The notes below the pieces were generated by a model, which saw only the letters and a list, made by a program, of their open reading frames with translations, was not told where the DNA came from and searched no databases. From assembly GCA_002794785.1 (NCBI GenBank), contig NBBA01000006.1:682001-746000 (forward strand): a stretch of 64,000 nt of DNA, read 5' to 3'. This stretch comes from Coniferiporia sulphurascens. Its lineage: Eukaryota > Basidiomycota > Agaricomycetes > Hymenochaetales > Hymenochaetaceae. Positions within the stretch are counted from its first letter, which is position 1. The number at the start of each line of letters is the position of its first letter. Positions 1 to 64,000 of the stretch are shown here, piece by piece. A program made the translations under genes and the position numbers.

Positions 1-605
1 AATGCTGTAAAGATGCAGATCAAGTAGCATGGAAAGCTTTTAATATTGCATGTGCAACAGTAGGACAGAATGCAGGATATGATAACTGTCAAATTACATT
101 TGATCATACTACAAGGGAACAACAAGTGGTGGAAAGGTTAGAAGTAATAATTGAACATAGAGTGACTATGTTCTCATATCAATTGAATAGATATGTAATC
201 AGTGCTTACACAAGAACCAAGATTTATAATCAGCCACATAATGAATTATGTTATCAAAGGGCGGTTATTACATCAACCAATTATGCGGAAGCAGCACACC
301 AAATAGTTCACACTATCAATAAACAATTACAAGAACAACTATTCACATACAAAGCCAACTTCATAGCCAAAGGACACACAACAGTAGATCGAAAGGAACC
401 AAACCAAAGACAGGAGCTAGTACCAATAGATAAAGAAATTATAATACAATGGTTTAATGATGAACCATCATATAGAGTCACACCAGGGTATAGCAGGATA
501 ACAAATATAAACACTATAGGGCCTGAGGAGCTCTTTATGCCAGTAGATGATAGAACACCAGAACAAACCCCTTTCAACATATCAATGGAAATGAATCAAG
601 ATTAG
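1..605 (+). CDS. C-terminal part of an unknown LTR-element-associated protein (family A, copy 1)
   Basis: The frame is open from the left edge (codons from base 3) to TAG at 603-605, so the real start lies outside the window. I do not recognise a named domain. The N-terminal visible part has a motif of the form C-x-DA-x3-AWKAFN followed about 15 residues later by GYDNCQIT-x-DH. The same spaced motif occurs at 11,676-12,160 on the minus strand (W-EAFN, then GYTNCQVT-x-DH), so this is a repeated family. In both copies an LTR-like sequence follows downstream. This suggests a Gag-like or accessory protein lying next to the 3' LTR. A diverged host-gene relic is possible. Confidence 0.45.
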   Translation, partial: CCKDADQVAWKAFNIACATVGQNAGYDNCQITFDHTTREQQVVERLEVIIEHRVTMFSYQLNRYVISAYTRTKIYNQPHNELCYQRAVITSTNYAEAAHQIVHTINKQLQEQLFTYKANFIAKGHTTVDRKEPNQRQELVPIDKEIIIQWFNDEPSYRVTPGYSRITNINTIGPEELFMPVDDRTPEQTPFNISMEMNQD

Positions 606-748
606 TCTACGGTAATAAGTAACAAGCCACAACAAGATAAGATTAAGAAGGCTAGCATAATCGCTGAGCCACACAAGTATATCTAAGTGTTCGGCTAAGA
701 ATAGCTGATGGAAGCATGGTGATCAATTAGAAGACGCAATTGATGGGA

Positions 749-1073
749 GCCAAGTATAGCGCATTGTACAGCAGAACCAATTAGGAAATAAGGAGAAGCA
801 TTATAGGTATAGTAGTATCTGAGAATGGTTAACTTAGGTATTGTACTGTATGACTCGATGGAAACTAGGGGAAGGTTCTAGTAAGGATAAAGATAGCATG
901 GTAGGCTGTAGCCAAGTATAGCACATTGCACAGCAGAACCAATTAGGAAATCAGGAGAAGCATCATAGGTATAGTAGTACCCAAGACTGGTTACCTTAGG
1001 TATTATACTGCATGACTCGATGGAAACTTGGTGAAGGTTCTAGCATAAGATAAAGATAGCATGGTAGGCTGTA
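749..1073 (+). repeat. Two-copy tandem repeat of about 162 bp
   Basis: Unit 1 (749-910) and unit 2 (911-1073) both begin gccaagtatag and end near gatagcatggtaggctgta. They are roughly 90 percent alike by eye. The pair lies between the end of the family A reading frame and the putative LTR, so it probably belongs to the 3' untranslated part of that element. Confidence 0.8.
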
Positions 1074-1091
1074 GAACATACTGGAATAGAC

Positions 1092-1409
1092 TGTTGACTC
1101 ATAGGAAGCTAAGAATAGTAAATAGCATGTACAGGATTGTACTGGAACATTCCTATGACTTACAAACACATAGTGGTATGTAGTGGTACATACTAGAATG
1201 TAGTAAATAGACTACAACATGTAGGGTATAAAAGCCCAAAGTAAAATTGCAGTAAAAAGCAGTTTAATTCACTCTTGTCTCTTACCACCATCATCAGCTC
1301 TAACACTCTAGTGAGTGAGGGGTACTAAGCCTGCCCTAAACTAACTAGTATCATTGTGTGAATCTGTTATCACTTGTTTCTAACCCTTAATCAGGGAGCA
1401 AATCTAACA
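1092..1409 (+). repeat. Putative 3' LTR of the family A element
   Basis: The segment starts TGTTGACTCA and ends AAATCTAACA, giving TG...CA ends with weak inverted termini (TGTTGA/TCTAACA). It has a TATA box TATAAAA at 1227-1233. About 30 bases downstream comes CAGTTTAATTCACTCTT, which is shared with the LTR-like sequence at 10,877-11,310 on the other strand. No partner LTR is in the window and no clear polypurine tract precedes it, so the left boundary is uncertain. Confidence 0.4.
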
Positions 1410-1570
1410 GTTTACCCTCCCTCAGTCTACCGAAAATGATGTGTCAGGTCCACCCCCCAATCTGATTGAGAGGATTGGCAGAGTGACTCCAGAAGCTTGA
1501 GTGGCCCCAGAAGCTTACTTGATTTTGACATCCCTCTCCTCTGCTGTCATACCATCTTAAATCGAAGGAT

Positions 1571-2380
1571 TTGTTGACAGCAGAGAGAGTGTTGAGTCTT
1601 TTTGCACAAGACAAGGTCGCCTCAGGAATTTCCTCTTATGAAGTGCATGGGACTATGATGGAGGATATATTTTTGTCATTGATGAAAACCCATGAACAAG
1701 GCCTAAATGATGAACATGAGCTAGGACACACTATCAAGGAGGAAAGGGTGGAGACAAAGGATTCACTTAATTCTAACCCTTGAGCTCCGAAAATACTTCA
1801 ATTGGCAAACGGAAGAGGTCATTCAGTTTTCAGTCAGGCATTCACAATATTTTACAAGCGCTATCTTATCGCTTGCCGCAACTGCCTTATTCTTGTACTT
1901 TATCTGGTTATTGTGGTAGTAGGCTCATGTGTCCCTCTAGTTTTCCTGTCAGAATAAATGCCGCCACCTGCGTCAATGTCATTGACAATAGTTTAAGCAA
2001 AAACGGCGTGTCTTTGTTCTTCCCTTTATCGCCTCTGGAAACAGGTTCCTCACAGGGAAACACCACACTAGCATTACCGCCCAGTATAATTGCCACCCTG
2101 GGTCCTTCTGTGGACTCTCTGCAGACGACTAATAATCAGAGCAATGTCACTTTCATGAATGACATCAATCAAAACTTCCTGAATTTATTGCTTGGGGGTA
2201 TTTTGATGGACCTATCCTCTGGAAACTCATTGTGGTAGCGTGGGAGGCAAGCCCTCCAGGATCAATGGGACCGATTATGTTGAATTTCACAACAAATACT
2301 CTGTACAACAAAGCACTAAACTCTTCCAATCAAGAAACTGAGTGGATGTATTTGATGACAACCAACTGCTTGTAAGCCTA
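1571..2380 (+). pseudogene. Decayed ABCA-type ABC transporter fragment
   Basis: Frame 2 from about 1,571 encodes the end of a nucleotide-binding domain of the ABCA kind (YEVHGTMMEDIFLSL, the position where ABCA proteins have Y-x-x-x-x-TLEDVFL). It then has a TGA stop at 1,781-1,783. The same frame continues with FTIFYKRYLIACRN and a strongly hydrophobic stretch (about 20 residues, LILVLYLVIVVVGSCVPLVF), as expected for the first membrane helix of the second ABCA half. After a TAA the sequence shifts frame into an extracellular-loop-like region rich in N-x-T/S sites (to 2,238) and shifts again to about 2,380. At least one stop and two frame changes make it a relic. No upstream Walker A or signature motif is visible. 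Confidence 0.5.
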
Positions 2381-2542
2381 GGGGCTCACCACAATCACCC
2401 AACACAAATCCAACATGGCTGCTCTGCCCCGCTTGGCAGAGCCGATGTGTGTGTCATGACTCACAGTGCAAATGATGAGATCAAGTAATCAATATAAGCT
2501 CAAGACCTGCAAAACTTCGAACCACCGATAGAGCGCTTGCAA

Positions 2543-3046
2543 CTGCAAGGAATCCACAAGTCAATATTCAGTAACTAACAATTGTCTACTACACTCACTA
2601 TTAGGGAAACACTATACACCAACACGGCGCACAGGTTCTACCAGTGAAACAACTTAGGAAAGTGAGATGCAAGTTGACAAGGAGGGATCACACAGAGATA
2701 GTGGATATCCTAAGAGAACTCAACTGAGTTCCCCAGGTCTGCATTGGTTGCTACTTATACACATTTGACTACTTAAGGGCAGGTCAAATCTATAATAAAC
2801 TACCAATCAGAAGCGTGAAACAGTCATGATGCCATTACTATGTAATATGTCACCATACTGATGCAATATGGTGTCATTGCTCTAGAACCTTCTACTGTGA
2901 TGTCATAGATCTAGAACTATCTGTGCCTGCTTACTACTGATCAGATGAAGCATACCTAATGACTAATCCATCATTATATAATGAGAGATGAAACATGAAT
3001 CGAAAAATGTATATATCATAACACTCACCTGCAAGGAATCCACAAG
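2543..3046. repeat. 468-bp segment bounded by an exact 18-bp direct repeat
   Basis: The 18-mer ctgcaaggaatccacaag occurs at 2543-2560 and again at 3029-3046. The enclosed 468 bp (2,561-3,028) on the minus strand starts near TGTTATGATATATAC. It also contains a TATA-like GTATAAGTAG around 2,757, which resembles LTR or promoter sequence. It may be an insertion with a long target duplication or one LTR-like repeat. No coding capacity was seen. Confidence 0.4.
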
Positions 3047-5356
3047 AGGTCAAAAGTGGGAAACCTTGCTACAGCAAAAAGGAGGGGTTTATATAGAGCA
3101 AACAGAAATGTGGCTGTGCAACTATATAGTACCTATAAGCGTCCATCAGGTGACTGATTACTAACTACCATGTGACTGCTGATCATGTGTGCATATGTCA
3201 GGAATCCTAATGCAGTAAGTCAATGAATAATGATGGGAAAAATAAGTAAAAATATGGAAAATGATCGGAAAAATGGGGGGATTCCTGACAGCGTGGGAAC
3301 ACTGCTTGACACTGCCATGTCCCGACAAGCGGCGTCTATCAGCCGATGTGCGGGAAGCCGCTCCAACCCGATAGGCAGTACCGACATGCATGTCATACTT
3401 GGCACGTGACCAGTCAGACTCGTCGGCTTGGTGTGGGAAGGATTGGAATTGGTGCGGACTGTACAGAACCATCATTACATAATGTTCCTGCTATTCCTGT
3501 CTGCTTTCCATTACCTTTGTTGCCTCAGTCTATCTGACAGCAACAAAGGTGAGTAGTATTAGCATGGAATGTATGTAGTCTATCTGACAGCAACAAAGAC
3601 ACCTTTGTCCTTTCTGTCTTAGGCTGAACTTCAGTGTTGCCAACTTCTGGTTGGCTTCCACTGCTCTCTATAAACAGAAAAGAAAAGAAATTTTGAGTTC
3701 ACAGGTAATGACCATATTGAGAAGCTGATTCACCAGCATAACATTAAAACAGATGCCACAACTCGGCACCAACATGTAAAGCACAAATATAGTAAGAAAC
3801 CTGGCTCATTAAACAATAGTGTCAGTAAACTGTAGTATGTGACATTTATGTATGCAAAGATTGAACTTCATTGCACAAGTAAGGAATCTCTCTGTGTAAG
3901 ATACAGAACTCATGATTGCCTTAGCAGGCCATCAATCATAGACGGATAGGGACTCGGGTGAGATCGCATCATGAGGCTGTCTTCAGCAATGTGCAGGGTG
4001 GGCTCAGTCAAATGAAGCCAGTGAGGACAGTCCATACTAACTTTGTTATACAGAGTTGCTTAAATCTACTAGCAAAGCAAAGTAAAAAGTACAAACAGGC
4101 ATGGAATCTGTAAGCATTATTGATTGCAAGAGATAGAGAAGCACATGGAGAGCAGGGATTAGGAATCAAGAGCAAGTTTTTGGAGGAACCATCAACACAA
4201 AAACAAAAACATATACAAATGACCTTAGAGGAGGTTGAAGGCAGACCATGAAGGACAATCACAAAGGCTTTTGGGCTTTGCAATGCGACTGGGACAGCAG
4301 GGAAGTAGCTTAACTACAACTATCTCAGACATGATGGATATCAAAGTGACTGGCAGTACACAAGGGACCCTTTGTTTAAGAAAGTCAATTGAGAGCATAA
4401 AACCGATAAACAGACACACAAACTCACCAAACGTGTGAATGGGATGTGGTGGGTCTGCTTGCAAGAGCTGCTTCCTTGGGCAACAGTATAAGTCACTGTC
4501 AGGTGCAATTGGCTGTCACTTCAAGATCTGTGAATGGTCGACCTGTGTGAATCATCAGAATAGTAGGGCAGTATAGAGTAGTGAAGGCACTCACCTTATT
4601 AGCACTCGTAACAATGAACCCCCATACTTGTGCCTGCCCACGAGCAACGCTGTATGCTCACATAATGCATGGAACATAGGCTTGTTGCCATATGCAGCAT
4701 TTGAGAACCAGCAGATTTTGCTTGCTATGGGGTTTTGTCTTGCAATGCTTGGCTTTTGTGCCAGTCAGGGAGGTTTGAGGGCTCTTGCAAGGAGACACGC
4801 ACGCAAGGCAGCGGCAACACCTGACAGAAGACCGACTGTGGACATGGATGAATGGAGACAAAAGCTGGGGGAAGCATGTAGTCGGACCTAAAGTCATGTC
4901 GAAGTACTACATTAACATTACAAACAGGTGGTACTGTTGTATTAGGTCCAGATAGTGAATATGACATTAAGAGAATTATTATATTGTGCTGTATACAGCA
5001 CAATTGTGCACCCATTGTAGAATAATTTGAGCGAAATGCAAATGTCGAGCTTGCCCAGTGTACACTTTAATTAAGCGAATGTAAGTCTTGCATCTATATT
5101 ATAATTTAGGAAAGTTAGTCTTAATGAATATCAGATAAATGCCCTGGCCATCCTCTACATACCATCCATGTCGACATCAAATTAGATGGTGTACTTACGG
5201 AATTGAACCAGAGACGGTGTTAAAGCTTAACTGCAGAGTTTTATTTATAAATGTCTCTGCCAAATTGCGGTTCCTGGCCAGTAATGCATTCCCCCTTTTG
5301 TTGAGAGTCAATATGGTCCTCCACTTCCTTTGATTCTTGACAGACTCCTTATCACT
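3047..5356. other. Region with no recognisable gene
   Basis: Reading frames here are short, overlap on both strands and show no family motif. The only structure I can point to is a 22-base direct repeat (agtctatctgacagcaacaaag, near 3,527 and again near 3,577), the first copy being followed by gtgagt. It is probably decayed intergenic or transposon-derived DNA. Confidence 0.5.
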
Positions 5357-8300
5357 TCATATTTTTTCGAGTCGATTGAGGAACCACATTTCGCAGAATG
5401 AAGACCATTATCCACAGTTCATAGAACTGGTTTCCCAAACAGATGACTTTGGCCACCAAGAGGCCTGCTCGAATTGAGGTCCATATCCTACTTTCATGTC
5501 AGCATCATAGAAGTATGCTTTTGGCTATTACTCACCTGTATACATCTTGTATACACCACATATCAGATTTTCTTCCTTGTCCATGAGCACATCATCCCAC
5601 CATTCCATGCAGCCATCCCCACCAGTTTGAGTCTCATAAACTATACTGGCTGACTCTGATGCGGGTCCAGCCATGACCACTTCAACTGCATCCTCTGTTC
5701 TGAGGACTTCAATGACCAATTGCCATATGATGCCCCCTTTCATGATGGCAGCATGAGCATGGGGGTTCCCACAAATATAATCGAAAACTTTTCTCTCATA
5801 TGATACATAGTCTGTGGAATCTAGACTGGGGTCTTTTTGTCTCCAACCAAGATTGATGATTTGTTTTTCCTTTTCAATAGGCGTATTCACCACGTGGAGC
5901 CCGCAAACAATGGTTTTTATAGGAGCACCTCTCTCGACTAGATACTGACATAATTTCCAGACTTGATCATATTGTAGACATATGCATTCCAGAATGGTGA
6001 CAGGGTCTGTAATTGCAAGGACCCAGGGAAGTGTACTTTGTGCAACAGAATGAAAACAGATAATGTCAATGTCCTCTTGTACCCTTTGCCTCATGTTCTT
6101 GTTCCTGAAGTAACGATGATGTCTCAAGACCTCCACATGGAAATTAGCAAATGCACCATTTAGCAAGTAATCTGTGCTCACAGAGTTCAAGTTGTACAAG
6201 GAGGGCCGGATCCTTCTAGCATCCCCCTTACAATCTGATATACTGTCCAATAACTCTGCAACCTCCTGTTTCACTCGCTCAATGGTACTATCCTCTGCAA
6301 AATCGGAGCTGATATACATAAGTCGACAGGTTTCAGGCCAATCAAGATCTGAACAGTATGGGACGGATACAATGTCATGGGGTCCACAGTAACCATACCA
6401 TCTGTGGATTACAGAATAAACACTGTCAAATACCAGACTGTCTATGGAGTTGTCATGCAATGCATGTTCACACACATCTGTGAGGAATTCCCAAGGGCTT
6501 AAGAGCCTTTGTCTCTTATGTATCTCCTTCAGCAGGCAGGCATTATCAGTCATTGCACTCAGTCATATTATCGAGTGTATAGCAGAAATATCATCCGACT
6601 CATACCTGGGGTCGTTGTCGGATTCCTCAGCACATAATGGGCCCAACGGGTCAAATGCATCACATAGGTCCCATTCATTTCTGTAAGAATCATAATGCTT
6701 CTGGCTTGCAGTGTAAAGTTCCCATATATCATCCACCTCACCCCTGTGTTACAATTTTCCTTTACTTCTTCCCTTACTGCGCTGACTCACTTCCTCTTCA
6801 TCATCATCAGTCAGCGCAACTCCCCCATTTCTCTGCCTTACTCATCCTTATTCACCTTGCACCATAAGACGCCATGATGACGCCTTCTTGCACCATCATG
6901 ACGTGCTTTGCTTACTGATCACCATACTTGTATTACCAAGGCATTCCTTGAGTTTCCATGACCTTCCATAGTCTGGTAAACACACCTAACCAAGTCACTA
7001 CAGTAGCAAACACATAGAGTAGCATATAAGCATGTAACTTCAGTAGCACAAGCCCTAAGCTTGTGCTCTTTGTTCATACAAGCCCATTATCTGCTACCAC
7101 CAGTCTACTGTGTGCCACTTGGCCATTAGTCGCTTCGTCGTAACCCAACTCCGCTCAGAAGCACCTCGCGTCCACATCGTCGATCAGGAAGCCCCGCCGA
7201 TAATCACCTTCGACTTACGACATCTAGGAAGCCCCGTTGCCGTAACCATCAGCCTCGATGATCAGGAAGCCCCGACGTCGATCACCGTGTAACCGTTGAG
7301 CTTAACACCCTGCTTCTCAGACATCGCAAAAACTGTCCAGGTTTAACCTGCAGCCATTCGAACACTCTTGCGCCCTTCTTTCCCAGTAGTGTCTTCTTCA
7401 GCACTTCCTTCTCTCAAGCCAGATGTGCTTGGGTGCGACTTCATGTTTCAGTGAGCTCGTGCTTTTCGTTCTCCTGCTCACAGCATTTAAAGAACTCTTG
7501 CCATGTTTCTGCCACCCTCTGTCTGCTATTTGCATAAGGAATAAGGTGCTCCTCCTGAAAAGGAGGCTCATTGTCTGGCTGAGTGGGAAAATCATCTACA
7601 TTCTGTTCCATACAAAGGTGGACCTCCCTTGTATGAAGGAGGGGTTCGTCCAAGGGAGGGGGATGGTCGTCAGAATTATTTGCGATCAACTGATAATTTC
7701 GGAATTTCATCTGGTCTATTTCAGTGGGAGTGGGGCGAATTGCAGTCGACCACACATGCCCATGTAAAAAGTCGGTGTCCTTCATATCCCAGAAGAACCA
7801 CACTGGCATGCCCATCATGATGAATCCTTGTATTGTGTTTAAAAAATCGCAGGATTCCATTGTGATGAAAATCCCTGTACGACGAGTTTCAGCATCACCA
7901 ATCCGGCTCAATAAAATATCTTGAAGCCATGCTGTGTGAACACGGCCCGATCCTTGTAGGTCCCGAATCCATGAGTCTTCCTCCATATTCTTAGACTTCT
8001 TCACACACAACCTATGCATCATGATCAGGCAAGTAGTCTCCGCCATGAGGGGCAAAAACACATTGCATGCGCACTTTGTGACTGAGCGTGCATTTTTTCA
8101 AATCCAAAACATGATGGTCTCTTAGGCTGCTGGAATTGTAATGGCCATGTATTCCAATTATCTGGTAGCACATGATATAGGTGTGACAATAGGCCTATCA
8201 ATACATCCTCCAGCATTCTCCATTTTGCTTGCAAAGTCTTTTGAAGGTAGTAAACATCTCCACTATTATCAATAGGAAAGAGCGTCTTGGTTTCTGATAG

Positions 8301-8575
8301 TCACCCCAAGATTGGTCCTTCGAACATCGGCCTATGGGGCACCCATCCCAAGTGTGAATATTTGTTAGACACCCACACCATTGTTGGGATGTCCTTCATT
8401 CTGAGGCCCCCATCACTTTGCCTTGGGGGAACTTTTGGCATGTAGTTTGTGTTGTATGTCACAAACATTTGTCCATCTCAAACAAGAATTTTCTGCTTAT
8501 CTGGGAAGAGTGGTGGTAGAAAATAGTGTATAGATTGCATTTTCACAAAGTACTAGCACAGGGAGCAACTTTGCC
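5357..8575 (-). pseudogene. Large unknown gene (family B) split by a solo LTR
   Basis: This is a minus-strand gene of roughly 850-900 codons whose frame can be followed almost throughout. The N-terminal part lies at about 8,575-8,240 (PPLFPDKQ, NYMPKVPPRQSDGG) and continues to 7,441 with one frame change near 8,060 (MAETTCLIMMHRL, GMPVWFFWD, WQEFFKC). It runs in frame through two TGA codons to 7,313, is interrupted by the LTR at 6,747-7,307, and resumes at 6,746 (GEVDDIWELYTASQKHYDS, then NEWDLCDAF). The long open part follows at 6,553-5,536. A 48-nt intron (5,488-5,535, GTGAGT...TAG) leads to a last exon ending at 5,357 (QASWWPKSS, CEMWFLNRLEKI). I recall similar proteins expanded in Agaricomycete genomes but know no function. 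Internal TGA/TAA stops and the LTR make this copy dead. Confidence 0.7.
6747..7307 (+). mobile_element. Solo LTR, gypsy family 1, target duplication CCCTG
   Basis: This 561-bp LTR begins TGTTACAATTTTCCTTTAC and ends GTTGAGCTTAACA, matching the LTRs of the full-length gypsy element at 20,066-27,689. It is flanked by CCCTG at 6,742-6,746 and 7,308-7,312. Removing it with one CCCTG copy rejoins the family B gene in frame on the minus strand. It carries three copies of (A)GGAAGCCCC near its end and a TATA-like catataagc around 7,022. Confidence 0.95.
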
Positions 8576-9799
8576 TTATTTGCCTTGGAAGATGTTAAAA
8601 TTTACACTAAATTTTGTAATATCATATATTCAGTCATTCTCAAAAATTGATGATATATTATTAGTTTAAACAAACTTGAGATATATTTCCTCAGAATATT
8701 ATAATAAAAAACAGGGTTATTTTCATGGTCTTCTTTCCCAGGATACTGATAAAATGATTAAAATCACTGTACTTATATCACTGTGTAAATATTTTTAAAT
8801 CTACTTAAGGGTGTTTTAATAGCAAAGACTGTAAGCATTACCTTAATCTTTTTCAGGATCTTCATAGGCATATTACAGTATGTTTTATTAAAATACATGG
8901 CCTCTAAAGACTGAGGAAATGACTGTATATATATTCATAATATTTACTTCAGTCTTTTGGCTAGGAATATCTTATACAATATTCAAATAAAATATGGCTG
9001 TATGCTCATAATCTAATTTAATGTCTTTCATGCAAGTAAACCTTAACATATATTCAAATAAATATCAAGGTCATATTGCCTAGGGGATTCAAATCTTTTT
9101 GTACCATTTTTCAGGTTCATTGTTTAAAGAGACTTCAAATAAAGTCAAGTATAAGATTCAATTCCAAGCTGTTATACAATCTTCCACTTGAATAGACTTT
9201 GATTTTATTAGTTTTATTTGAATTCTCTTCAAACAATGAACCTGAAAAATGGTACAAAAAGATTTGAATCCCCTAGGCAATATGACCTTGATATTTATTT
9301 GAATATATGTTAAGGTTTACTTGCATGAAAGACATTAAATTAGATTATGAGCATACAGCCATATTTTATTTGAATATTGTATAAGATATTCCTAGCCAAA
9401 AGACTGAAGTAAATATTATGAATATATATACAGTCATTTCCTCAGTCTTTAGAGGCCATGTATTTTAATAAAACATACTGTAATATGCCTATGAAGATCC
9501 TGAAAAAGATTAAGGTAATGCTTACAGTCTTTGCTATTAAAACACCCTTAAGTAGATTTAAAAATATTTACACAGTGATATAAGTACAGTGATTTTAATC
9601 ATTTTATCAGTATCCTGGGAAAGAAGACCATGAAAATAACCCTGTTTTTTATTATAATATTCTGAGGAAATATATCTCAAGTTTGTTTAAACTAATAATA
9701 TATCATCAATTTTTGAGAATGACTGAATATATGATATTACAAAATTTAGTGTAAATTTTAACATCTTCCAAGGCAAATAAGGCAAAGTTGCTCCCTGTG
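8557..9799. mobile_element. Near-perfect 1.24-kb palindromic (foldback/MITE-like) element
   Basis: The left arm (8,557-9,125) and right arm (9,231-9,799) are reverse complements. I followed the match base by base in several blocks, and paired positions always sum to 18,356. The arms are about 569 bp and appear identical; the roughly 105-bp centre is only partly self-complementary. Ends are CACAGGGAGCAAC...GTTGCTCCCTGTG, flanked by TAG on both sides (8,554-8,556 and 9,800-9,802), a likely 3-bp target duplication. The element is AT-rich and non-coding, unlike its neighbours. The superfamily is not clear. A 3-bp duplication fits CACTA- or Harbinger-like mobilisation, while the internal CAGGG...CCCTG recalls hAT but no 8-bp duplication is present. 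Confidence 0.9.
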
Positions 9800-10876
9800 T
9801 AGGACACAGTTTGTAAAACTGTCCGCTTATTCAAGGGACTCTTTTGTACAAATTCCGGGTATCGGGTATGTTCCTCAGACAAGGGGGGGGAGGAGGGATA
9901 AACTATGACAAGAACACTAAGCCTGTGGTCCATTCAGATGCATAAGTCAAATACTCACAATAACAATTCCTCTGCCCACTGCAGCAAGCTGGCAGCAAAA
10001 ACACACCAGAGTGTTCTATCTACATCAGTCGGTTGTTAATATTGCGAGCATGCATTGTTCGATATATCATGTACTTACTTTCATCCCTCTAATGGCTCCC
10101 TTTCACCCTCATTTTTTCTCCCCCCTATAAGCATTTGCACCCTCCCCTTGCGATGCAATTTTGAAGTTGACACAGTAAGGCCGAAGTCAATGAAGCAATG
10201 AAGTCTTGAGGGAAGGAACGGTGCAGTCGTGTCGAGACAAATGAGGGGGAGTGGTAAGTGGCTATGCCGCTTCCTCTTGGCAAGTTGAACCAAGTTTCAC
10301 TTGAATTATGTATTCTTACCCAGCCTCACACAATGTCTCTCATGTCCATCCTTCATGCCCACTCCCTGCTGTCTCCCTCCCTCTCACCCTTCATCACCAT
10401 GGCCATTCCCATTTCCTTTGCCTCTGCCATGACATTGCCAACTCCATTTCCCCCTACACTGCCAGATCGATCATGATTGCTCTAAATTGCAGTCGCAGTG
10501 GCTGTACCACAGCGACTGTGCCGTCTACCTCCCACACTGCTCAAATGGATTGATGCTATCATCCTCAAGGATCATACATTGACATACAATCGCTAGCATT
10601 TATTCAACAATGATGGCTCAACATGTCAGCATATTCTCAAGATCACTCTCATGGCTACTCTACTGTGGCGACTGTATGGTGGCCTAGGGGTCTTCATTTA
10701 CCTTCTTCCCACACCGATGACTGCTATCATGTGCAGTTACAATGGGGGAGGAGGAGGAGGGAGGATGTATGGGCAAAGACTACAACAGTCTATCAGTCGA
10801 TACCATGATGGTCTCTGCTCAGACAAGGGCGATTTATTGCAATGGGAATGTAGGTAAGAATCCTTGGGATCAATAA
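9800..10876. other. Region with no recognisable gene
   Basis: A minus-strand frame near 9,930-9,800 could be an upstream continuation of the family B gene, since it is in frame with the N-terminal part once the palindrome is ignored (apart from a TAG at the junction). Beyond that I see only pyrimidine-rich low-complexity sequence (10,300-10,560) and short shadow frames. Confidence 0.35.
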
Positions 10877-11310
10877 TGTTAGGACCAAGGGTAACCATGG
10901 TTAGCCGATGGAACAAGTAGTCGAGATAGAGTTGAGGCGTGTGATTGAGTCAAGAATAAGTTGGTAGATGTTGGTACTTCGCTCAGGAGAAGTCTGAGAG
11001 AATTGAGAAGGTGAATTAAACTGGGGGTCTAGGCTGGTCTAGGCCCTCCTTATATACATGAAGAAGAAGCTCTGCTTGAAAGCGGATGCTCCACAAGGCT
11101 CTGCAGTTGGAGCTATGACGTCTCACAGTGCCATCATAAGCTCCACTGACTTGGAGCTGTGTACCAGTGCAAATGACCTCATTAGAGGATCATATGAGAA
11201 ATAACTATCTACGATTGGCCATTGGTGCTCCACTGAGCTCCACTGCACATCATGTGCTCCACTAGGCTCCACTAGGCTCCACTGAGCTCATAGGGACGTC
11301 ATATGGTATC
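10877..11310 (-). repeat. Putative LTR of the second family A element
   Basis: Read on the minus strand the segment ends ...GGTCCTAACA (plus-strand tgttagg at 10,877). It has TATATAAGG near 11,055, followed by CAGTTTAATTCACCTTCT, the same landmark as in the LTR at 1,092-1,409. The U3-like part holds degenerate tandem GTGGAGCCTA units (11,230-11,290). The outer boundary is approximate, perhaps at TGATACCATATG near 11,310. It lies just downstream (minus sense) of a family A coding copy. Confidence 0.4.
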
Positions 11311-11675
11311 ATAATGACTTCACCATGACGCTTAGGCTGTGCGCATCGCCCCACTGTTCTGCACGCTACCCTGTAGTCTTATGTGCCAGTGGCTTAATGT
11401 TGAGATGCTGCCTAACAGCTTGATGATTGGTAAGTCATTAACTTGTCTTGTTGGCCTCCTGTACTGGTTCCTTCATGTTGTCTTGTTGTATTGGACACTT
11501 TGCCATTTTAGAGTTTGTGGCTGGCTTTGGTAAGCGCTTCAGTTCCTGCCGAGTGTGGCTTAATCGCATAATGCGATATTGGCTAAAGGTCCATAGGCAG
11601 GTACCTTTCGGTTGGTGTCCTGTCGTCAATCACATTGTCCGGCGGTTCGTTAATGTGGTTTATCCTAGCGATACA

Positions 11676-12160
11676 TCACGTGTATCCTGGAGGTGGTGCT
11701 GGGGGTGATCCATTTGATAACCATAGTGTTATCACATAAAGATTAACATTGCTGATCTGCTGATCGGCGGTCATCGATCCCTTTGCTGATAGATTCTCGA
11801 AGAGGGTGATTACCTTTGCACATAATTGGTGAGCATTAGCTAGGAATGTGTTATCCTGCAATGTCCTATATGGGAAGGATCCTGAGACTACTCGTAGGTC
11901 ACATTCCTTGTCATGTATGTGCGGGTTCACTATCATCTGGACATGGACATTGTGCAAAAACTCCTGTACATCGAAGATGTACATTTGTATTGTGTGCGTT
12001 ACCCTGACCTCCATGCCATCGCCTATAGGGTCTACAGCGTGATCTGTAGTTACCTGGCAGTTTGTGTACCCTGCCATGTAAAAGCATTCGGTTATTACCA
12101 TGTTAAATGCTTCCCATGATTGATTGTATGCAGTCCGGCATCGGTGGCAGAGTATTGATG
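11676..12160 (-). pseudogene. Unknown LTR-element-associated protein (family A, copy 2)
   Basis: Minus-strand coding stretch with CHRC-RTAYNQSWEAFN, then GYTNCQVTTDH, then HTIQMYIFDVQEFLHN and FLANAHQLCAKVITL. The arrangement parallels the protein at 1-605, with shared W-x-AFN, GY-x-NCQ-x-T-x-DH and a later H-x-I/V-x-M segment. The stretch upstream of 12,101 has no start codon in frame. The frame ends at TAA-like stops at 11,676 with no pol domains between it and the LTR-like sequence. It is probably a degraded member of a short element that encodes only this protein. Confidence 0.45.
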
Positions 12161-13194
12161 GGTCAAGAGTCTTTAGCGGTCACTTGAGCATCGTGATTGG
12201 CCTGATGTTCCCAAGAAGTCCTGGTTTTCTAGTTAGTTCCATCCCCATGTTGAATGATCACTGGATAGTCTCCATGGGAGTCCCTTCCTGTATTGGTAGT
12301 CACTGGTATCGTTGTCTAAGCTTGTAAGCAAGCTTATTCATCAATTCCTAACAGATAACCCATGCTTCGTTGACATTTGTCTTCTAATTAGGTCACATTG
12401 CCCAGTCCCATACCTTCCTTCCATGTCAATGAATCCAAGTAGTCGTTCCATACTACTTCCCTTGAGGGCCAGGACACATCCAGCGGCTTTTAACTCCCTT
12501 CAATGTCACTTACAATGTTTTTATTATGACTTTTCCCTTGGAGACCCATGGTAGTTGCCACTGCAAAACTAAAGTAATTGAATGTATATTGTGGTTCTAC
12601 CGCCAAACCAATTCTTCTGAATCCCTATGATGCACAGCAATATTTCCCAGGATGCTTGACGCCTATGGAACACTATGCTGCTATTGACAATGTGCATGTC
12701 AAAACATAATTGTATGCTATATGATGTCACACATACATCAACATTTTGGTGCTGTTCCTTCCCGAGAAGGTTACAGAAGGGTGTTAAAGTCATGATGTCA
12801 ATGACGGTTTCGACTACATGGACTGCACATGCCTTGATGTCATGTATTCTGCAAGTCGGCTCTCTCGCTTAGGTAACAACAACTGAGCATACTGGTCAAG
12901 GTGATACAAGTGGGGCACAAGGAGTGAATGGCAGAATTGGTTGAGTAACTACACTATATACATGGTGTAGATGCTTGGCTTCCACTTTGCTTTTGCAGCT
13001 GTCAATGTCAACACCACAAAATGATTGGTCAGCTCACAAGTCTACTGTACATACTCACCAGTGCGAGCGAAGACCATTTTCACCTGCACCATTGTTGTAC
13101 ACAGAGTATGCCTTCATCCCTGCCCATGTCCAATATACCAGACAGTGCCAAAAGTGCGCCTCAGTTTCCGGAGTCCTCGACTGGATGATACAGC
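12161..13194. other. Region without a recognised gene
   Basis: Scattered frames on both strands lack motifs. A minus-strand stretch around 12,470-12,355 and a plus-strand stretch 12,975-13,194 look coding-like in composition. The latter probably belongs upstream of the gene starting at about 13,195, but I cannot name it. Confidence 0.3.
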
Positions 13195-14099
13195 ATGTCT
13201 ACAGCAAATGCCAGAATATTTTGCAATGCAGACTTCCCAGACATATTCCTTTGTGAAAACCACCCTCAATGGCCATATGGGCGATCTTATGTGTACATTA
13301 CAGATGTTGATGACATCATGACAAATCACGCATGTCTTAGTACCATTCCAATACCTCAGTCGCCTCATGACAGAGAACTTACTGCTCAAGGTTTCCTGCA
13401 GGTCTTCACTGATACAGCCGTTTTCTGTAGAGACAGGAAAGGATTGGGTGACCCAGAGGAGGATGTAATAAAGCTCTGGTTCTATACTAGGAATTCCCTA
13501 CAGTCATTTATTTTATTTTATTTTATTATTCCTGCAGTATTACATAATTACAAGCTGCCCCCCTGAAGGGGGGGCCCTAACTACATAACAACAGAGGCGC
13601 CCATCATCACACAATGCACGAAACTGGGCAGGGGCCCTGCTCCCCAAAGGGTGCCAGAGTGGGAAGGGCCCCTATTAGTAAACAAGAATGAGAAAGAGGG
13701 AGGAGTACATATCACTACTGCTGAGCCAAACAGACGATATCAGGCAAAGGGGGTAGCTTAGAATAGGAAAGGGTGGGCAAGAGTGCCGGCCGGGACATAC
13801 AGGGGGCCCTACAGTCATTGCAAGGGGCAAGTGAAATACTTTATGCACTGGAGGACATCCAGTCACATATCATAGGGGATCCCGCAAACTTGGATGCAAC
13901 CGAGAAGGGCGGAGTAGGCTTTGAATGCTTTGCGGGACATCACGTCAGCACTGGCCAGGGTTCTTGCTGCTACAGTATGGCGACCTCCATCCAAATTCAA
14001 AAAGGCTTTGCTTTCACACCTGCTCTCAATGCTGCTACTTGCCACACTCAGTCAGACAATGCGCAGAACATAATAAATTTTTACACAGACTATAATTGA
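13195..14099 (+). pseudogene. Unknown gene (family C) split by a truncated LINE
   Basis: The plus-strand frame from about 13,195 (IFCNADFPDIFLCENHPQW, YGRSYVYITDVDDIMTNHA, FLQVFTDTAVFCRDRKG) runs to 13,508. It is interrupted by the LINE at 13,509-13,806 and continues in the same frame from 13,820 (LQGASEILYALEDIQSH) to TGA at 14,097-14,099. Skipping the insert plus one copy of the 13-bp duplication joins the two halves without a shift (...RNSLQS-LQGASE...). Coding character may continue past 14,099. I know no function; it may be a transposon gene. Confidence 0.5.
13509..13806 (-). mobile_element. 5'-truncated LINE fragment (LINE-C) with 13-bp target duplication
   Basis: The 298-bp insert is flanked by ccctacagtcatt at 13,496-13,508 and 13,807-13,819. 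Its 3' tail (minus sense) is a run of AATAAAATAAAAT units. The rest matches the 3' end of the LINEs at 44,311-47,514, including the GC hairpin gcccccc-tgaa-gggggggc and the ctaactacataacaa block. It is a classic short LINE insertion with a heavily truncated 5' end. Confidence 0.92.
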
Positions 14100-14249
14100 G
14101 TTGAGTTGCTGACCATGCTTGCAGATAAGATGCTTACAAATGGGTGTTTGCAGGTGTTGGGAAAATTTGCATCCATGGCATATGCGAATGGGCTGCCTTG
14201 ATGGGTCAAGGAACAGGGGGAAACTGCACAAATTCATAATGTTCCAGGA

Positions 14250-16068
14250 GCTGTGCCAACCAATATGTTGGTACCTGGCCAGTGATCACTGCGTTTGAGT
14301 AATCATACCCAGCCAGTGGCTAGGTAGGGAGGCTGAAGCTCCCATATTTGGCCTCTGGGGCTATGGCTAAGCTTTAGTCAGTGGTGCGGCACCCTGGCAG
14401 GGCTAGGGTCCTTCCCAATAAGGGTGGCACTGCTGTCGGGGTCGGTGCCCACCTGCCACAGGCCTAATTAGGAAGGGGCATGGTCCCTGACAGGGACCAG
14501 ACCCTTGATGTAGCCTGTGGTGCATGCCTGGCTGCACCACACCTGCCACTTGTTACTGCACAGCGCTCACTCCTTGTTGCCACCTTGTGCCCATTGCGCC
14601 CACCATGTGCACCCACTGTGTGCCCACTGCATAAAATCGAAAAAAATGTTTATTTAAAAAATCATTACTACAGATGATGTTTTGCACACAAGTGGCCTTG
14701 CTGCAATGTACTGCGCCCATTGCGCCCACTGTAGAAAATCGAAAAAATTCTTATTAAAAAACTATACCACAGAATAATGGGCAGCTTCACCTTGTCTTGA
14801 TAGTGAGCACACAGTGGCCTTGCTGCGCCGCTCTGCCCCATACTGTGCCCATTGTGCCTGCCCACAGCACCTGCTGTCCAAAATTGAAAAAAAAAAAAAC
14901 TTATTATTTGAAAATTACACCTGTAGGGACATAGATGGGTTCGTCCCGTCTTGACAGTGAGCTCGAAGTGGCCATGCCGCACCGTGCTGTACTGCACCCA
15001 TCACGCCCACCACACCCACCCACAGCGCCTGCCATCCAAAATCGAAAAAATGTATTATTTGGAAATTATAACTGCAGGGATATAGATGGGTTTTGTTACA
15101 ATTTTTCCCTTACTTTCCCTTATGCGCTGACTCACTTCCTCTTCATCATCATCAGTCAGCGCAACTCCCCCATTTCTCTGTCTTACTCATCCTCATTTGC
15201 CTTATGCCATAAGACGCCATGATGACGCCTTATTGCACCATCATGACATGCTTTGCTTACTGATCACCGTACTTGTATTACCAAGGCCTTCCTTGAGTTT
15301 CCATGACCTTCCTTAGTCTGGTAAACACACCTAACCAAGTCGCTACAGTAGCAAACACATAGAGTAGCATATAAGCATGTAACTTCAGTAGCACAAGCCC
15401 TAAGCTTGTGCTCTTTGTTCATACAAGCCCATTATCTGCTACCACCAGTCTACTGTGCGCCACTTGGCCTTTAGTCACTTCATCATAACCCGATCTACTA
15501 TAGAAGCCTACCGCGTCTCCATTGTCGATCAGGAAGCCCCTCTGACGATCATTCCTCGACTTACGACATCTAGGAAGCCCCGTTGCCGTACCATCAGTTC
15601 TGACAATCAGGAAGCCCCGACGTCGATCACCGTATAACCGTTGAGCTTAACAGGTTTGGTCTTGTCTTGACAGTGAGCTCAAAGTGGCCATGCCATGCTG
15701 TGCTGTATCACACCCATTGCGCCTGCTCACAGTGCCTGTCGCACAAAATCGAAGAAATTTTCTCATTAAAGAATTATAACTGCAGGAGCATGAGCAACTT
15801 CACCTCATCTTGACAGTATGCACACAAGTGGCTCAAGGAGGACACTCACCACTGTCTTGCACCCGCCCATGCAGCTGGCCCCCTCGTGGATGATGGCTCC
15901 ATCGCCTCCCTACCCACCCTCCTTCCCTTACGATCCTTCGCTGTCCATACTCATGATATCACTGTTGGTGTTATCACCATCATCGGTTGTGCCCCATTGC
16001 TGCTGTCATCGAAGATGCCGCCAAATCGATATTGCAGCAATTGCCATCACCTCTGCCAGGTCCATCAC
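14250..16068 (+). repeat. Satellite-like block with degenerate 105-160 bp monomers
   Basis: Each monomer combines a GC-rich part (gcgcccactg, cttgacagtgagctc, aagtggccatgc) with an AT-rich part (aaaatcgaaaaaat, ttattatttgaaaattataactgcagg). AT parts start near 14,632, 14,737, 14,882, 15,041 and 15,746; the last two are separated by a solo LTR. The upstream part (14,250-14,620) resembles 19,200-19,580, and a shorter run of the same kind follows there, so a larger repeat unit exists twice. No coding capacity. Confidence 0.6.
15094..15652 (+). mobile_element. Solo LTR, gypsy family 1, target duplication GGTTT
   Basis: A 559-bp LTR with TGTTACAATTTTTCCC at the start and GTTGAGCTTAACA at the end. 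GGTTT flanks it at 15,089-15,093 and 15,653-15,657. It interrupts the satellite-like block between two monomers, so that repeat predates it. Confidence 0.95.
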
Positions 16069-16627
16069 TGTTAAGCTCAACAGTTACATGGTGATCGACG
16101 TCAGGGCTTCCTGATCATCAAGACTGAAGTGACAGCAATGGGGCTTCCTGATGCCAGTAACAAAGTAGATCGACAGTGGGGCTTCCTGATTGTCAAGAAG
16201 GTTTGCAGTGCCTTTTAAAGGAGTTGGGTTGCGATGAAGTGACTGATGACTAGGTAGAGCACACAGTGAACTGTGAGGTGCATATAATGGGCTTGTATGA
16301 ACAAAGAGCACAAGCTTAGGACTTGTGCTACCTAAGTTACATGCTTATATACTACTCTATGTGTTTGCTACTGTAGCGGCTAGTATATGGTCGTTTACAT
16401 GGCTATGGAAGGTCATGGGAACCCAAGGTAGGTCTTGGTAATACAAGCAAGATGATCAGTAAGCAGAGCATGTCATGATGGTGTGATATGGCATCATTAT
16501 GGCGTCTTATGGTGTAAGGCAAAAATAAGGATGAGTAATAAAGAGAAATGGGGGAGTTGTGCTGACTGATGATGACAAATAGGAAGTGAGTCAGTGCAGT
16601 AAGGGAAAAGTAAAGAAAAATGTAACA
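16069..16627 (-). mobile_element. Solo LTR, gypsy family 1, inverted, decayed target duplication
   Basis: 559 bp, minus orientation (plus strand starts tgttaagctcaacag and ends tgtaaca). Flanks are ATCAC (16,064-16,068) and ATTGC (16,628-16,632). Both can derive from ATCGC by one CpG transition on opposite strands, so I read this as a decayed 5-bp duplication. It is more diverged than the other copies. Confidence 0.85.
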
Positions 16628-16706
16628 ATTGCACACTGTCAATGGGTCAGTGTCGCTGCCACTAGCCTGTGATATTGTGGAAATACCAATGGCATCGCTT
16701 TCCGAG

Positions 16707-17266
16707 TGTTACAATTTTCCTTTATTTTCCCTTATTGTGCTGACTCACTTCCTCTTCGTCATCATCAGTCAGCGCAACTCCCCCATTTCTCCGCCTTACT
16801 CATCCCTATTTCACCTTGCACCATAAGACGCCATGATGACGCCTTCTTGCACCATCATGACGTGCTTTGCTTACTGATCACCGTACTTGTATTACCAAGG
16901 CATTCCCTTGAGTTCCATGACCTTCCATAGTCTGGTAAACACACCTAACCAAGTCGCTACAGTAGCAAACACCTAGAGTAGCATATAAGCATGTAACTTC
17001 AGTAGCACAAGCCCTAAGCTTGTGCTCTTTGTTCATACAAGCCCATTATCTGCTACCACCAGTCTACTGTGTGCCTCCAAGCCATCAGCTGCTTCGTCGT
17101 AACCCGACTTGCTATAAGAAGCCTACCGCGTCCACATCGCCGATCAGGAAGCCCCATCGACGATCTCCCTCGACTTATGACATCTCGGAAGCCCCGTTGC
17201 CGTACCAACCGCCCCGATGATCAGGAAGCCCCGACGTCGATCACCGCGTAACCGTTGAGCTTAACA
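16707..17266 (+). mobile_element. Solo LTR, gypsy family 1, near-perfect target duplication
   Basis: 560 bp, plus orientation, same termini as the other family 1 LTRs. Flanks are CCGAG (16,702-16,706) and CCAAG (17,267-17,271), differing by a single CpG-to-CpA change. With the previous copy it forms an inverted pair separated by 79 bp. Confidence 0.9.
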
Positions 17267-18180
17267 CCAAGCACTTTGCTGTCAGATAGTCACAATTGTC
17301 ATTATCACTGTCATCAGCTGCGCACCATTGCCGCTGGCGTTAAAGCAGTCGCCATCTCGATCGTACAAAGACGATATTGCTGCCATCATTGGCATTGCCG
17401 CCACTGTCACTGCTGGGTCCATCACACACCATCATCAGGTCGGTATTGTCACCATGTCGCTCACTATATTGCAGTATCGCCAATGGCCTCATTTCTGATC
17501 ACCCCATTGTCAGATTCAAGTAGAAAGGATCACATATATAGATAGTAGCTGGACATGCCATACCCATTGCTGATGATCAATATCACTGTTGCTTTTGCTG
17601 GTGCTGTAATCTCGCCCCCCTCATACATCCTTTAGTCCCAGTATGTCACATCTTTTTGAGCACAGTGCTGTTGTGATTAACAATTGCTAGTGGCAGGCAT
17701 GGTCCTGTGAGATGTTGCCAATGTCAAGTCGATGTTGATGGATGCCAGAGCTTTTTGAGTGCAAGTGCAGTGCTATTGGCTGTTGTGGTTGAGGTTCACT
17801 GATGGCGTGGTCCTGTGCGATGTTTTCCGATGTGGGAGTCGATGAGTCAATGATCTTGTGGCCATCTGTCATCTATCATACAAGTTTTGTTGTTGTTGCC
17901 GTCTGCATAAACATCGACACTGAGATTCTGGATGATGTGCCGCAATGGCCATCTCAGTCTCTGGAGGATACTGACTGATGTGCATTCACACCACCAAGCA
18001 CCGTTATTATGGCTGTAGGTGTCGTCATTGCTGTCGTCATGGACATCATTAAGTTGCTGTCATCGATTGATAGCCCGCCACCAAGTTGAGAGGAATTATG
18101 GAGGTTGAGACTCCGGCAATGTACAATGCCTGGGAGGTTGGAAGGGGGTGCAAACGCTAAGGCGACTCGTGCTTAATAAG
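17267..18180. other. Low-complexity, ATC/GCC-rich region
   Basis: The sequence is dominated by degenerate cat/cac/gcc triplets (for example around 17,290-17,480). A similar composition occurs at 19,930-20,065 and 27,690-28,000, on both sides of the gypsy element. It may be the long non-coding part of the KDZ-related repeat whose coding remnant follows at 18,230. No gene recognised. Confidence 0.4.
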
Positions 18181-18229
18181 CATTTGTAATTCAAACAGTA
18201 CCTTGTAAATGCAAGACTATTGTAATAGA

Positions 18230-19186
18230 CTATATATCCCCAACATCAGATCTGGGGTCAATCAGAGGAAGTTTGCCACCATCATCCTCCCCTTCTTCAA
18301 TGGGTATGATCTCTCCACCATCTAATACAAGAATCCTATCAGAGACACTCTGTGACAAGAGTTGAATGTCATCAGAACTGTTGAGATTCCCAAAAGCCTC
18401 CCCCATTTCATCCATATCTATATTTGAGGGACATGAATGCCATGCTAGGTCCAAAGTTGTTCATTTTCTCTTAGATTTCTGCTGTCCTTGAGAATTGGCT
18501 TGGTCATGTGAATTGACCTGGTCTTGTAAGTTGTCAGAGGCGATATGATACTGCTCTGGGCAATCAACATCATGTCCATTTACAATGATGGTCTTATACC
18601 ATTGTGACATGAATGAGGTTCCAAGGGACTCCCACATGTCAGCTTGCTTCTCTGCATATGCTCAAAGCCCAGCTGCAAGTTCATCGGGTATGTCAGTTCA
18701 GGTAAAGATTGAGATTGCCACCATTTCGCCTTCCAGTTGCAATACACTAATGTGCGATGCATCTCCTCTAAAACAAGAGTGATTTCTTCACTCCAGCATT
18801 CAGCACAAGCTTGCAATCGAGCCCAATGGACTCAGATTCCTATATCATATTAGTGTAATGACCCATGATGAGCAGCTTATAGACATACCCTCATTTACTT
18901 CATCAGGATTCCCCTCTCCCTCTCACATTCATGTCCAGATCCAGGAGGGACTGAAGTTGCATTGGCTGTGCACCACACTTCGCTTGGAAAGCCCTCAATT
19001 CCTATGATCTTCCTCTTCTTTGTCTTCACCCTGTCCACATACATCTTCTTTTGCAAGGGGTTTGAGTTGTATAGACCAAGATCCATTTGGATCTAGCCTA
19101 GTCAGAGCTGACTGGGCGGCCCGGTAACATTCCATGGTCAGCTCAATCCTGCTTGAAAAGCTGAACAGGACCAATTGTGCATGCAT
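18230..19186 (-). pseudogene. KDZ transposase, C-terminal remnant (KDZ copy 1)
   Basis: Minus-strand segments read in the order of the KDZ C-terminus. First, SSRIELTMECYRAAQSALTRLDP and a GSWSIQLKPL segment (19,186-19,030). Next, ACAECWSEEITLVLEEMHRTL and CNWKAKWW (about 18,816-18,700). Last, an acidic tail LVLDGGEIIPIEEGEDDGG (18,350-18,230). All three have close counterparts in the copy at 28,773-32,823. The catalytic core is absent. Stops and frame changes separate the pieces, so this is a truncated, dead copy. Confidence 0.75.
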
Positions 19187-19199
19187 ATTGTCTCACTCA

Positions 19200-19870
19200 C
19201 CAGTGCTAACCAATATGCTAGTACCCAAGCCTGTAATTACTGCATTTGAGTAATCACACCTGGCCAGTAAGTGACTGGGGGTGGCAATATTGGGCCTTTA
19301 GTCATTGGGATTGTCTCTGTCAGCATCCCAGCATGTTGGCAGGTTGGGGCCCTGCCAAACTGGGGCTGGAGCCACCGATGCGGATGGGGGTGCACTTGCC
19401 GTTGGCCTGATTGGGAAGCACCACACCCTGACAGGGTCAGGACCCTTGCAGTGCTGTCCTTGCAAGTGGTGTGCCTGGCTGTGCCGGATACTTGTGGTGT
19501 GTGCCTGGCTGCATCGCGCCCACCGCTTTGCCGGCCTCGTGCCCATTGCCGGCCTCGCACCCATTGTGCCCACTGTGCACCTGCTGCTTGAAAAAAAAAT
19601 TATTATTTAAAAAAACTTACTGTGCAGAGTCACAGCTGGTATTATGTTGACACTCTGCTTGCACTGCAGACTTCGACAGCTTGTGCCTGTTGCCACCGCT
19701 GCTGCCCCGCCCTGCCGCTTGAAAAAAAAAATTGGTATTTAAAAAACTTATGGTACAGAGAGTCTCAGCTGACCATGTGTTGATGTGTTGCTCACAATGC
19801 TGATTTTGACAGCTCACATTTGCCTGCAGTGCTCACCATGTGCCAGCAAATTTAAAAAAATATATTATTT
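19200..19870 (+). repeat. Second copy of the satellite-like unit
   Basis: It starts with gctaaccaatatgctagtaccc...gagtaatcacacctggccagt, matching 14,255-14,320. It then has GC-rich sequence and three AT blocks of the form gcttgaaaaaaaaattattatttaaaaaactta near 19,586, 19,716 and 19,850 (period about 130). It lies just upstream (minus sense) of the KDZ remnant, so the repeat may be the 5' flank of that element. Confidence 0.55.
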
Positions 19871-20065
19871 GAAAGCTCCTCTAAGACAACTCCACTGGCC
19901 TCAACTTGACACAGTGCACTTGATGTTGACTTTACTGTCATTCTTGATCACCTGTCAGCATCACCGGTGTCACCAGCACCGTTGCCTGCCGACAATCACA
20001 CACCATTGCTGTAGCCATCGCTGCTGTTGATGTTGCCATTGCTGTTCTCAATCGTCCATTGTCAT

Positions 20066-20624
20066 TGTTAAGCTCAACAGTTACGTGGTGATTGACGTTG
20101 GGGCTTCCTGATCGTTGGAACTGATGGGACGGCAACGGGGCTTCCTAGATGTCATAAGTCGAAGGTGATCGTCAATGGGGCTTCCTGATCGGCAATGTGG
20201 ACGTGGTAGGCTTCTATAGCGAGTCGGGTTACAACGAAGCGACTAATGGCCAAGTGGCACACAGTAGACTGGTGGTAGCAGATAATGGGCTTGTATGAAC
20301 AAAGAGCACAAGCTTAGGGCTTGTGCTACTGAAGTTACATGCTTATATGCTACTCTAGGTGTTTGCTACTGTAGTGACTTGGTTAGGTGTGTTTACCAGA
20401 CTATGGAAGGTCATGGAAACTCAAGGAATGCCTTGGTAATACAAGTATGGTGATCAGTAAGCAAAGCACGTCATGATGGTGCAAGAAGGCGTCATCATGG
20501 CGTCTTATGGTGCAAGGCGAAATAGGGATGAGTAAGGCGGAGAAATGGGGGAGTTGCGCTGACTGATGATGACAAAGAGGAAGTGAGTCAGCGCAATAGG
20601 GAAAAGTAAAGGAAAATTGTAACA
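20066..20624 (-). repeat. 3' LTR of the gypsy element
   Basis: 559 bp; plus strand begins tgttaagctcaacagttacg and ends attgtaaca. It differs from the other LTR at about 20 positions by eye, most of them C/T or G/A at CpG sites. Confidence 0.96.
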
Positions 20625-21083
20625 TTGCCTCCCATTTAGGATCAACAAGTCACCGAATTGTCAATAATAATAAAAGTGAGTAAAAAAAGAATCCAAGTGT
20701 ATCAAAATGCCGGCCAGGCAGGTCTTTAAGTGTAATGCCTGGTTCACTGCAGAGTTTGTTACCATGCTCTTTGGTACCTAATCCTGGTCTTTCACCAATA
20801 TTAATGGTATGATGTCCGAAGACAGTGAAAAAGCGGAAAATAGATGCAAGAAGAATCCCTAACCCGGATTGCGAGTCATATTAGCCTATAGGGCCAAGTG
20901 AAGGCCAATAAACGATAAGGAGAAGGCAAGCTGCCAACAAGGACGATAACAAGCAGAGAAATGGGCGTAACAAAAGAAATATAGAAAACGCACTAGTGGG
21001 CCTTTTAAGGTCATACCCAGGAGTAGTAGTTTAGGGTCGTTGCGGACACACGCTAGTTTACTGTCATTGCGGACTAGAACCCC

Positions 21084-22398
21084 TTAGTTGGATTGGTTGT
21101 CGTTGTTAGACCCCATATCAACGTCGTCCAGGTTGATGCCGGCGGTGATATCGTCCATGTAGGATTGAAGTAAGACGCGAGCTCCTAGATCTGAGAGGTG
21201 TACTGTACGTCTTCCGTTTGATGCGCTAGGGGGGGACGGTGGCCTGTTTTCGTCAGGCATGGTCGTCTGGTCTCGACCATGCTGGGGACATTCCCCCGGA
21301 GGATGGCAAGGAGCCGCCTTCTTGCACCATGGACACATGTACTGGAGACAGTACGTCGTGAGGTGTGTTGGTGACAGGCAAGCAGAGCAGTGCGTGCAGG
21401 AGGATGACGGGGACGATTCCTGAGACGGAGGGGGTGCTTGAACCGGTAGGGGTTCGGTCTGTGTAGCGGAGTTGTGACGAGTGACCACAGGTGAAGAGGG
21501 AACCATTGGGACGAGAGTAGGAGCCGTTACCGGGCGATACAGGTGTGCCTGAGGATGGAGAGGAATGAGTACTTGGTGTATACCTTCTTCCTCTAGTGCC
21601 TCGTAGTCCGTGTTGCGTAATAGCCTGAGATCGTCGACAAGATTACTGAGGCGGGAGTCCAGCATCTCCGTGATCTCCTGGGCGTGCCACGCTAGACGTT
21701 GCATGTCCTCCACTGTCCATAGGCGCTGTCGCATCCTGTTGACCTGGTGGGCTCTCGGGTGGGATGCGAGAAGCCGGCTGATGTCTGTATCCAGGTCTGG
21801 GGCTGCCAGCACGTGCTGAAGGATGGTACACGGGAGGAGGGGTGCGGTGTGTCAGTTCGATTCCTGCGTCGGGTAACAGCATCGTGTTGCCAGGTGGTGG
21901 TGGCGACGGTACTCTGCGCTGGTTCCGCTGTTCCTGGAGTTGGGCTGCGAGTGCGAGTTCATGGTAGATGATGGCCTGGTCGTGTAGATTGGTGAGGTGA
22001 AGGAGCAAGTCGACTGAAGGTGGGTCGGATTGACTTAGCTGATTTTCTAATCCCTCAATTTCAAATTCGATCTCAGTGAGGTCTGAGGGTTGAATGAAAT
22101 CCTCTGGGAACGTGCGTTGGAGCTGCTCGATGACATCCTGGCAGGTAGGAGCAGATCTGCAGGGTTGGAATTCCTGGTGGCGGATTTCGGCTGGGGGGTT
22201 CTGGATCGGGAGTGTTGGAGAGAGAGGTTGGCGATTTGCAATGGTGGGGTAGCGGATGTGTGAGGAGGAGCGGGTTCCGCGATGATTATGGTGGCTAATG
22301 GTTGTGGTGATTGCGCAAACGAAGATGAATAAGCCAGTGGGTATGGCGATGGCGAGGTACCAGAGGTGTTCGTTGTTGGTTATGTATGTGGTGGGCAT
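21084..22398 (-). CDS. Extra 3' reading frame of the gypsy element (membrane segment plus Cys/His cluster)
   Basis: The frame starts 33 bp after the pol stop with ATG at 22,398. Residues about 11-35 form one hydrophobic helix (LWYLAIAIPTGLFIFVCAI) followed by basic, Pro-rich sequence, a possible membrane anchor. A middle part has acidic/amphipathic helices (LTEIEFEIEGLENQLSQ). This frame ends at 21,643. A second frame (21,812-21,084) overlaps it by about 170 bp and looks like the true continuation (LAAPDLDTDISRLLASHPR...), ending with a Cys/His cluster of the form C-x2-C-x2-C...C-x4-C-x2-C...C-x6-C. So there is either an indel or a programmed shift near 21,810. Retroviral elements can carry an env-like frame at this site, but I see no signal peptide or fusion-peptide evidence. 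The function is unknown. Confidence 0.6.
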
Positions 22399-22430
22399 GT
22401 GAGTGAAGTGGGTAGTAGGGATAAGGAGCG

Positions 22431-25400
22431 TTAGATGATTTTTTTGAGGGTTTTATACGTTTCTAGGATGTCAGAAGCATGTGAAAGATCTTTTTCGGCT
22501 AGCCATTGATTTTCGGAAGATGGGTATCCGCTCCACTTGACTAGGAAACACCGTCAGTTTCCGGCGCCCTTGTGTGAGACAATTGCCTCGATTTCGTACT
22601 CCTGCTGATCTTCTATCAGGTCAGGTGGTGGTTGAGTGAATGGAGGTCCGTGTGCGTCGGTCTCCGAGTACGCCGAAAGAAGGGAGGCGTGAAAAACGGG
22701 GTGAATGCGCCATGCCTTGGGTAATTTGAGGCGATAATTCAGGGGTGACAGTACCTGGATTATGGGAAATGGTCCCTCCCGTTTAGGTGATAATTTGCGG
22801 GAGCGGTTAGGGAAATGCAAATTGGTGGCTTCTAACCAAACTTTATCTCCGAGTTTGAATGGTTTGAAGCCTCGTGCTCCAAAACGTGCCATATGGGCGC
22901 GGGCTAGATCATGGGCCGCGAGTGCTTCTTTCCTGATTGAGGATAGAAGGCGCAGGCACTGTGAGAGAGATGGGAGATCGGTATCTTCTATCACCGCGGG
23001 AATGGGTATAGGGTTATACCCCAGCATGACGGTGAACGGCGAAGTTTTGGTGACTGAATGGGTCTGGATATTGTGTGAGAACTCCAGGTCCGTGAGTGAG
23101 TCAGCCCAAGAGTGAGGTGAAGTTCCGCAGTAAATGCGCAGATAGGCTTCTACCTCCTGGTTGGCACGTTCCGTTTGTCCATCAGTTTGAGGATGATATG
23201 CTGTTGACAGTTTAGATTTAATGCCGAGGCGTTTGCATAGTGTCTGGAAAACCTGTGATGCGAACTGCGGTCCTCTGTCCGATATGATCCGTTTGGGGAG
23301 TCCGAAGCATCGGTAGACATTGTCATGGTAACACTTTGCTGTTCCGAGTGCGTCAATGGTTTTGTGGCAGGGAATGAGAACAATCCCTTTAGACGAGTCG
23401 TGATCCACGACTACCATAATCGAGTCATATCCATTTGATGCTGGTAAGTCCGTGATGAAATCCATGGACACCGATTGGAATGGAAGCATGGATGCATCCG
23501 CGGGGATTGGGAGCATTGGCGGTTTGGTCGGGTGCATGTTGATTTTCATTTGTTGACACACTGCGCATCCTTTGACGTAATTTCCTACAAAGACGGTTAA
23601 TCCTGGCCACCAATAGTGTTGTCGCACTAGCTGGGAGGTCTTGAATACCCCTGGATGGCCGAACGATGGGAGATCATGGAACATTTGTAGAATTTCCTGT
23701 TTGATTTCCGCATTGTCTGGTATATAGACCCGTTTCTGGTATCGAAGTAGGCCCGAATCCATGGTCCAGTCTTCCAGTGAGAACCTGAATGGTGATGGGA
23801 TCTTTAATGCTCATGCATCCTGAATGGTTTTTGCAAACAAATCCCCTTCTTGGGCATCTCGGATGCGGTTCTGGAGATCCGTGTTAATGGTCCCTATGAA
23901 CAGTGTTTCAGGTAGCATGATACGTTCTTCTAGTGGTTCTTCACCATGATCAGGATGTCTAGATAGTGTGTCGGCGCCGGGGATAGATTTTCCTGGCCTA
24001 TGTGTAATTACGCAATTGAACTGGGACAAAAATAGGTTCCATCGCGATTGTCTCGGGGTTAATCGACGCTCTGATCTGAAGTACAATAGGTTTTTGTGGT
24101 CGCACCAGATCGTGGTTGTATGTGGGTTACCAAGGAGATAGTGTCGCCATGCTTCGAGTCCATGTATTATCCCTAAAAGTTCTCTGTCATAGACTTCATA
24201 GCATTGTTGGGCCGGTCCGAATGTTTCCGAGATATACCCGCATGGTTGCAGGTCACCATTGGAGTTTGCCTGATAGAGTACCGCTCCGGATGCTACTTTG
24301 GATGCGTCTGTTTCGAGGATAAACGGTTTGGTGGGATCTGGTACAAGTAAAGCCGGTTTGTCAAGGAAAAGCATTTTGAGTTCCATAAACGCTTGGTCTC
24401 GTTCAGGTGTCCATTTCCACTGTTCGTTGGTGCGGGTGAGCTCGTTAAGCGGATATACGATATCTGAGAAGCTAGGGATGAACCATCTGTAATAATTACA
24501 GAATCCCATAAAACTTCGAAGCTGTTTGACGGTGTGCGGCATGGGCCAATCGGCGATTCCTGCCAGTTTGACAGGGTCCATGTGTATATTGTCTGGGGTA
24601 ATGATCATGCCCAGAAATTCAACTCATTGTACTCTAAATAAGCATTTTTCCGGTTTGCAATAGAGGTCATTGGCTGCGCATATATCGAGTACGCGGCACG
24701 TGTGCTGGTGAAGTTCCTCCATTGAGTTGGCGGGAATGAGTACATCATCCATGTAGATCAGGGTTCCGTCTTCCAAAATTGTGAAGCGGAATGTATCATC
24801 CATGAAGGCCTGGAACATGGCTGGCGAGTTGCATAGACCGAAGAACATAACTGTTGGTTTGAATAATCCTCATGGAGTTTTAAAAGCGGCCTTCCACTGG
24901 TCCCCATCTTTTATCCGAATATTATTGTAACCGGAGCGGAGGTCTAGTTTCATGAAATATTTGGCTCCTTTGAGTTTGTCCATAAGGTCACTGATCAGCG
25001 GTAGTGGATATGCGTTTTTAATGGTTCCTTCATTAAGTGCCCGATAATCTTGGCATCCACGAAGGCTAGTATCCTTCTTCCTGACAAAGAAGAAAGGAGA
25101 CGCCATTGGTGATTTGGACAGACGAATATATCCTTTTCGTAGGTTTTCGTCTAGGAATTCGTCGAGTGCTGCCAGTTCTTTGGGTGCCAATGGGTAAACT
25201 TTACAATCACGTGGTATGAAGTCCGATTTGAGATCGATAGCGTGATCATAAGGTCTCGAGATTGGGAATCGTTCCGCTGATTTCTTACGGAAAATGTCAA
25301 GATACCGGTGGTATTCAGGGGGAATCATTTGTTCCACAGGTTTTGTTTCTTTAACCTGTTCCTGGGCGAGTGATGTAGCCATGGTGACTTTTGCGATAGC

Positions 25401-25826
25401 GAGAGTGCCTTTTTGCCAATTGATAATCGGATTATGGTTTTTTAACCATAGTAGGCCAAGGATGACATCCTCTTTGCCTAGTGAAGTTACGAGTAATTTT
25501 AGGGGAAGTGATTTCCCTTCAATGCGAACCAATCTCCATATGTATTTGGTTATGGTTCCATGCTCATTGGTGGATCCGTCCGCATTAAGAACCGTAATGG
25601 GACGAGCAAGTGTTCACGTGGGTATGCAATGCTTGATGACGAACTTGGCGTCAACAAATTGGCCTTCGGCGCCAGAATCGATGAGAGCGTTGGTGGGGAC
25701 GGTTTTGTCAAAAACAATTATAGAAATTGGGATCTTCATTGTGGGGAGTGAAGGGTCGGAATTTACAATTGGAGACATGGTAACAGGAAGACTTAACGTC
25801 CGTCTAAGCTTCCTCTTTAAAAACCC
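22431..25826 (-). pseudogene. pol: Gypsy pol: protease, RT, RNase H, integrase, chromodomain (five TGA stops)
   Basis: A single reading frame runs from the gag overlap to TAA at 22,431. In order it has: protease (ALIDSGAEGQFVD, about 25,700); reverse transcriptase ([32 protein letters not shown]); RNase H (LETDASKVASGAVLY, YDRELLGI); integrase zinc finger (H-x-H...CAVCQQ) and core (MDFITDLP, SDRGPQF, E of TDGQTERANQE); a GPF-type module (REGPFPIIQV); and a chromodomain (RCFLVKWSGYPSSENQWL). The frame is broken only by TGA at 25,614-16, 24,870-72, 24,624-26, 23,811-13 and 22,554-56. Relatives usually have arginine at these places, as in the site before GLFKPTVMFFGL and the one before RCFLVKW. 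No frameshifts. It reads as an inactive but recent copy. Confidence 0.95.
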
Positions 25827-27070
25827 TGTTTGTCCAGGATGTCAAAGATTTCGTCCTTCTTTGTCTCGTCGAATTGATTGAGCAGGTTATGGATGCTCGC
25901 AGCGATGTCCTCGGGAGCCTGGTTCATCGGGCCAGGTTCTGGTGTTTCGACAATTGGGAAAGCATTATCGATGGTGCGGACCATGCGCTGTTGACTGTGT
26001 CCTTGCTGGTACTTGGTGCACTCACGTGCGTTGTGGCCTTTCTCTCTACAGGCTAGGCAACGTCCTTCGCACATGCACCTAGCTCGTTCCTCCTCTGACA
26101 AGCGTGGTGGGCGACCTGTAGTGGTTCCCTGAGTCGTGCGTTGATTTGGCTGGTAGGAACGATGCTGCTGGTTATTTCCGAGGTTACGGAAACGATTCTC
26201 TTGTTTAGTGGGGTTTTGTCCCGGGCCGTGGAGGGCCTTGAGTCGTTGGTATATGGCGTCCTGTTTGGAGGCCTCTTGGTACCATTCCTCGATGGTGGTC
26301 GGCATTTTGGAGCTGGCCAGTATGCGTGATAGGAGGCCGTGTTTCAGGCCTTTTTCGTAGATGGGGATGAGGTTGTTGTCCCCCGACATTCCTGCTTGTG
26401 TTACGAGGGATTGGAAACGACTATTGTAGTCGTCCACGGATCCTGTTTGCTGGAGAGTCATGATCTCCTGAGATGCTTTGGCCACGTCATCCATGGTGAT
26501 GAACGTGTTGCGGAAGTCACACTTGAAGTCGCCCCAAGTACCATATCTGACTATGGTATTGAGGGTTTTGCCATTGGTGTCTTTGGTGAAGGCTGATGCT
26601 AGCATTTCACAGTTAATAGCCCAGTCTCCTGCAGTCCCTGTTTGCATGTAGGAGAGGACGAAGTTGACTTTCAACTCATCAGTGGTGTAGATGTGTTGAT
26701 TGATGTGTAGGTATGCTTTGCAACTGGATAGGAAGCGACGGGTGTAGTTGTGGTCCCCATCAAATGTGTTAGGACGAGCGAGGTTAATCTCCTTTGGTGC
26801 TGGTGTTGATGACATGGGTGGTGGTGTCTGGGTTTTCGGGAAAATCGTGCGGTAGTTGGGTACATTCTGGAGGAATGTACTGCTGGCGTCTTCAGCGTCG
26901 TTGGCTTTAAACCACTGGAAATCTCCGTTGGTGTTTTCTAACCATGAGTAGTAGTCGTAGTCGTTCGAGTTGGGTTGCTTTTTCTTAAAGCACTTGAGGT
27001 CGTGGTCCCAGGTTCCTCCGATAAGGGGATAGACGGGCTGCGGGATGGCTAGTTTTGACAGGTTGGGCAA
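25817..27070 (-). CDS. gag: Gypsy Gag with CCHC zinc knuckle
   Basis: 417 residues starting about 60 bp inside the 5' LTR. The N-terminal region has a WDHDLKCFKKK segment. The central capsid-like part is typical of Ty3/gypsy Gag (PNTFDGDHNYTRRFLSSC, GDWAINCE, YNSRFQSLVTQAG, LKHGLLSRIL). One knuckle near residue 345 fits C-x2-C-x4-H-x4-C (CLACREKGHNAREC). The reading frame is intact with no internal stop, unlike pol. It ends at TAA 25,817-25,819 overlapping the pol frame. Confidence 0.93.
   Translation of the reverse strand: MPNLSKLAIPQPVYPLIGGTWDHDLKCFKKKQPNSNDYDYYSWLENTNGDFQWFKANDAEDASSTFLQNVPNYRTIFPKTQTPPPMSSTPAPKEINLARPNTFDGDHNYTRRFLSSCKAYLHINQHIYTTDELKVNFVLSYMQTGTAGDWAINCEMLASAFTKDTNGKTLNTIVRYGTWGDFKCDFRNTFITMDDVAKASQEIMTLQQTGSVDDYNSRFQSLVTQAGMSGDNNLIPIYEKGLKHGLLSRILASSKMPTTIEEWYQEASKQDAIYQRLKALHGPGQNPTKQENRFRNLGNNQQHRSYQPNQRTTQGTTTGRPPRLSEEERARCMCEGRCLACREKGHNARECTKYQQGHSQQRMVRTIDNAFPIVETPEPGPMNQAPEDIAASIHNLLNQFDETKKDEIFDILDKQGF
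25820..25826 (-). promoter_or_regulatory. Candidate -1 ribosomal frameshift heptamer at the gag/pol junction
   Basis: On the minus strand gag ends CAG GGT TTT TAA, so the heptamer G GGT TTT (form X XXY YYZ) lies directly before the stop. A -1 slip gives GGG TTT TTA AAG and enters the pol frame, which stays open apart from TGA codons. The position and phase are right; the downstream stimulatory structure was not assessed. Confidence 0.55.
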
Positions 27071-27130
27071 AGGGTTGGTGCTTGGACGTTGGATATGTCA
27101 GCAAAAAAAATTTGGGAAAGCTTGTGCTAG

Positions 27131-27689
27131 TGTTAAGCTCAACAGTTATGTGGTGATCGACGTCGGGGCTTCCTGATCGTCGGAACTGATGGGACGGCAA
27201 CGGGGCTTCCTAGATGTCATAAGTTGAAGGTGATCATCAATGGGGCTTCCTGATCGGCAATGTGGACGTGGTAGGCTTCTATAGCGAGTCGGGTTACGAC
27301 GAAGTGACTAATGGCCAAGTGGCACACAGTAGACTGGTGGTAGCAGATAATGGGCTTGTATGAACAAAGAGCACAAGCTTAGGGCTTGTGCTACTGAAGT
27401 TACATGCTTATATGCTACTCTATGTGTTTGCTACTGTAGTGACTTGGTTAGGTGTGTTTACCAGACTATGGAAGGTCATGGAAACTCAAGGAATGCCTTG
27501 GTAATACAAGTTCGGTGATCAGTAAGCAAAGCACGTCATGATGGTGCAAGAAGGCGTCATCATGGCGTCTTATGGCGTAAGGCGGAATAAGGATGAGTAA
27601 GGTAGAGAAATGGGGGAGTTGCACTGACTGATGATGACGAAGGGGAAGTGAGTCAGTGCAATAGGGAAAAGTAAAGGAAAATTGTAACA
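27131..27689 (-). repeat. 5' LTR of the gypsy element
   Basis: 559 bp, TG...CA on the minus strand. It contains the catataagc TATA-like box and three AGGAAGCCCC-type motifs (plus strand ggggcttcct) spaced about 40 bp apart. It is followed by the target duplication GTCAT. Confidence 0.96.
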
Positions 27690-28660
27690 GTCATTGCTGG
27701 TGCACCAGTGCCATCTCCTGCCATCGATTGTGTACCACCGCCTTTGCCTGCCATCGATTGTGCACCATCACCGCCATCGATGTTGCCGTTGTTGATGAAT
27801 TGGTTGCAAATTGTCACCACCGTCATTGTAGCCTATTGCATAGTGCCACCCCTGTTGATATTGCCATTGATGTTGTCGGTATTACTTGTACCACCGCCGA
27901 CCACCACTGCCGCTGCTGTCCACAGAGTTGATCATACATCGCTGTAATCAAGAGCGCATCATCACAGTAGACAGTAGTCTTGACCTACTGTGTATTCCTA
28001 GCAATCACCGATTCCCCACATCCAACATATTGATTGTAGTAACTGAGGCCTCCTGGTCAATCCATAGAGTGGTTGACGTATTGACAAATTACCCGGTGCA
28101 ACAGTGTAATGGTAGGGCACTGTCATTGTTGTCGCTGCATGTAGATGAGTTTCATCGACCCATATGATTGTCAATGATGGGAGTTTGGGTGATATGCCTG
28201 CTATGGCTGTCTCAGCATCCAGCTGATCGATCCATCGAATGTTTAATGTACTTACCTTGCACCATTGTGTGGTGAAGGGTGTTGTTGTCATCAGTGACAT
28301 TCGCTGCTGAGGACTTGAGACCAGGGGAGATGGTACCTTAAAGACTCCATCAATGTCGTCCAATAAGGGCTTGAGACCCATCGCCGTACTTGAAGGGAGG
28401 CATGGCTGAGATGGGTGGCTTGAGGTAGTCGTTGTCAATTGATCGCTGTAGAGACCTCGAGGCACAGTAGGGGAGCTTGAAGACTTACCTGGCACCGTTG
28501 TGTGGTGGAGGCACCATCAATCACTCGCTGCTGAGGACTTGAGACCAGGGGAGATGAGAATGTTGAAGACTCCAATGATGTTGTCCAATATGGGATTGAG
28601 ACTCATCACTGTACTTTGAGGGAGATACAGTGCTGAGATGGATGGATGGCAGCGTTAGTA
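27690..28660. other. Low-complexity region, no gene recognised
   Basis: This continues the ATC/GCC-triplet-rich sequence that precedes the gypsy element (the left flank ends ...cgtccattgtcat and the right flank begins gtcattgctgg). From 28,180 on, a repeated phrase gagcttgaagacttacc / cctcaagtac / aggacttgagaccaggggagatg occurs twice (near 28,310 and 28,535), a local duplication of about 225 bp. Confidence 0.4.
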
Positions 28661-28698
28661 AGCATTTGTAATACAAACAAGTGAATGCGAATGTAAGC

Positions 28699-28740
28699 CA
28701 TAAAAATGTAATGAAGTAATGTCTTCATTACATTTTTATG
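28699..28740. repeat. Perfect 18-bp hairpin with 6-base loop
   Basis: cataaaaatgtaatgaag, loop taatgt, then the exact reverse complement. It sits about 35 bp beyond the end of KDZ copy 2 (minus sense 3' side). It could act as a transcription-end or element-end structure; no partner was found. Confidence 0.8.
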
Positions 28741-28772
28741 AACTTATTACAACCAATCTGTGTACCACAACA

Positions 28773-31700
28773 TTATATATCAACATCATATTTGGGATTG
28801 ATCGGTGGGATCTCGCCATCATCGTCTTCCCCTTCTTCAATGGGTATGATCTCACCACCATCTAATATGAGAGTCTGATCTGAGGTGCTCTGTAGTGGAA
28901 TGTGAGCATTATCAGGACTGTTGAGATTAATTGTGTCCATATTCAAATGATGTGAATGCCATGCCATTTCCAATGTTGTTCGTATTCTCTTGTGTTTTTG
29001 CTGCTCTTGCAGATTGATCTGGTCGAGTGGAATGATCTGAGAACTGTCAGGAGCAATTCAATAGCATTCCGGCCAATTAATAGCATGTCCCCTTGCTGTG
29101 ACAGTATTATACCACTGCAATGAAAACAAGATTCCAAGGGCCTCCCACATGTCTGCTTGTTTCTCCACATATGCATGAAGCCCAGCTGCAAGTTCACTGG
29201 GTACGTCAGTTTGACATACAGATTGAGATCGCCACCATTCCGCCTTCCAGTTGCAGTATGCCAACATGCGATGCATTTCCTCTAAGACAAGAGCAATTTC
29301 TTCTTTCCAGCACTCAGCACAAGCTTGTGCTCGAGCCCAGTAGACTCAGATTCCTATTTCATATTAGTGTTGTGATACACAACAAGTGGGGTTATAGACA
29401 TACCCACATTTATCTCATCTGTCTCTCCCTCACCCTTGCCCTTACACATACATGTCCAAATCCAGGAGGGGTTGAAGTTGCATTGACTGTGCTCTGCATT
29501 TCGCTTGGAAAGACCTCAATTCCTGCATTCAAATTCCTCCTTGTCATTGCCCTGTCCTTGTACATCTTCTTTCACGAGGGGCCTGAGCTGTACGGTCCAT
29601 GAACCACTTGGATCTAACCTGGTCAGAGCCGTCCAGGCTGCCCAGTAACGCTCCACGGTCAGTTCAATCTTGCTTGAAAACTCTAGCAGAACTTTACGCA
29701 CACATGTATTGTCTCATTGACCAATGTTGTTGATCTTCTTGAAGGTCAGGTTGCTTGACTTGAGACGAAGAAGACAATGGAGTTCGGCCAGACTATCCTC
29801 TGCCTGTGCCACCCATAGACACTTCTCCTTTTCGACAAGCTTGTAACAAGATGGGAGAGCAGCCCTCGGTTCGGCACTGAGCTCGGATGGCATGCATATT
29901 GGGGGAATGTCAAGGAGTGTCTTGACTTCTGGTGAATCTGACGAAGAGTTGTGAGTTGACCAGTCGGCAGCCACCTTGGTCGCAACCTGTAGGATTTGGA
30001 TGGCTGCACAGGGCATGTAAATGACTTGAGCCTTCCTCCATTTGGTAATTTTGCTGACTAAGGCCATTTTCCTCTCCTGTATCACCCACAGCCGCTATTG
30101 TGTGAGGTCTTGCTTTCCTTGCAGCAACTAAAATGATAAATGCTCATCTAAAGTTATGTGATTATGAAAGGTGCGAGAATTTGCAGGGAAAATAGTACAT
30201 ACTTGAGTTCCTCAACTTCGAGACCTCTTACAAGAAATTTACTCATGGTAAAGCCATCAACCATGTCTTGACCTGCAGTGATGGACAATTCATCTTCTTG
30301 TGCCAACTCCTTGCAAATGTCAGCCATAGAGACATCTGAGGAGGCAATTTTGTTAGCAGTATTAATATCCTTCCTTGCCTTGTAATAATCACCTACAATT
30401 AAAGGGATTGGTGTATGGATCCAGCAAATGAAGGGGGTCCCTTTGCCATACCTGTACCATGTGACTCCATTTGGCCACCAGAGTAGGCCCAACAGCATTC
30501 ATCACTTCATCATATTGTGCCTTATGCTTGACATACATAACCTCAGCATCCGTCAGCTTTCATAGAAGCAAAAGATCTGAGTAATCACTGCAGGTCAGAA
30601 TATATCATACAGTTTTTAAGCCTGTACTTTCCTGATCCGGCAATTTTCCGCCAATTCCAAGCTGACCAATGGTCATTGATGGTGTTGTGGTGAAACCCTG
30701 GGCCCATTTCATGCATGCTCATCACTATGGGATTAATGTGAGACCATCCTCGTTCTATGCCTTTGCCATCTGTCTGGGCCAAGTATGGGAGGAGATTAAG
30801 GGAATATGGACTCTGGCAAGGTTCACCATGTGCTTTCAGATGGAACTTAGGAACTGCGACATGAAGAACCATGTGAAGGAAGGTGGCCTGAAGTTCATCA
30901 GGGTATTCATGGACACATGCAGGCAGCTTCTTGTGCCATTGGCACACAATATCATAGGTCACAAGCAGGAGCATGGTACATGCACTGACAAGAGTGGACA
31001 AGAAGATGTATTCCATATTTATGTACCTGTAAAGTTATGTGAGCTCGTGAATCTCTAAAATAGCTGGTCATGGGTATACCTTTCACCTGTCTGTAGGTCT
31101 CCCACTCCATTGCTTCTGACAATACCACTCCACACACAGATGACTGCACTGACCCCGGACACCAAATAGCCATTGTTCACACGGGTTGTTGCCTTTTCCA
31201 TCACCTGAAATGTCGAATCACACATGCCTTGCTAAACAATTGGCCAGTCAGTTCTACATTTTTTCTGGGCATAACAGACTTGCTTCAATTTTATGGATGG
31301 GGTTATCTTTTTGCTTCTGAAGCTGCTCATAATATGGCACAGGATCCATGAGGTAAGCCCAGCCAGGACCAAATGCCCTATCACTGCCAATTCCTCAATC
31401 CTTGGACTTTAGCCAGAAGTTGGCATCTATTGCTAGTACAAGTGTGTAAATCCACCTATTACTGTGTCATGTCAGCAAGTGCCATATGATTTCATATACT
31501 ATGGACCCACTTAGCAGGTGAATTCTCCCAACCAGTAGGCAAGTTCTTGCCAGGATGAGGAAATGTGGGGAAATCAAGCATGAGCTCTCCATTCCATGTT
31601 TTGTTGACACCAGCTGGGTCATGAGCTCTACCTGCATGCTTTAACATGATAAGATGGCGATAGCAGTGCGTCATGTGAATGAACTCATCATATCACTTCT

Positions 31701-32823
31701 GTTTATTTTATCAGACCATGTCCCAATCCTTCAATAACACAAATGACTTGCCAGTAGCTTTTTCATACCCAAATTGTCGCTCATATGAGCGAGGCCCAGG
31801 TAATAGTCATGTGTGGACATTTTTCCTTGAACACTGAGCTCATGAAAGTGGTCGAGCATGGAAAAGGTGAATGCAGTGCCTGGGTTCATCGTTGTTGCCG
31901 GATACCATCAATGACACATGAGCTGGTTCGACTTCTTCCATCGCTTGTTGGCGCTGTTGCATCCGCAATAGATGATGTCAACGAGGTGGAATCCATTAAT
32001 GTGGTAGACAACAATATATTGTTCTTGTAGTGGGTTAGGGCAGACACTCCCAGAGTGGCCTATGTGTACCTTGAGACTGAGTGACTGAAGTGAGGCTTTG
32101 TCCCAAAAAGACCCATTCCATTGCTAGGTAATGGTAAATCAGGATAAAGAGAAAGAAAAGATATAACACCTACCTCAATTCTGTGTAAAGGCAGATGCTT
32201 GTGGGAGGAGATGAGACACTCTTGATATGAAGACAGTGACCCAAAGCACTCTAAGCAGTGGAACAGTGCATTTGGTGTATCACACTTGTAGCACTTTGCA
32301 TCATGTGTATGACCATCATGCATAACGAGTTCATCAAGATATGCCTGCCAATGCAATAACCAGTCCTGAAGAGCTTGGGCCTGTATATAGCATTATTGGT
32401 GATGGAGAACATAACATAATTGAAAATTACATTCCCATCGATTTTTCTTCTCCTTATCCTTTGGATTAGCCTTGTTGTCTGAAGGAGGGGTATCCAGTAG
32501 CTCTGGAAGGTCATTGAATACACTGATGTTGAATACATCCAGTGTGGATTCCACAGCATCATAAGTGCCCAATGTCACAGCCTCTGGATGCACATCCAAC
32601 TCAACAATGTCCTCAACATAGTCGGTGCGATAGCGGGATTTACCAGTCTTTGTGAACACCTTGCCCAGGACTCAAGTCACTGAGACCTCTATCACAGGAC
32701 TTGGTGCAGTCATCCACGACAATCAAGGCGAATCGGCTTCGTCAAACTCGAGATCCAAGGGATCAACTTGCATTGAGGAGTGCCTGGATGTCGCCTTAGG
32801 CTCCCCCCTCCTTCGCTTAGCCA
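28773..32823 (-). pseudogene. KDZ transposase with CxC2 domain (KDZ copy 2)
   Basis: The probable start is ATG at 32,823 (MAKRRRGEPKA). An acidic N-terminus is followed by the CxC2 cysteine cluster (WQAYLDELVMHDG, CYKCDTPNALFHCLECF, LPLHRIE; about 32,370-32,150). Then come the central block (VDIIYCGC, WYPATTMNPGTAFTFSMLDHF, KMSTHDYY), the RNase H-like core (LLVTYDIVCQWHKKL; PKFHLKAHGEPCQ; TDGKGIERGW; 31,000-30,600) and the C-terminal helical part (ERYWAAWTALTRLDPSGSW; CNWKAEWW; LILDGGEIIPIEEGEDDDG) to 28,773. In KDZ proteins I expect TDGE where this copy has TDGK, so a likely catalytic acid is lost. Stops and frame changes between blocks, plus probable introns, mean it is inactive or mis-assembled by eye. 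Confidence 0.8.
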
Positions 32824-33088
32824 TGGATGTTGACAATTGGCCAAGGTGAACTGATCTATCATTGGTGGAGTGATAAGTTCCCACCCAATATGGAAGTGGG
32901 TTACAACACTCACCCTCGCTTCATGTGCAGATGTTGCTTGATGCAACTGTGTATCGCACAGACAACAATCATAGATACAGAGCTTATTTCTCTTGAAGTC
33001 GAATAAGATGATGTAGTGATCTTAATTTTCATATAGATTTTATGGTAGAGATAATATTATTCAGTCTTTACAACCCTGTATCAGAAAC

Positions 33089-33390
33089 ATCAGGAAAAGC
33101 CCAAATGCTATATAGTGTGGCAGGATAACTATATAGCACTATATAGCATTAAATAGGACTATTTTGTAGCTTTTGAGATAATATAGCATATATAGCACTA
33201 TATAGCACTATATATTGGCCAATAGTGCTATATAGCAGTATATAGTACTATATACTGCTCAAGTAGTACTATATAGAAGTACATAGCACTATATTACCTT
33301 CTGATAAGTATTATGGCTATTTTCGGGTATTTTGAGTATTTCAGATTATTTGAACTATTTTTTCCAGTCCCAAATCCTCAAAGGATTGGA
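33089..33390 (+). repeat. CTATATAG-rich repeat, isolated copy
   Basis: It begins catcaggaaaagcccaaatgctatatag and continues through many CTATATAG/ACTATATAGT palindromes to ...tttttccagtcccaaatcctcaaaggattg. It matches the reverse complement of 43,253-43,558 over about 300 bp, so it is an additional terminal-repeat copy of the gene-carrying unit described below. Confidence 0.8.
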
Positions 33391-33839
33391 GTAGAAGCCA
33401 AATTCATCACACCCTCCTTTCAAGGCCACACCAAAAGGTGTGCTCAACTGCGATGTACAAGCTGACTGATGGTACCCCACCTCTTTTCGCTTCAGTAATA
33501 ATATCTCATTTTTCCTGTTATTTCCATACCATCCAAGTTAAGGGAAAGCAGTACAATATTCCAATGAGATAAGTAATTACACAACAGAATCTGAGTGCAT
33601 GTAGTAAAAGTGGGAGGATGGAGATAAAGAGACGGGAGGCGTACTTCAAGGCAAGGAGACAGTTTGAGATAGAAAGATAAAAGTATGAAACAGAACGGAC
33701 ATAGCAGCCAGGACAGCACAGCAGAAACACATAGACTAAAGGAGAGAAAGCAGAGGGGCCGGTCGTGCATGTAGTTAGAGTAGAGATGACATGAATTTGA
33801 GTGATGGTAGTTGAAAAGGACTTGCATGTCTGATATCCA

Positions 33840-33909
33840 TCACAGGGGTGCACCTTGTAATCGCATTTGCACCTTTGCATGATGCTGGCGATTTTTAAGG
33901 TGCACCTCG
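33840..33909 (-). pseudogene. SNF5-like C-terminal motif, distal part
   Basis: Minus strand reads IIFEVHLKNRQHHAKVQMRLQG right up to the left end of the inserted unit. Fungal SNF5/SFH1-type proteins, from memory, have YTPGPGE-T-L-x-NFEVHLKNRQHR near the C-terminus. The first half of that motif is at 43,559-43,585, on the other side of the insert. This is the continuation of the broken gene at 43,559-44,310. Confidence 0.6.
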
Positions 33910-33919
33910 AAGATTATGA

Positions 33920-34250
33920 CATCAGGAAAAACCCAAAATGCTATATAGTACTATATAACACTATATAATTAAAATAGGGCCCATAGGTAAAATAGGTTAA
34001 TTCAGCCCTTCTCAGTCATATATAGTACTATATAGTACTATATAGTAGGCTCCCTTACTATATAGCACTATATAATGCTATATAGCCCCCTTTCTCCACT
34101 ATTTTGTACTATTTTCCAACTATTTTTCACTATTTTTCACTATATTGTGTCTACTTTCAACTATTTTCTCACTATTTACAGCTATCTTCTATGATTTTCT
34201 GGCTATTTCTGACTATATCTGACTATTTCCCACTATATCTGACTGATAAT
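33920..34250 (+). repeat. Left end of the unit, CTATATAG-rich then ACTATTTT-rich
   Basis: The outer roughly 30 bases match the other two copies. Further inward the sequence is a run of tatatagtactatata palindromes and then repeated actatttt/actatttc units (34,098-34,240). It is more diverged from the right end than the isolated copy at 33,089. Confidence 0.7.
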
Positions 34251-35083
34251 CTCCCTGATGCTGGTCATATGGTTGATCACATTCTTTGTCTGGTCCTTTC
34301 AGAGAAAATATGTTCTATTTAGTTATAATATACAGACATCCAACTCTTCAAGTCAGGTGTATGTAAGTAATACTAAAGAGAAGCATAAAAGCTAGCAAAT
34401 CAGTGGTCAGTGGGACCAAAACATCCTAAGCAACTATAAAAAGAAACATTCTATGGGCATGGTAGCAGGATCTGTCACTAAAGTCTTGTTGATGAGAGCA
34501 TAACTAAATCAGCTATAAAGAGATGTTCAACAGATTTGTGAAACATTACTTACCTACATAAGTAGACCTTCTAGATGTTCAACTGGTATGGTGGATGAAT
34601 CCAAGAGTCAGTCAAAATAAATGGAAAGAATTACATCATAGAATGTTTAAAAATGTGATATGCACTGGTGACAATGGTAAGGCTATTTGGGAAAGCAATG
34701 CCAAAGTCAAATGAGGGACAGGCCAGATATAGCTTTGATGATGTACTCCCAAGGACATGCAAACCAACAAGCATGATAAGCATTGGGTCCTTCTAGGAGG
34801 AAGAAGTAATGGAGCAGAAATCTGAAATTAAGAGATGATGCATTGCAAGCATGTTATGTGGGAGTGAATATGGAGGGGAGAAAGTAGTTTTATCTATCAA
34901 TCTCCTTCTCCACTTCCCAAGACATATTTTTATGATCTAGGATGACCAAAATCCCAAATGTGGAATATTTGCAAATGGGATGATGGTGGTAAAAGGAAAA
35001 GAAGCAGAAGACCCTGAGTCCAATTTATAGAAGTTTGTCACATGTTATCACATGACAGGCAAATACCTACAAACAGGGACATA
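34251..35083. other. No recognisable gene
   Basis: AT-rich sequence, short frames only, no motif seen on either strand. Confidence 0.5.
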
Positions 35084-36240
35084 TTAGGAACTAGTTCTCA
35101 CACATTGCATAAGCCTGCCTGGTTTGTTTACTACTTGAGTGTATTGTTGTAAGCACTTATTTGGCAGTGCCTCCATTTTGCCATCTCCATCCTCTGTCCT
35201 TTTGCTATAGCCACTTTCTTGGCCTCTAAGTGCCTCTGCCCAGCCTTGCTCCCATTTGCTGTTTGCTTCACTGGTATGCTGTGCCATGACAAGCATTCAG
35301 TTCTTGTCAATTGCACCTTTGTGGTTTAGCATTGCTTTTTTTGTGACATTAAGTAGGCCATCACTAAATAGTCCCAGCCCTGCATCACCAAATACTGTAG
35401 TCAGTCCACCTGTATGATAGAGTCCCACTCCAGGGCACTCACCCTTATTCCCAACATTTTTTGCCACCACTGTGTTAAGCCTACTGATTAGGTAAGGCTT
35501 AATAAGCGATCGATGAGGATCGACCAAGTAAGATGAGGTAGAGACGAGACAATAGTTGAGCAAGGGTTTCCCCAAGGACTAGTAGGCTGGCAGACTGGTG
35601 ACTGATGACTTAATATCCCATAGAGGAGATAGTGAACGAGTAGGCTCTATTGAATGAAGAGCACAAGCTTAGGGCTTGATGCTCTGAAAGCGAGTCCTTA
35701 TATACATGCATAGAATACTATAGAACAAGGTGGAAGGCTGACTGAGCGAACAATAAGGATCAGTCAGCATGGAAAGAGATAGAAACTGGTAGAAGAGTCT
35801 GACTGATCATGAGGCTAGGATCAGTCAGCATGCAAGGTAGCTTAGTCAGTGGAGATGACTAATGCTGATAGAGGCGATGAGTTAAAGGAAATTGTAACAC
35901 ACTGCTTCTGCTGATGCATCAGCAGCTTGCTGTTGCTGCTGCTCAAGCAACTTAGGGCAAGGTCACCAGCTTTGAGTCTGTGTGTCACTGCATTGGCAAT
36001 AGCTTTCTCCTCATAATAGTTGTCAATCTGGATCCTTCCATTTGTTAGGAATGTATAAGGCTATAGCTGCAACATACTAATACACCACATGCACCAATAA
36101 GCATTTTCCCACCATGTAGCTTAAAGGCACTATGTGCTGTGACCAGAGTTACACTTTGTGTGCAGAGCTGTCCACCAAGTTTTCCTTGTTCAATGAAATA
36201 GTCTTTTTCAGGCTGGGTCACATTAAGCTTAAAAGCCAGT
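35084..36240 (-). pseudogene. Unidentified coding fragment split by a solo LTR
   Basis: Minus-strand coding-like pieces: QPEKDYFIEQGKLGGQ and LVTAHSAFKLHGGKMLIG (about 36,215-36,090), KLLEQQQQQAADASAEAVV (to 35,900), then VAKNVGNKGECPGVGLYHTGG and GLGLFSDGLL (35,472 to about 35,300), and a Lys/Glu-rich tail to 35,084. Skipping the LTR and one CACTG copy joins AEAVV to AKNVGNK in frame. I do not recognise the protein. Confidence 0.4.
35473..35899 (-). mobile_element. Solo LTR, 427 bp, target duplication CACTG
   Basis: The plus strand begins tgttaagcctactgatt and ends ggaaattgtaaca; flanks are CACTG at 35,468-35,472 and 35,900-35,904. The termini match gypsy family 1 (TGTTACAATTTCCTTTA... on the minus strand), but the body is shorter and different, so it is a related second LTR family. 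It contains a TATATAAGG box around 35,700. Inserted inside the gene-fragment unit, so younger than it. Confidence 0.93.
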
Positions 36241-36299
36241 AAATTATGGTGGAAGTAGTACAAGGAATCCAAGACCAGGCCCATCCATGCACGGACCAC

Positions 36300-37975
36300 C
36301 AGCAAAAATAATAATCCTTCTCTTCCCTGCCCACAGCCACAACCCCCAACAACAACAACACACGCTTGCACAGACCTTGCCTCCAGGTGTCCTGGGCCCG
36401 ATCATGTCCCGGCACTGGCAGCAGCAGCTGCTCAAGTATGATGTTTGTGTGCCCATTTCTTTCTTTGTGCTGTGTTTGTGTTCGACTCATATGCGTCCTT
36501 GTCTGTGGCTTGCATCAGATGATCCGTGCCTCCAGATCTCTGTTCCACCAAGCACGACAGAGTGCGCTGGCCGCTCGGCCAACGATCAAGTCCGCTATCA
36601 CAATAATCGATCCAAACCACGTAAAGCCGCCTCCTGACACCAAGGAGGAGGGCTTGGGGCCTGAGAACAATAATGGGAATGGAGAGGAGCATACTCCGGA
36701 AAGTCACCCTTCTTCAACCACAGCGCCTGTTGCACCTGCGCCATGGTCGTCAACCATGCATGCTCCGGAAAACTCCTGGTCTTCGCTGGATATGGGTGGG
36801 ATTAGCCTTAAGAACATCCCATGCAGTTCAGGCCTTTCGTCCTTCACCTTCTTTCAGAACCTTTACCTTAATCACGATTCACGATGCCCTCCAAACGATC
36901 CCTCCTGAAGTTGCGCGGCTCAGGAAACTGGAGCTTCTCGACCTTTCTGGAAACACATTGCGGGTTATTCCGCCTGAGCTTGGCATGCTAATGAATTTGA
37001 AAGAGCTCTATCTGTTTGACAACCATCTTGTTACACTTCTGTATGAACTAGGAACTCTGCACCAGCTTCGGACCATTGGTATTGAAGGCAAGCCGCTCTG
37101 CCCTGACATGAAAGAGATTGTGCAGAGGGACGGGTCACTGGTGCTCATCGCATTCCTCAAGAATTCAGCACCGCCACCAAAACCAACACCAAAACCGCCA
37201 CTGCCACAAATGTGGCAAATGCTTCAGACAGAGGCAGAGCGAAAGGCACAGGAGGCCAACCCTAATGTCAAAACTGTCACTGCTCTTTGTTACAATATTC
37301 TGTGTGAGAGATGCGTGATGGAGAGGCTGTATGGGTATATGCCGAAGAAAGCACTTGAGTGGTCATATCGCAAGGAACTCATCACAGATGAAATCTGGAG
37401 CTACAACTCGGACTTCATATGTTTACAAGAAATAGGTGTGGCGCAATATGGGGACTTCTTCTTGCATCACCTTTCAGAATGTGGTTATGAAGGCATGTAC
37501 CGGCACAAGGCGAGGGCAAATGTGATGGAGGATTTGCAATGGAGATTGGTAGATGGATGTGCTATATTCTATAAGTCAGCCAAGTGCGTAACCTGCCCTT
37601 TTTGCGGTAGCCGGTTTTAACGAGCATGTCGTTTCCAGATACCAACTCGTAAAGAAGCAGCTCATTGAGTCCCACCATGTCGCAATGCAGCATTCAGGCT
37701 TCAAGAAAACAGACAACGTGTTCAATCATGTACTCCAGCGGGATGACATCGCTATTATCGGTCTCTTTGAAAGTAAGGCGACTGGATTGCATTTCATCAT
37801 CACCAATGTGCACATATTCTGGAACACACAGTTCTGCGATGTCAAGCTTGTGCAGGTAGCGCTGCTTATTGATGAGATTGAAAAGAGTGCGGCACGCTTT
37901 GCACGCTATCTGCCACGCCCTCCTCCACTGCCGGGTGACTCAGCTGCACATGTACAAAGGGATTGACAAGAAAGG
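36300..37975 (+). pseudogene. CCR4-type deadenylase fragment (LRR plus start of nuclease domain)
   Basis: CCR4 is the catalytic deadenylase of the CCR4-NOT complex. The piece starts within an N-terminal exon (HWQQQLLK, ending about 36,435), followed by a GT...AG intron (36,436-36,518). Next comes the conserved stretch to PTIKSAITIIDPN and WSSLDMGGISLKNI. A frame change near 36,885 leads to the leucine-rich repeats (ALQTIPPEVARLRKLELLD, LKELYLFDNHLVTL, LRTIGIEGKPL). The EEP nuclease domain begins with LCYNILCERC...LYGY, catalytic-site FICLQEI and RLVDGCAIFYK. An intron (37,581-37,636, GTGCGT...CAG) leads to QLVKKQLIE, GFKKTDNVFNHVL and NVHIFWNTQFCDVKLVQ. It stops after PRPPPLPG. The GDFNS and SDH catalytic segments are missing, so it is a 3'-truncated captured fragment. 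Confidence 0.88.
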
Positions 37976-38339
37976 TCAAGTGGCATAAGGAATGCTCTAA
38001 TCAGCATGCATCCCTTCCTACACAGTACAATAAAAATGGATGCACCCCATAATCAATGGCAGCAAGTACCTCATTAGCTCACTTGGCCGGAAGTTGAGTT
38101 GCATATGGTGGTAAAAGGTGTGTTTTTGAGGTTTGTGCTTACATACCCATGCAGCTATCCAACCATTAAGTCACATGTAGTGGTATTCATCAATGCTGAT
38201 GCTGCAAACATAATTGAGCCTGTAAATCAGGAGGAAATTAGTCAAGTGAGGTCATTCAGGATGTTGTCATTTACTTAATGTCACAACTGATGGGTCTTGG
38301 TTACCTAATGGTAGGCCGTATCGAGGCCGGAGCAGGCGA
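37976..38339. other. No recognisable gene
   Basis: This short spacer follows the abrupt end of the CCR4 fragment. Frames are short and carry no motif. Confidence 0.4.
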
Positions 38340-39200
38340 GGTCGACACCGGACTCTGTGTCTTCACTAACTCTTCAGTGTGCTGAGACGAGTGAGTTGCT
38401 CGAAAACATCGGACTCTGTCGTACATGCTAAACCATTTGCAGTTGATACAAGTGCAGCAGCTGGAGCCGGAGCAGGGGCGAGAGGAGGGGGAGGAGCTGA
38501 GCAGGTGGAGGGGGAGGAGCTGGGGCAGGCGGAGGGGTAGGGGCTACTGGAGGTGCTTGGACTAGTGCTGGAGCAGTGGGAGGAGTAGGTGCCAAGAGCT
38601 GCATAGAACTGGGGCGATTGGTCCATGCATCATCGTCAAACCCACTAACAACCGGTACAGCGGAACTGGCTCTCGGAGGACATGTAAGGGTACTCATCGG
38701 GGAGGCAACAAGTGTCACAGCTGGGCTACCATGGCGATTGATTTGTTCTGATGCAGTTGTGACGAAAAGGAGATCAACAGGTGCTGGAGGCGTGTTCTTG
38801 GACGAGCCACTCGCAGTGCTACCCCGGCATCAGAAAGCATACAGCGCCTGAATAGCCTGCCCAGGGCGTGGTGTGGCATGATTCTGGGGACTCAGCCCAA
38901 GCATGTCCTGGATCTGCTCCGGTGAGTAGTCCTTCGATCCACGGAACATGTACGCCTTTGTACACACTGTGTAGCCAAGCTTGTGTACTTGGGTATGTAA
39001 TCACATTAGAATTCAATTGTGAGCAAAAAGCGAATGAATGACACACGTACCATTGTCCCAAATGTAATAAGTCTGACAAGTGTGTTTGGGGGTAACATCC
39101 CAACAGCCGCAGCAAGCGGACTGCGGAGCACCGTGAGGTACTCCCTCCTCATCGAGACATGTACCAGCAACTAGGCGGGACCTGTGCAGGGCACACAAGT
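38340..39200 (-). pseudogene. Unidentified captured fragment with proline-rich stretch
   Basis: On the minus strand a Cys-containing segment ([34 protein letters not shown]; 39,180-39,050) is followed by an intron-like gap. Then come [20 protein letters not shown] and [20 protein letters not shown] (38,960-38,850), a TGA, NTPPAPVDLLFVTT, SGFDDDAWTNRPSS, and a long Pro/Ala run to 38,450. It is coding-like, opposite in orientation to the CCR4 piece, and not assigned to a family. Confidence 0.4.
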
Positions 39201-39847
39201 GTGTACTTGATTGTCATGTACTTTGGGAGCAACTCCGCAGGGAGGTTTGTGTTGGAGACATCCCTGTAGTGGGGTGGGAATGTGTTTCACTGTAGGTAAA
39301 ATGGGCAGATCCATAGCTTACCATGGATGTCGATTTGGCTGTGCAGGACAGAGGGGGGAAGGAGTATGCTGTTGGCACATATGTGGTGCATGTTGACGAG
39401 GTCTGTGGCCACAGGAATTGAGTAACTTATTAGGAAAAAATAATAAAAATTCACTTGCTTTCACCTGGGCTTGAACCCAGGACTTGGACCTCCTACCGCA
39501 GCAGCTGGGGGAAAACCATAAAAAACATAAGATAAAATAAAGAAAAATGGGAATTGGGGCAGCATTTTCATACCTACTTGATACCATATGTGCTGCAGTT
39601 AAGCATAGGTACACCACATTACACAGTATCTGCTGCCAATCCCAGTAGCAGATGCATAAGGTTCGGAAACCTGAAAGCACCTGACTCTATGCGAGCCTCA
39701 ATACGGTTTGGGAACTGCTCAACCACTGAGCCATTCAGGCCATGAAATTTCTTCAAAATCCATCCCCTATGACTACCTCACTGACCTAATTTCCATTTAC
39801 AGCCATGCTTTCTAATTAACATTACAGGGTTTAGGTTATAGACTCAA
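39201..39847. other. No recognisable gene
   Basis: Mostly AT-rich spacer. Minus-strand matches to polymerase III promoter-like boxes (TGGCTCAGTGGTTGAG near 39,735; GGGTTCAAGCCC near 39,475) are about 260 bp apart, too far for a tRNA gene. Confidence 0.4.
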
Positions 39848-40425
39848 ATGAAAGTCAATTGCCCACAGGAGATTGACCAGCTCATGGACATGCTCAAGAG
39901 CGCCAGCACTATGCTTGCCGAGCTGTGCACCTCCTCGCTCTCCCCAAAGCAATACTACGAATTGTGTACATGCGTGGTCTCCCACTGTTCCATCTCCCGA
40001 TGCCGCAGCACTGACGTGTGTCCTCCTCCAATGCAGACATGGCCGTGTTCGATGCCCTCCAGCACCTCACTAATTACCTCTATGATGTGCACATGCAGGG
40101 GAAGCACCACCTTGCCGACCTCTATGAGCTCGTTCAATATGCAGGCAACATTGTCCCACGTCTGTACCTTATGATCACTGTCGGTGCCGTCTACATGTCT
40201 ATCCCCAATGCACCCATCAAGGAGATCATGGAGGACATGATGGAGATGTTGCGTGGCATACAGCACCCTGCCCATGGTCTCTTCCTCCACCACTACCTCA
40301 GTGGACAGACCCGGGATAACCTCCCTGTAGGCAACAATGAGGGGTACGTGTCCTACCCCCGCTCTGATCCCTGACCTCATTTCCACTTTCACAGCCCTGT
40401 CGGAAACCTGGCAGACTCGATCACA
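39848..40425 (+). pseudogene. VPS35-type retromer subunit fragment, part 1
   Basis: VPS35 is the large subunit of retromer, which sorts cargo from endosomes. Exon 39,848-39,965 encodes the conserved start of the protein (QEIDQLMDMLKSASTMLAEL, then SLSPKQYYEL). A 71-nt intron (39,966-40,036) joins in frame to [19 protein letters not shown], then [20 protein letters not shown], the highly conserved VPS35 signature, and [16 protein letters not shown] second intron of 51 nt (40,344-40,394) joins to GPVGNLADSIT. The coding stops at GATCACA (40,419-40,425) where foreign sequence starts. Exon/intron structure is kept, so this is genomic, not cDNA, capture. Confidence 0.88.
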
Positions 40426-40552
40426 CACCAGGTGTGCCAATGCCGACTGGTGCTGATGGTGACAATGGTGATGATGGCGACGAGAAAGGGGGAAAGGGAG
40501 ACAAAAAGCAAAAGAACAGCTACGGACATCTCATCAAGGGCATTCCAGGTGC
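40426..40552 (+). pseudogene. MED19/Rox3-like mediator subunit fragment
   Basis: Directly after the VPS35 break the frame reads PGVPMPTGADGDNGDDGDEK, a Lys-rich stretch, then KNSYGHLIKGIPG. The last motif is what I recall as the MED19 signature in fungi (SY-x-HLIKDIPGK). It ends with a GT (GGTGCTTTG) that could be a donor site. It is only about 42 codons, so the assignment rests on one motif. Confidence 0.55.
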
Positions 40553-40639
40553 TTTGCTCATTTGATTCTTGGTCATGCAATGCAATTTACACTTTTGCAA
40601 ATCAGGTAAACACTCGGCAAAAGCAAATGGTGAGCAGCA

Positions 40640-41011
40640 CTTGCTTCGGGTTTGCAGTTTGTCAAGGTGGATACCGAGGACCTCACCACTCATGCTGTCC
40701 AAATTTAGTTGTACTACAATTCTCATCCTGCCACATTGTCATCCCACCTACCCGGGGTGCGCGGACATGCCTGTGACCATATATCAGGCCTTGCTACACG
40801 CCGTTTTAAAGATATGGTCTACCCCCCCCATGTCCGCAACTCAATGTTGTATTGCTTGTTGCTTTCATTTGGGGCATTCTCGACAACCTACCATCGGCAT
40901 CTACTACCTCAACCAGGCACCTGCACAATCTTGTGTTGTTTGGCAAGTTCATTGTTGACATTGTCTCGGCTGTGGTTGTGGAGCTGGATGAGCTCATCTC
41001 AGACACCCGTC
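40640..41011 (+). pseudogene. Unidentified coding-like stretch between MED19 and MON2 pieces
   Basis: Frames here contain VDTEDLTTHAVQ, then VYPPHVRNSMLYCLLLSFG, and FGKFIVDIVSAVVVELDELI, the last ending at a GATGAGCTC that is repeated 25 bp later where the MON2 frame begins. The short repeat marks a probable junction. I cannot name the source gene. Confidence 0.35.
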
Positions 41012-41479
41012 GGATGAGCTCTTTGGAGATGTCCTCCAGGCCTATCAGGGTCTTGCAAACGTTGCTGGCATGCTTGGCCTTGCAACACTATGGGACGCAT
41101 TCCTTACGAGTCTTGCAAAGTTTGCAATTACCATGTGTGTCGTTCAGAGTATTGATGCGTACGTTGAATCGCCGACACCGCAGTCGTCCAGTGCATTGCA
41201 AGACGGCTTTAATGTCTTTGCGGGCGGCGCAGCCGCTACACAGCCACCGGGACTGTCTGAGTGTAACATGGTGTGCTTGAAAGTATTTGTCTCAAGTGCG
41301 CTGTTCCTGGCAGGCAGTCTTGGCCCCACATGGTACCATGTGCTTGAAGCCCTACAAAATGCAGAGTATGTACTCACCACAAAGGGCCAGAAGGCTTTGG
41401 GAGCAAATTGTTCATTGGCATTGGGTGTTGGTATGGGTTCCAGTCCTGTGAGTAGGTCTGTTTCAGCACTGGCAGGCTT
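41012..41479 (+). pseudogene. MON2-type (Sec7/BIG-related) fragment
   Basis: The frame reads SDELFGDVLQAYQGLANVAG, then MLGLATLWDAFLTSLAKFAI. Further on come LSECNMVCLKVFVSSALFLA and SLGPTWYHVLEALQNAEYVL. From memory, the order DAFLTSLxKxA, then NxxCxxxLxxxAxxxGxxLGxSWxxVLxxLQ, is characteristic of MON2, a Golgi/endosome trafficking protein. It ends near 41,470, just before a second GATCACA where VPS35 resumes. Only a short internal segment of the large parent protein is present. Confidence 0.75.
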
Positions 41480-41622
41480 GATCACATTTCAGCTCACCAA
41501 CTTTATAGAAATTGACAAGCTCTGGGTACGGCTGCGGCACCAAGGACATTCCCACAACTGCGAGAAGCGTGAGATGGAGCAATGCAAGCCACATATCCTC
41601 ATCAGTACCAACCTTGTATCCA
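41480..41622 (+). pseudogene. VPS35 fragment, part 2
   Basis: After GATCACA (41,480-41,486) the frame reads TFQLTNFIEIDKLWVRLRHQ, GHSHNCEKREMEQ and HILISTNLV, continuing exactly where part 1 stopped (LADSIT). The two parts are separated by the MED19/unknown/MON2 block, flanked by the 7-bp direct repeat GATCACA. It ends abruptly at about 41,620, where SNF5 sequence starts. Confidence 0.85.
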
Positions 41623-43110
41623 GGAGCAGCTGAGCAACTACAAGATTCACACTGCAACTTTTGCGGACCCCTCAATGAGTAACCCAGAAGGTACACTGAT
41701 GTGTGGCAGATTGCAGGATGCCGAAGCGATGTGGTGGACAACCTGGAGACAATGGTTACACATGCTATTGCAAAGTGTGCAGGAGCTGCCGGCCACGCAA
41801 AGAGGCGCTGCAAGTGCAACCCAGAAGCGAGCATTGTTGTGGAAAAGGCTCCTGTCGATGAGTCCTCATCAATGAATGTCAAGATGTTCAAAGTGAACAT
41901 GGACATGATACGTGAGGAGATGAGGATGGTTATCAAGGTGGGCTAACTCTATTATGCGTTGTGCTCTGTAACTACACAATGCTTACTAGTTGATATTATC
42001 AGCTTGATATAACTGTGGTCAAGATGAAGTTAGACGACCGCTTTAAGTGGGATATTGAAAATGAAGGCCCGACGCCAGAACAGTTTGTGGAGATTTATAG
42101 CAGTGATCTTGGCCTCGCTGGAGACTTTAGGTGAGTGGCACAGGCACAGAACGCCAGCAGCATAAAATCCTAATTGAGTTTACAAGACAGCCATCGCACA
42201 CTCAATACGAGAGCAAGCTGATGCCTACCAGAAGTCACTCTTCTTGGTTGGACATCCATCCGATGGCTCGGTGGTGCAAGATTTGCGCATGTCATTCTTG
42301 CCATCGATCGCCCCTGTGTCTCGGTCTGTCGATCAAACGCAGCTGTTCCAGCCGATCATCGATTATCTGAGTGACGGAGAACTTGATAGGCTCGATAAAG
42401 AACGTGAAAAGGAAGCTAATAAATGATGGAAACATAGTATGTGTGGATGTCGCAGAATTGCTCTACCTGATCGTGAACCACTCAAGATGCATCGTACTCC
42501 GGCCATTGGGTTCCTTGAGATCGATCTGTCTATGCTTGCGCTTGCCGCAGCGGCGTCTCTTACTATCGCAAATATGGTTGCTTTCAAAGAACGGCACAGC
42601 GATAATTCAGCTTGTCTTGAGCACATTGGTCGCACCCACAGTTCCGTTGTCAAAGATTCCGAAGGCGAAAGGCTCTTTCAAGGCACTGAAGTATTCTTCG
42701 TCCTTGTTGACTGCTCATGCAAATGTCACCATGCCGGCGCCATCGACTGTGGCAGATGTGGCAACATACAAGCCCCGTTGGAGGGCGATCTTCCGTTACT
42801 AGTGTCATTGACATTGCCTACAGCTGCGTTGGATTCAAAAGCAGCTAAGGTTGTTTCGGCCCATCAGCAAAGAGAGCTTGAGAAAGAGGCCAAGGAGTGT
42901 GAGTATGCAGATGGGCAGTGCACAAATATAATCAATGGTGTCTGGCATTGTTCCAATTGTGGCTATCCCGACAGTATCACTATCGGTGGACGAAAGGGTC
43001 TGCTGGGGAATAAGTCTCAGTGCTATGCATGTGTTATGGATCTTATATTTCCCTTGTGCTTGACAGAATTCTGCCAATATTTTCTTAGGCAAATTTTGGC
43101 ATTGCCATCA
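41614..43110 (+). pseudogene. SNF5/SFH1-type chromatin remodelling subunit fragment
   Basis: SNF5 (SMARCB1) is a core subunit of SWI/SNF or RSC. The piece starts with IQEQLSNYKIHTATFADP, part of the first SNF5 repeat. A frame change follows, then DMIREEMRMVIK, an intron (41,937-41,999), and the second repeat LDITVVKMKLDDRFKWDIEN and PEQFVEIYSSDLGLAGDF. An intron at 42,131-42,186 leads to TAIAHSIREQADAYQKSLFL and VGHPSDGSVVQDL. Farther on are RRIALPDREP, HRTPAIGF, SLTIANMVA and a zinc-finger start WHCSNCGYPDS-ITIGGRKG (42,945-43,020). It breaks off at about 43,100. Several one-base shifts show decay. Confidence 0.78.
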
Positions 43111-43252
43111 TTGTCCGCATCTGGTGGAGTATAGTATATTGGATAATTAAATTGAGTAATATAAACACATGTTCAACTATTATCTAGCCATCCAATAGGT
43201 GTGCCATGGGCAGCTAAGCAACATTGAGCACTATCCATAGTGCAGTATCATA

Positions 43253-43558
43253 ATACTTCAATCCTTTGGGGATTTGGGACTGAAAAAATAGTTCAAATAA
43301 TCTGAAATACTCAAAATACTCAAAAATAGCCATAATACCTATCAGAAGGTAGTATAGTGGTATATACTCCTTTATAGTATTACTTGAGCAGTATATAGTA
43401 CTATATACTGCTATATAGCACTTTTGGCCAGTATATAGTGCTATATAGTGCTATATATGCTAGATTATCTCAAAGATACAAAAATAGTACTATTTAATGC
43501 TATATAATGCTATATAGTTATCCTGCCAGACTATATAGCATTTGGGCTTTTCCTGATG
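43253..43558 (-). repeat. Right end of the unit, inverted CTATATAG-rich repeat
   Basis: About 300 bp, reverse complement of 33,089-33,390 with small differences. It ends ...gcatttgggcttttcctgatg at 43,558, immediately next to the split SNF5 motif on the minus strand. Confidence 0.8.
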
Positions 43559-44310
43559 GAGCAACTCACCAGGACCTGGAGTATATACCTGTGCCAACGC
43601 CGATTTCTAAACGGTCAACACACCATTCACAGCAACCGGCAGCAGGTGAAGATAAACACACCTTTCCAGGACAATCAAGGCACTTCACATGCCACTCTGA
43701 TGGGAAGCCATTAGCCACCCTGCACAGGATTATATCGAAGTGATCTTCGGGATAGTGGGATTGCGTTTCAGCGATTACACCTTCATGCCACTGGGGCCGC
43801 TGCGGTTCCGTGAGAACACCATACAATGCGTGATATAATTATATATATACTCACACTAAGGTGGGGAGGTGGTGTTTCCTGGACGGGCATTGCTTCAAGT
43901 GCAGGAGTAGCGGATGCTATGGATGCCGACAGGGGTTCGGACCGTGCCGACTCTCTGGGTGTTGGCACTGATGCTGAGGCCTCTGCCTGCACTGGTAACT
44001 CAGCTGCCGCCCTGGCCAGGATAGTAGCAGAAGATGCAGGTCTGCTTCCACTGGTGCCATTACCTTGCAGCACCATCTGTCCAAGCGGACGCTCTGATGC
44101 ACCTGAACTGATGCTAGAGGCTGGCGACAGTGGATGTTCAAGAAGCTCAAATGCCTCCTATGCTGGCGATGGTGGCCATGTCTTCTTCGCTGCCTTGATC
44201 TCAACCCACACCTCATGCTTCAGCACAGCTGGCGAAGATGTGCCGTCTGTAGGGGAGACAGGGGCCGGAGCTGCATCCTGCTGTAAATTGAGTGCACGCA
44301 TTGCTGCAGC
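43559..44310 (-). pseudogene. SNF5-like C-terminal gene fragment, minus strand, broken on both sides
   Basis: Starting at the LINE insertion (44,311) the frame reads AAAMRALNLQQDAAPAPVSP and HEVWVEIKAAKKTWPPSPA, a TAG, and an Ala/Ser/Pro-rich linker. A GTGAGT intron near 43,850 follows, then RPQWHEGVIAETQSHYPED, HFDIILCRVANGFPSEWHV and KCLDCPGK. A further GT...CAG intron (about 43,605-43,670) leads to YTPGPGE at the border of the inserted unit. The remaining motif half is at 33,840-33,909. The KCLDCPGKLYTPGPGE signature is what I recall from fungal SNF5/SFH1 C-termini. Upstream coding resumes at 47,522 (RGQWEQFRS). Confidence 0.6.
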
Positions 44311-45166
44311 TTTTTTTATTTTTTATTTTTATTATTATTCCTGCAGTATTATATAATTACAAGCTGCCCCCCCTTCGGGGGGGCCCTAACTACATAACAA
44401 TGGAGGCGCCTGTCATTGTGCATCACACAAAACTGGGCGGGGGCTCTGCTCCCTGAGGGGTGCTGAAGTGTGAAGAGCCCCTATTGGGTAAGAAAGACAC
44501 AAGAGGGAGGAATACATATCGCTATGAACAAACCAAGCAGGCGAGGGCAGGTCAAGTAAGAAGCTTAGAATTGAGAAAGGGGTGGTGAGAGCACTGGCTG
44601 GGATGTATTCATGGGAATTCGAAAGACAGGTGCTAATCAGAGGGAAAAGGAGGGAGCATACCTGAGAGCTCCAAGAAGGCCAGGTCTGAGTCCTGGGTTC
44701 AGAGTCCAAGCATACAATGCATGTAATCCCTTAGGAGGTCCAAGTCCATGTTCTCATCAGTTGGGTGGCCATCAAGATCCATCACAGCGAAAGCTAGCCG
44801 GATAGCGCCTGCGGTGCGGTCGGAGAGGCGGTCAAGATGCCCTGTTAGTTTAAGCCAATGGTGCAGCACTTGGAGGCGGTGTTCATCAGACCACTCTGAG
44901 TGGTGGACTGGGAGAGGGTCCCGAGGTGGCCATACACGTCATATCCATGAGTGGAAGGAACTGCAGCCACCAAGGATGTGGGCAGTCAACTGTGTGGGCC
45001 ATGGTGGGTGGTTGTGCCACCTGCAATGCGAGATCAGGCCGTGCCTGCACCGGTAGGCTGAGTCGAACCTCAGCCAGTAACCCCCATAGGGACCAGTGCG
45101 GCAGAGGACCTGGGTGACTGCAGACAGCTCACTGTGGGGATGGTTGACTGAATGCATGAGCAGCTT

Positions 45167-47510
45167 TCAAGGTCGGTGAGAGGGGAGGCCATGTACTGCC
45201 AAGTATTTGTCAGCAGTTGAGGCTAGTGGGCGTGCGAGTGAGAGTGTCCACCGGTCCATGAGGGTGTGGATGGCGACTTCTTTTAGCATGGAGGTGGAGG
45301 GCTTTAGGTCAGATGGTGGGAGCTCCATAGCCAGTTTCGCTTCCATGTCAGCCCATTCATTTCTGGGGATGTCTGAGTGGCCAGGACACCATACAAAATG
45401 AATGGTGAGCTGGGGGTACAAGTCCAGCAGGGTCTCCACACCCGCTTTCCATATGTGGAGGAGGTGGGCGCCAGGGGTGGCACTCCAGGTATGGAAAAGG
45501 TGGAGAGCAGTCAGCGAATCGGACAAGAAGAAAATGTCTGATGTGACACACAGTTGTGCTGGGAGGCGGCGCGCTACCCAGCCCAGGGCCGTTGCGAGCG
45601 AGAACTCCTCAGTGTCCATGGCTGTAGCGCAGGTGGGGGACTCCAGTCGACATGACTGGAGGCGGGTGGGGCCTAGCATTGCACAGATGGCAGAGCCTGA
45701 CTTGTTGTTGATGCAAGAGCCATCTGTGAATACCTGGATGTGTGGGGTGGAGCCCGGGGCCTGTGCAGCACTCACAAATTGCTTGTGGGTGCTGGTGCTG
45801 ACCGGGGTGACAGGGGTGGTAAAGTGGACTCAGCCGTTTGTGAAGGCCAGGGGGTCTGTCCATGGGGGATGCATGTATGCAGGGACCTGTTGAACCCGGG
45901 GGGCTCAGACCTGCAGAGAAAGTGAAAAAGGTCTGTTAGCTACATTTTTAAATAATTTGCAGCCAATAGAGTGGGGGGTGCGCCAGAGGCGCAGAGAATG
46001 GCTAGTCTTTATATACTCGAGGTAAAAAGAAAGAGGAGGAATGGAGCAAAGAAAATTTGTGGAATGGGGGGAGGCGCCTTTGAAGACGCCCAATATCCAG
46101 CAACAGGCTGTGTTTTGCACAGCCTGGAGGCGGTTTACCAAGGTTTTTTGGCGGCAGCCATGGTACCAAACTGGCATGCCCCAGGAAAGGACAGAGCAGA
46201 CACAGGAGGTGTACAGGCAGCGGAGGAGGAGGGCCGAGATACTGCGTTGGGTGTTGCCCAGAATGCGGAGGGTGGCGAGGGTAGAGAGCCCCTTGGAGTG
46301 CATGCACTCGATGTGGGGCTTGAAAGAGAGGCCTGGATCCCACCAAATCCCCAACCATTGCAGTGGGATTGAACGCCTCGACAGCTGACAAGTACCTCGC
46401 TGTCAATGGGGCCCCCTCCCGCTGACCTCGAAAGCTGTTAACGCAATTGGTCGACCACCCACATAAAGAACTCTTGGCGGTCACCCAGATCCTCTGCCGT
46501 GCCGGTCCCTACGGGGGCTACTGGCTGAGCTTTGACTCAGTCTACCTGATGCAGGCATGGTCTGATCTCGCACTGCAGATGGCACAACCACCCCCCCTGG
46601 CCCGCTCAATCCACTGCCCACATCCTGGGCGGCTGCCATACTTTCTGGCCTTGGATCTGTAAGGTCTGGCCCCCCTGTGACCCTCTTCCGACCCACCACA
46701 CCGAGTGGGCCGACGAAAACTGCCTTCAGGCTCTGTGTCACTGGCTTAAGCTGACAGGACACATGAACCGCCTCTCCAACCACACCTCTGCCACCATCCA
46801 CTTGGCCTTCGCCATGATGGAGTTGGAGGGACACCCGACCGATGAAGATATGGACTTGGACCTCCTCCGGGATTACATGAGTTGTATGCTTGGACCCCAT
46901 TCCCAGGACCCGGACCCAGCTCTCTTGGAGCTTTCAGGTGCACTTCCCCCCCTTTCCTCCACTCTGTGAATGCCTTTCGGACTCCCCCGCATATGTCCCA
47001 GCCAGCGCTCTCGCCCTCCCTTTCCAATTCTAAGTTACCCCCATTACCTGCCCTCATCTGCTTGGTTTTGTCGTAGCAATATGTATTCCTCTCCCTTTAC
47101 CATTGTCCTCGTTTAAATAGGGGCCCTTCCCACCTTGGCACCCTTCGGGGAGCAGGGTCCCCACCCAGTTTCGTGCATTGTGCGATGACGGGCACCTCTG
47201 TTGTTATGTAGTTAGGGCCCCCCCTTCGGGGGAGCAGCTTGTAATTATGTAATACTGCAGGAATAATAATAATAAAAATAATAAAAATAATAAAAAGTGG
47301 GATTGAGGGGCAGATCAGGGTGTTAGGATCAACCTGGACCCTGGCAGTGTCCCAGCCATCATAGCCAGTGTGTTGCCAAGGGGGGTGGAAGTGGAGGCAC
47401 TCCATCTTGGTGGCTTCGATGTTGAGACCGATGGTGCTGAAGAGGGTGTCGAGTTGGCCAGAATTAAGAGTGCCCTTGCAGGACTCAAACAATGTGTGTA
47501 CCTTCCTCAG
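45167..47510 (-). pseudogene. LINE-A reverse transcriptase thumb and RNase H
   Basis: The RT part reads LFSTIGLNIEATKMECLHFH (47,440-47,380) and DPNTLICPSIPL. Skipping LINE-B and one 10-bp duplication, it runs on in frame to QWLGIWWDPGLSFKPHI, then AVQNTACCWILGVFKG (46,360-45,905). After stops, the RNase H domain occupies 45,775-45,167 with the acidic set visible: VFTDGS, TEEFSLA, LSDSLTALH, and the late WCPGHSDIPRNEWADMEAKL. The RNase H frame is open over its length; the RT is truncated and the whole is inactive. Confidence 0.85.
46373..47296 (+). mobile_element. Nested 5'-truncated LINE (LINE-B), 10-11 bp target duplication
   Basis: The 924-bp plus-strand insertion is flanked by (a)gtgggattga at 46,362-46,372 and 47,296-47,306. 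It begins within the RNase H end (TADKYLAVNGAPS, parallel to TADKYLAVHGLPS in LINE-A). It continues with ELLAVTQILCRAGPYGGYW and the shared 3' UTR, and ends in an aataataataaaaataataaaaa tail. It is head-to-head relative to LINE-A and younger than it. Confidence 0.95.
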
Positions 47511-47521
47511 GATATGCAGCT

Positions 47522-48324
47522 GACCGAAACTGCTCCCACTGTCCTCTACGACATATGGGCGCTATATTGGAGCACTAGGGTAAGGCGTGCCGCGCCAGGA
47601 GGCCACCCTGGGTGTAGGTCACGGCACTGTAGGCACTACTACCCCCATATGGAATGACCCCCCTACCCTACACATTCCCTCCCCAACCATAGAGGTCCTG
47701 TAGAGCAGGCACCACAGGACTTATGATCAAACAGATGTCTAGTTAATAGATGGAACGGATCGAAGGATGATCTGTTCCAGTTTATTACAGCTGTTATCAC
47801 TATGTACATGACATTGTAACTACCTCAGTACGGATAGGGAATGGGGAGGTAAGACATGGAATGGATCAGAAGAGGATTAAAAGGGAAATGTGAGAACCAA
47901 TTGGAAGAGATGTTTTCGTAAATATAAGACCATGATCTGATCAAGTTTTAAACGCACTTGGAATTTAAGCAACAGCAACAAGATGCCATGAACGGATCTA
48001 AAAAAGAACTGATCGCAATGAAGGAGGAGAACCGATCCACATGAACCGATCCACAAAATCTGATGAGAAGAAACTGTTTATTGAGAAGAAATTATGTGCC
48101 ATGAATGGATCATACTCACCTAGAATGATTGCTATGGCGGTCCACGTCTTCGTTTATCCTGAACTTGTATAGGAACACCCTCTGCTTCTATCATTCGCTT
48201 CTGCACAGGGAGCTGAGGTGAGACGGTGGCATCTGTCACGACAGTATTTGGTCTGCTGTGCATGGGTGAAGAACATGCTGCCCATAGGAGATAAGTACTT
48301 CTGTGTTAGGCCATTTAAGACAAA
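47522..48324. other. Mostly non-coding; possible upstream SNF5-like sequence at the left
   Basis: Minus-strand 47,700-47,522 reads VIPYGGSSAYSAVTYTQGG and RGQWEQFRS into the SNF5-like fragment, with a TAG between that may lie in an intron. From 47,700 to 48,324 I see no gene; a GATCGGTTC-like phrase (gaaccgatcc, gaacggatc) recurs several times. Confidence 0.35.
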
Positions 48325-51300
48325 TTAATTACCTAACGGTGCCCTGACAGACATCGATATGTCATCAGGCCCTCTCTTGCAAAGGCCCAGATCAATGAGA
48401 CATTTGCTAGCATCCTCGGACATCACACAATAAATGGCACTTTTTCTTGCAGCATATGCAGATGAACCTAGATCACCAGAGCAATCCTGGTTCTTCAACA
48501 AGTTTTTCCATGTATTGGCCATGGCATTTAGGCCACAACTGAGCCACCTCAACTCTTCCTCCACTATCACGACTTCCTCAATCCACCGGTCCCTTGAGGC
48601 TCGCAAGCGGAACCAGTGCACATGGTCATCTTACAACACCAAAATCAGCAATTGTAGTAAATAAAATCTGAGAACTACCTTCTTTCTCCCAATCAGGAGC
48701 ACCGACCTTCAGCACGTCACGACCCATAGTCCATATCCATCCATCAACCCTCTTACCAGTTCCAAATTCATGAGGTTCAAGGGTAGATGGATGCCAGGTG
48801 TCCTCATCAGTGAGTGGTTGCAGAACACAGGCTGACTCATCCATTCCCAAGGATATTAGAGCAGAGCGACAGGCACAATACTCACCAGACCAATGCCGCT
48901 TCTCTTCATCAGCCGCTTTCCAACTCTTTGCTGCTCATGTCTTCCCCTGTTTTCCAAGTCCATACTTGTTCTGTCTGCTTTCTTGGAAACTTAGGTCACG
49001 AAGGGCTGCATGTAGATTTTGGAGTGAATCATGGGCTTCGCCTTCCCATAACTTATATTCACATTGCGAAATCTCGATGAAACCATGGCTTCTTCGCTCG
49101 TAGGCAGTGAACAAAGAAGGGAGTCATAGGTCTTCATCTTCGACATTATCAACTGGGACTACTTCATCAAGAAAATTGCATATCAAGGGCATGAAGACAA
49201 CTTGTCTTGCTTGCCACTTCTTAATGTCACACTCCAGAGAAGTGCAGATGGACCTGACTTCAGAGAAAGAAGTATTACTTTTTGCTGTCTTCGCCTTTAG
49301 TGCGCATCTTTCAGATATGAATCATTACAATGAATGGACACATCAATAAATGTGATGCAATAAAATGTGTACTGCCGATGTTGTAAAGAAAGACCTGTGC
49401 TCACAAACATCACGAGCTTCCCCATCGATTTAAGCGTCCCCTTGCTGTCTTCCTCAAGAGCCATGCATTGAAGGACAAGGGCCTTTGAGGGATCTATATG
49501 GGCATTAAACATTTAAGCCACATAGACAGTAGACAAGCTCACAAGGAATTTTCAAATGGAAGGCACTGTCCCATTCTCCTTTTTCATTCTTATATGGAGC
49601 CGTATCCATAGCCTCCCACTCTTTCATGACCTCCACCCCATACCGAGTATGCATACTAATATCATGACCCTCAAAGCACATTTTTTTCTCCTCAGAAGTC
49701 TCGCAGGCAATGGCAATGTGACGCTCAAGAACGTTTCCTATGAAGCCAGGACATATGAGTCTCATGTCAGATCAATTGGACCAAACAAACCTTGATTTTG
49801 CAACTTTGTCCAATTCCAGTCACCAATGACATCATCAAACGTGTCACATTGATGTCCGGGGTTCATCTGTTTTGTACTCCCAGCAACCTGATTCGCTTCT
49901 GCCCACCACCGTTCAACCTCCTCCCCATCCATTCAACCAACTCTGTAGGTGTAGTTAAAAGAGAACCCAAATTGGCACAAATCAATGTGTCCATTTAGAT
50001 GCATTTTACCCATGAGAATTTTCATGGAATGTATGAATCCAACATCATCCGGGAAACACTCCTCAAAGCGCTTGAGCAGGTTGATGCAATATTGACAGCC
50101 TATATCATAGGCTAGAATAATTCGGCTAAGGAGGTTCTTCCTGATCAATGCTCCAGCTAGAGCATAGTCCACATTAATCTGCCTAAATTATCCTGATCAG
50201 TGATGTTCAATGGCTCAAATAGACTAATCTACCTTTCTCCAAACTGCAGATTGACTGCCCCTTGGGCCTCGTCAAGGCCGTGCTTACACAATACCATCGC
50301 CGCCCCGCTTGCGTTCTGCTTTCTGTTCTTCACTGTATTTTGGTTTTCCATGGCCGCAAACTTAAAGCATGTGCTTTTCTAAGTGTATCCATGCTATCAT
50401 AGTCATTAGGATCTCAAAATTGTCAATACAATATGGGGATTTCTCACCTCAACTTTTATATGACCAAACTTCCTTAGATGCTTGTCTAAACCTGACTGGT
50501 CTCTGAAGTATCCTCACCCACACCACAAAGCCTTCTCTTTAAGGTTGTTTTTTTTCTCTAACCCAATCAGATGGAAGTTTGCGTCAATGGCCATATGCTT
50601 CCAGTGTTTGTAGCTTAGTTTAATATTGTTTCAGCTAGACGTATGGGCACTCATTGACATGAACTCACTGGTCATCCAAATTCCGAAGCGTGTTAAGTCC
50701 TGGGATTGGACAGGAGAGACATACAACGGCAAAGGACCTGTCAGGCCGTCCAACAATACTATCATCTATGTTATGTAATTGACCACTCTGCCACTCAGCC
50801 GTCAAAAATCGCCAGTAATGGGCTATGCGAATGAATTGGCCAGACGGCACCTGCAGAGTTTCTAAGCCCAATGCAGTGAAATGATAGAAAACCAAAGCAT
50901 GCCTTGACTGCGGAAGGCACATAATTATTTGTTTTCCTTTGAAGGCCTTTCATGTAATTGAATGCCGATTTCCTTGAAATGTTTGTATGTGTGTGGAAAT
51001 CCTGCAGAGCATTGCATGTGAAACCAAGTCTTGGCTGTTTCACTGACACCGGAAATATGCCATACTTAATAAGCTGCATAAAATCCTCATCGCAATCAAC
51101 ACAACTGCAGTACACTAGAATGGACTGATGAATGCCGTTGGCATCCGCCACAGTCAGGTTTGATCTGGGGGATTGCATAGAAGTACATTTTTGTCCATTG
51201 TGGCCCAGGCATATTATGAGGCCAAGTGATGACATATCCAAGTGTTCGAAAAATGCGCCATTCCACTTTTCCGCCCAATGGAATGGAGAGTGCATGTGGC

Positions 51301-51613
51301 AATCTATTGGGCACACATCGCACTCGACCATATTGCAAGAACAGTCAAAGCACTGGTACAAACGAGTCTTCTCCGGGTTTCCACAGCTGCATGGGCTTCC
51401 AAGGTTCTTATTGTACTCGAAGTCCATGATCGCTCTCTGAATGTCACTATGGTATGGCAGGAAGTCTGATAGTAACTTCTCTGCAGATTGCGACTGTGGG
51501 CAATCAGATAATTGGCTTATATACGATTGAATGGGAGCCGTATTTATGTACCATTTGCTCCATAACCTCTTCTTCATCATTGGCATTTGCTTCAGAAATC
51601 TCCATGTCATCAT
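48325..51613 (-). pseudogene. KDZ transposase with CxC2-type domain (KDZ copy 3)
   Basis: Minus strand. CxC2-type cysteine region: CSCGNPEKTRLYQCFDCSC, CDVCPIDCH, PFHWAEKWNGAFFE, SSLGLIICLGHNG. Then VYCSCVDCDEDFMQLIKYG, SRKSAFNYMKGLQRKT, and after a frame change SFAVVCLSCPIPGLNTL (50,725). The core follows: ILAYDIGCQYCINLLKRFEE, KMHLNGHIDLCQFGFSFNY, and GGEEVERWWAEAN (50,130-49,900). The C-terminus has ERHIAIACETSEEKKMCFEG (49,740-49,680), RVDGWIWTMGRDVLKVGAPD (48,730) and HWFRLRASRDRWIEEVVIVE (48,620-48,325). The domain order is complete, but frame changes, probable introns and stops suggest decay. Its sequence is clearly different from copies 1 and 2. Confidence 0.8.
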
Positions 51614-52469
51614 TTAAAGATGATGATGTAGCCTGTGGATATACATTAGACATGCTAGATATGTACCAAATGTCCAGTAACCTACACAAGCATTCTCATC
51701 ATGCCTCCTGTCCTCAATGGGTTCTAATGTCCTGCTGCCTGGTGAAACTACAACACTTTTAATGAGCTTTGGTGGCAAACTGATTATGCACTGACTAGTA
51801 TTTGTCAGTTCTTCACGAGGTATTCCACCCATCCAATGCTCCCTTCCAAATAGGAAGGCGGCCCTCCCAACTTCAGTTGCTGAGCATGTGCCATCCTTCG
51901 AAACGTTGATGACTGTATTCATGTGCACGTTCAACCCCCAGACGTGGTGTTTGATAATGCTCACATTTCCTGTTGCACACGGTAAATGAAATGCATGTCG
52001 GCCACAGTGCCTCTGAGGCATGACTGTAGTATAAGGGAATTGATGAGGGGTGTTTGTCAAAAGCAAATGCAACCCACATAGAACTTATCTCAAAGAGGCC
52101 ACAGGGAGGAGCCACAGGCCTTTGTGGTCAAGCCTAGCCACCTCTGCCCGAAAATACTAGGCTGAACACAATGGCCGGCCTTACCGCAGACAATAGCCAC
52201 CACAACCGCTTTCACTCACAAGAGCACTCTCATCACATGGTATAATCCACATATACTGTGCCAGGCACAATCACGGATCAAAAGAAGAGCTTCGATATTA
52301 TGAAAGCAGACACATCTTAAATTCTTCCTTAATTTTCACATACAGTAGGCTATGGAGTAGAGTTAAACAACTTTTGTTACAACGTCACATAGGGTTATAA
52401 ATTACCTTAAGTAGACCCCTTAACCCACAGGGGGATGGTGTGATGTGACCAGCCATTTTAAGACATAGT
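51614..52469. other. No gene recognised
   Basis: A minus-strand open frame (52,072-51,614) lacks any motif and may be the N-terminus of KDZ copy 3 or a shadow. Beyond it the sequence is AT-rich and non-coding. Confidence 0.35.
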
Positions 52470-53146
52470 GTTCTCACATTCGTTTGCCCTACAAAGTGCG
52501 AGCACTACATCCGAACACGCTTTGCAACTGACCACCACTAGTGACTTCACTATCTTAAGGTACATGTACAATACATATTACAGTCTAGTATTAATCCAAT
52601 TATCTAATTAATACACTTTGCTGGAGGTTGCTTGTTCCTCAAGCAATGATGGTGGTGGTAAGAAGAAGAGTGGAAAAGCACTTCCCAAAGTGGAACTGCG
52701 CTCTGATATAGAGCATTCACATGGGTGGCATGAGTTGCCATGAAAACAAATTAAACTTATTCTCATGCACAATTGCCCTACAAAGCATGTGCATCCAAAT
52801 AAAGAACAACCTCTTCACTTGTCCACCAACCACAACCATATACCTTAGTGACTTCACTATCTTAAGGTAGATGTATATAACTATTACAGTCTAGTATTAG
52901 TCCAATTATCTAATTAATAAACTTTTCTGGAGGTTGCTTGTTCCCCAAGCGATGATGGTGGTGGTAAGAAGAAGAGTGGAAAAGCACTTCCCAAAGTGGA
53001 ACTTCGCTCTGATATAGAGCATTCACATGGGTGGTGCGAGTTGCTGTGAAAACAAATTAAAATTATTCTCATGCACAATTGCCCTACAAAGCAAGCACGT
53101 CCAAATGAGGAACAACCTCCTCACTTGTCCACCAACCACAACCATC
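52470..53146 (+). repeat. 307-bp tandem duplication plus a partial third unit
   Basis: Units start at agtgacttcactatcttaagg (52,540 and 52,847) and agree over nearly their whole length. Shared landmarks are ggaggttgcttgttcc, gatggtggtggtaagaagaagagtgg and gatatagagcattcacatgggtgg. A partial unit (ttgccctacaaag...) precedes the first from about 52,485. Non-coding. Confidence 0.9.
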
Positions 53147-53304
53147 TCTCATCCATCTTTCGATAATTTGGGGTTGGTCTACCTTGTGTAAGCTTGTGAG
53201 GTATGTCATTAAACTATTAGTATTAGGCATTTAATTTTGTATAATGTCCCTGACTGTATATTATAATAATATATCAACTGCCTTATATTAAACTGTATAT
53301 ATTT

Positions 53305-53865
53305 TGTTATGTTTTCTCTTTATTTTTCCTCATTGTGCTGACTCACTTCCTCTTTGTCATCATCAGTCAGTGCAACTCCCCCATTTCTCTTTATCATTCA
53401 CCCTTACTTGCCTTACACCATAAGATGCCATGATGATGCCATATCGCACCATCATGATGTGCTTTGCTTACTGAGCAGCCTACTTGTATTTACCAAGACA
53501 TTCCTTGGGTTTCCATGACCTTCCATAGCCATGTAAACAACCTTACACAAGCCACTACAGTAGTAAACACATAGAGTAGCATATAAGCATGTAATGTAGA
53601 TTGCACAAGCCCTAAGCTTGTGCTCTTTGTTCATACAAGCCCATTATATGTGCCTCAGTGCCCTCTGTGTGCTCTATCCCACCACCTGGCACTTCATCAT
53701 AACCTGACTCCTCTAAGAAGACCACGCCTTCTTCTTGACGATCAGGAAGCCCCATCACTGATCAACTATGACTTACGACATCTAGGAAGCCCTGTTGCCG
53801 TATCCACTAGTCCCAACAATCAGGAAGCCCCGACATTGATCACCATGTAACCATTGAGCTTAACA
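53305..53865 (+). mobile_element. Solo LTR, gypsy family 1, target duplication TATTT
   Basis: 561 bp, TGTTATGTTTTCTC...CCATTGAGCTTAACA, flanked by TATTT at 53,300-53,304 and 53,866-53,870. Several CpG sites of the family are TG or CA here (for example accatgtaaccattgagc against accgtgtaaccgttgagc), so it is an older copy. It lies about 170 bp upstream of the SPT5-like gene. Confidence 0.95.
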
Positions 53866-54037
53866 TATTTGGCTTCGTAGTGTATGACCCCTATCAGTAC
53901 TAAGTGACAATAAACTTAAGCACCTGCGAGATAACTACTACTATTGTTAGTAAGGCGACTGCAGATAAGCTAGTGAGTCCTATTATAGTAAGTGGGATAA
54001 TGACAAGGTACAACAAATTTTTGATGCATATGTACAG

Positions 54038-56528
54038 ATGTCGAAGAGACTATGCCCATGTGTGGAGTCGTTCCTCGACCTTCAGGTGGAGGTTTCTCGA
54101 GATGACAAAGAGGAAGAGGAAGAGGATGATGAAGAGGGTAAGGCATATAGGCAGCTTAGTATTGCCAAGCTAAATGGTAACTTTACAGTAAACGCATTTC
54201 TGAATGATGCCAAGGACTTTCCAGAATCTAGCACAGATATTCTTGCTTCCAGCTCGATGGAACTACAGGCACCTATTCAATTCGATGCGGAAGCAGTGGC
54301 CTTGCGTTTTCAGGAAAGAAGTTGCAGGGAGCGGGCCGCCAAAAGCCAATTCGATGTGGAAGCAATGCTTTCACGATTTCAAGAAAGAAGCCACAGGGAG
54401 CAGGATGCTCAAAGCCATGTGGATTCTGGGATGGGGCTTTGGATGATCCACTGCCAGGTATGTTTCCACATTATATCAGAACAAGGCTTCGTGTCCTTAA
54501 CATTAAAAATACAGCTGGGACGAGAACATGTGGAAGCTGGCCGTCTTGAGGACCAATTAGCTTTACCATTGAGGGTGTTCGGCATGGGAGTCTTGTCCGG
54601 CCGATTCTATGTGCAGGCGCAGACTTCATGCAAAGTGAATAATGCTCACCGAAATCTTAGTGGTCTGGAGCACACTCAAATGTTGTCAGTCCCTGCCAAT
54701 GAGCACTATAAAGTCATTTGGTTGAGGAACCCAGATGGGCTGGCATTCAAAACAATTGAGGACTACTCAATTGGGGATTGGGTCATTGTAGTGTGTGGTG
54801 CATACAAAGGCAACCTGGGCCAGGTTCACACCATGACAGAAGACAATGATGAGATAGTAGTCACCATTGTGCCCCGCATTACTCCTCAAAAATCACAGAA
54901 GTACCCGTGCCCTGATCCAGCCCTTTTTCATCCTGACAAAGTAAGGGAGATGTGTGTTGGCGAAGGCATAAAAAAGCTTTCTGAAAATGTTTACGAATTC
55001 AGAAAAAAAATCTTTAGGGATGGCTTGTGTGAATTAAAAATGCCTTTGCTGCATTTTATCAGAAAGGCAAAGCCTTCCTTGGGAGACATTGGGTTTTTTT
55101 GTTGACTGAAATGGAATTTGGTGGTCTTGACCGGGGCAAACCATTCTTGCGCTGTAGTGATCGTGTCCATATCACATCCAGTCCTCAAGCATCTCTCATC
55201 GGTGTTGTTGGCACCATCACACAGGACTTTGTGGAAATATGGAATCTTACCGATACAAAGGGTAATTTGCGACTCAATAGTGTACACATCCATGTCGACC
55301 AGGTGCACTACATTTTGTGGCCTGGTGACCATGTCCGAACTAGGCTTGGCCCTGGCCCAAGCATCAAGGGTATGGTTATCATGGCTGATGATGTATCCAT
55401 ATGTATGCATCCTGTGGACATGGACACTGAAGTAAGGTCTTCCTTGACTACAATCTGGTGAAATTCTGATTGTTCTATAGACCGTGGTATGCTCGAAGTG
55501 GGTTGAGATGTACGATCCAGACTTTAGAATGGAACCTGAGTGCAAGGTTGCTCCGCCTCAAGCCCTTGATACTTGCTTTCACAACCCATATCAGGGGGTA
55601 TGCATTTTGGTTATTAACCACAAGACTCTCAAGGGCGTCTATGGTTACGTGTGTACTACACATCCGCTCAACAAAACTGCGCAAATCACATGGGATGGTA
55701 GTAATTGCAGGGATCTCTATATGGTTGAAATAAAGGATTTAATTGCGGTGTAAGTAACCAGTTTTCATGAAATACATTCTCCTAAGTCACTGTTATTATA
55801 GGTCCTCAGTGTCTTGTCTAGATGACGAGCATCCTGTGTCTGAAGAAGTCAGACAAAGGCTCAGGGATAAGCTCAAAACGCCTTACCCACTGGTGCCATC
55901 ATGGGCAGTTACACCACCACCCACAGACAATACAGCCTCAACTACACCAGGCTTGTCAGCATGGACCATCGACAAAAGTGACAGAGTCCAACCATCAAAT
56001 CTCTCTTTAGGACATGAGTCGCCTAATTGCAAACTTGAATGTACCTGATAATTTATTTTTGCAGCCATCATCAACTTCACTGGAAGAGGAATGTGGATTT
56101 TCATCCCCACAATACAGGAAATTCTGGCCAAGTATTGAATTTTTTTTAGCTCTATTTCCTATCGGATGGCATATGCAGATGTGAAAACTCCTCATAGTGC
56201 CACTCACAGTATGTGTGAGTCAACAATGCAGCACAACAGCTGTCACATATGTGTGACCATACAAAATAATCAGCTCGCCATTAGGCCTGATGAGGATGTG
56301 CCAGTGAGGGATTTGGAGGTTGCTCAACCGAAAAAAAACGACTTAGCATTGGTCGTAAGGGGGAATGAAAAGAACATTGGGTCGGTTGTAACAGTCAAGA
56401 AGTTTCTAATAGCGGCCAAAGGAGTTTTCGCTTCAGCTATAGTGGTAGACTTGAACAATAACCAGTGGCTGCCAGAGCCCATAGAGAATCTTACTCGTGT
56501 TCAGTTGCATTCTGAGGCCCTTAAGTAG
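54038..56528 (+). CDS. SPT5-like KOW-domain protein, possibly frameshifted
   Basis: SPT5 couples RNA polymerase II elongation to processing. This is a shorter relative of a kind I recall as expanded in Agaricomycetes, not canonical SPT5. Exon 1 (54,038-54,457) has an acidic N-terminus (DDKEEEEEDDEEGKAYRQL). An intron (54,458-54,514) leads to an NGN-like part (VLSGRFYVQAQTSCKV) and KOW 1 (YSIGDWVIVVCGAYKGNLGQ). A -1 shift at a run of seven Ts (55,094-55,100) is needed to reach KOW 2 (SDRVHITSSPQASLIGVVG) and KOW 3 (YILWPGDHVRTRLGPGPSIK). Introns at 55,432-55,480 and 55,750-55,801 splice in frame to NHKTLKGVYGYV and then a Pro/Thr-rich linker. The last exon holds a KOW (KKNDLALVVRGNEKNIGSVV) to 56,528. 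The splice around 56,020-56,170 is unclear. Splice sites look good; the T-run shift may be a true lesion. Confidence 0.65.
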
Positions 56529-57201
56529 TAAATTATATTATATTGTATTCATGGCATATGACTTGTCGAGTGCATAAATGCAGTATGTATGTGTATGGTT
56601 TTATATGGTGTGATTGTGTGCACCTAGCAAATCTGCCTGCACAGTTCAAGGAAATGAAGTGAGTTTCCAAATCATATGTATCCCAATAGCCCTTGACTCA
56701 CAAGGCCACAGTTGCAGATCTTGAATGACTTGTGATTAGGCACATGCCGAGGCGGCATGTCTGCACCACCGGCAGTGGCATGTATATTTGAGGTTAGTCC
56801 TTATGGCAATCAAGGGCATAGTATGCAGCTGATTTTGCTATTTTTAACCGAGGGTGGCAGACAAGTCACAACAATAATGACCCCTGACTCGGAGCGCTTT
56901 TGTGTGGCTATCAGTGAGATCATGGCCTCTCAGATGCCATAATATAATCTGGGCCACCATCATGAATAAAGTCTTATTCATCTTTCATCTGATTGCCACT
57001 TCCGTATACTGCTCTAATGATGAAAAACGATATACCATATTTTGTGAGCAGGCCAGTGCATGGCCTTCTCCCCTCCGAAATGATGTTCAAGATATGCAAT
57101 GACTTGTGCTGCATCTATGGGTGGGCACACATTGTTCACAAAAACTTTGGTTATAAGTTGGCCTGGGATGTCGGTATTGCAAGATTACATGTAAGCTAAA
57201 A
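56529..57201. other. No gene recognised
   Basis: Short frames only. A plus-strand stretch near 57,010-57,199 looks weakly coding but has no motif. Confidence 0.4.
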
Positions 57202-57456
57202 TCTTAAAATCTATGCACATTGTGGTAGACGATGAGGTGCAGTGGTAGTAGTGAGAGGGACTGGGTTATCAGCATAAACCGATGTATTTCATGGTAGAGA
57301 CCAGCTCTCCTTATATACATCTACCGTGGGCTATGTATACTATAACTATCATAGCTCCTATTCGTATGGCGTTATCATTGCATTATCATTCACTTAGTAA
57401 GATGGTTGTTCATATGACCATCTGTTATTTATATCGTTTGTTATATTTATTTAATA
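57202..57456 (-). mobile_element. Solo copia LTR, target duplication TAAAA
   Basis: 255 bp, reverse orientation, closely matching the 259-bp LTRs of the copia element at 58,182-63,623. It starts tcttaaaatctatgcac and ends atttatttaata on the plus strand and is flanked by TAAAA at 57,197-57,201 and 57,457-57,461. CpGs of the family are mostly lost (gcgttatcattgcattatc against gcgttatcgttgcgttatc). Confidence 0.93.
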
Positions 57457-57529
57457 TAAAACCATGTATATAAGGCACTGCTGACTGGTGGACATAGTGT
57501 TTTATCCCGAGCAATGCCAGACCTTGGGT

Positions 57530-57745
57530 ACATCACACTGTGCCATGTCATTACAACAATATGATTGTCGCTATGATGGACTTCGCTGTTTGAGAAGTTT
57601 GCATCAAGGCCATTCTCCAAGAGAATGAGCCTGAGTTTCAGGAGCCAGAGGAGGGTCTTCTGCACTTCTTTGAGCTGGAGCCCGAATATTTTCGTCACAA
57701 TAAGGAGCTTGATGAGGATGACGAATGTGAAAACTCATATGATTA
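57530..57745 (+). pseudogene. C-terminal relic of an unknown acidic protein
   Basis: One frame reads MIVAMMDFAV, a TGA, EVCIKAILQENEPEFQEPEE, GLLHFFELEPEYFRHNKELD, then DEDDECENSYD and a TAG stop. Composition and the single TGA suggest a real but dead coding end. No family assigned. Confidence 0.35.
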
Positions 57746-58084
57746 GGCTTAGTTATGTAGTAGCCGAATGTACCGAATGACCCTGCGACAAATTATCTCA
57801 ATATTGTTTAGTGGCTTCAATTCTTATAGGCAATCTATTTCCTTGACAACATCACAAGTATCACTTGCGTGTTATGGGTGAGCAGTTATGCTAAACTGCT
57901 GCGTTGCTGTCTAACATACACTCCCAATATAGGTCGTGTGCTTGGACCATTCCCTAGAGTCCTGAGGCTAGTGTGTGCCTAATTAAGCTCAGACAAGATT
58001 GTGCGCCTCCATTCTCTGATCTAAGCGCAGCACCTTGTTCCCAAACATGGTCAACCACTGACTTAGCTATTTAACCTCCCTTCA

Positions 58085-58181
58085 GATCAAGTATCAGCAT
58101 ACATATCCGCTTTTTCTCTCGAGTTGCCCTTGCTAACCACACTCCAACTATGCGTCTTCTGCCCACCAGAGGTGATGTGAG
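58085..58181 (+). pseudogene. Unknown coding sequence, part upstream of the copia insertion
   Basis: The frame reads IRFFSRVALANHTPTMRLL then PTRGDVS, ending in the target duplication GTGAG (58,177-58,181). It continues in phase at 63,624 when the copia element is skipped. Family unknown. Confidence 0.45.
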
Positions 58182-58440
58182 TATTAAATAAATAAATATA
58201 ATGAACGATATAAATATAGTACGTGGTCATATGAACAACCACCTTACTAAGTGAACGATAACGCAACGATAACGCCATACGATAGGAGCTAGTTAGTTAT
58301 AGTAGTACTAGCCCACGGAACGTGTATATAAGGGGAGCTGGTCTCGCCCTAGAAATACATTGGTTTACACTGATAACCCACCTTGCCTGAACTTCACCAC
58401 TGCACCTCACCGTCTACCACAACGTGCGTAGATTTTAAGA
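58182..58440 (+). repeat. 5' LTR of the copia element
   Basis: 259 bp with TATATAAGG near 58,326. It is followed directly by ggttatgagcc, the position of the primer binding site, which I could not match to a tRNA by eye. Confidence 0.95.
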
Positions 58441-58509
58441 GGTTATGAGCCTTGACTCTACAACTAACAAAACGATTAACAAAAATAAACATCCTCATAT
58501 AACGAAATT

Positions 58510-61500
58510 ATGTCTGACGGACAGAAACCAAACACTCGTGAGCAAACATGTTTGCAAAAATTATCAGGATTACGAATAATAGCTAACGAACTAAAAATAA
58601 CGTATACACAGTCATCAACGATCGAAGAACTCGAAGAAAAAATTCAAAAAGCTAAAGATAGCAAAAGGTTAGTCGACCTAATACTTCAATGTAACCTAAG
58701 ACAAATACCTATTAACGGAACGGAACAACAAATACAAGACTGAATAAACAGGTATGATAATTCTACCAAAGATGAAAAATCAAAAACAAGAACTGATTAT
58801 AAACTTGAACTAACGAATCACGCTAAAGACTTAGGAATATCAGATCAAGGAAAATCATCCGAAATCAGATACCAAATAAGTACGTATTTGGGCATATCAG
58901 ACCCAAACGAAAAAGCTCAATTTAAAATTGATAATCCTTATATTAAGCCAGAAGAAGAAAGCGATAAGAAAGAAGACGAAGAAAAAAAAGAAGATAACGA
59001 AGAAGAAAACTCCGAAGAATCCAAAAATAACCCATCACGTGAGCCATCAGAGCCATCTGACCCTGACGATTCAGACGCTAATGATACTGAGGAAGATGAA
59101 CCGAGTATGGCAACTAAACTCGCGGAACTCCAGAAATTCTTCGACGGAATTGAGAAACTCGACGGGCACAGAAACTACAAACTCTGGAATTACAGAGTCC
59201 GCAGCGCCATCGAAAGTGCAGGTTACGGTAACCTGCTCACTAACTCCCCAGGAACTGGAGAGGCTGGTATATCAAGCGCTTTATATAACGGCATTATGCG
59301 CACTATGCCCGACAAGATACTGGCTTATTATCTTAATTTTAACAAAGATATTCCAGCGCTACTCAAAGCGCTTGACGGACGATATAACGTCCAGACAACA
59401 ATTACAAAGGGCTTTAACGAGGCTGCCCTTTTTGATATCCGAGGTCATGTCAGCCATTTCGATGGAACGCTCGATAACCTCAGCAATAAATACAAGGAAC
59501 TAATTGCCCAAGGGGTAAAGGTTTCAGAATCGACATATATATCGGCTATTACGAGGGCAATGCCCGAACAATATCAATACGTACTCACACAGAGTGAGTT
59601 ATATATTAAAACAATAAACGAAACAAATCCAGACAAAGATGAAATTGAACTAACCCCTCAATTTTTACTAACGGCACTGAGAAACGCCTTTGAGGGGTGG
59701 CGTAAAAATCATCAGAGGACAGGAGCGGCGGCTAACCACCTGCCCAAGGACGAGCGGAACCACCCCTATTTCAGGGGCCACGGACGCGGTAACAGCCGTG
59801 GAGTACAACCACGAGGTCGCGGCTATAAGGGCCGCGGAGGATATATGTGAGGACGAGGACGAGGGGGATATTCCCCTAACCAACAATCACACGTTATTAA
59901 GTGCTATAATTGTAACAAGCTAGGGCACTTTAGTCGAGATCGCTGGGCGCCAAAAACGGAATGGACGAAGGCAGCTCAGAAGAAAAAAGAGGACACGAAC
60001 GACGACAAAGGAAAAGGGAAGGAAACGGGTGCGTCAGCGGCACCGACATCGACTGGGGCAAGTGCGGCCCAGGCTAAACATACCGCAGCAGCAGCAGCAA
60101 CAAACGTTGCATCAAGCTCTCGAATCGAACTAAGCGCCGTAATCGGCCAAGGCGAAATTGGCGCCTTCATAACCGAAGTAGACGATAACGACTTCGACAT
60201 GGGAGAATTCCCAATCTATTCTTATAACGACTTCCTTGACAAAATCGGAAATTATGATAGTGCTATGGAAGACGTGGATGACAATAATCTTAACGTAAGC
60301 ATTAACGTTATAACAACAGAAAAATTTGCTAACAATATTTATTCCTCAATGGATATAATTGATACTGGTGCAACGATACATCTAACACCATATCTAAATC
60401 GACTACGAAATACATACAAAACTAACGCAATAACGATAACGGCTGCCAATAAAACAACATTTATGGCAAACATAGTAGGGGATCTTAAGCTTTACATCCC
60501 CAACGGACACTCGGTAAGTGTCATAAAATTATCAAACATATACTACAATCCTAAAATGAATATGACATTAGTCTCTCAAGGACTTCTATGTCAAGACGGC
60601 TACGAATTTATTTATAAACAAAATGAATGCATAATAAAGTATCCTAATGGATCTTTATGCGGAAAAATTAAAAATACAAATGGATTGTATAGTATATTTA
60701 ACAATGATGTACAAGCAGCTACAAAAAATGTAACATTATTTGAACTTCACAAAAAACTCGGGCATATAAGTTATGCTTACATAAAACGATTACTAAAAGA
60801 AGATCAAATTACAAACAATAAAATATCAAATTATGATGAAATTCAATGCACAATCTGTATTGAAGCAAATATAAAAAGAATGCAAATACCAAAATTACGT
60901 TTTTCAAAGTTAGCCGAAAAATTTGGCGATCATATACACATGGACATATGGGGTCCAGCATCCACACATGCTATTGGAGGATATAAATACCTTCTAACCC
61001 TTGTAGACGACGCTACAAGATGGATAAAAATGATTTTATTAAAAACAAAAGATGAAGGTTTAAATGCATATACGACATGGGCTACTATGCTCAATACACA
61101 ATTCAATATAAAAATAAAAATATTACAAAGCGACAATGACACAGTGTTTTTAAGTAAACAATTCACTAAATATTTAGAAAAAAATGGAACAATACGAAAG
61201 CTGACTGTTCACGATACGCCACAACAAAACGGAGTAGCAGAACGATCACATCAAACGATTTTAAACAATACACGAGTAAATCTGCTACAAGCAAAATTAC
61301 CACCCAGTTTATGGGGAGAAGCTGTAAAATACAGTACTTACGTTTACAATAGAACGCCAAAGAGCGCTATTGAATTTAAAACACCATATTTTAAACGATA
61401 TAACGAAAATTACAACATAGACGATTTAAAAGAATTCGGCCAATATTGCATAATAAAACAAGAAGACGTAAACAAATTACAACCAAAAGGAATATATGCA

Positions 61501-63357
61501 CAATGGTTGGGATTCGACGAAGAAAGTAAAGGTCATAGAACCTATCACAACAGAAAAATTACAGTCGAACGAAATTTACAATTTTTAGATTCTCTACCAT
61601 CTAAAATTGAAGGGGAGAATATAACAGAAAAACAAAACGAGCAAATAAAAGAATTAACAAATGAAAGACCAATAAGAAATATTAAACCAACAAAACGATC
61701 ATTAGGTCTAAATTTTGACGAACAAAATACAGTCGCTTATCTTACGGAATTCAATCAATTCAATACGGAATTAATAGGCGATCCGAATTCATATCAACAA
61801 GCGATCAATAGAATTGACGCAAATCAGTGGATCTCGGCAATGAAAGAAGAAATAAAAACGTTAATCGAAAGATCTACATGGAAAATCATTGATCCACCAA
61901 AAGAAGCAAACATAATCGGAACAAGATTTGTTTACAAAACAAAAAGATTAGCAAATGGAGAAATCGAACGTTACAAAGCAAGATTAGTAGTTCAAGGATT
62001 TGCCCAGAAAGAAGGCATAGACTACTACTCAAACGACACATTCGCTCCAGTAGCACGATTAGCTACAGTAAGAACAATATTAAGTTGGAGCGCAACAAAA
62101 AATTACGAAATTCACCAAATCAATATAAAATCAGCTTACTTATATGGCGAATTAGAAAAAGACGAAAACATATACATAAAACCACCACCAGGAAATCTAA
62201 TTGAAATAAAACCTGGACAAGTTTTAAAACTAAACAAAGCCTTATACGGATTAAAACAAGCAGGCAGACGATGGTATAAAAAATTATCAGGAATATTAAT
62301 CGGAATAGGACTAACAAGAGCAGTCCAAGATAACGCAGTATTCCTAAGAAAAGATAAAGGAAAAACAATTCTAATACTTTTCATACATGTTGACGACATA
62401 ACGATATGTGGCTTAAATCTAAAAATAATAAAAGCCTTTAAAGAAGAAATTGGAAAACATGTAAAATTCACTGACGGAAACGATATACATTGGTTACTCG
62501 GTATTGAAATTGAAAGAAACCGAGATGAAAGAATCATAAAATTAAGACAAAAACATTATATTGATAATATAATAGAAAAATATAAATTAAAAGACGCTGT
62601 AACGGTACGAACACCAATGACACCTGGTCAAGTGTTAAAATCACTCGAAAATCCAACTAATGAAGAATTAAACTTCATGAACCAAATACCATATATGAAC
62701 ATGGTTGGAGCGTTACGATATGCAGCAGATTGTACGAGACCTGACATATCATTCGCAACAGGTCAATTTGCTAGGTATTTAAATAAACCTAGTATTGAAC
62801 ATTACAATGCAGTAAAACACTGTTTTAAATATTTAAAAGGAACGAACGATTATTGGTTAATACTCGGAGGAAAAGAACCAATCGAGTTAATCGGATATAC
62901 CGACGCTGACGGAATGACACAAGAAGGACATAAAGCTATATCAGGATATATATTCCAAATAGGAAACGCAACGACATCCTGGTCAAGTAAAAAACAAGAA
63001 TTAGTGTCATTATCAGTATGCGAAGCAGAATTACAAGCTTTAACTCATGGAGTAAAAGAAGCTATATGGCTACGAAGACTGGTTGAAGAGGTACTGCAGA
63101 CCTTGGATACACCTACGAAAATATTATGTGATAATCAAGCAGCCATAACAATAGTAAATTCAACAGAACAAAAATATACGCAATGAACAAAACACATTGA
63201 TATACGAAAAGACTTTTTACGAGATTATATTGAAAATGAAACCATATCAGTTTCATATATTCCAACTGGACAGCAAAAGGCTGATATTATGACGAAAGCG
63301 CTAACGATAGAATTAATCAAACGTTTTACAAGTCTACTCCGCCTAGTAAAAGTTTGA
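58510..63357 (+). pseudogene. gag-pol: Copia Gag-Pol polyprotein in one frame with three TGA codons
   Basis: From ATG 58,510 to TGA 63,355-63,357 the frame never shifts. Internal TGA codons lie at 58,741-43, 59,848-50 and 63,184-86. Gag has an acidic stretch and DGHRNYKLWNYRVRSAIES, then an RGG-like region. The knuckle CYNCNKLGHFSRD has arginine where the last cysteine of CCHC is expected. Protease: IIDTGATIHLTP. Integrase: H/H and CTICIEA, MDIWGP, QSDNDTVF, ERSHQT. RT: TFAPVARLATVRTILSW, LFIHVDDITIC, a VDD variant of YVDD. RNase H: GYTDADGMTQEGHKAISGY, CEAELQALT, CDNQAAI. The third TGA precedes TKHIDIR, where relatives have Arg. Domains are complete, but stops would block expression without readthrough. 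Confidence 0.95.
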
Positions 63358-63364
63358 AGGGGAG

Positions 63365-63623
63365 TATTAAATAAATAAATATAATGAACGATATAAATAT
63401 AGTACGTGGTCATATGAACAACCACCTTACTAAGTGAACGATAACGCAACGATAACGCCATACGATAGGAGCTAGTTAGTTATAGTAGTACTAGCCCACG
63501 GAACGTGTATATAAGGGGAGCTGGTCTCGCCCTAGAAATACATCGGTTTACACTGATAACCCACCTTGCCTGAACTTCACCACTGCACCTCACCGTCTAC
63601 CACAACGTGCGTAGATTTTAAGA
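63365..63623 (+). repeat. 3' LTR of the copia element
   Basis: 259 bp, one difference from the 5' LTR (C at the CpG near 63,543). Confidence 0.95.
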
Positions 63624-63809
63624 GTGAGCCAAAGTGTTGATGTGCACTTGCGTTCAATTTTTGAGCCCCATCTACCAGATGAAGCCATCTTGGAAGCAAA
63701 CTTCGACATAGCGGCAAGGAATTGCTGCACCTCCCAGCACTCTTTGATACTCAGCATGGGCGAAACGAACCGGAGCAGTATTGGGAAGCTTTTTCTGATA
63801 GTGCGTTAA
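63624..63809 (+). pseudogene. Unknown coding sequence, part downstream of the copia insertion
   Basis: The frame reads SQSVDVHLRSIFEPHLPDEA, ILEANFDIAARNCCTSQHSL, ILSMGETNRSSIGKL and stops at TAA 63,807-63,809. It joins in phase to 58,085-58,181. It may continue after an intron beyond 63,800. No family assigned. Confidence 0.45.
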
Positions 63810-64000
63810 TCAATTGTGTGCCATGTAACTTAAGCTAATGGTCCGTAAAGTGCAATTGATTGCACAAGCCAACAATATTTCCGGTCCAGCTGCCTGATAA
63901 AGTCATGATGATCTGTGCTGAGGCATTGCTGAAATTGGAGCCTCCTCCAATCATAGGCAAAGAACAGAGACTGCAGAACAAAAGGTTCTTGAAGTCACTC
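63810..64000. other. No gene recognised at the right edge
   Basis: The last 190 bases contain a coding-like phrase (EALLKLEPPPIIGKEQRLQN, plus strand) that could be a further exon of the interrupted gene, but the window ends there. Confidence 0.3.

Follow-up and report, generated by a model that had tools for sequence, protein, structure and literature searches.

We identify the block at positions 33920-43558 of the window analysed here (a stretch of 64,000 nucleotides from Coniferiporia sulphurascens) as one DNA transposon of 9639 bp, E2. With a probability of about 0.86, we read it as a non-autonomous, cut-and-paste element of the PlavakaB family, which lacks a transposase, carries a mosaic of ten serially gained host gene fragments, and is moved in trans by the transposase of longer relatives, its runs of fragments having arisen by templated break repair and its cargo being in decay. 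The first-pass annotation had proposed that this block is a mobile unit with pieces of host genes that entered as one insertion, and the paired ends, the target site duplication (TSD), empty sites, a second copy and the parent genes all bear this out; the proposed boundaries are exact to the base, being set by the ends and a GA duplication. On the contig scale, E2 is C6:715920-725558. Its outline, and that of the sister element E1 in which it lies, is as follows.

33088..33919, minus strand: E1 right end and last part, broken into by E2 (captured SNF5 3' part; right terminal region 33088-33393)
33918..33919, no strand: E2 target site duplication GA, left copy
33920..43558, plus strand: E2 over its full length, read as a complete, non-autonomous element of PlavakaB type that holds the host gene mosaic (supported by ends, a 2-bp TSD, a second copy and empty sites)
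33920..34084, plus strand: E2 left terminal region with CTATATAG repeats (agrees with the inverted right tip in 123/178 columns; genomic copies)
34260..35130, plus strand: left subterminal module common to many family members (86-99% identity over the listed pieces)
43254..43558, minus strand: E2 right terminal region
43559..43560, no strand: E2 target site duplication GA, right copy
43559..44310, minus strand: E1 continued beyond E2 (captured SNF5 3' part; 752 bp matched at 91-94% by the C10, C3 and C9 elements and the parent SNF5 locus)

The outer sequences of E2 are CATCAGGAAAA at one end and TTTTCCTGATG at the other. The final 28-29 bases of the tips are near-identical (one substitution and one 1-base indel) and the tips diverge further in; over the 178 aligned columns of one tip against the inverted other, 24 columns are gaps. 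The strong 277-bp inverted repeat (33088-33364 and 43282-43558, 92%) was rejected as E2's own terminal inverted repeat (TIR) pair, because one arm is the right end of E1 and the repeat joins the right ends of the two elements. Scans of 33000-44500 for tRNA genes and Rfam families found nothing.

The target of the E2 jump was the captured SNF5 copy inside E1. E2 breaks one reading frame there, the joined flanks reading YTPGPGELLIIFEVHLKNRQH, and the target is uninterrupted, at 94-96% identity, in seven of eight sequences: the SNF5 parent and six members of the family. No match was obtained in this empty-site search with the remaining sequence, which is a stretch of contig C23. The earlier observation that one insertion separates the motif halves YTPGPGE and FEVHLKNRQH is therefore upheld by the joined frame and the empty sites, although it had gone unnoticed that the motif is itself cargo of E1; for the same reason we rejected a host gene split in place.

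The assignment to Plavaka rests on termini, duplication and relatives. PlavakaB is defined, in the accessible part of Kojima 2025 (PMC12730594), by the termini 5'-CATCA..TGATG-3' and a 2- or 3-bp TSD, and E2, with its CATCAGG..CCTGATG termini, resembles the PlavakaB lineage (CMCT clade) described there in these termini, in a 2-bp TSD and in the presence of PF18759, the Plavaka transposase, in longer relatives. A genome search with the end sequences, as the first pass had suggested, gave 15 end pairs for examination, leaving aside unpaired ends such as C11:453311, C9:3147, C6:814734, C9:97843, C6:787697 and C8:1518378. Both tips are recognizable at 14 of the 15 (the right tip of the C21 element is interrupted by another insertion), and the 2-bp TSD is identical at 13; it fails for the C3 element. 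No match to PF18759 was found inside E2 (C6:715920-725558), so that it is filed as a non-autonomous derivative, a Pack-type Plavaka, with fragments of genes from unlinked parents between TIRs with a TSD and a mosaic that is mobile as a unit. The transposase-bearing relative that had been sought does exist: PF18759 is matched in all six longer elements with related ends, whose left ends are 80-83% similar to those of E2 (for the C7 element, separate pieces of 81 and 95%) and whose right ends are 73-82% similar. The C20 element, with ends 82-83% similar to those of E2, matches PF18759 in one frame with an E value of 3.4e-51, and the nearest match of the family transposase is in Phellopilus nigrolimitatus (68%). 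In view of the limited similarity between the ends of E2 and C20, mobilization of E2 in trans by the transposase of its longer relatives is likely rather than proven.

Two other classes of capturing element had been put forward, and neither fits. The TSD of Mutator elements is 9-11 bp. A Pack-MULE, that is, a Mutator-type element with captured fragments, would likewise consist, in broad outline, of gene fragments enclosed by inverted ends, but the TSD of E2 is 2 bp and its terminal motif and the transposase match are those of Plavaka; the likeness to Pack-MULEs fails as a Mutator affiliation, which we regard as extremely unlikely. Helitrons have neither TSD nor TIR. It is scarcely credible that E2 is a rolling-circle element of this kind, having captured genes by read-through of its 3' end, in view of the 2-bp duplication at 13 of the 15 pairs, the inverted CATCA..TGATG ends and the Plavaka transposase match in longer relatives, even though trimming two bases makes E2 begin A|TC and fungal Helitrons do capture gene fragments, according to the accessible part of PMC4289320. 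The choice that the first pass left between a TIR element and a Helitron thus falls to the former.

About 6.3 kb of E2 can be aligned to ten loci, distributed over eight contigs: CCR4, SLA1, SEC23, VPS35, THO2, MON2, SNF5 and three with less certain names. The internal features, with the parent loci to which the fragments were aligned, are given below.

35473..35899, plus strand: dispersed repeat of about 427 bp, TGTTA...TAACA, flanked by CACTG (>30 genomic matches among the best 40 of 100)
35905..36316, plus strand: piece that also occurs in the C3 element and the second copy; its final ~49 bp are similar to the SEC23 locus
36317..37941, plus strand: CCR4 fragment, sense, apparent intron retained (parent C3:148745-150351, 90%)
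37957..38076, minus strand: GH17-like fragment, antisense (parent C4:1733.9k, 86%)
38079..38320, minus strand: glutaminase-locus fragment, antisense to the neighbouring frame (parent C1:4843008-4843249, 81%; PF16335 in an adjacent frame)
38322..38800, minus strand: SLA1 fragment, antisense (parent C17:221713-222172, 82%; PF03983)
38806..39376, minus strand: SEC23 fragment, antisense (parent C10:783094-783689, 79%; PF04811)
39414..39750, plus strand: module of about 340 bp, also in the transposase-bearing C20 element
39863..40422, plus strand: VPS35 fragment, first part (parent C1:1197.3-1200.3k, 91%)
40422..40622, plus strand: MED19-like fragment, apparent intron retained (parent C4:2283219-2283419, 90%)
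40616..41009, plus strand: THO2 fragment (parent C5:1103946-1104344, 86%; PF16134 in the parent's neighbouring frame)
41009..41469, plus strand: MON2 fragment (parent C6:428453-428913, 89%; PF16206 in the parent's neighbouring frame)
41472..41618, plus strand: VPS35 fragment, continuation (81%)
41617..43136, plus strand: SNF5 fragment, apparent intron retained (parent C14:236879-238473, 83%)

The first-pass annotation had counted at least five genes, to which SLA1, SEC23, THO2, GH17-like and glutaminase-type loci are now added. Four of the five names that it gave, CCR4, VPS35, MON2 and SNF5, are supported by E values or Pfam matches, among them an E value of 1.2e-52 for the CCR4 fragment to a CCR4-NOT subunit 6 chain, PF03635 (VPS35) matches inside E2 and a PF04855 (SNF5) match at the SNF5 parent locus; the MED19 label was confirmed neither by Pfam or PDB nor by homologues with names. 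The parent at C4:1733.9k, a putative GH17-like gene by its motifs, drew no support for that label from Pfam or PDB. The glutaminase-type locus has further copies on C1, and none of the SLA1 matches listed exceeds 68%. The plus orientation reported as prevailing holds for the five genes named at the time and not for the GH17-like, glutaminase-locus, SLA1 and SEC23 fragments, which are antisense. As had been described, the pieces are cut abruptly and lie side by side with introns kept: the SNF5, CCR4 and MED19-like parents align to E2 continuously across frame switches, from which retained introns would follow.

A second copy, at C6:1988237-1996408, about 1.27 Mb from E2, has the TSD AT where E2 has GA; the two are separate insertions that share most of the mosaic. 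CCR4 is present in it, as is a portion of SLA1, and it has four of the joins: SLA1|SEC23, VPS35|MED19-like, MED19-like|THO2 and MON2|VPS35. It lacks 37820-38579, and 26 bp are missing where THO2 meets MON2, so that the joins concerned find no confirmation in it; E2 was the one element in which GH17-like|glutaminase-locus and glutaminase-locus|SLA1 joins were observed. It also lacks the dispersed repeat at 35473..35899, which is a later insertion into E2 and looks like a solo LTR. Although the region is rich in repeats, an ordinary segmental duplication or an assembly chimera that happened to fall near Plavaka ends is most improbable beside the exact empty sites, the TSD and a distant copy with several of the same joins.

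Other family copies hold nested subsets of the mosaic. Several elements carry a nearly whole VPS35 gene, and in sister copies VPS35 is unbroken, without the MED19-like/THO2/MON2 run. In a tree of left ends, E2 and the second copy group together and then with the C3 element (support 98/98 and 100/100), in agreement with the common cargo content, while five of the ten inner branches are unresolved. Host-like pieces also occur in the C20 and C16 elements with a transposase match (best 40 of 863 candidates), and for E2 against the genome (subterminal module, CCR4, MON2 and SNF5) the best 40 of 157 candidates were scored; with part of the candidates scored in some searches, the numbers of copies given are minimum values, and absences in those searches carry little weight. 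The subsets in related copies suggest an order of acquisition, in which an element with HECT-gene and VPS35 fragments would have come first, then SNF5, then CCR4, and after that the GH17-like/glutaminase-locus/SLA1/SEC23 run and the MED19-like/THO2/MON2 run set inside the VPS35 fragment.

Each run probably formed during the repair of a break within the element, with several unlinked genes serving as templates one after another. The nine joins of E2 show homology of 0 to a few bp, or filler of up to about 15 nt, and 13 bases of the VPS35 parent (3112-3124 of the locus) are matched twice, in the 41472..41618 part and at 40410-40422. The capture step was probably break repair with template switching, nine joins being too few as proof. 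Nested or end-bypass transposition, in which jumps beside genes and use of a distant end collect the fragments, could have yielded the long contiguous SNF5 and VPS35 stretches, and the position of E2 within E1 means that nesting does occur in this family; it is an unlikely source of the SLA1, SEC23, MED19-like, THO2 and MON2 pieces, which are 0.2-0.6 kb long, come from different contigs and are separated by no more than a few bases.

The cargo is decaying. A frameshift or stop is found in six of the eight E2 genes compared (CCR4, SNF5, VPS35, SLA1, SEC23 and THO2; the GH17-like and glutaminase-locus pieces were left out), in reading frames picked mechanically, so that some may fall outside true exons. 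The majority of the fragments lack one end or both, and CpG decay is strong, at 338/1080, against 140/2385 at other C/G positions; alignments under 90 bp are excluded from both comparisons. On these grounds the E2 cargo is probably silenced rather than a group of functioning genes. That the captured genes are functional passengers under selection is accordingly improbable, despite the nearly whole VPS35 gene in several elements, the MON2 and MED19-like fragments with neither stop nor frameshift, and the similar numbers of synonymously and nonsynonymously changed codons, as changes in a constrained parent also add synonymous differences.

Plant Pack-TYPE elements retain introns, and Pack-type capture, well known in plants, has been described in animals. 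The accessible parts of PMC8903248 (plant Pack-TYPE) and PMC8277862 (animal Pack-TIRs) describe, as in E2, TIR elements with fragments from unlinked genes, although these belong to another superfamily and kingdom, and E2 combines pieces from ten sources and is accompanied by a series of intermediate copies. Fungal hAT and Tc1 transduplications likewise place a housekeeping gene in a DNA transposon, in one case followed by decay; as far as the accessible parts of PMC3538342 and PMC6710886 go, such cases involve one or two genes per element, either an intron-less histone H3 transcript copy in hAT or two coding regions in Tc1/Mariner, whereas E2 has many genomic fragments with apparent introns and does not appear to carry intron-less, transcript-derived cargo of the Ptr/P. 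fijiensis hAT type. The Helitrons of Pleurotus ostreatus (PMC4289320, in the part accessible) share with E2 a basidiomycete host and captured gene fragments, but are rolling-circle elements where E2 is a TIR element with a TSD. For Plavaka, the known cargo in the accessible part of PMC12730594 is one gene type, TET/JBP; in E2 a transposase match is absent and the cargo consists of fragments from about ten host genes unrelated to one another, and no published multi-gene Plavaka capture was found in the literature searched, most subscription papers being outside its reach.

The E2 family is a case of multi-gene capture in a basidiomycete, in a superfamily with TET/JBP as known cargo according to that same portion of PMC12730594. 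Parents, intermediates and end products lie in one assembled genome, so that actual states before and after the event offer a test of the route of TIR capture, be it gap filling, fork switching or end bypass. More broadly, at somewhat less than an even chance, Plavaka elements of mushroom-forming fungi may be a standing gene-shuffling system, in which break repair copies unlinked genes and multi-gene mosaics build up stepwise and spread; if so, the MED19-like/THO2/MON2 run in VPS35 would be a before-and-after record of one capture event.

The genome searched comprised 39.3 Mb in 31 contigs (C1, C2 and so on), with the window at C6:682001-746000. Window 33920-43558 is a single inserted element of 9639 bp, E2, with ends CATCAGGAAAAACCC and GGGCTTTTCCTGATG and the 2 bp GA duplicated on both flanks. 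Its tips are near-identical for the last 28-29 bases and diverge inward, 123 of 178 alignment columns being identical and 24 being gaps. The left-end pattern (up to three mismatches) occurred 20 times in the genome, against none for a reversed-pattern control, and identical 2-bp target site duplications (TSDs) bordered 13 of the 15 end pairs examined; the exceptions are the C3 element, whose duplication does not match, and the C21 element, whose right tip is broken by another insertion. Several more family ends, outside these 15 pairs, were left unpaired. A second copy of E2 (copy2; 8172 bp, TSD AT) lies at C6:1988237-1996408, and another right end of the family (94%) at C23:1211-1922.

The first-pass annotation had regarded the block as one insertion; the paired ends, the GA duplication and the uninterrupted target in relatives bear this out. 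In other family members window 33919 is joined directly to 43559, with a single GA; across this site the C14 parent of the SNF5 cargo reads YTPGPGESLINFEVHLKNRQH. A 79-base probe spanning it matched seven of eight sequences, namely all six family members of the ~10 kb type tested and the C14 locus (94-96%), with no match in a C23 stretch next to a family right end. The parent stretch C14:235379-239973 matches as far as 33392, right where a right terminal region starts. The uninterrupted GA site in family members and the end of the SNF5 match at a right terminal region show that E2 inserted into a sister element, E1 (33088-33919 and 43559-44310), whose SNF5 cargo lies in the opposite orientation. 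The 277-bp inverted repeat is the right end of E1 facing that of E2. The proposed conserved motif split by the block (YTPGPGE/FEVHLKNRQH) is indeed interrupted by E2, and what is interrupted is captured SNF5 cargo of E1, since family members and the C14 parent match across the site. E1 was followed for 752 bp beyond E2, up to 44310, where its sequence adjoins an AT-rich tail, and its left end was not found. A LINE may have cut E1 here, because E1 stops beside the tail and frames that we take to be RNase H/reverse transcriptase of a LINE lie nearby (45167-46933, minus strand).

Six longer elements of 17-24 kb, on C12, C20, C16, C1, C25 and C7, have ends related to those of E2 and 2-bp TSDs, and all six contain a match to the Plavaka transposase family PF18759. 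In the C20 element the match falls in a 667-aa frame (3.4e-51), and its tips are 82-83% similar to those of E2 over 127 and 326 bp. In a published survey (PMC12730594), PlavakaB is defined by termini CATCA..TGATG and TSDs of 2 or 3 bp. A PF18759 search of E2 gave no match. E2 is, from its related ends, its 2-bp TSD and PF18759 in longer relatives only, a non-autonomous PlavakaB derivative, and it would have been mobilised in trans. The best genomic PF18759 match is at C6:676473-677507, ~4.5 kb beyond the left edge of the window.

Alignment to host loci accounted for ~6.3 kb of E2 by ten parents on eight contigs (79-91%).

Host gene fragments in E2, with parent contig, identity and orientation
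CCR4: C3, 90%, sense; structure-database match
GH17-like gene (putative label, from motifs): C4, 86%, antisense
Glutaminase-type locus: C1, 81%, antisense
SLA1: C17, 82%, antisense; Pfam at parent locus
SEC23: C10, 79%, antisense; Pfam at parent locus
VPS35: C1, two parts, 91% and 81%, sense; PF03635
MED19-like gene (putative label): C4, 90%, sense
THO2: C5, 86%, sense; Pfam at parent locus, neighbouring frame
MON2: C6, 89%, sense; Pfam at parent locus, neighbouring frame
SNF5: C14, 83%, sense; Pfam at parent locus

Of the genes originally named, CCR4 (structure match), VPS35, MON2 and SNF5 (Pfam) stand, and the MED19 label is unconfirmed; the mostly plus orientation applies to these five and not to the GH17-like, glutaminase, SLA1 and SEC23 pieces. 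Capture was probably from DNA, because the E2 alignments are unbroken across intron-like frame switches in the SNF5, CCR4 and MED19-like parents. A further 49 bp (36270-36318) match the SEC23 locus (stretch L082, 842-890; 82%), near the stretch matching 38806-39376.

When the parent sequences are treated as ancestral, the 727 mismatches in E2 comprise 478 changes from C to T or from G to A, 155 in the opposite direction and 94 of other kinds. In E2 the C-to-T and G-to-A changes affected 338 of 1080 parent CpG positions, compared with 140 of 2385 C/G positions outside CpG; in copy2 the figures were 193 of 977 and 111 of 2092. We infer silencing by CpG methylation. Using approximate frames, six of the eight E2 genes compared (two pieces were left out) carry a frameshift or stop, the MON2 and MED19-like pieces having neither. 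Changed codons are split about evenly between synonymous and nonsynonymous; since the parent changes too, this split is not taken as a sign that the element is under selection. A solo-LTR-like repeat of ~427 bp (35473-35899) is a later insertion into E2. Elsewhere in the window, long frames presumably represent gag-pol of a Ty3-type (21084-27097, minus strand) and a Ty1/copia-type (58744-63186, plus strand) LTR retrotransposon.

The C9, C10, C12, C2 and C21 elements share VPS35 and a fragment matching C2:2998448-2999817 (91% to C9), a locus with a HECT domain; those at C12:725171-733642, C2:675379-684234 and C21:256254-266.4k contain the greater part of the VPS35 gene, not just a fragment. SNF5 is present in the C9, C10, C3, C15, C30 and C6:961k elements and absent from C12, C2 and C21. 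CCR4 is common to the C3 element, copy2 and E2; the C3 element retains ~25 bp from the start of the GH17-like piece and matched most of a probe across the CCR4/GH17-like join. Probes for SLA1, SEC23, MED19-like, THO2 and MON2 were compared with 13 other sequences, several of which were partial, and matched only copy2. A tree built independently from 13 left ends gave (C3,(E2,copy2)), with support of 98/98 and 100/100, and with five of ten inner branches unresolved. The nested content of the family members suggests the order of capture. The absence of 37820-38579 from copy2 is best explained by a deletion, as both flanks still match their parents; copy2 also lacks 26 bp spanning the THO2/MON2 join, so that it does not carry that join. 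In E2, VPS35 is interrupted by the MED19-like/THO2/MON2 run, with 13 parent bases present on either side; sister copies, C9 and C10 among them, have VPS35 unbroken at this point. The CCR4-SLA1 run may likewise have inserted into an older SEC23 fragment.

All nine joins examined were abrupt, with homology of 0 to a few bases or filler of at most ~15 nt. Short pieces from different contigs adjoin one another, leaving no space for transposon ends. A break within the element was probably repaired by copying several templates one after another; gap filling and fork switching have been put forward for animal Pack-TIRs (PMC8277862). It is possible that the long VPS35 and SNF5 stretches were instead acquired by end bypass or nesting. 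E2 is probably not the only element to have captured genes, since host-like pieces also occur in the PF18759-bearing C20 and C16 elements (matches to C15:576168, C13:936731 and C20:638409/C11:1497233, 89-91%); none was seen in the long C7, C25 and C12 elements among the 40 of 863 candidate matches scored. The C20 element (C20:583747-600955; stretches L045 and L046), a Plavaka element with a transposase match, includes a GH5-like piece (PF00150 below cut-off) in its cargo, and at L046:6625-7185 an inserted repeat of ~560 bp with >30 genomic matches among those listed (~82-94%).

Earlier work describes fungal hAT/Tc1 elements that captured one or two genes (PMC3538342, PMC6710886), Helitron gene capture in Pleurotus (PMC4289320) and Plavaka with TET/JBP cargo (PMC12730594). 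In the literature searched, Pack-type Plavaka elements with several captured genes were not encountered. The E2 family forms an unusually clear ladder of capture intermediates.
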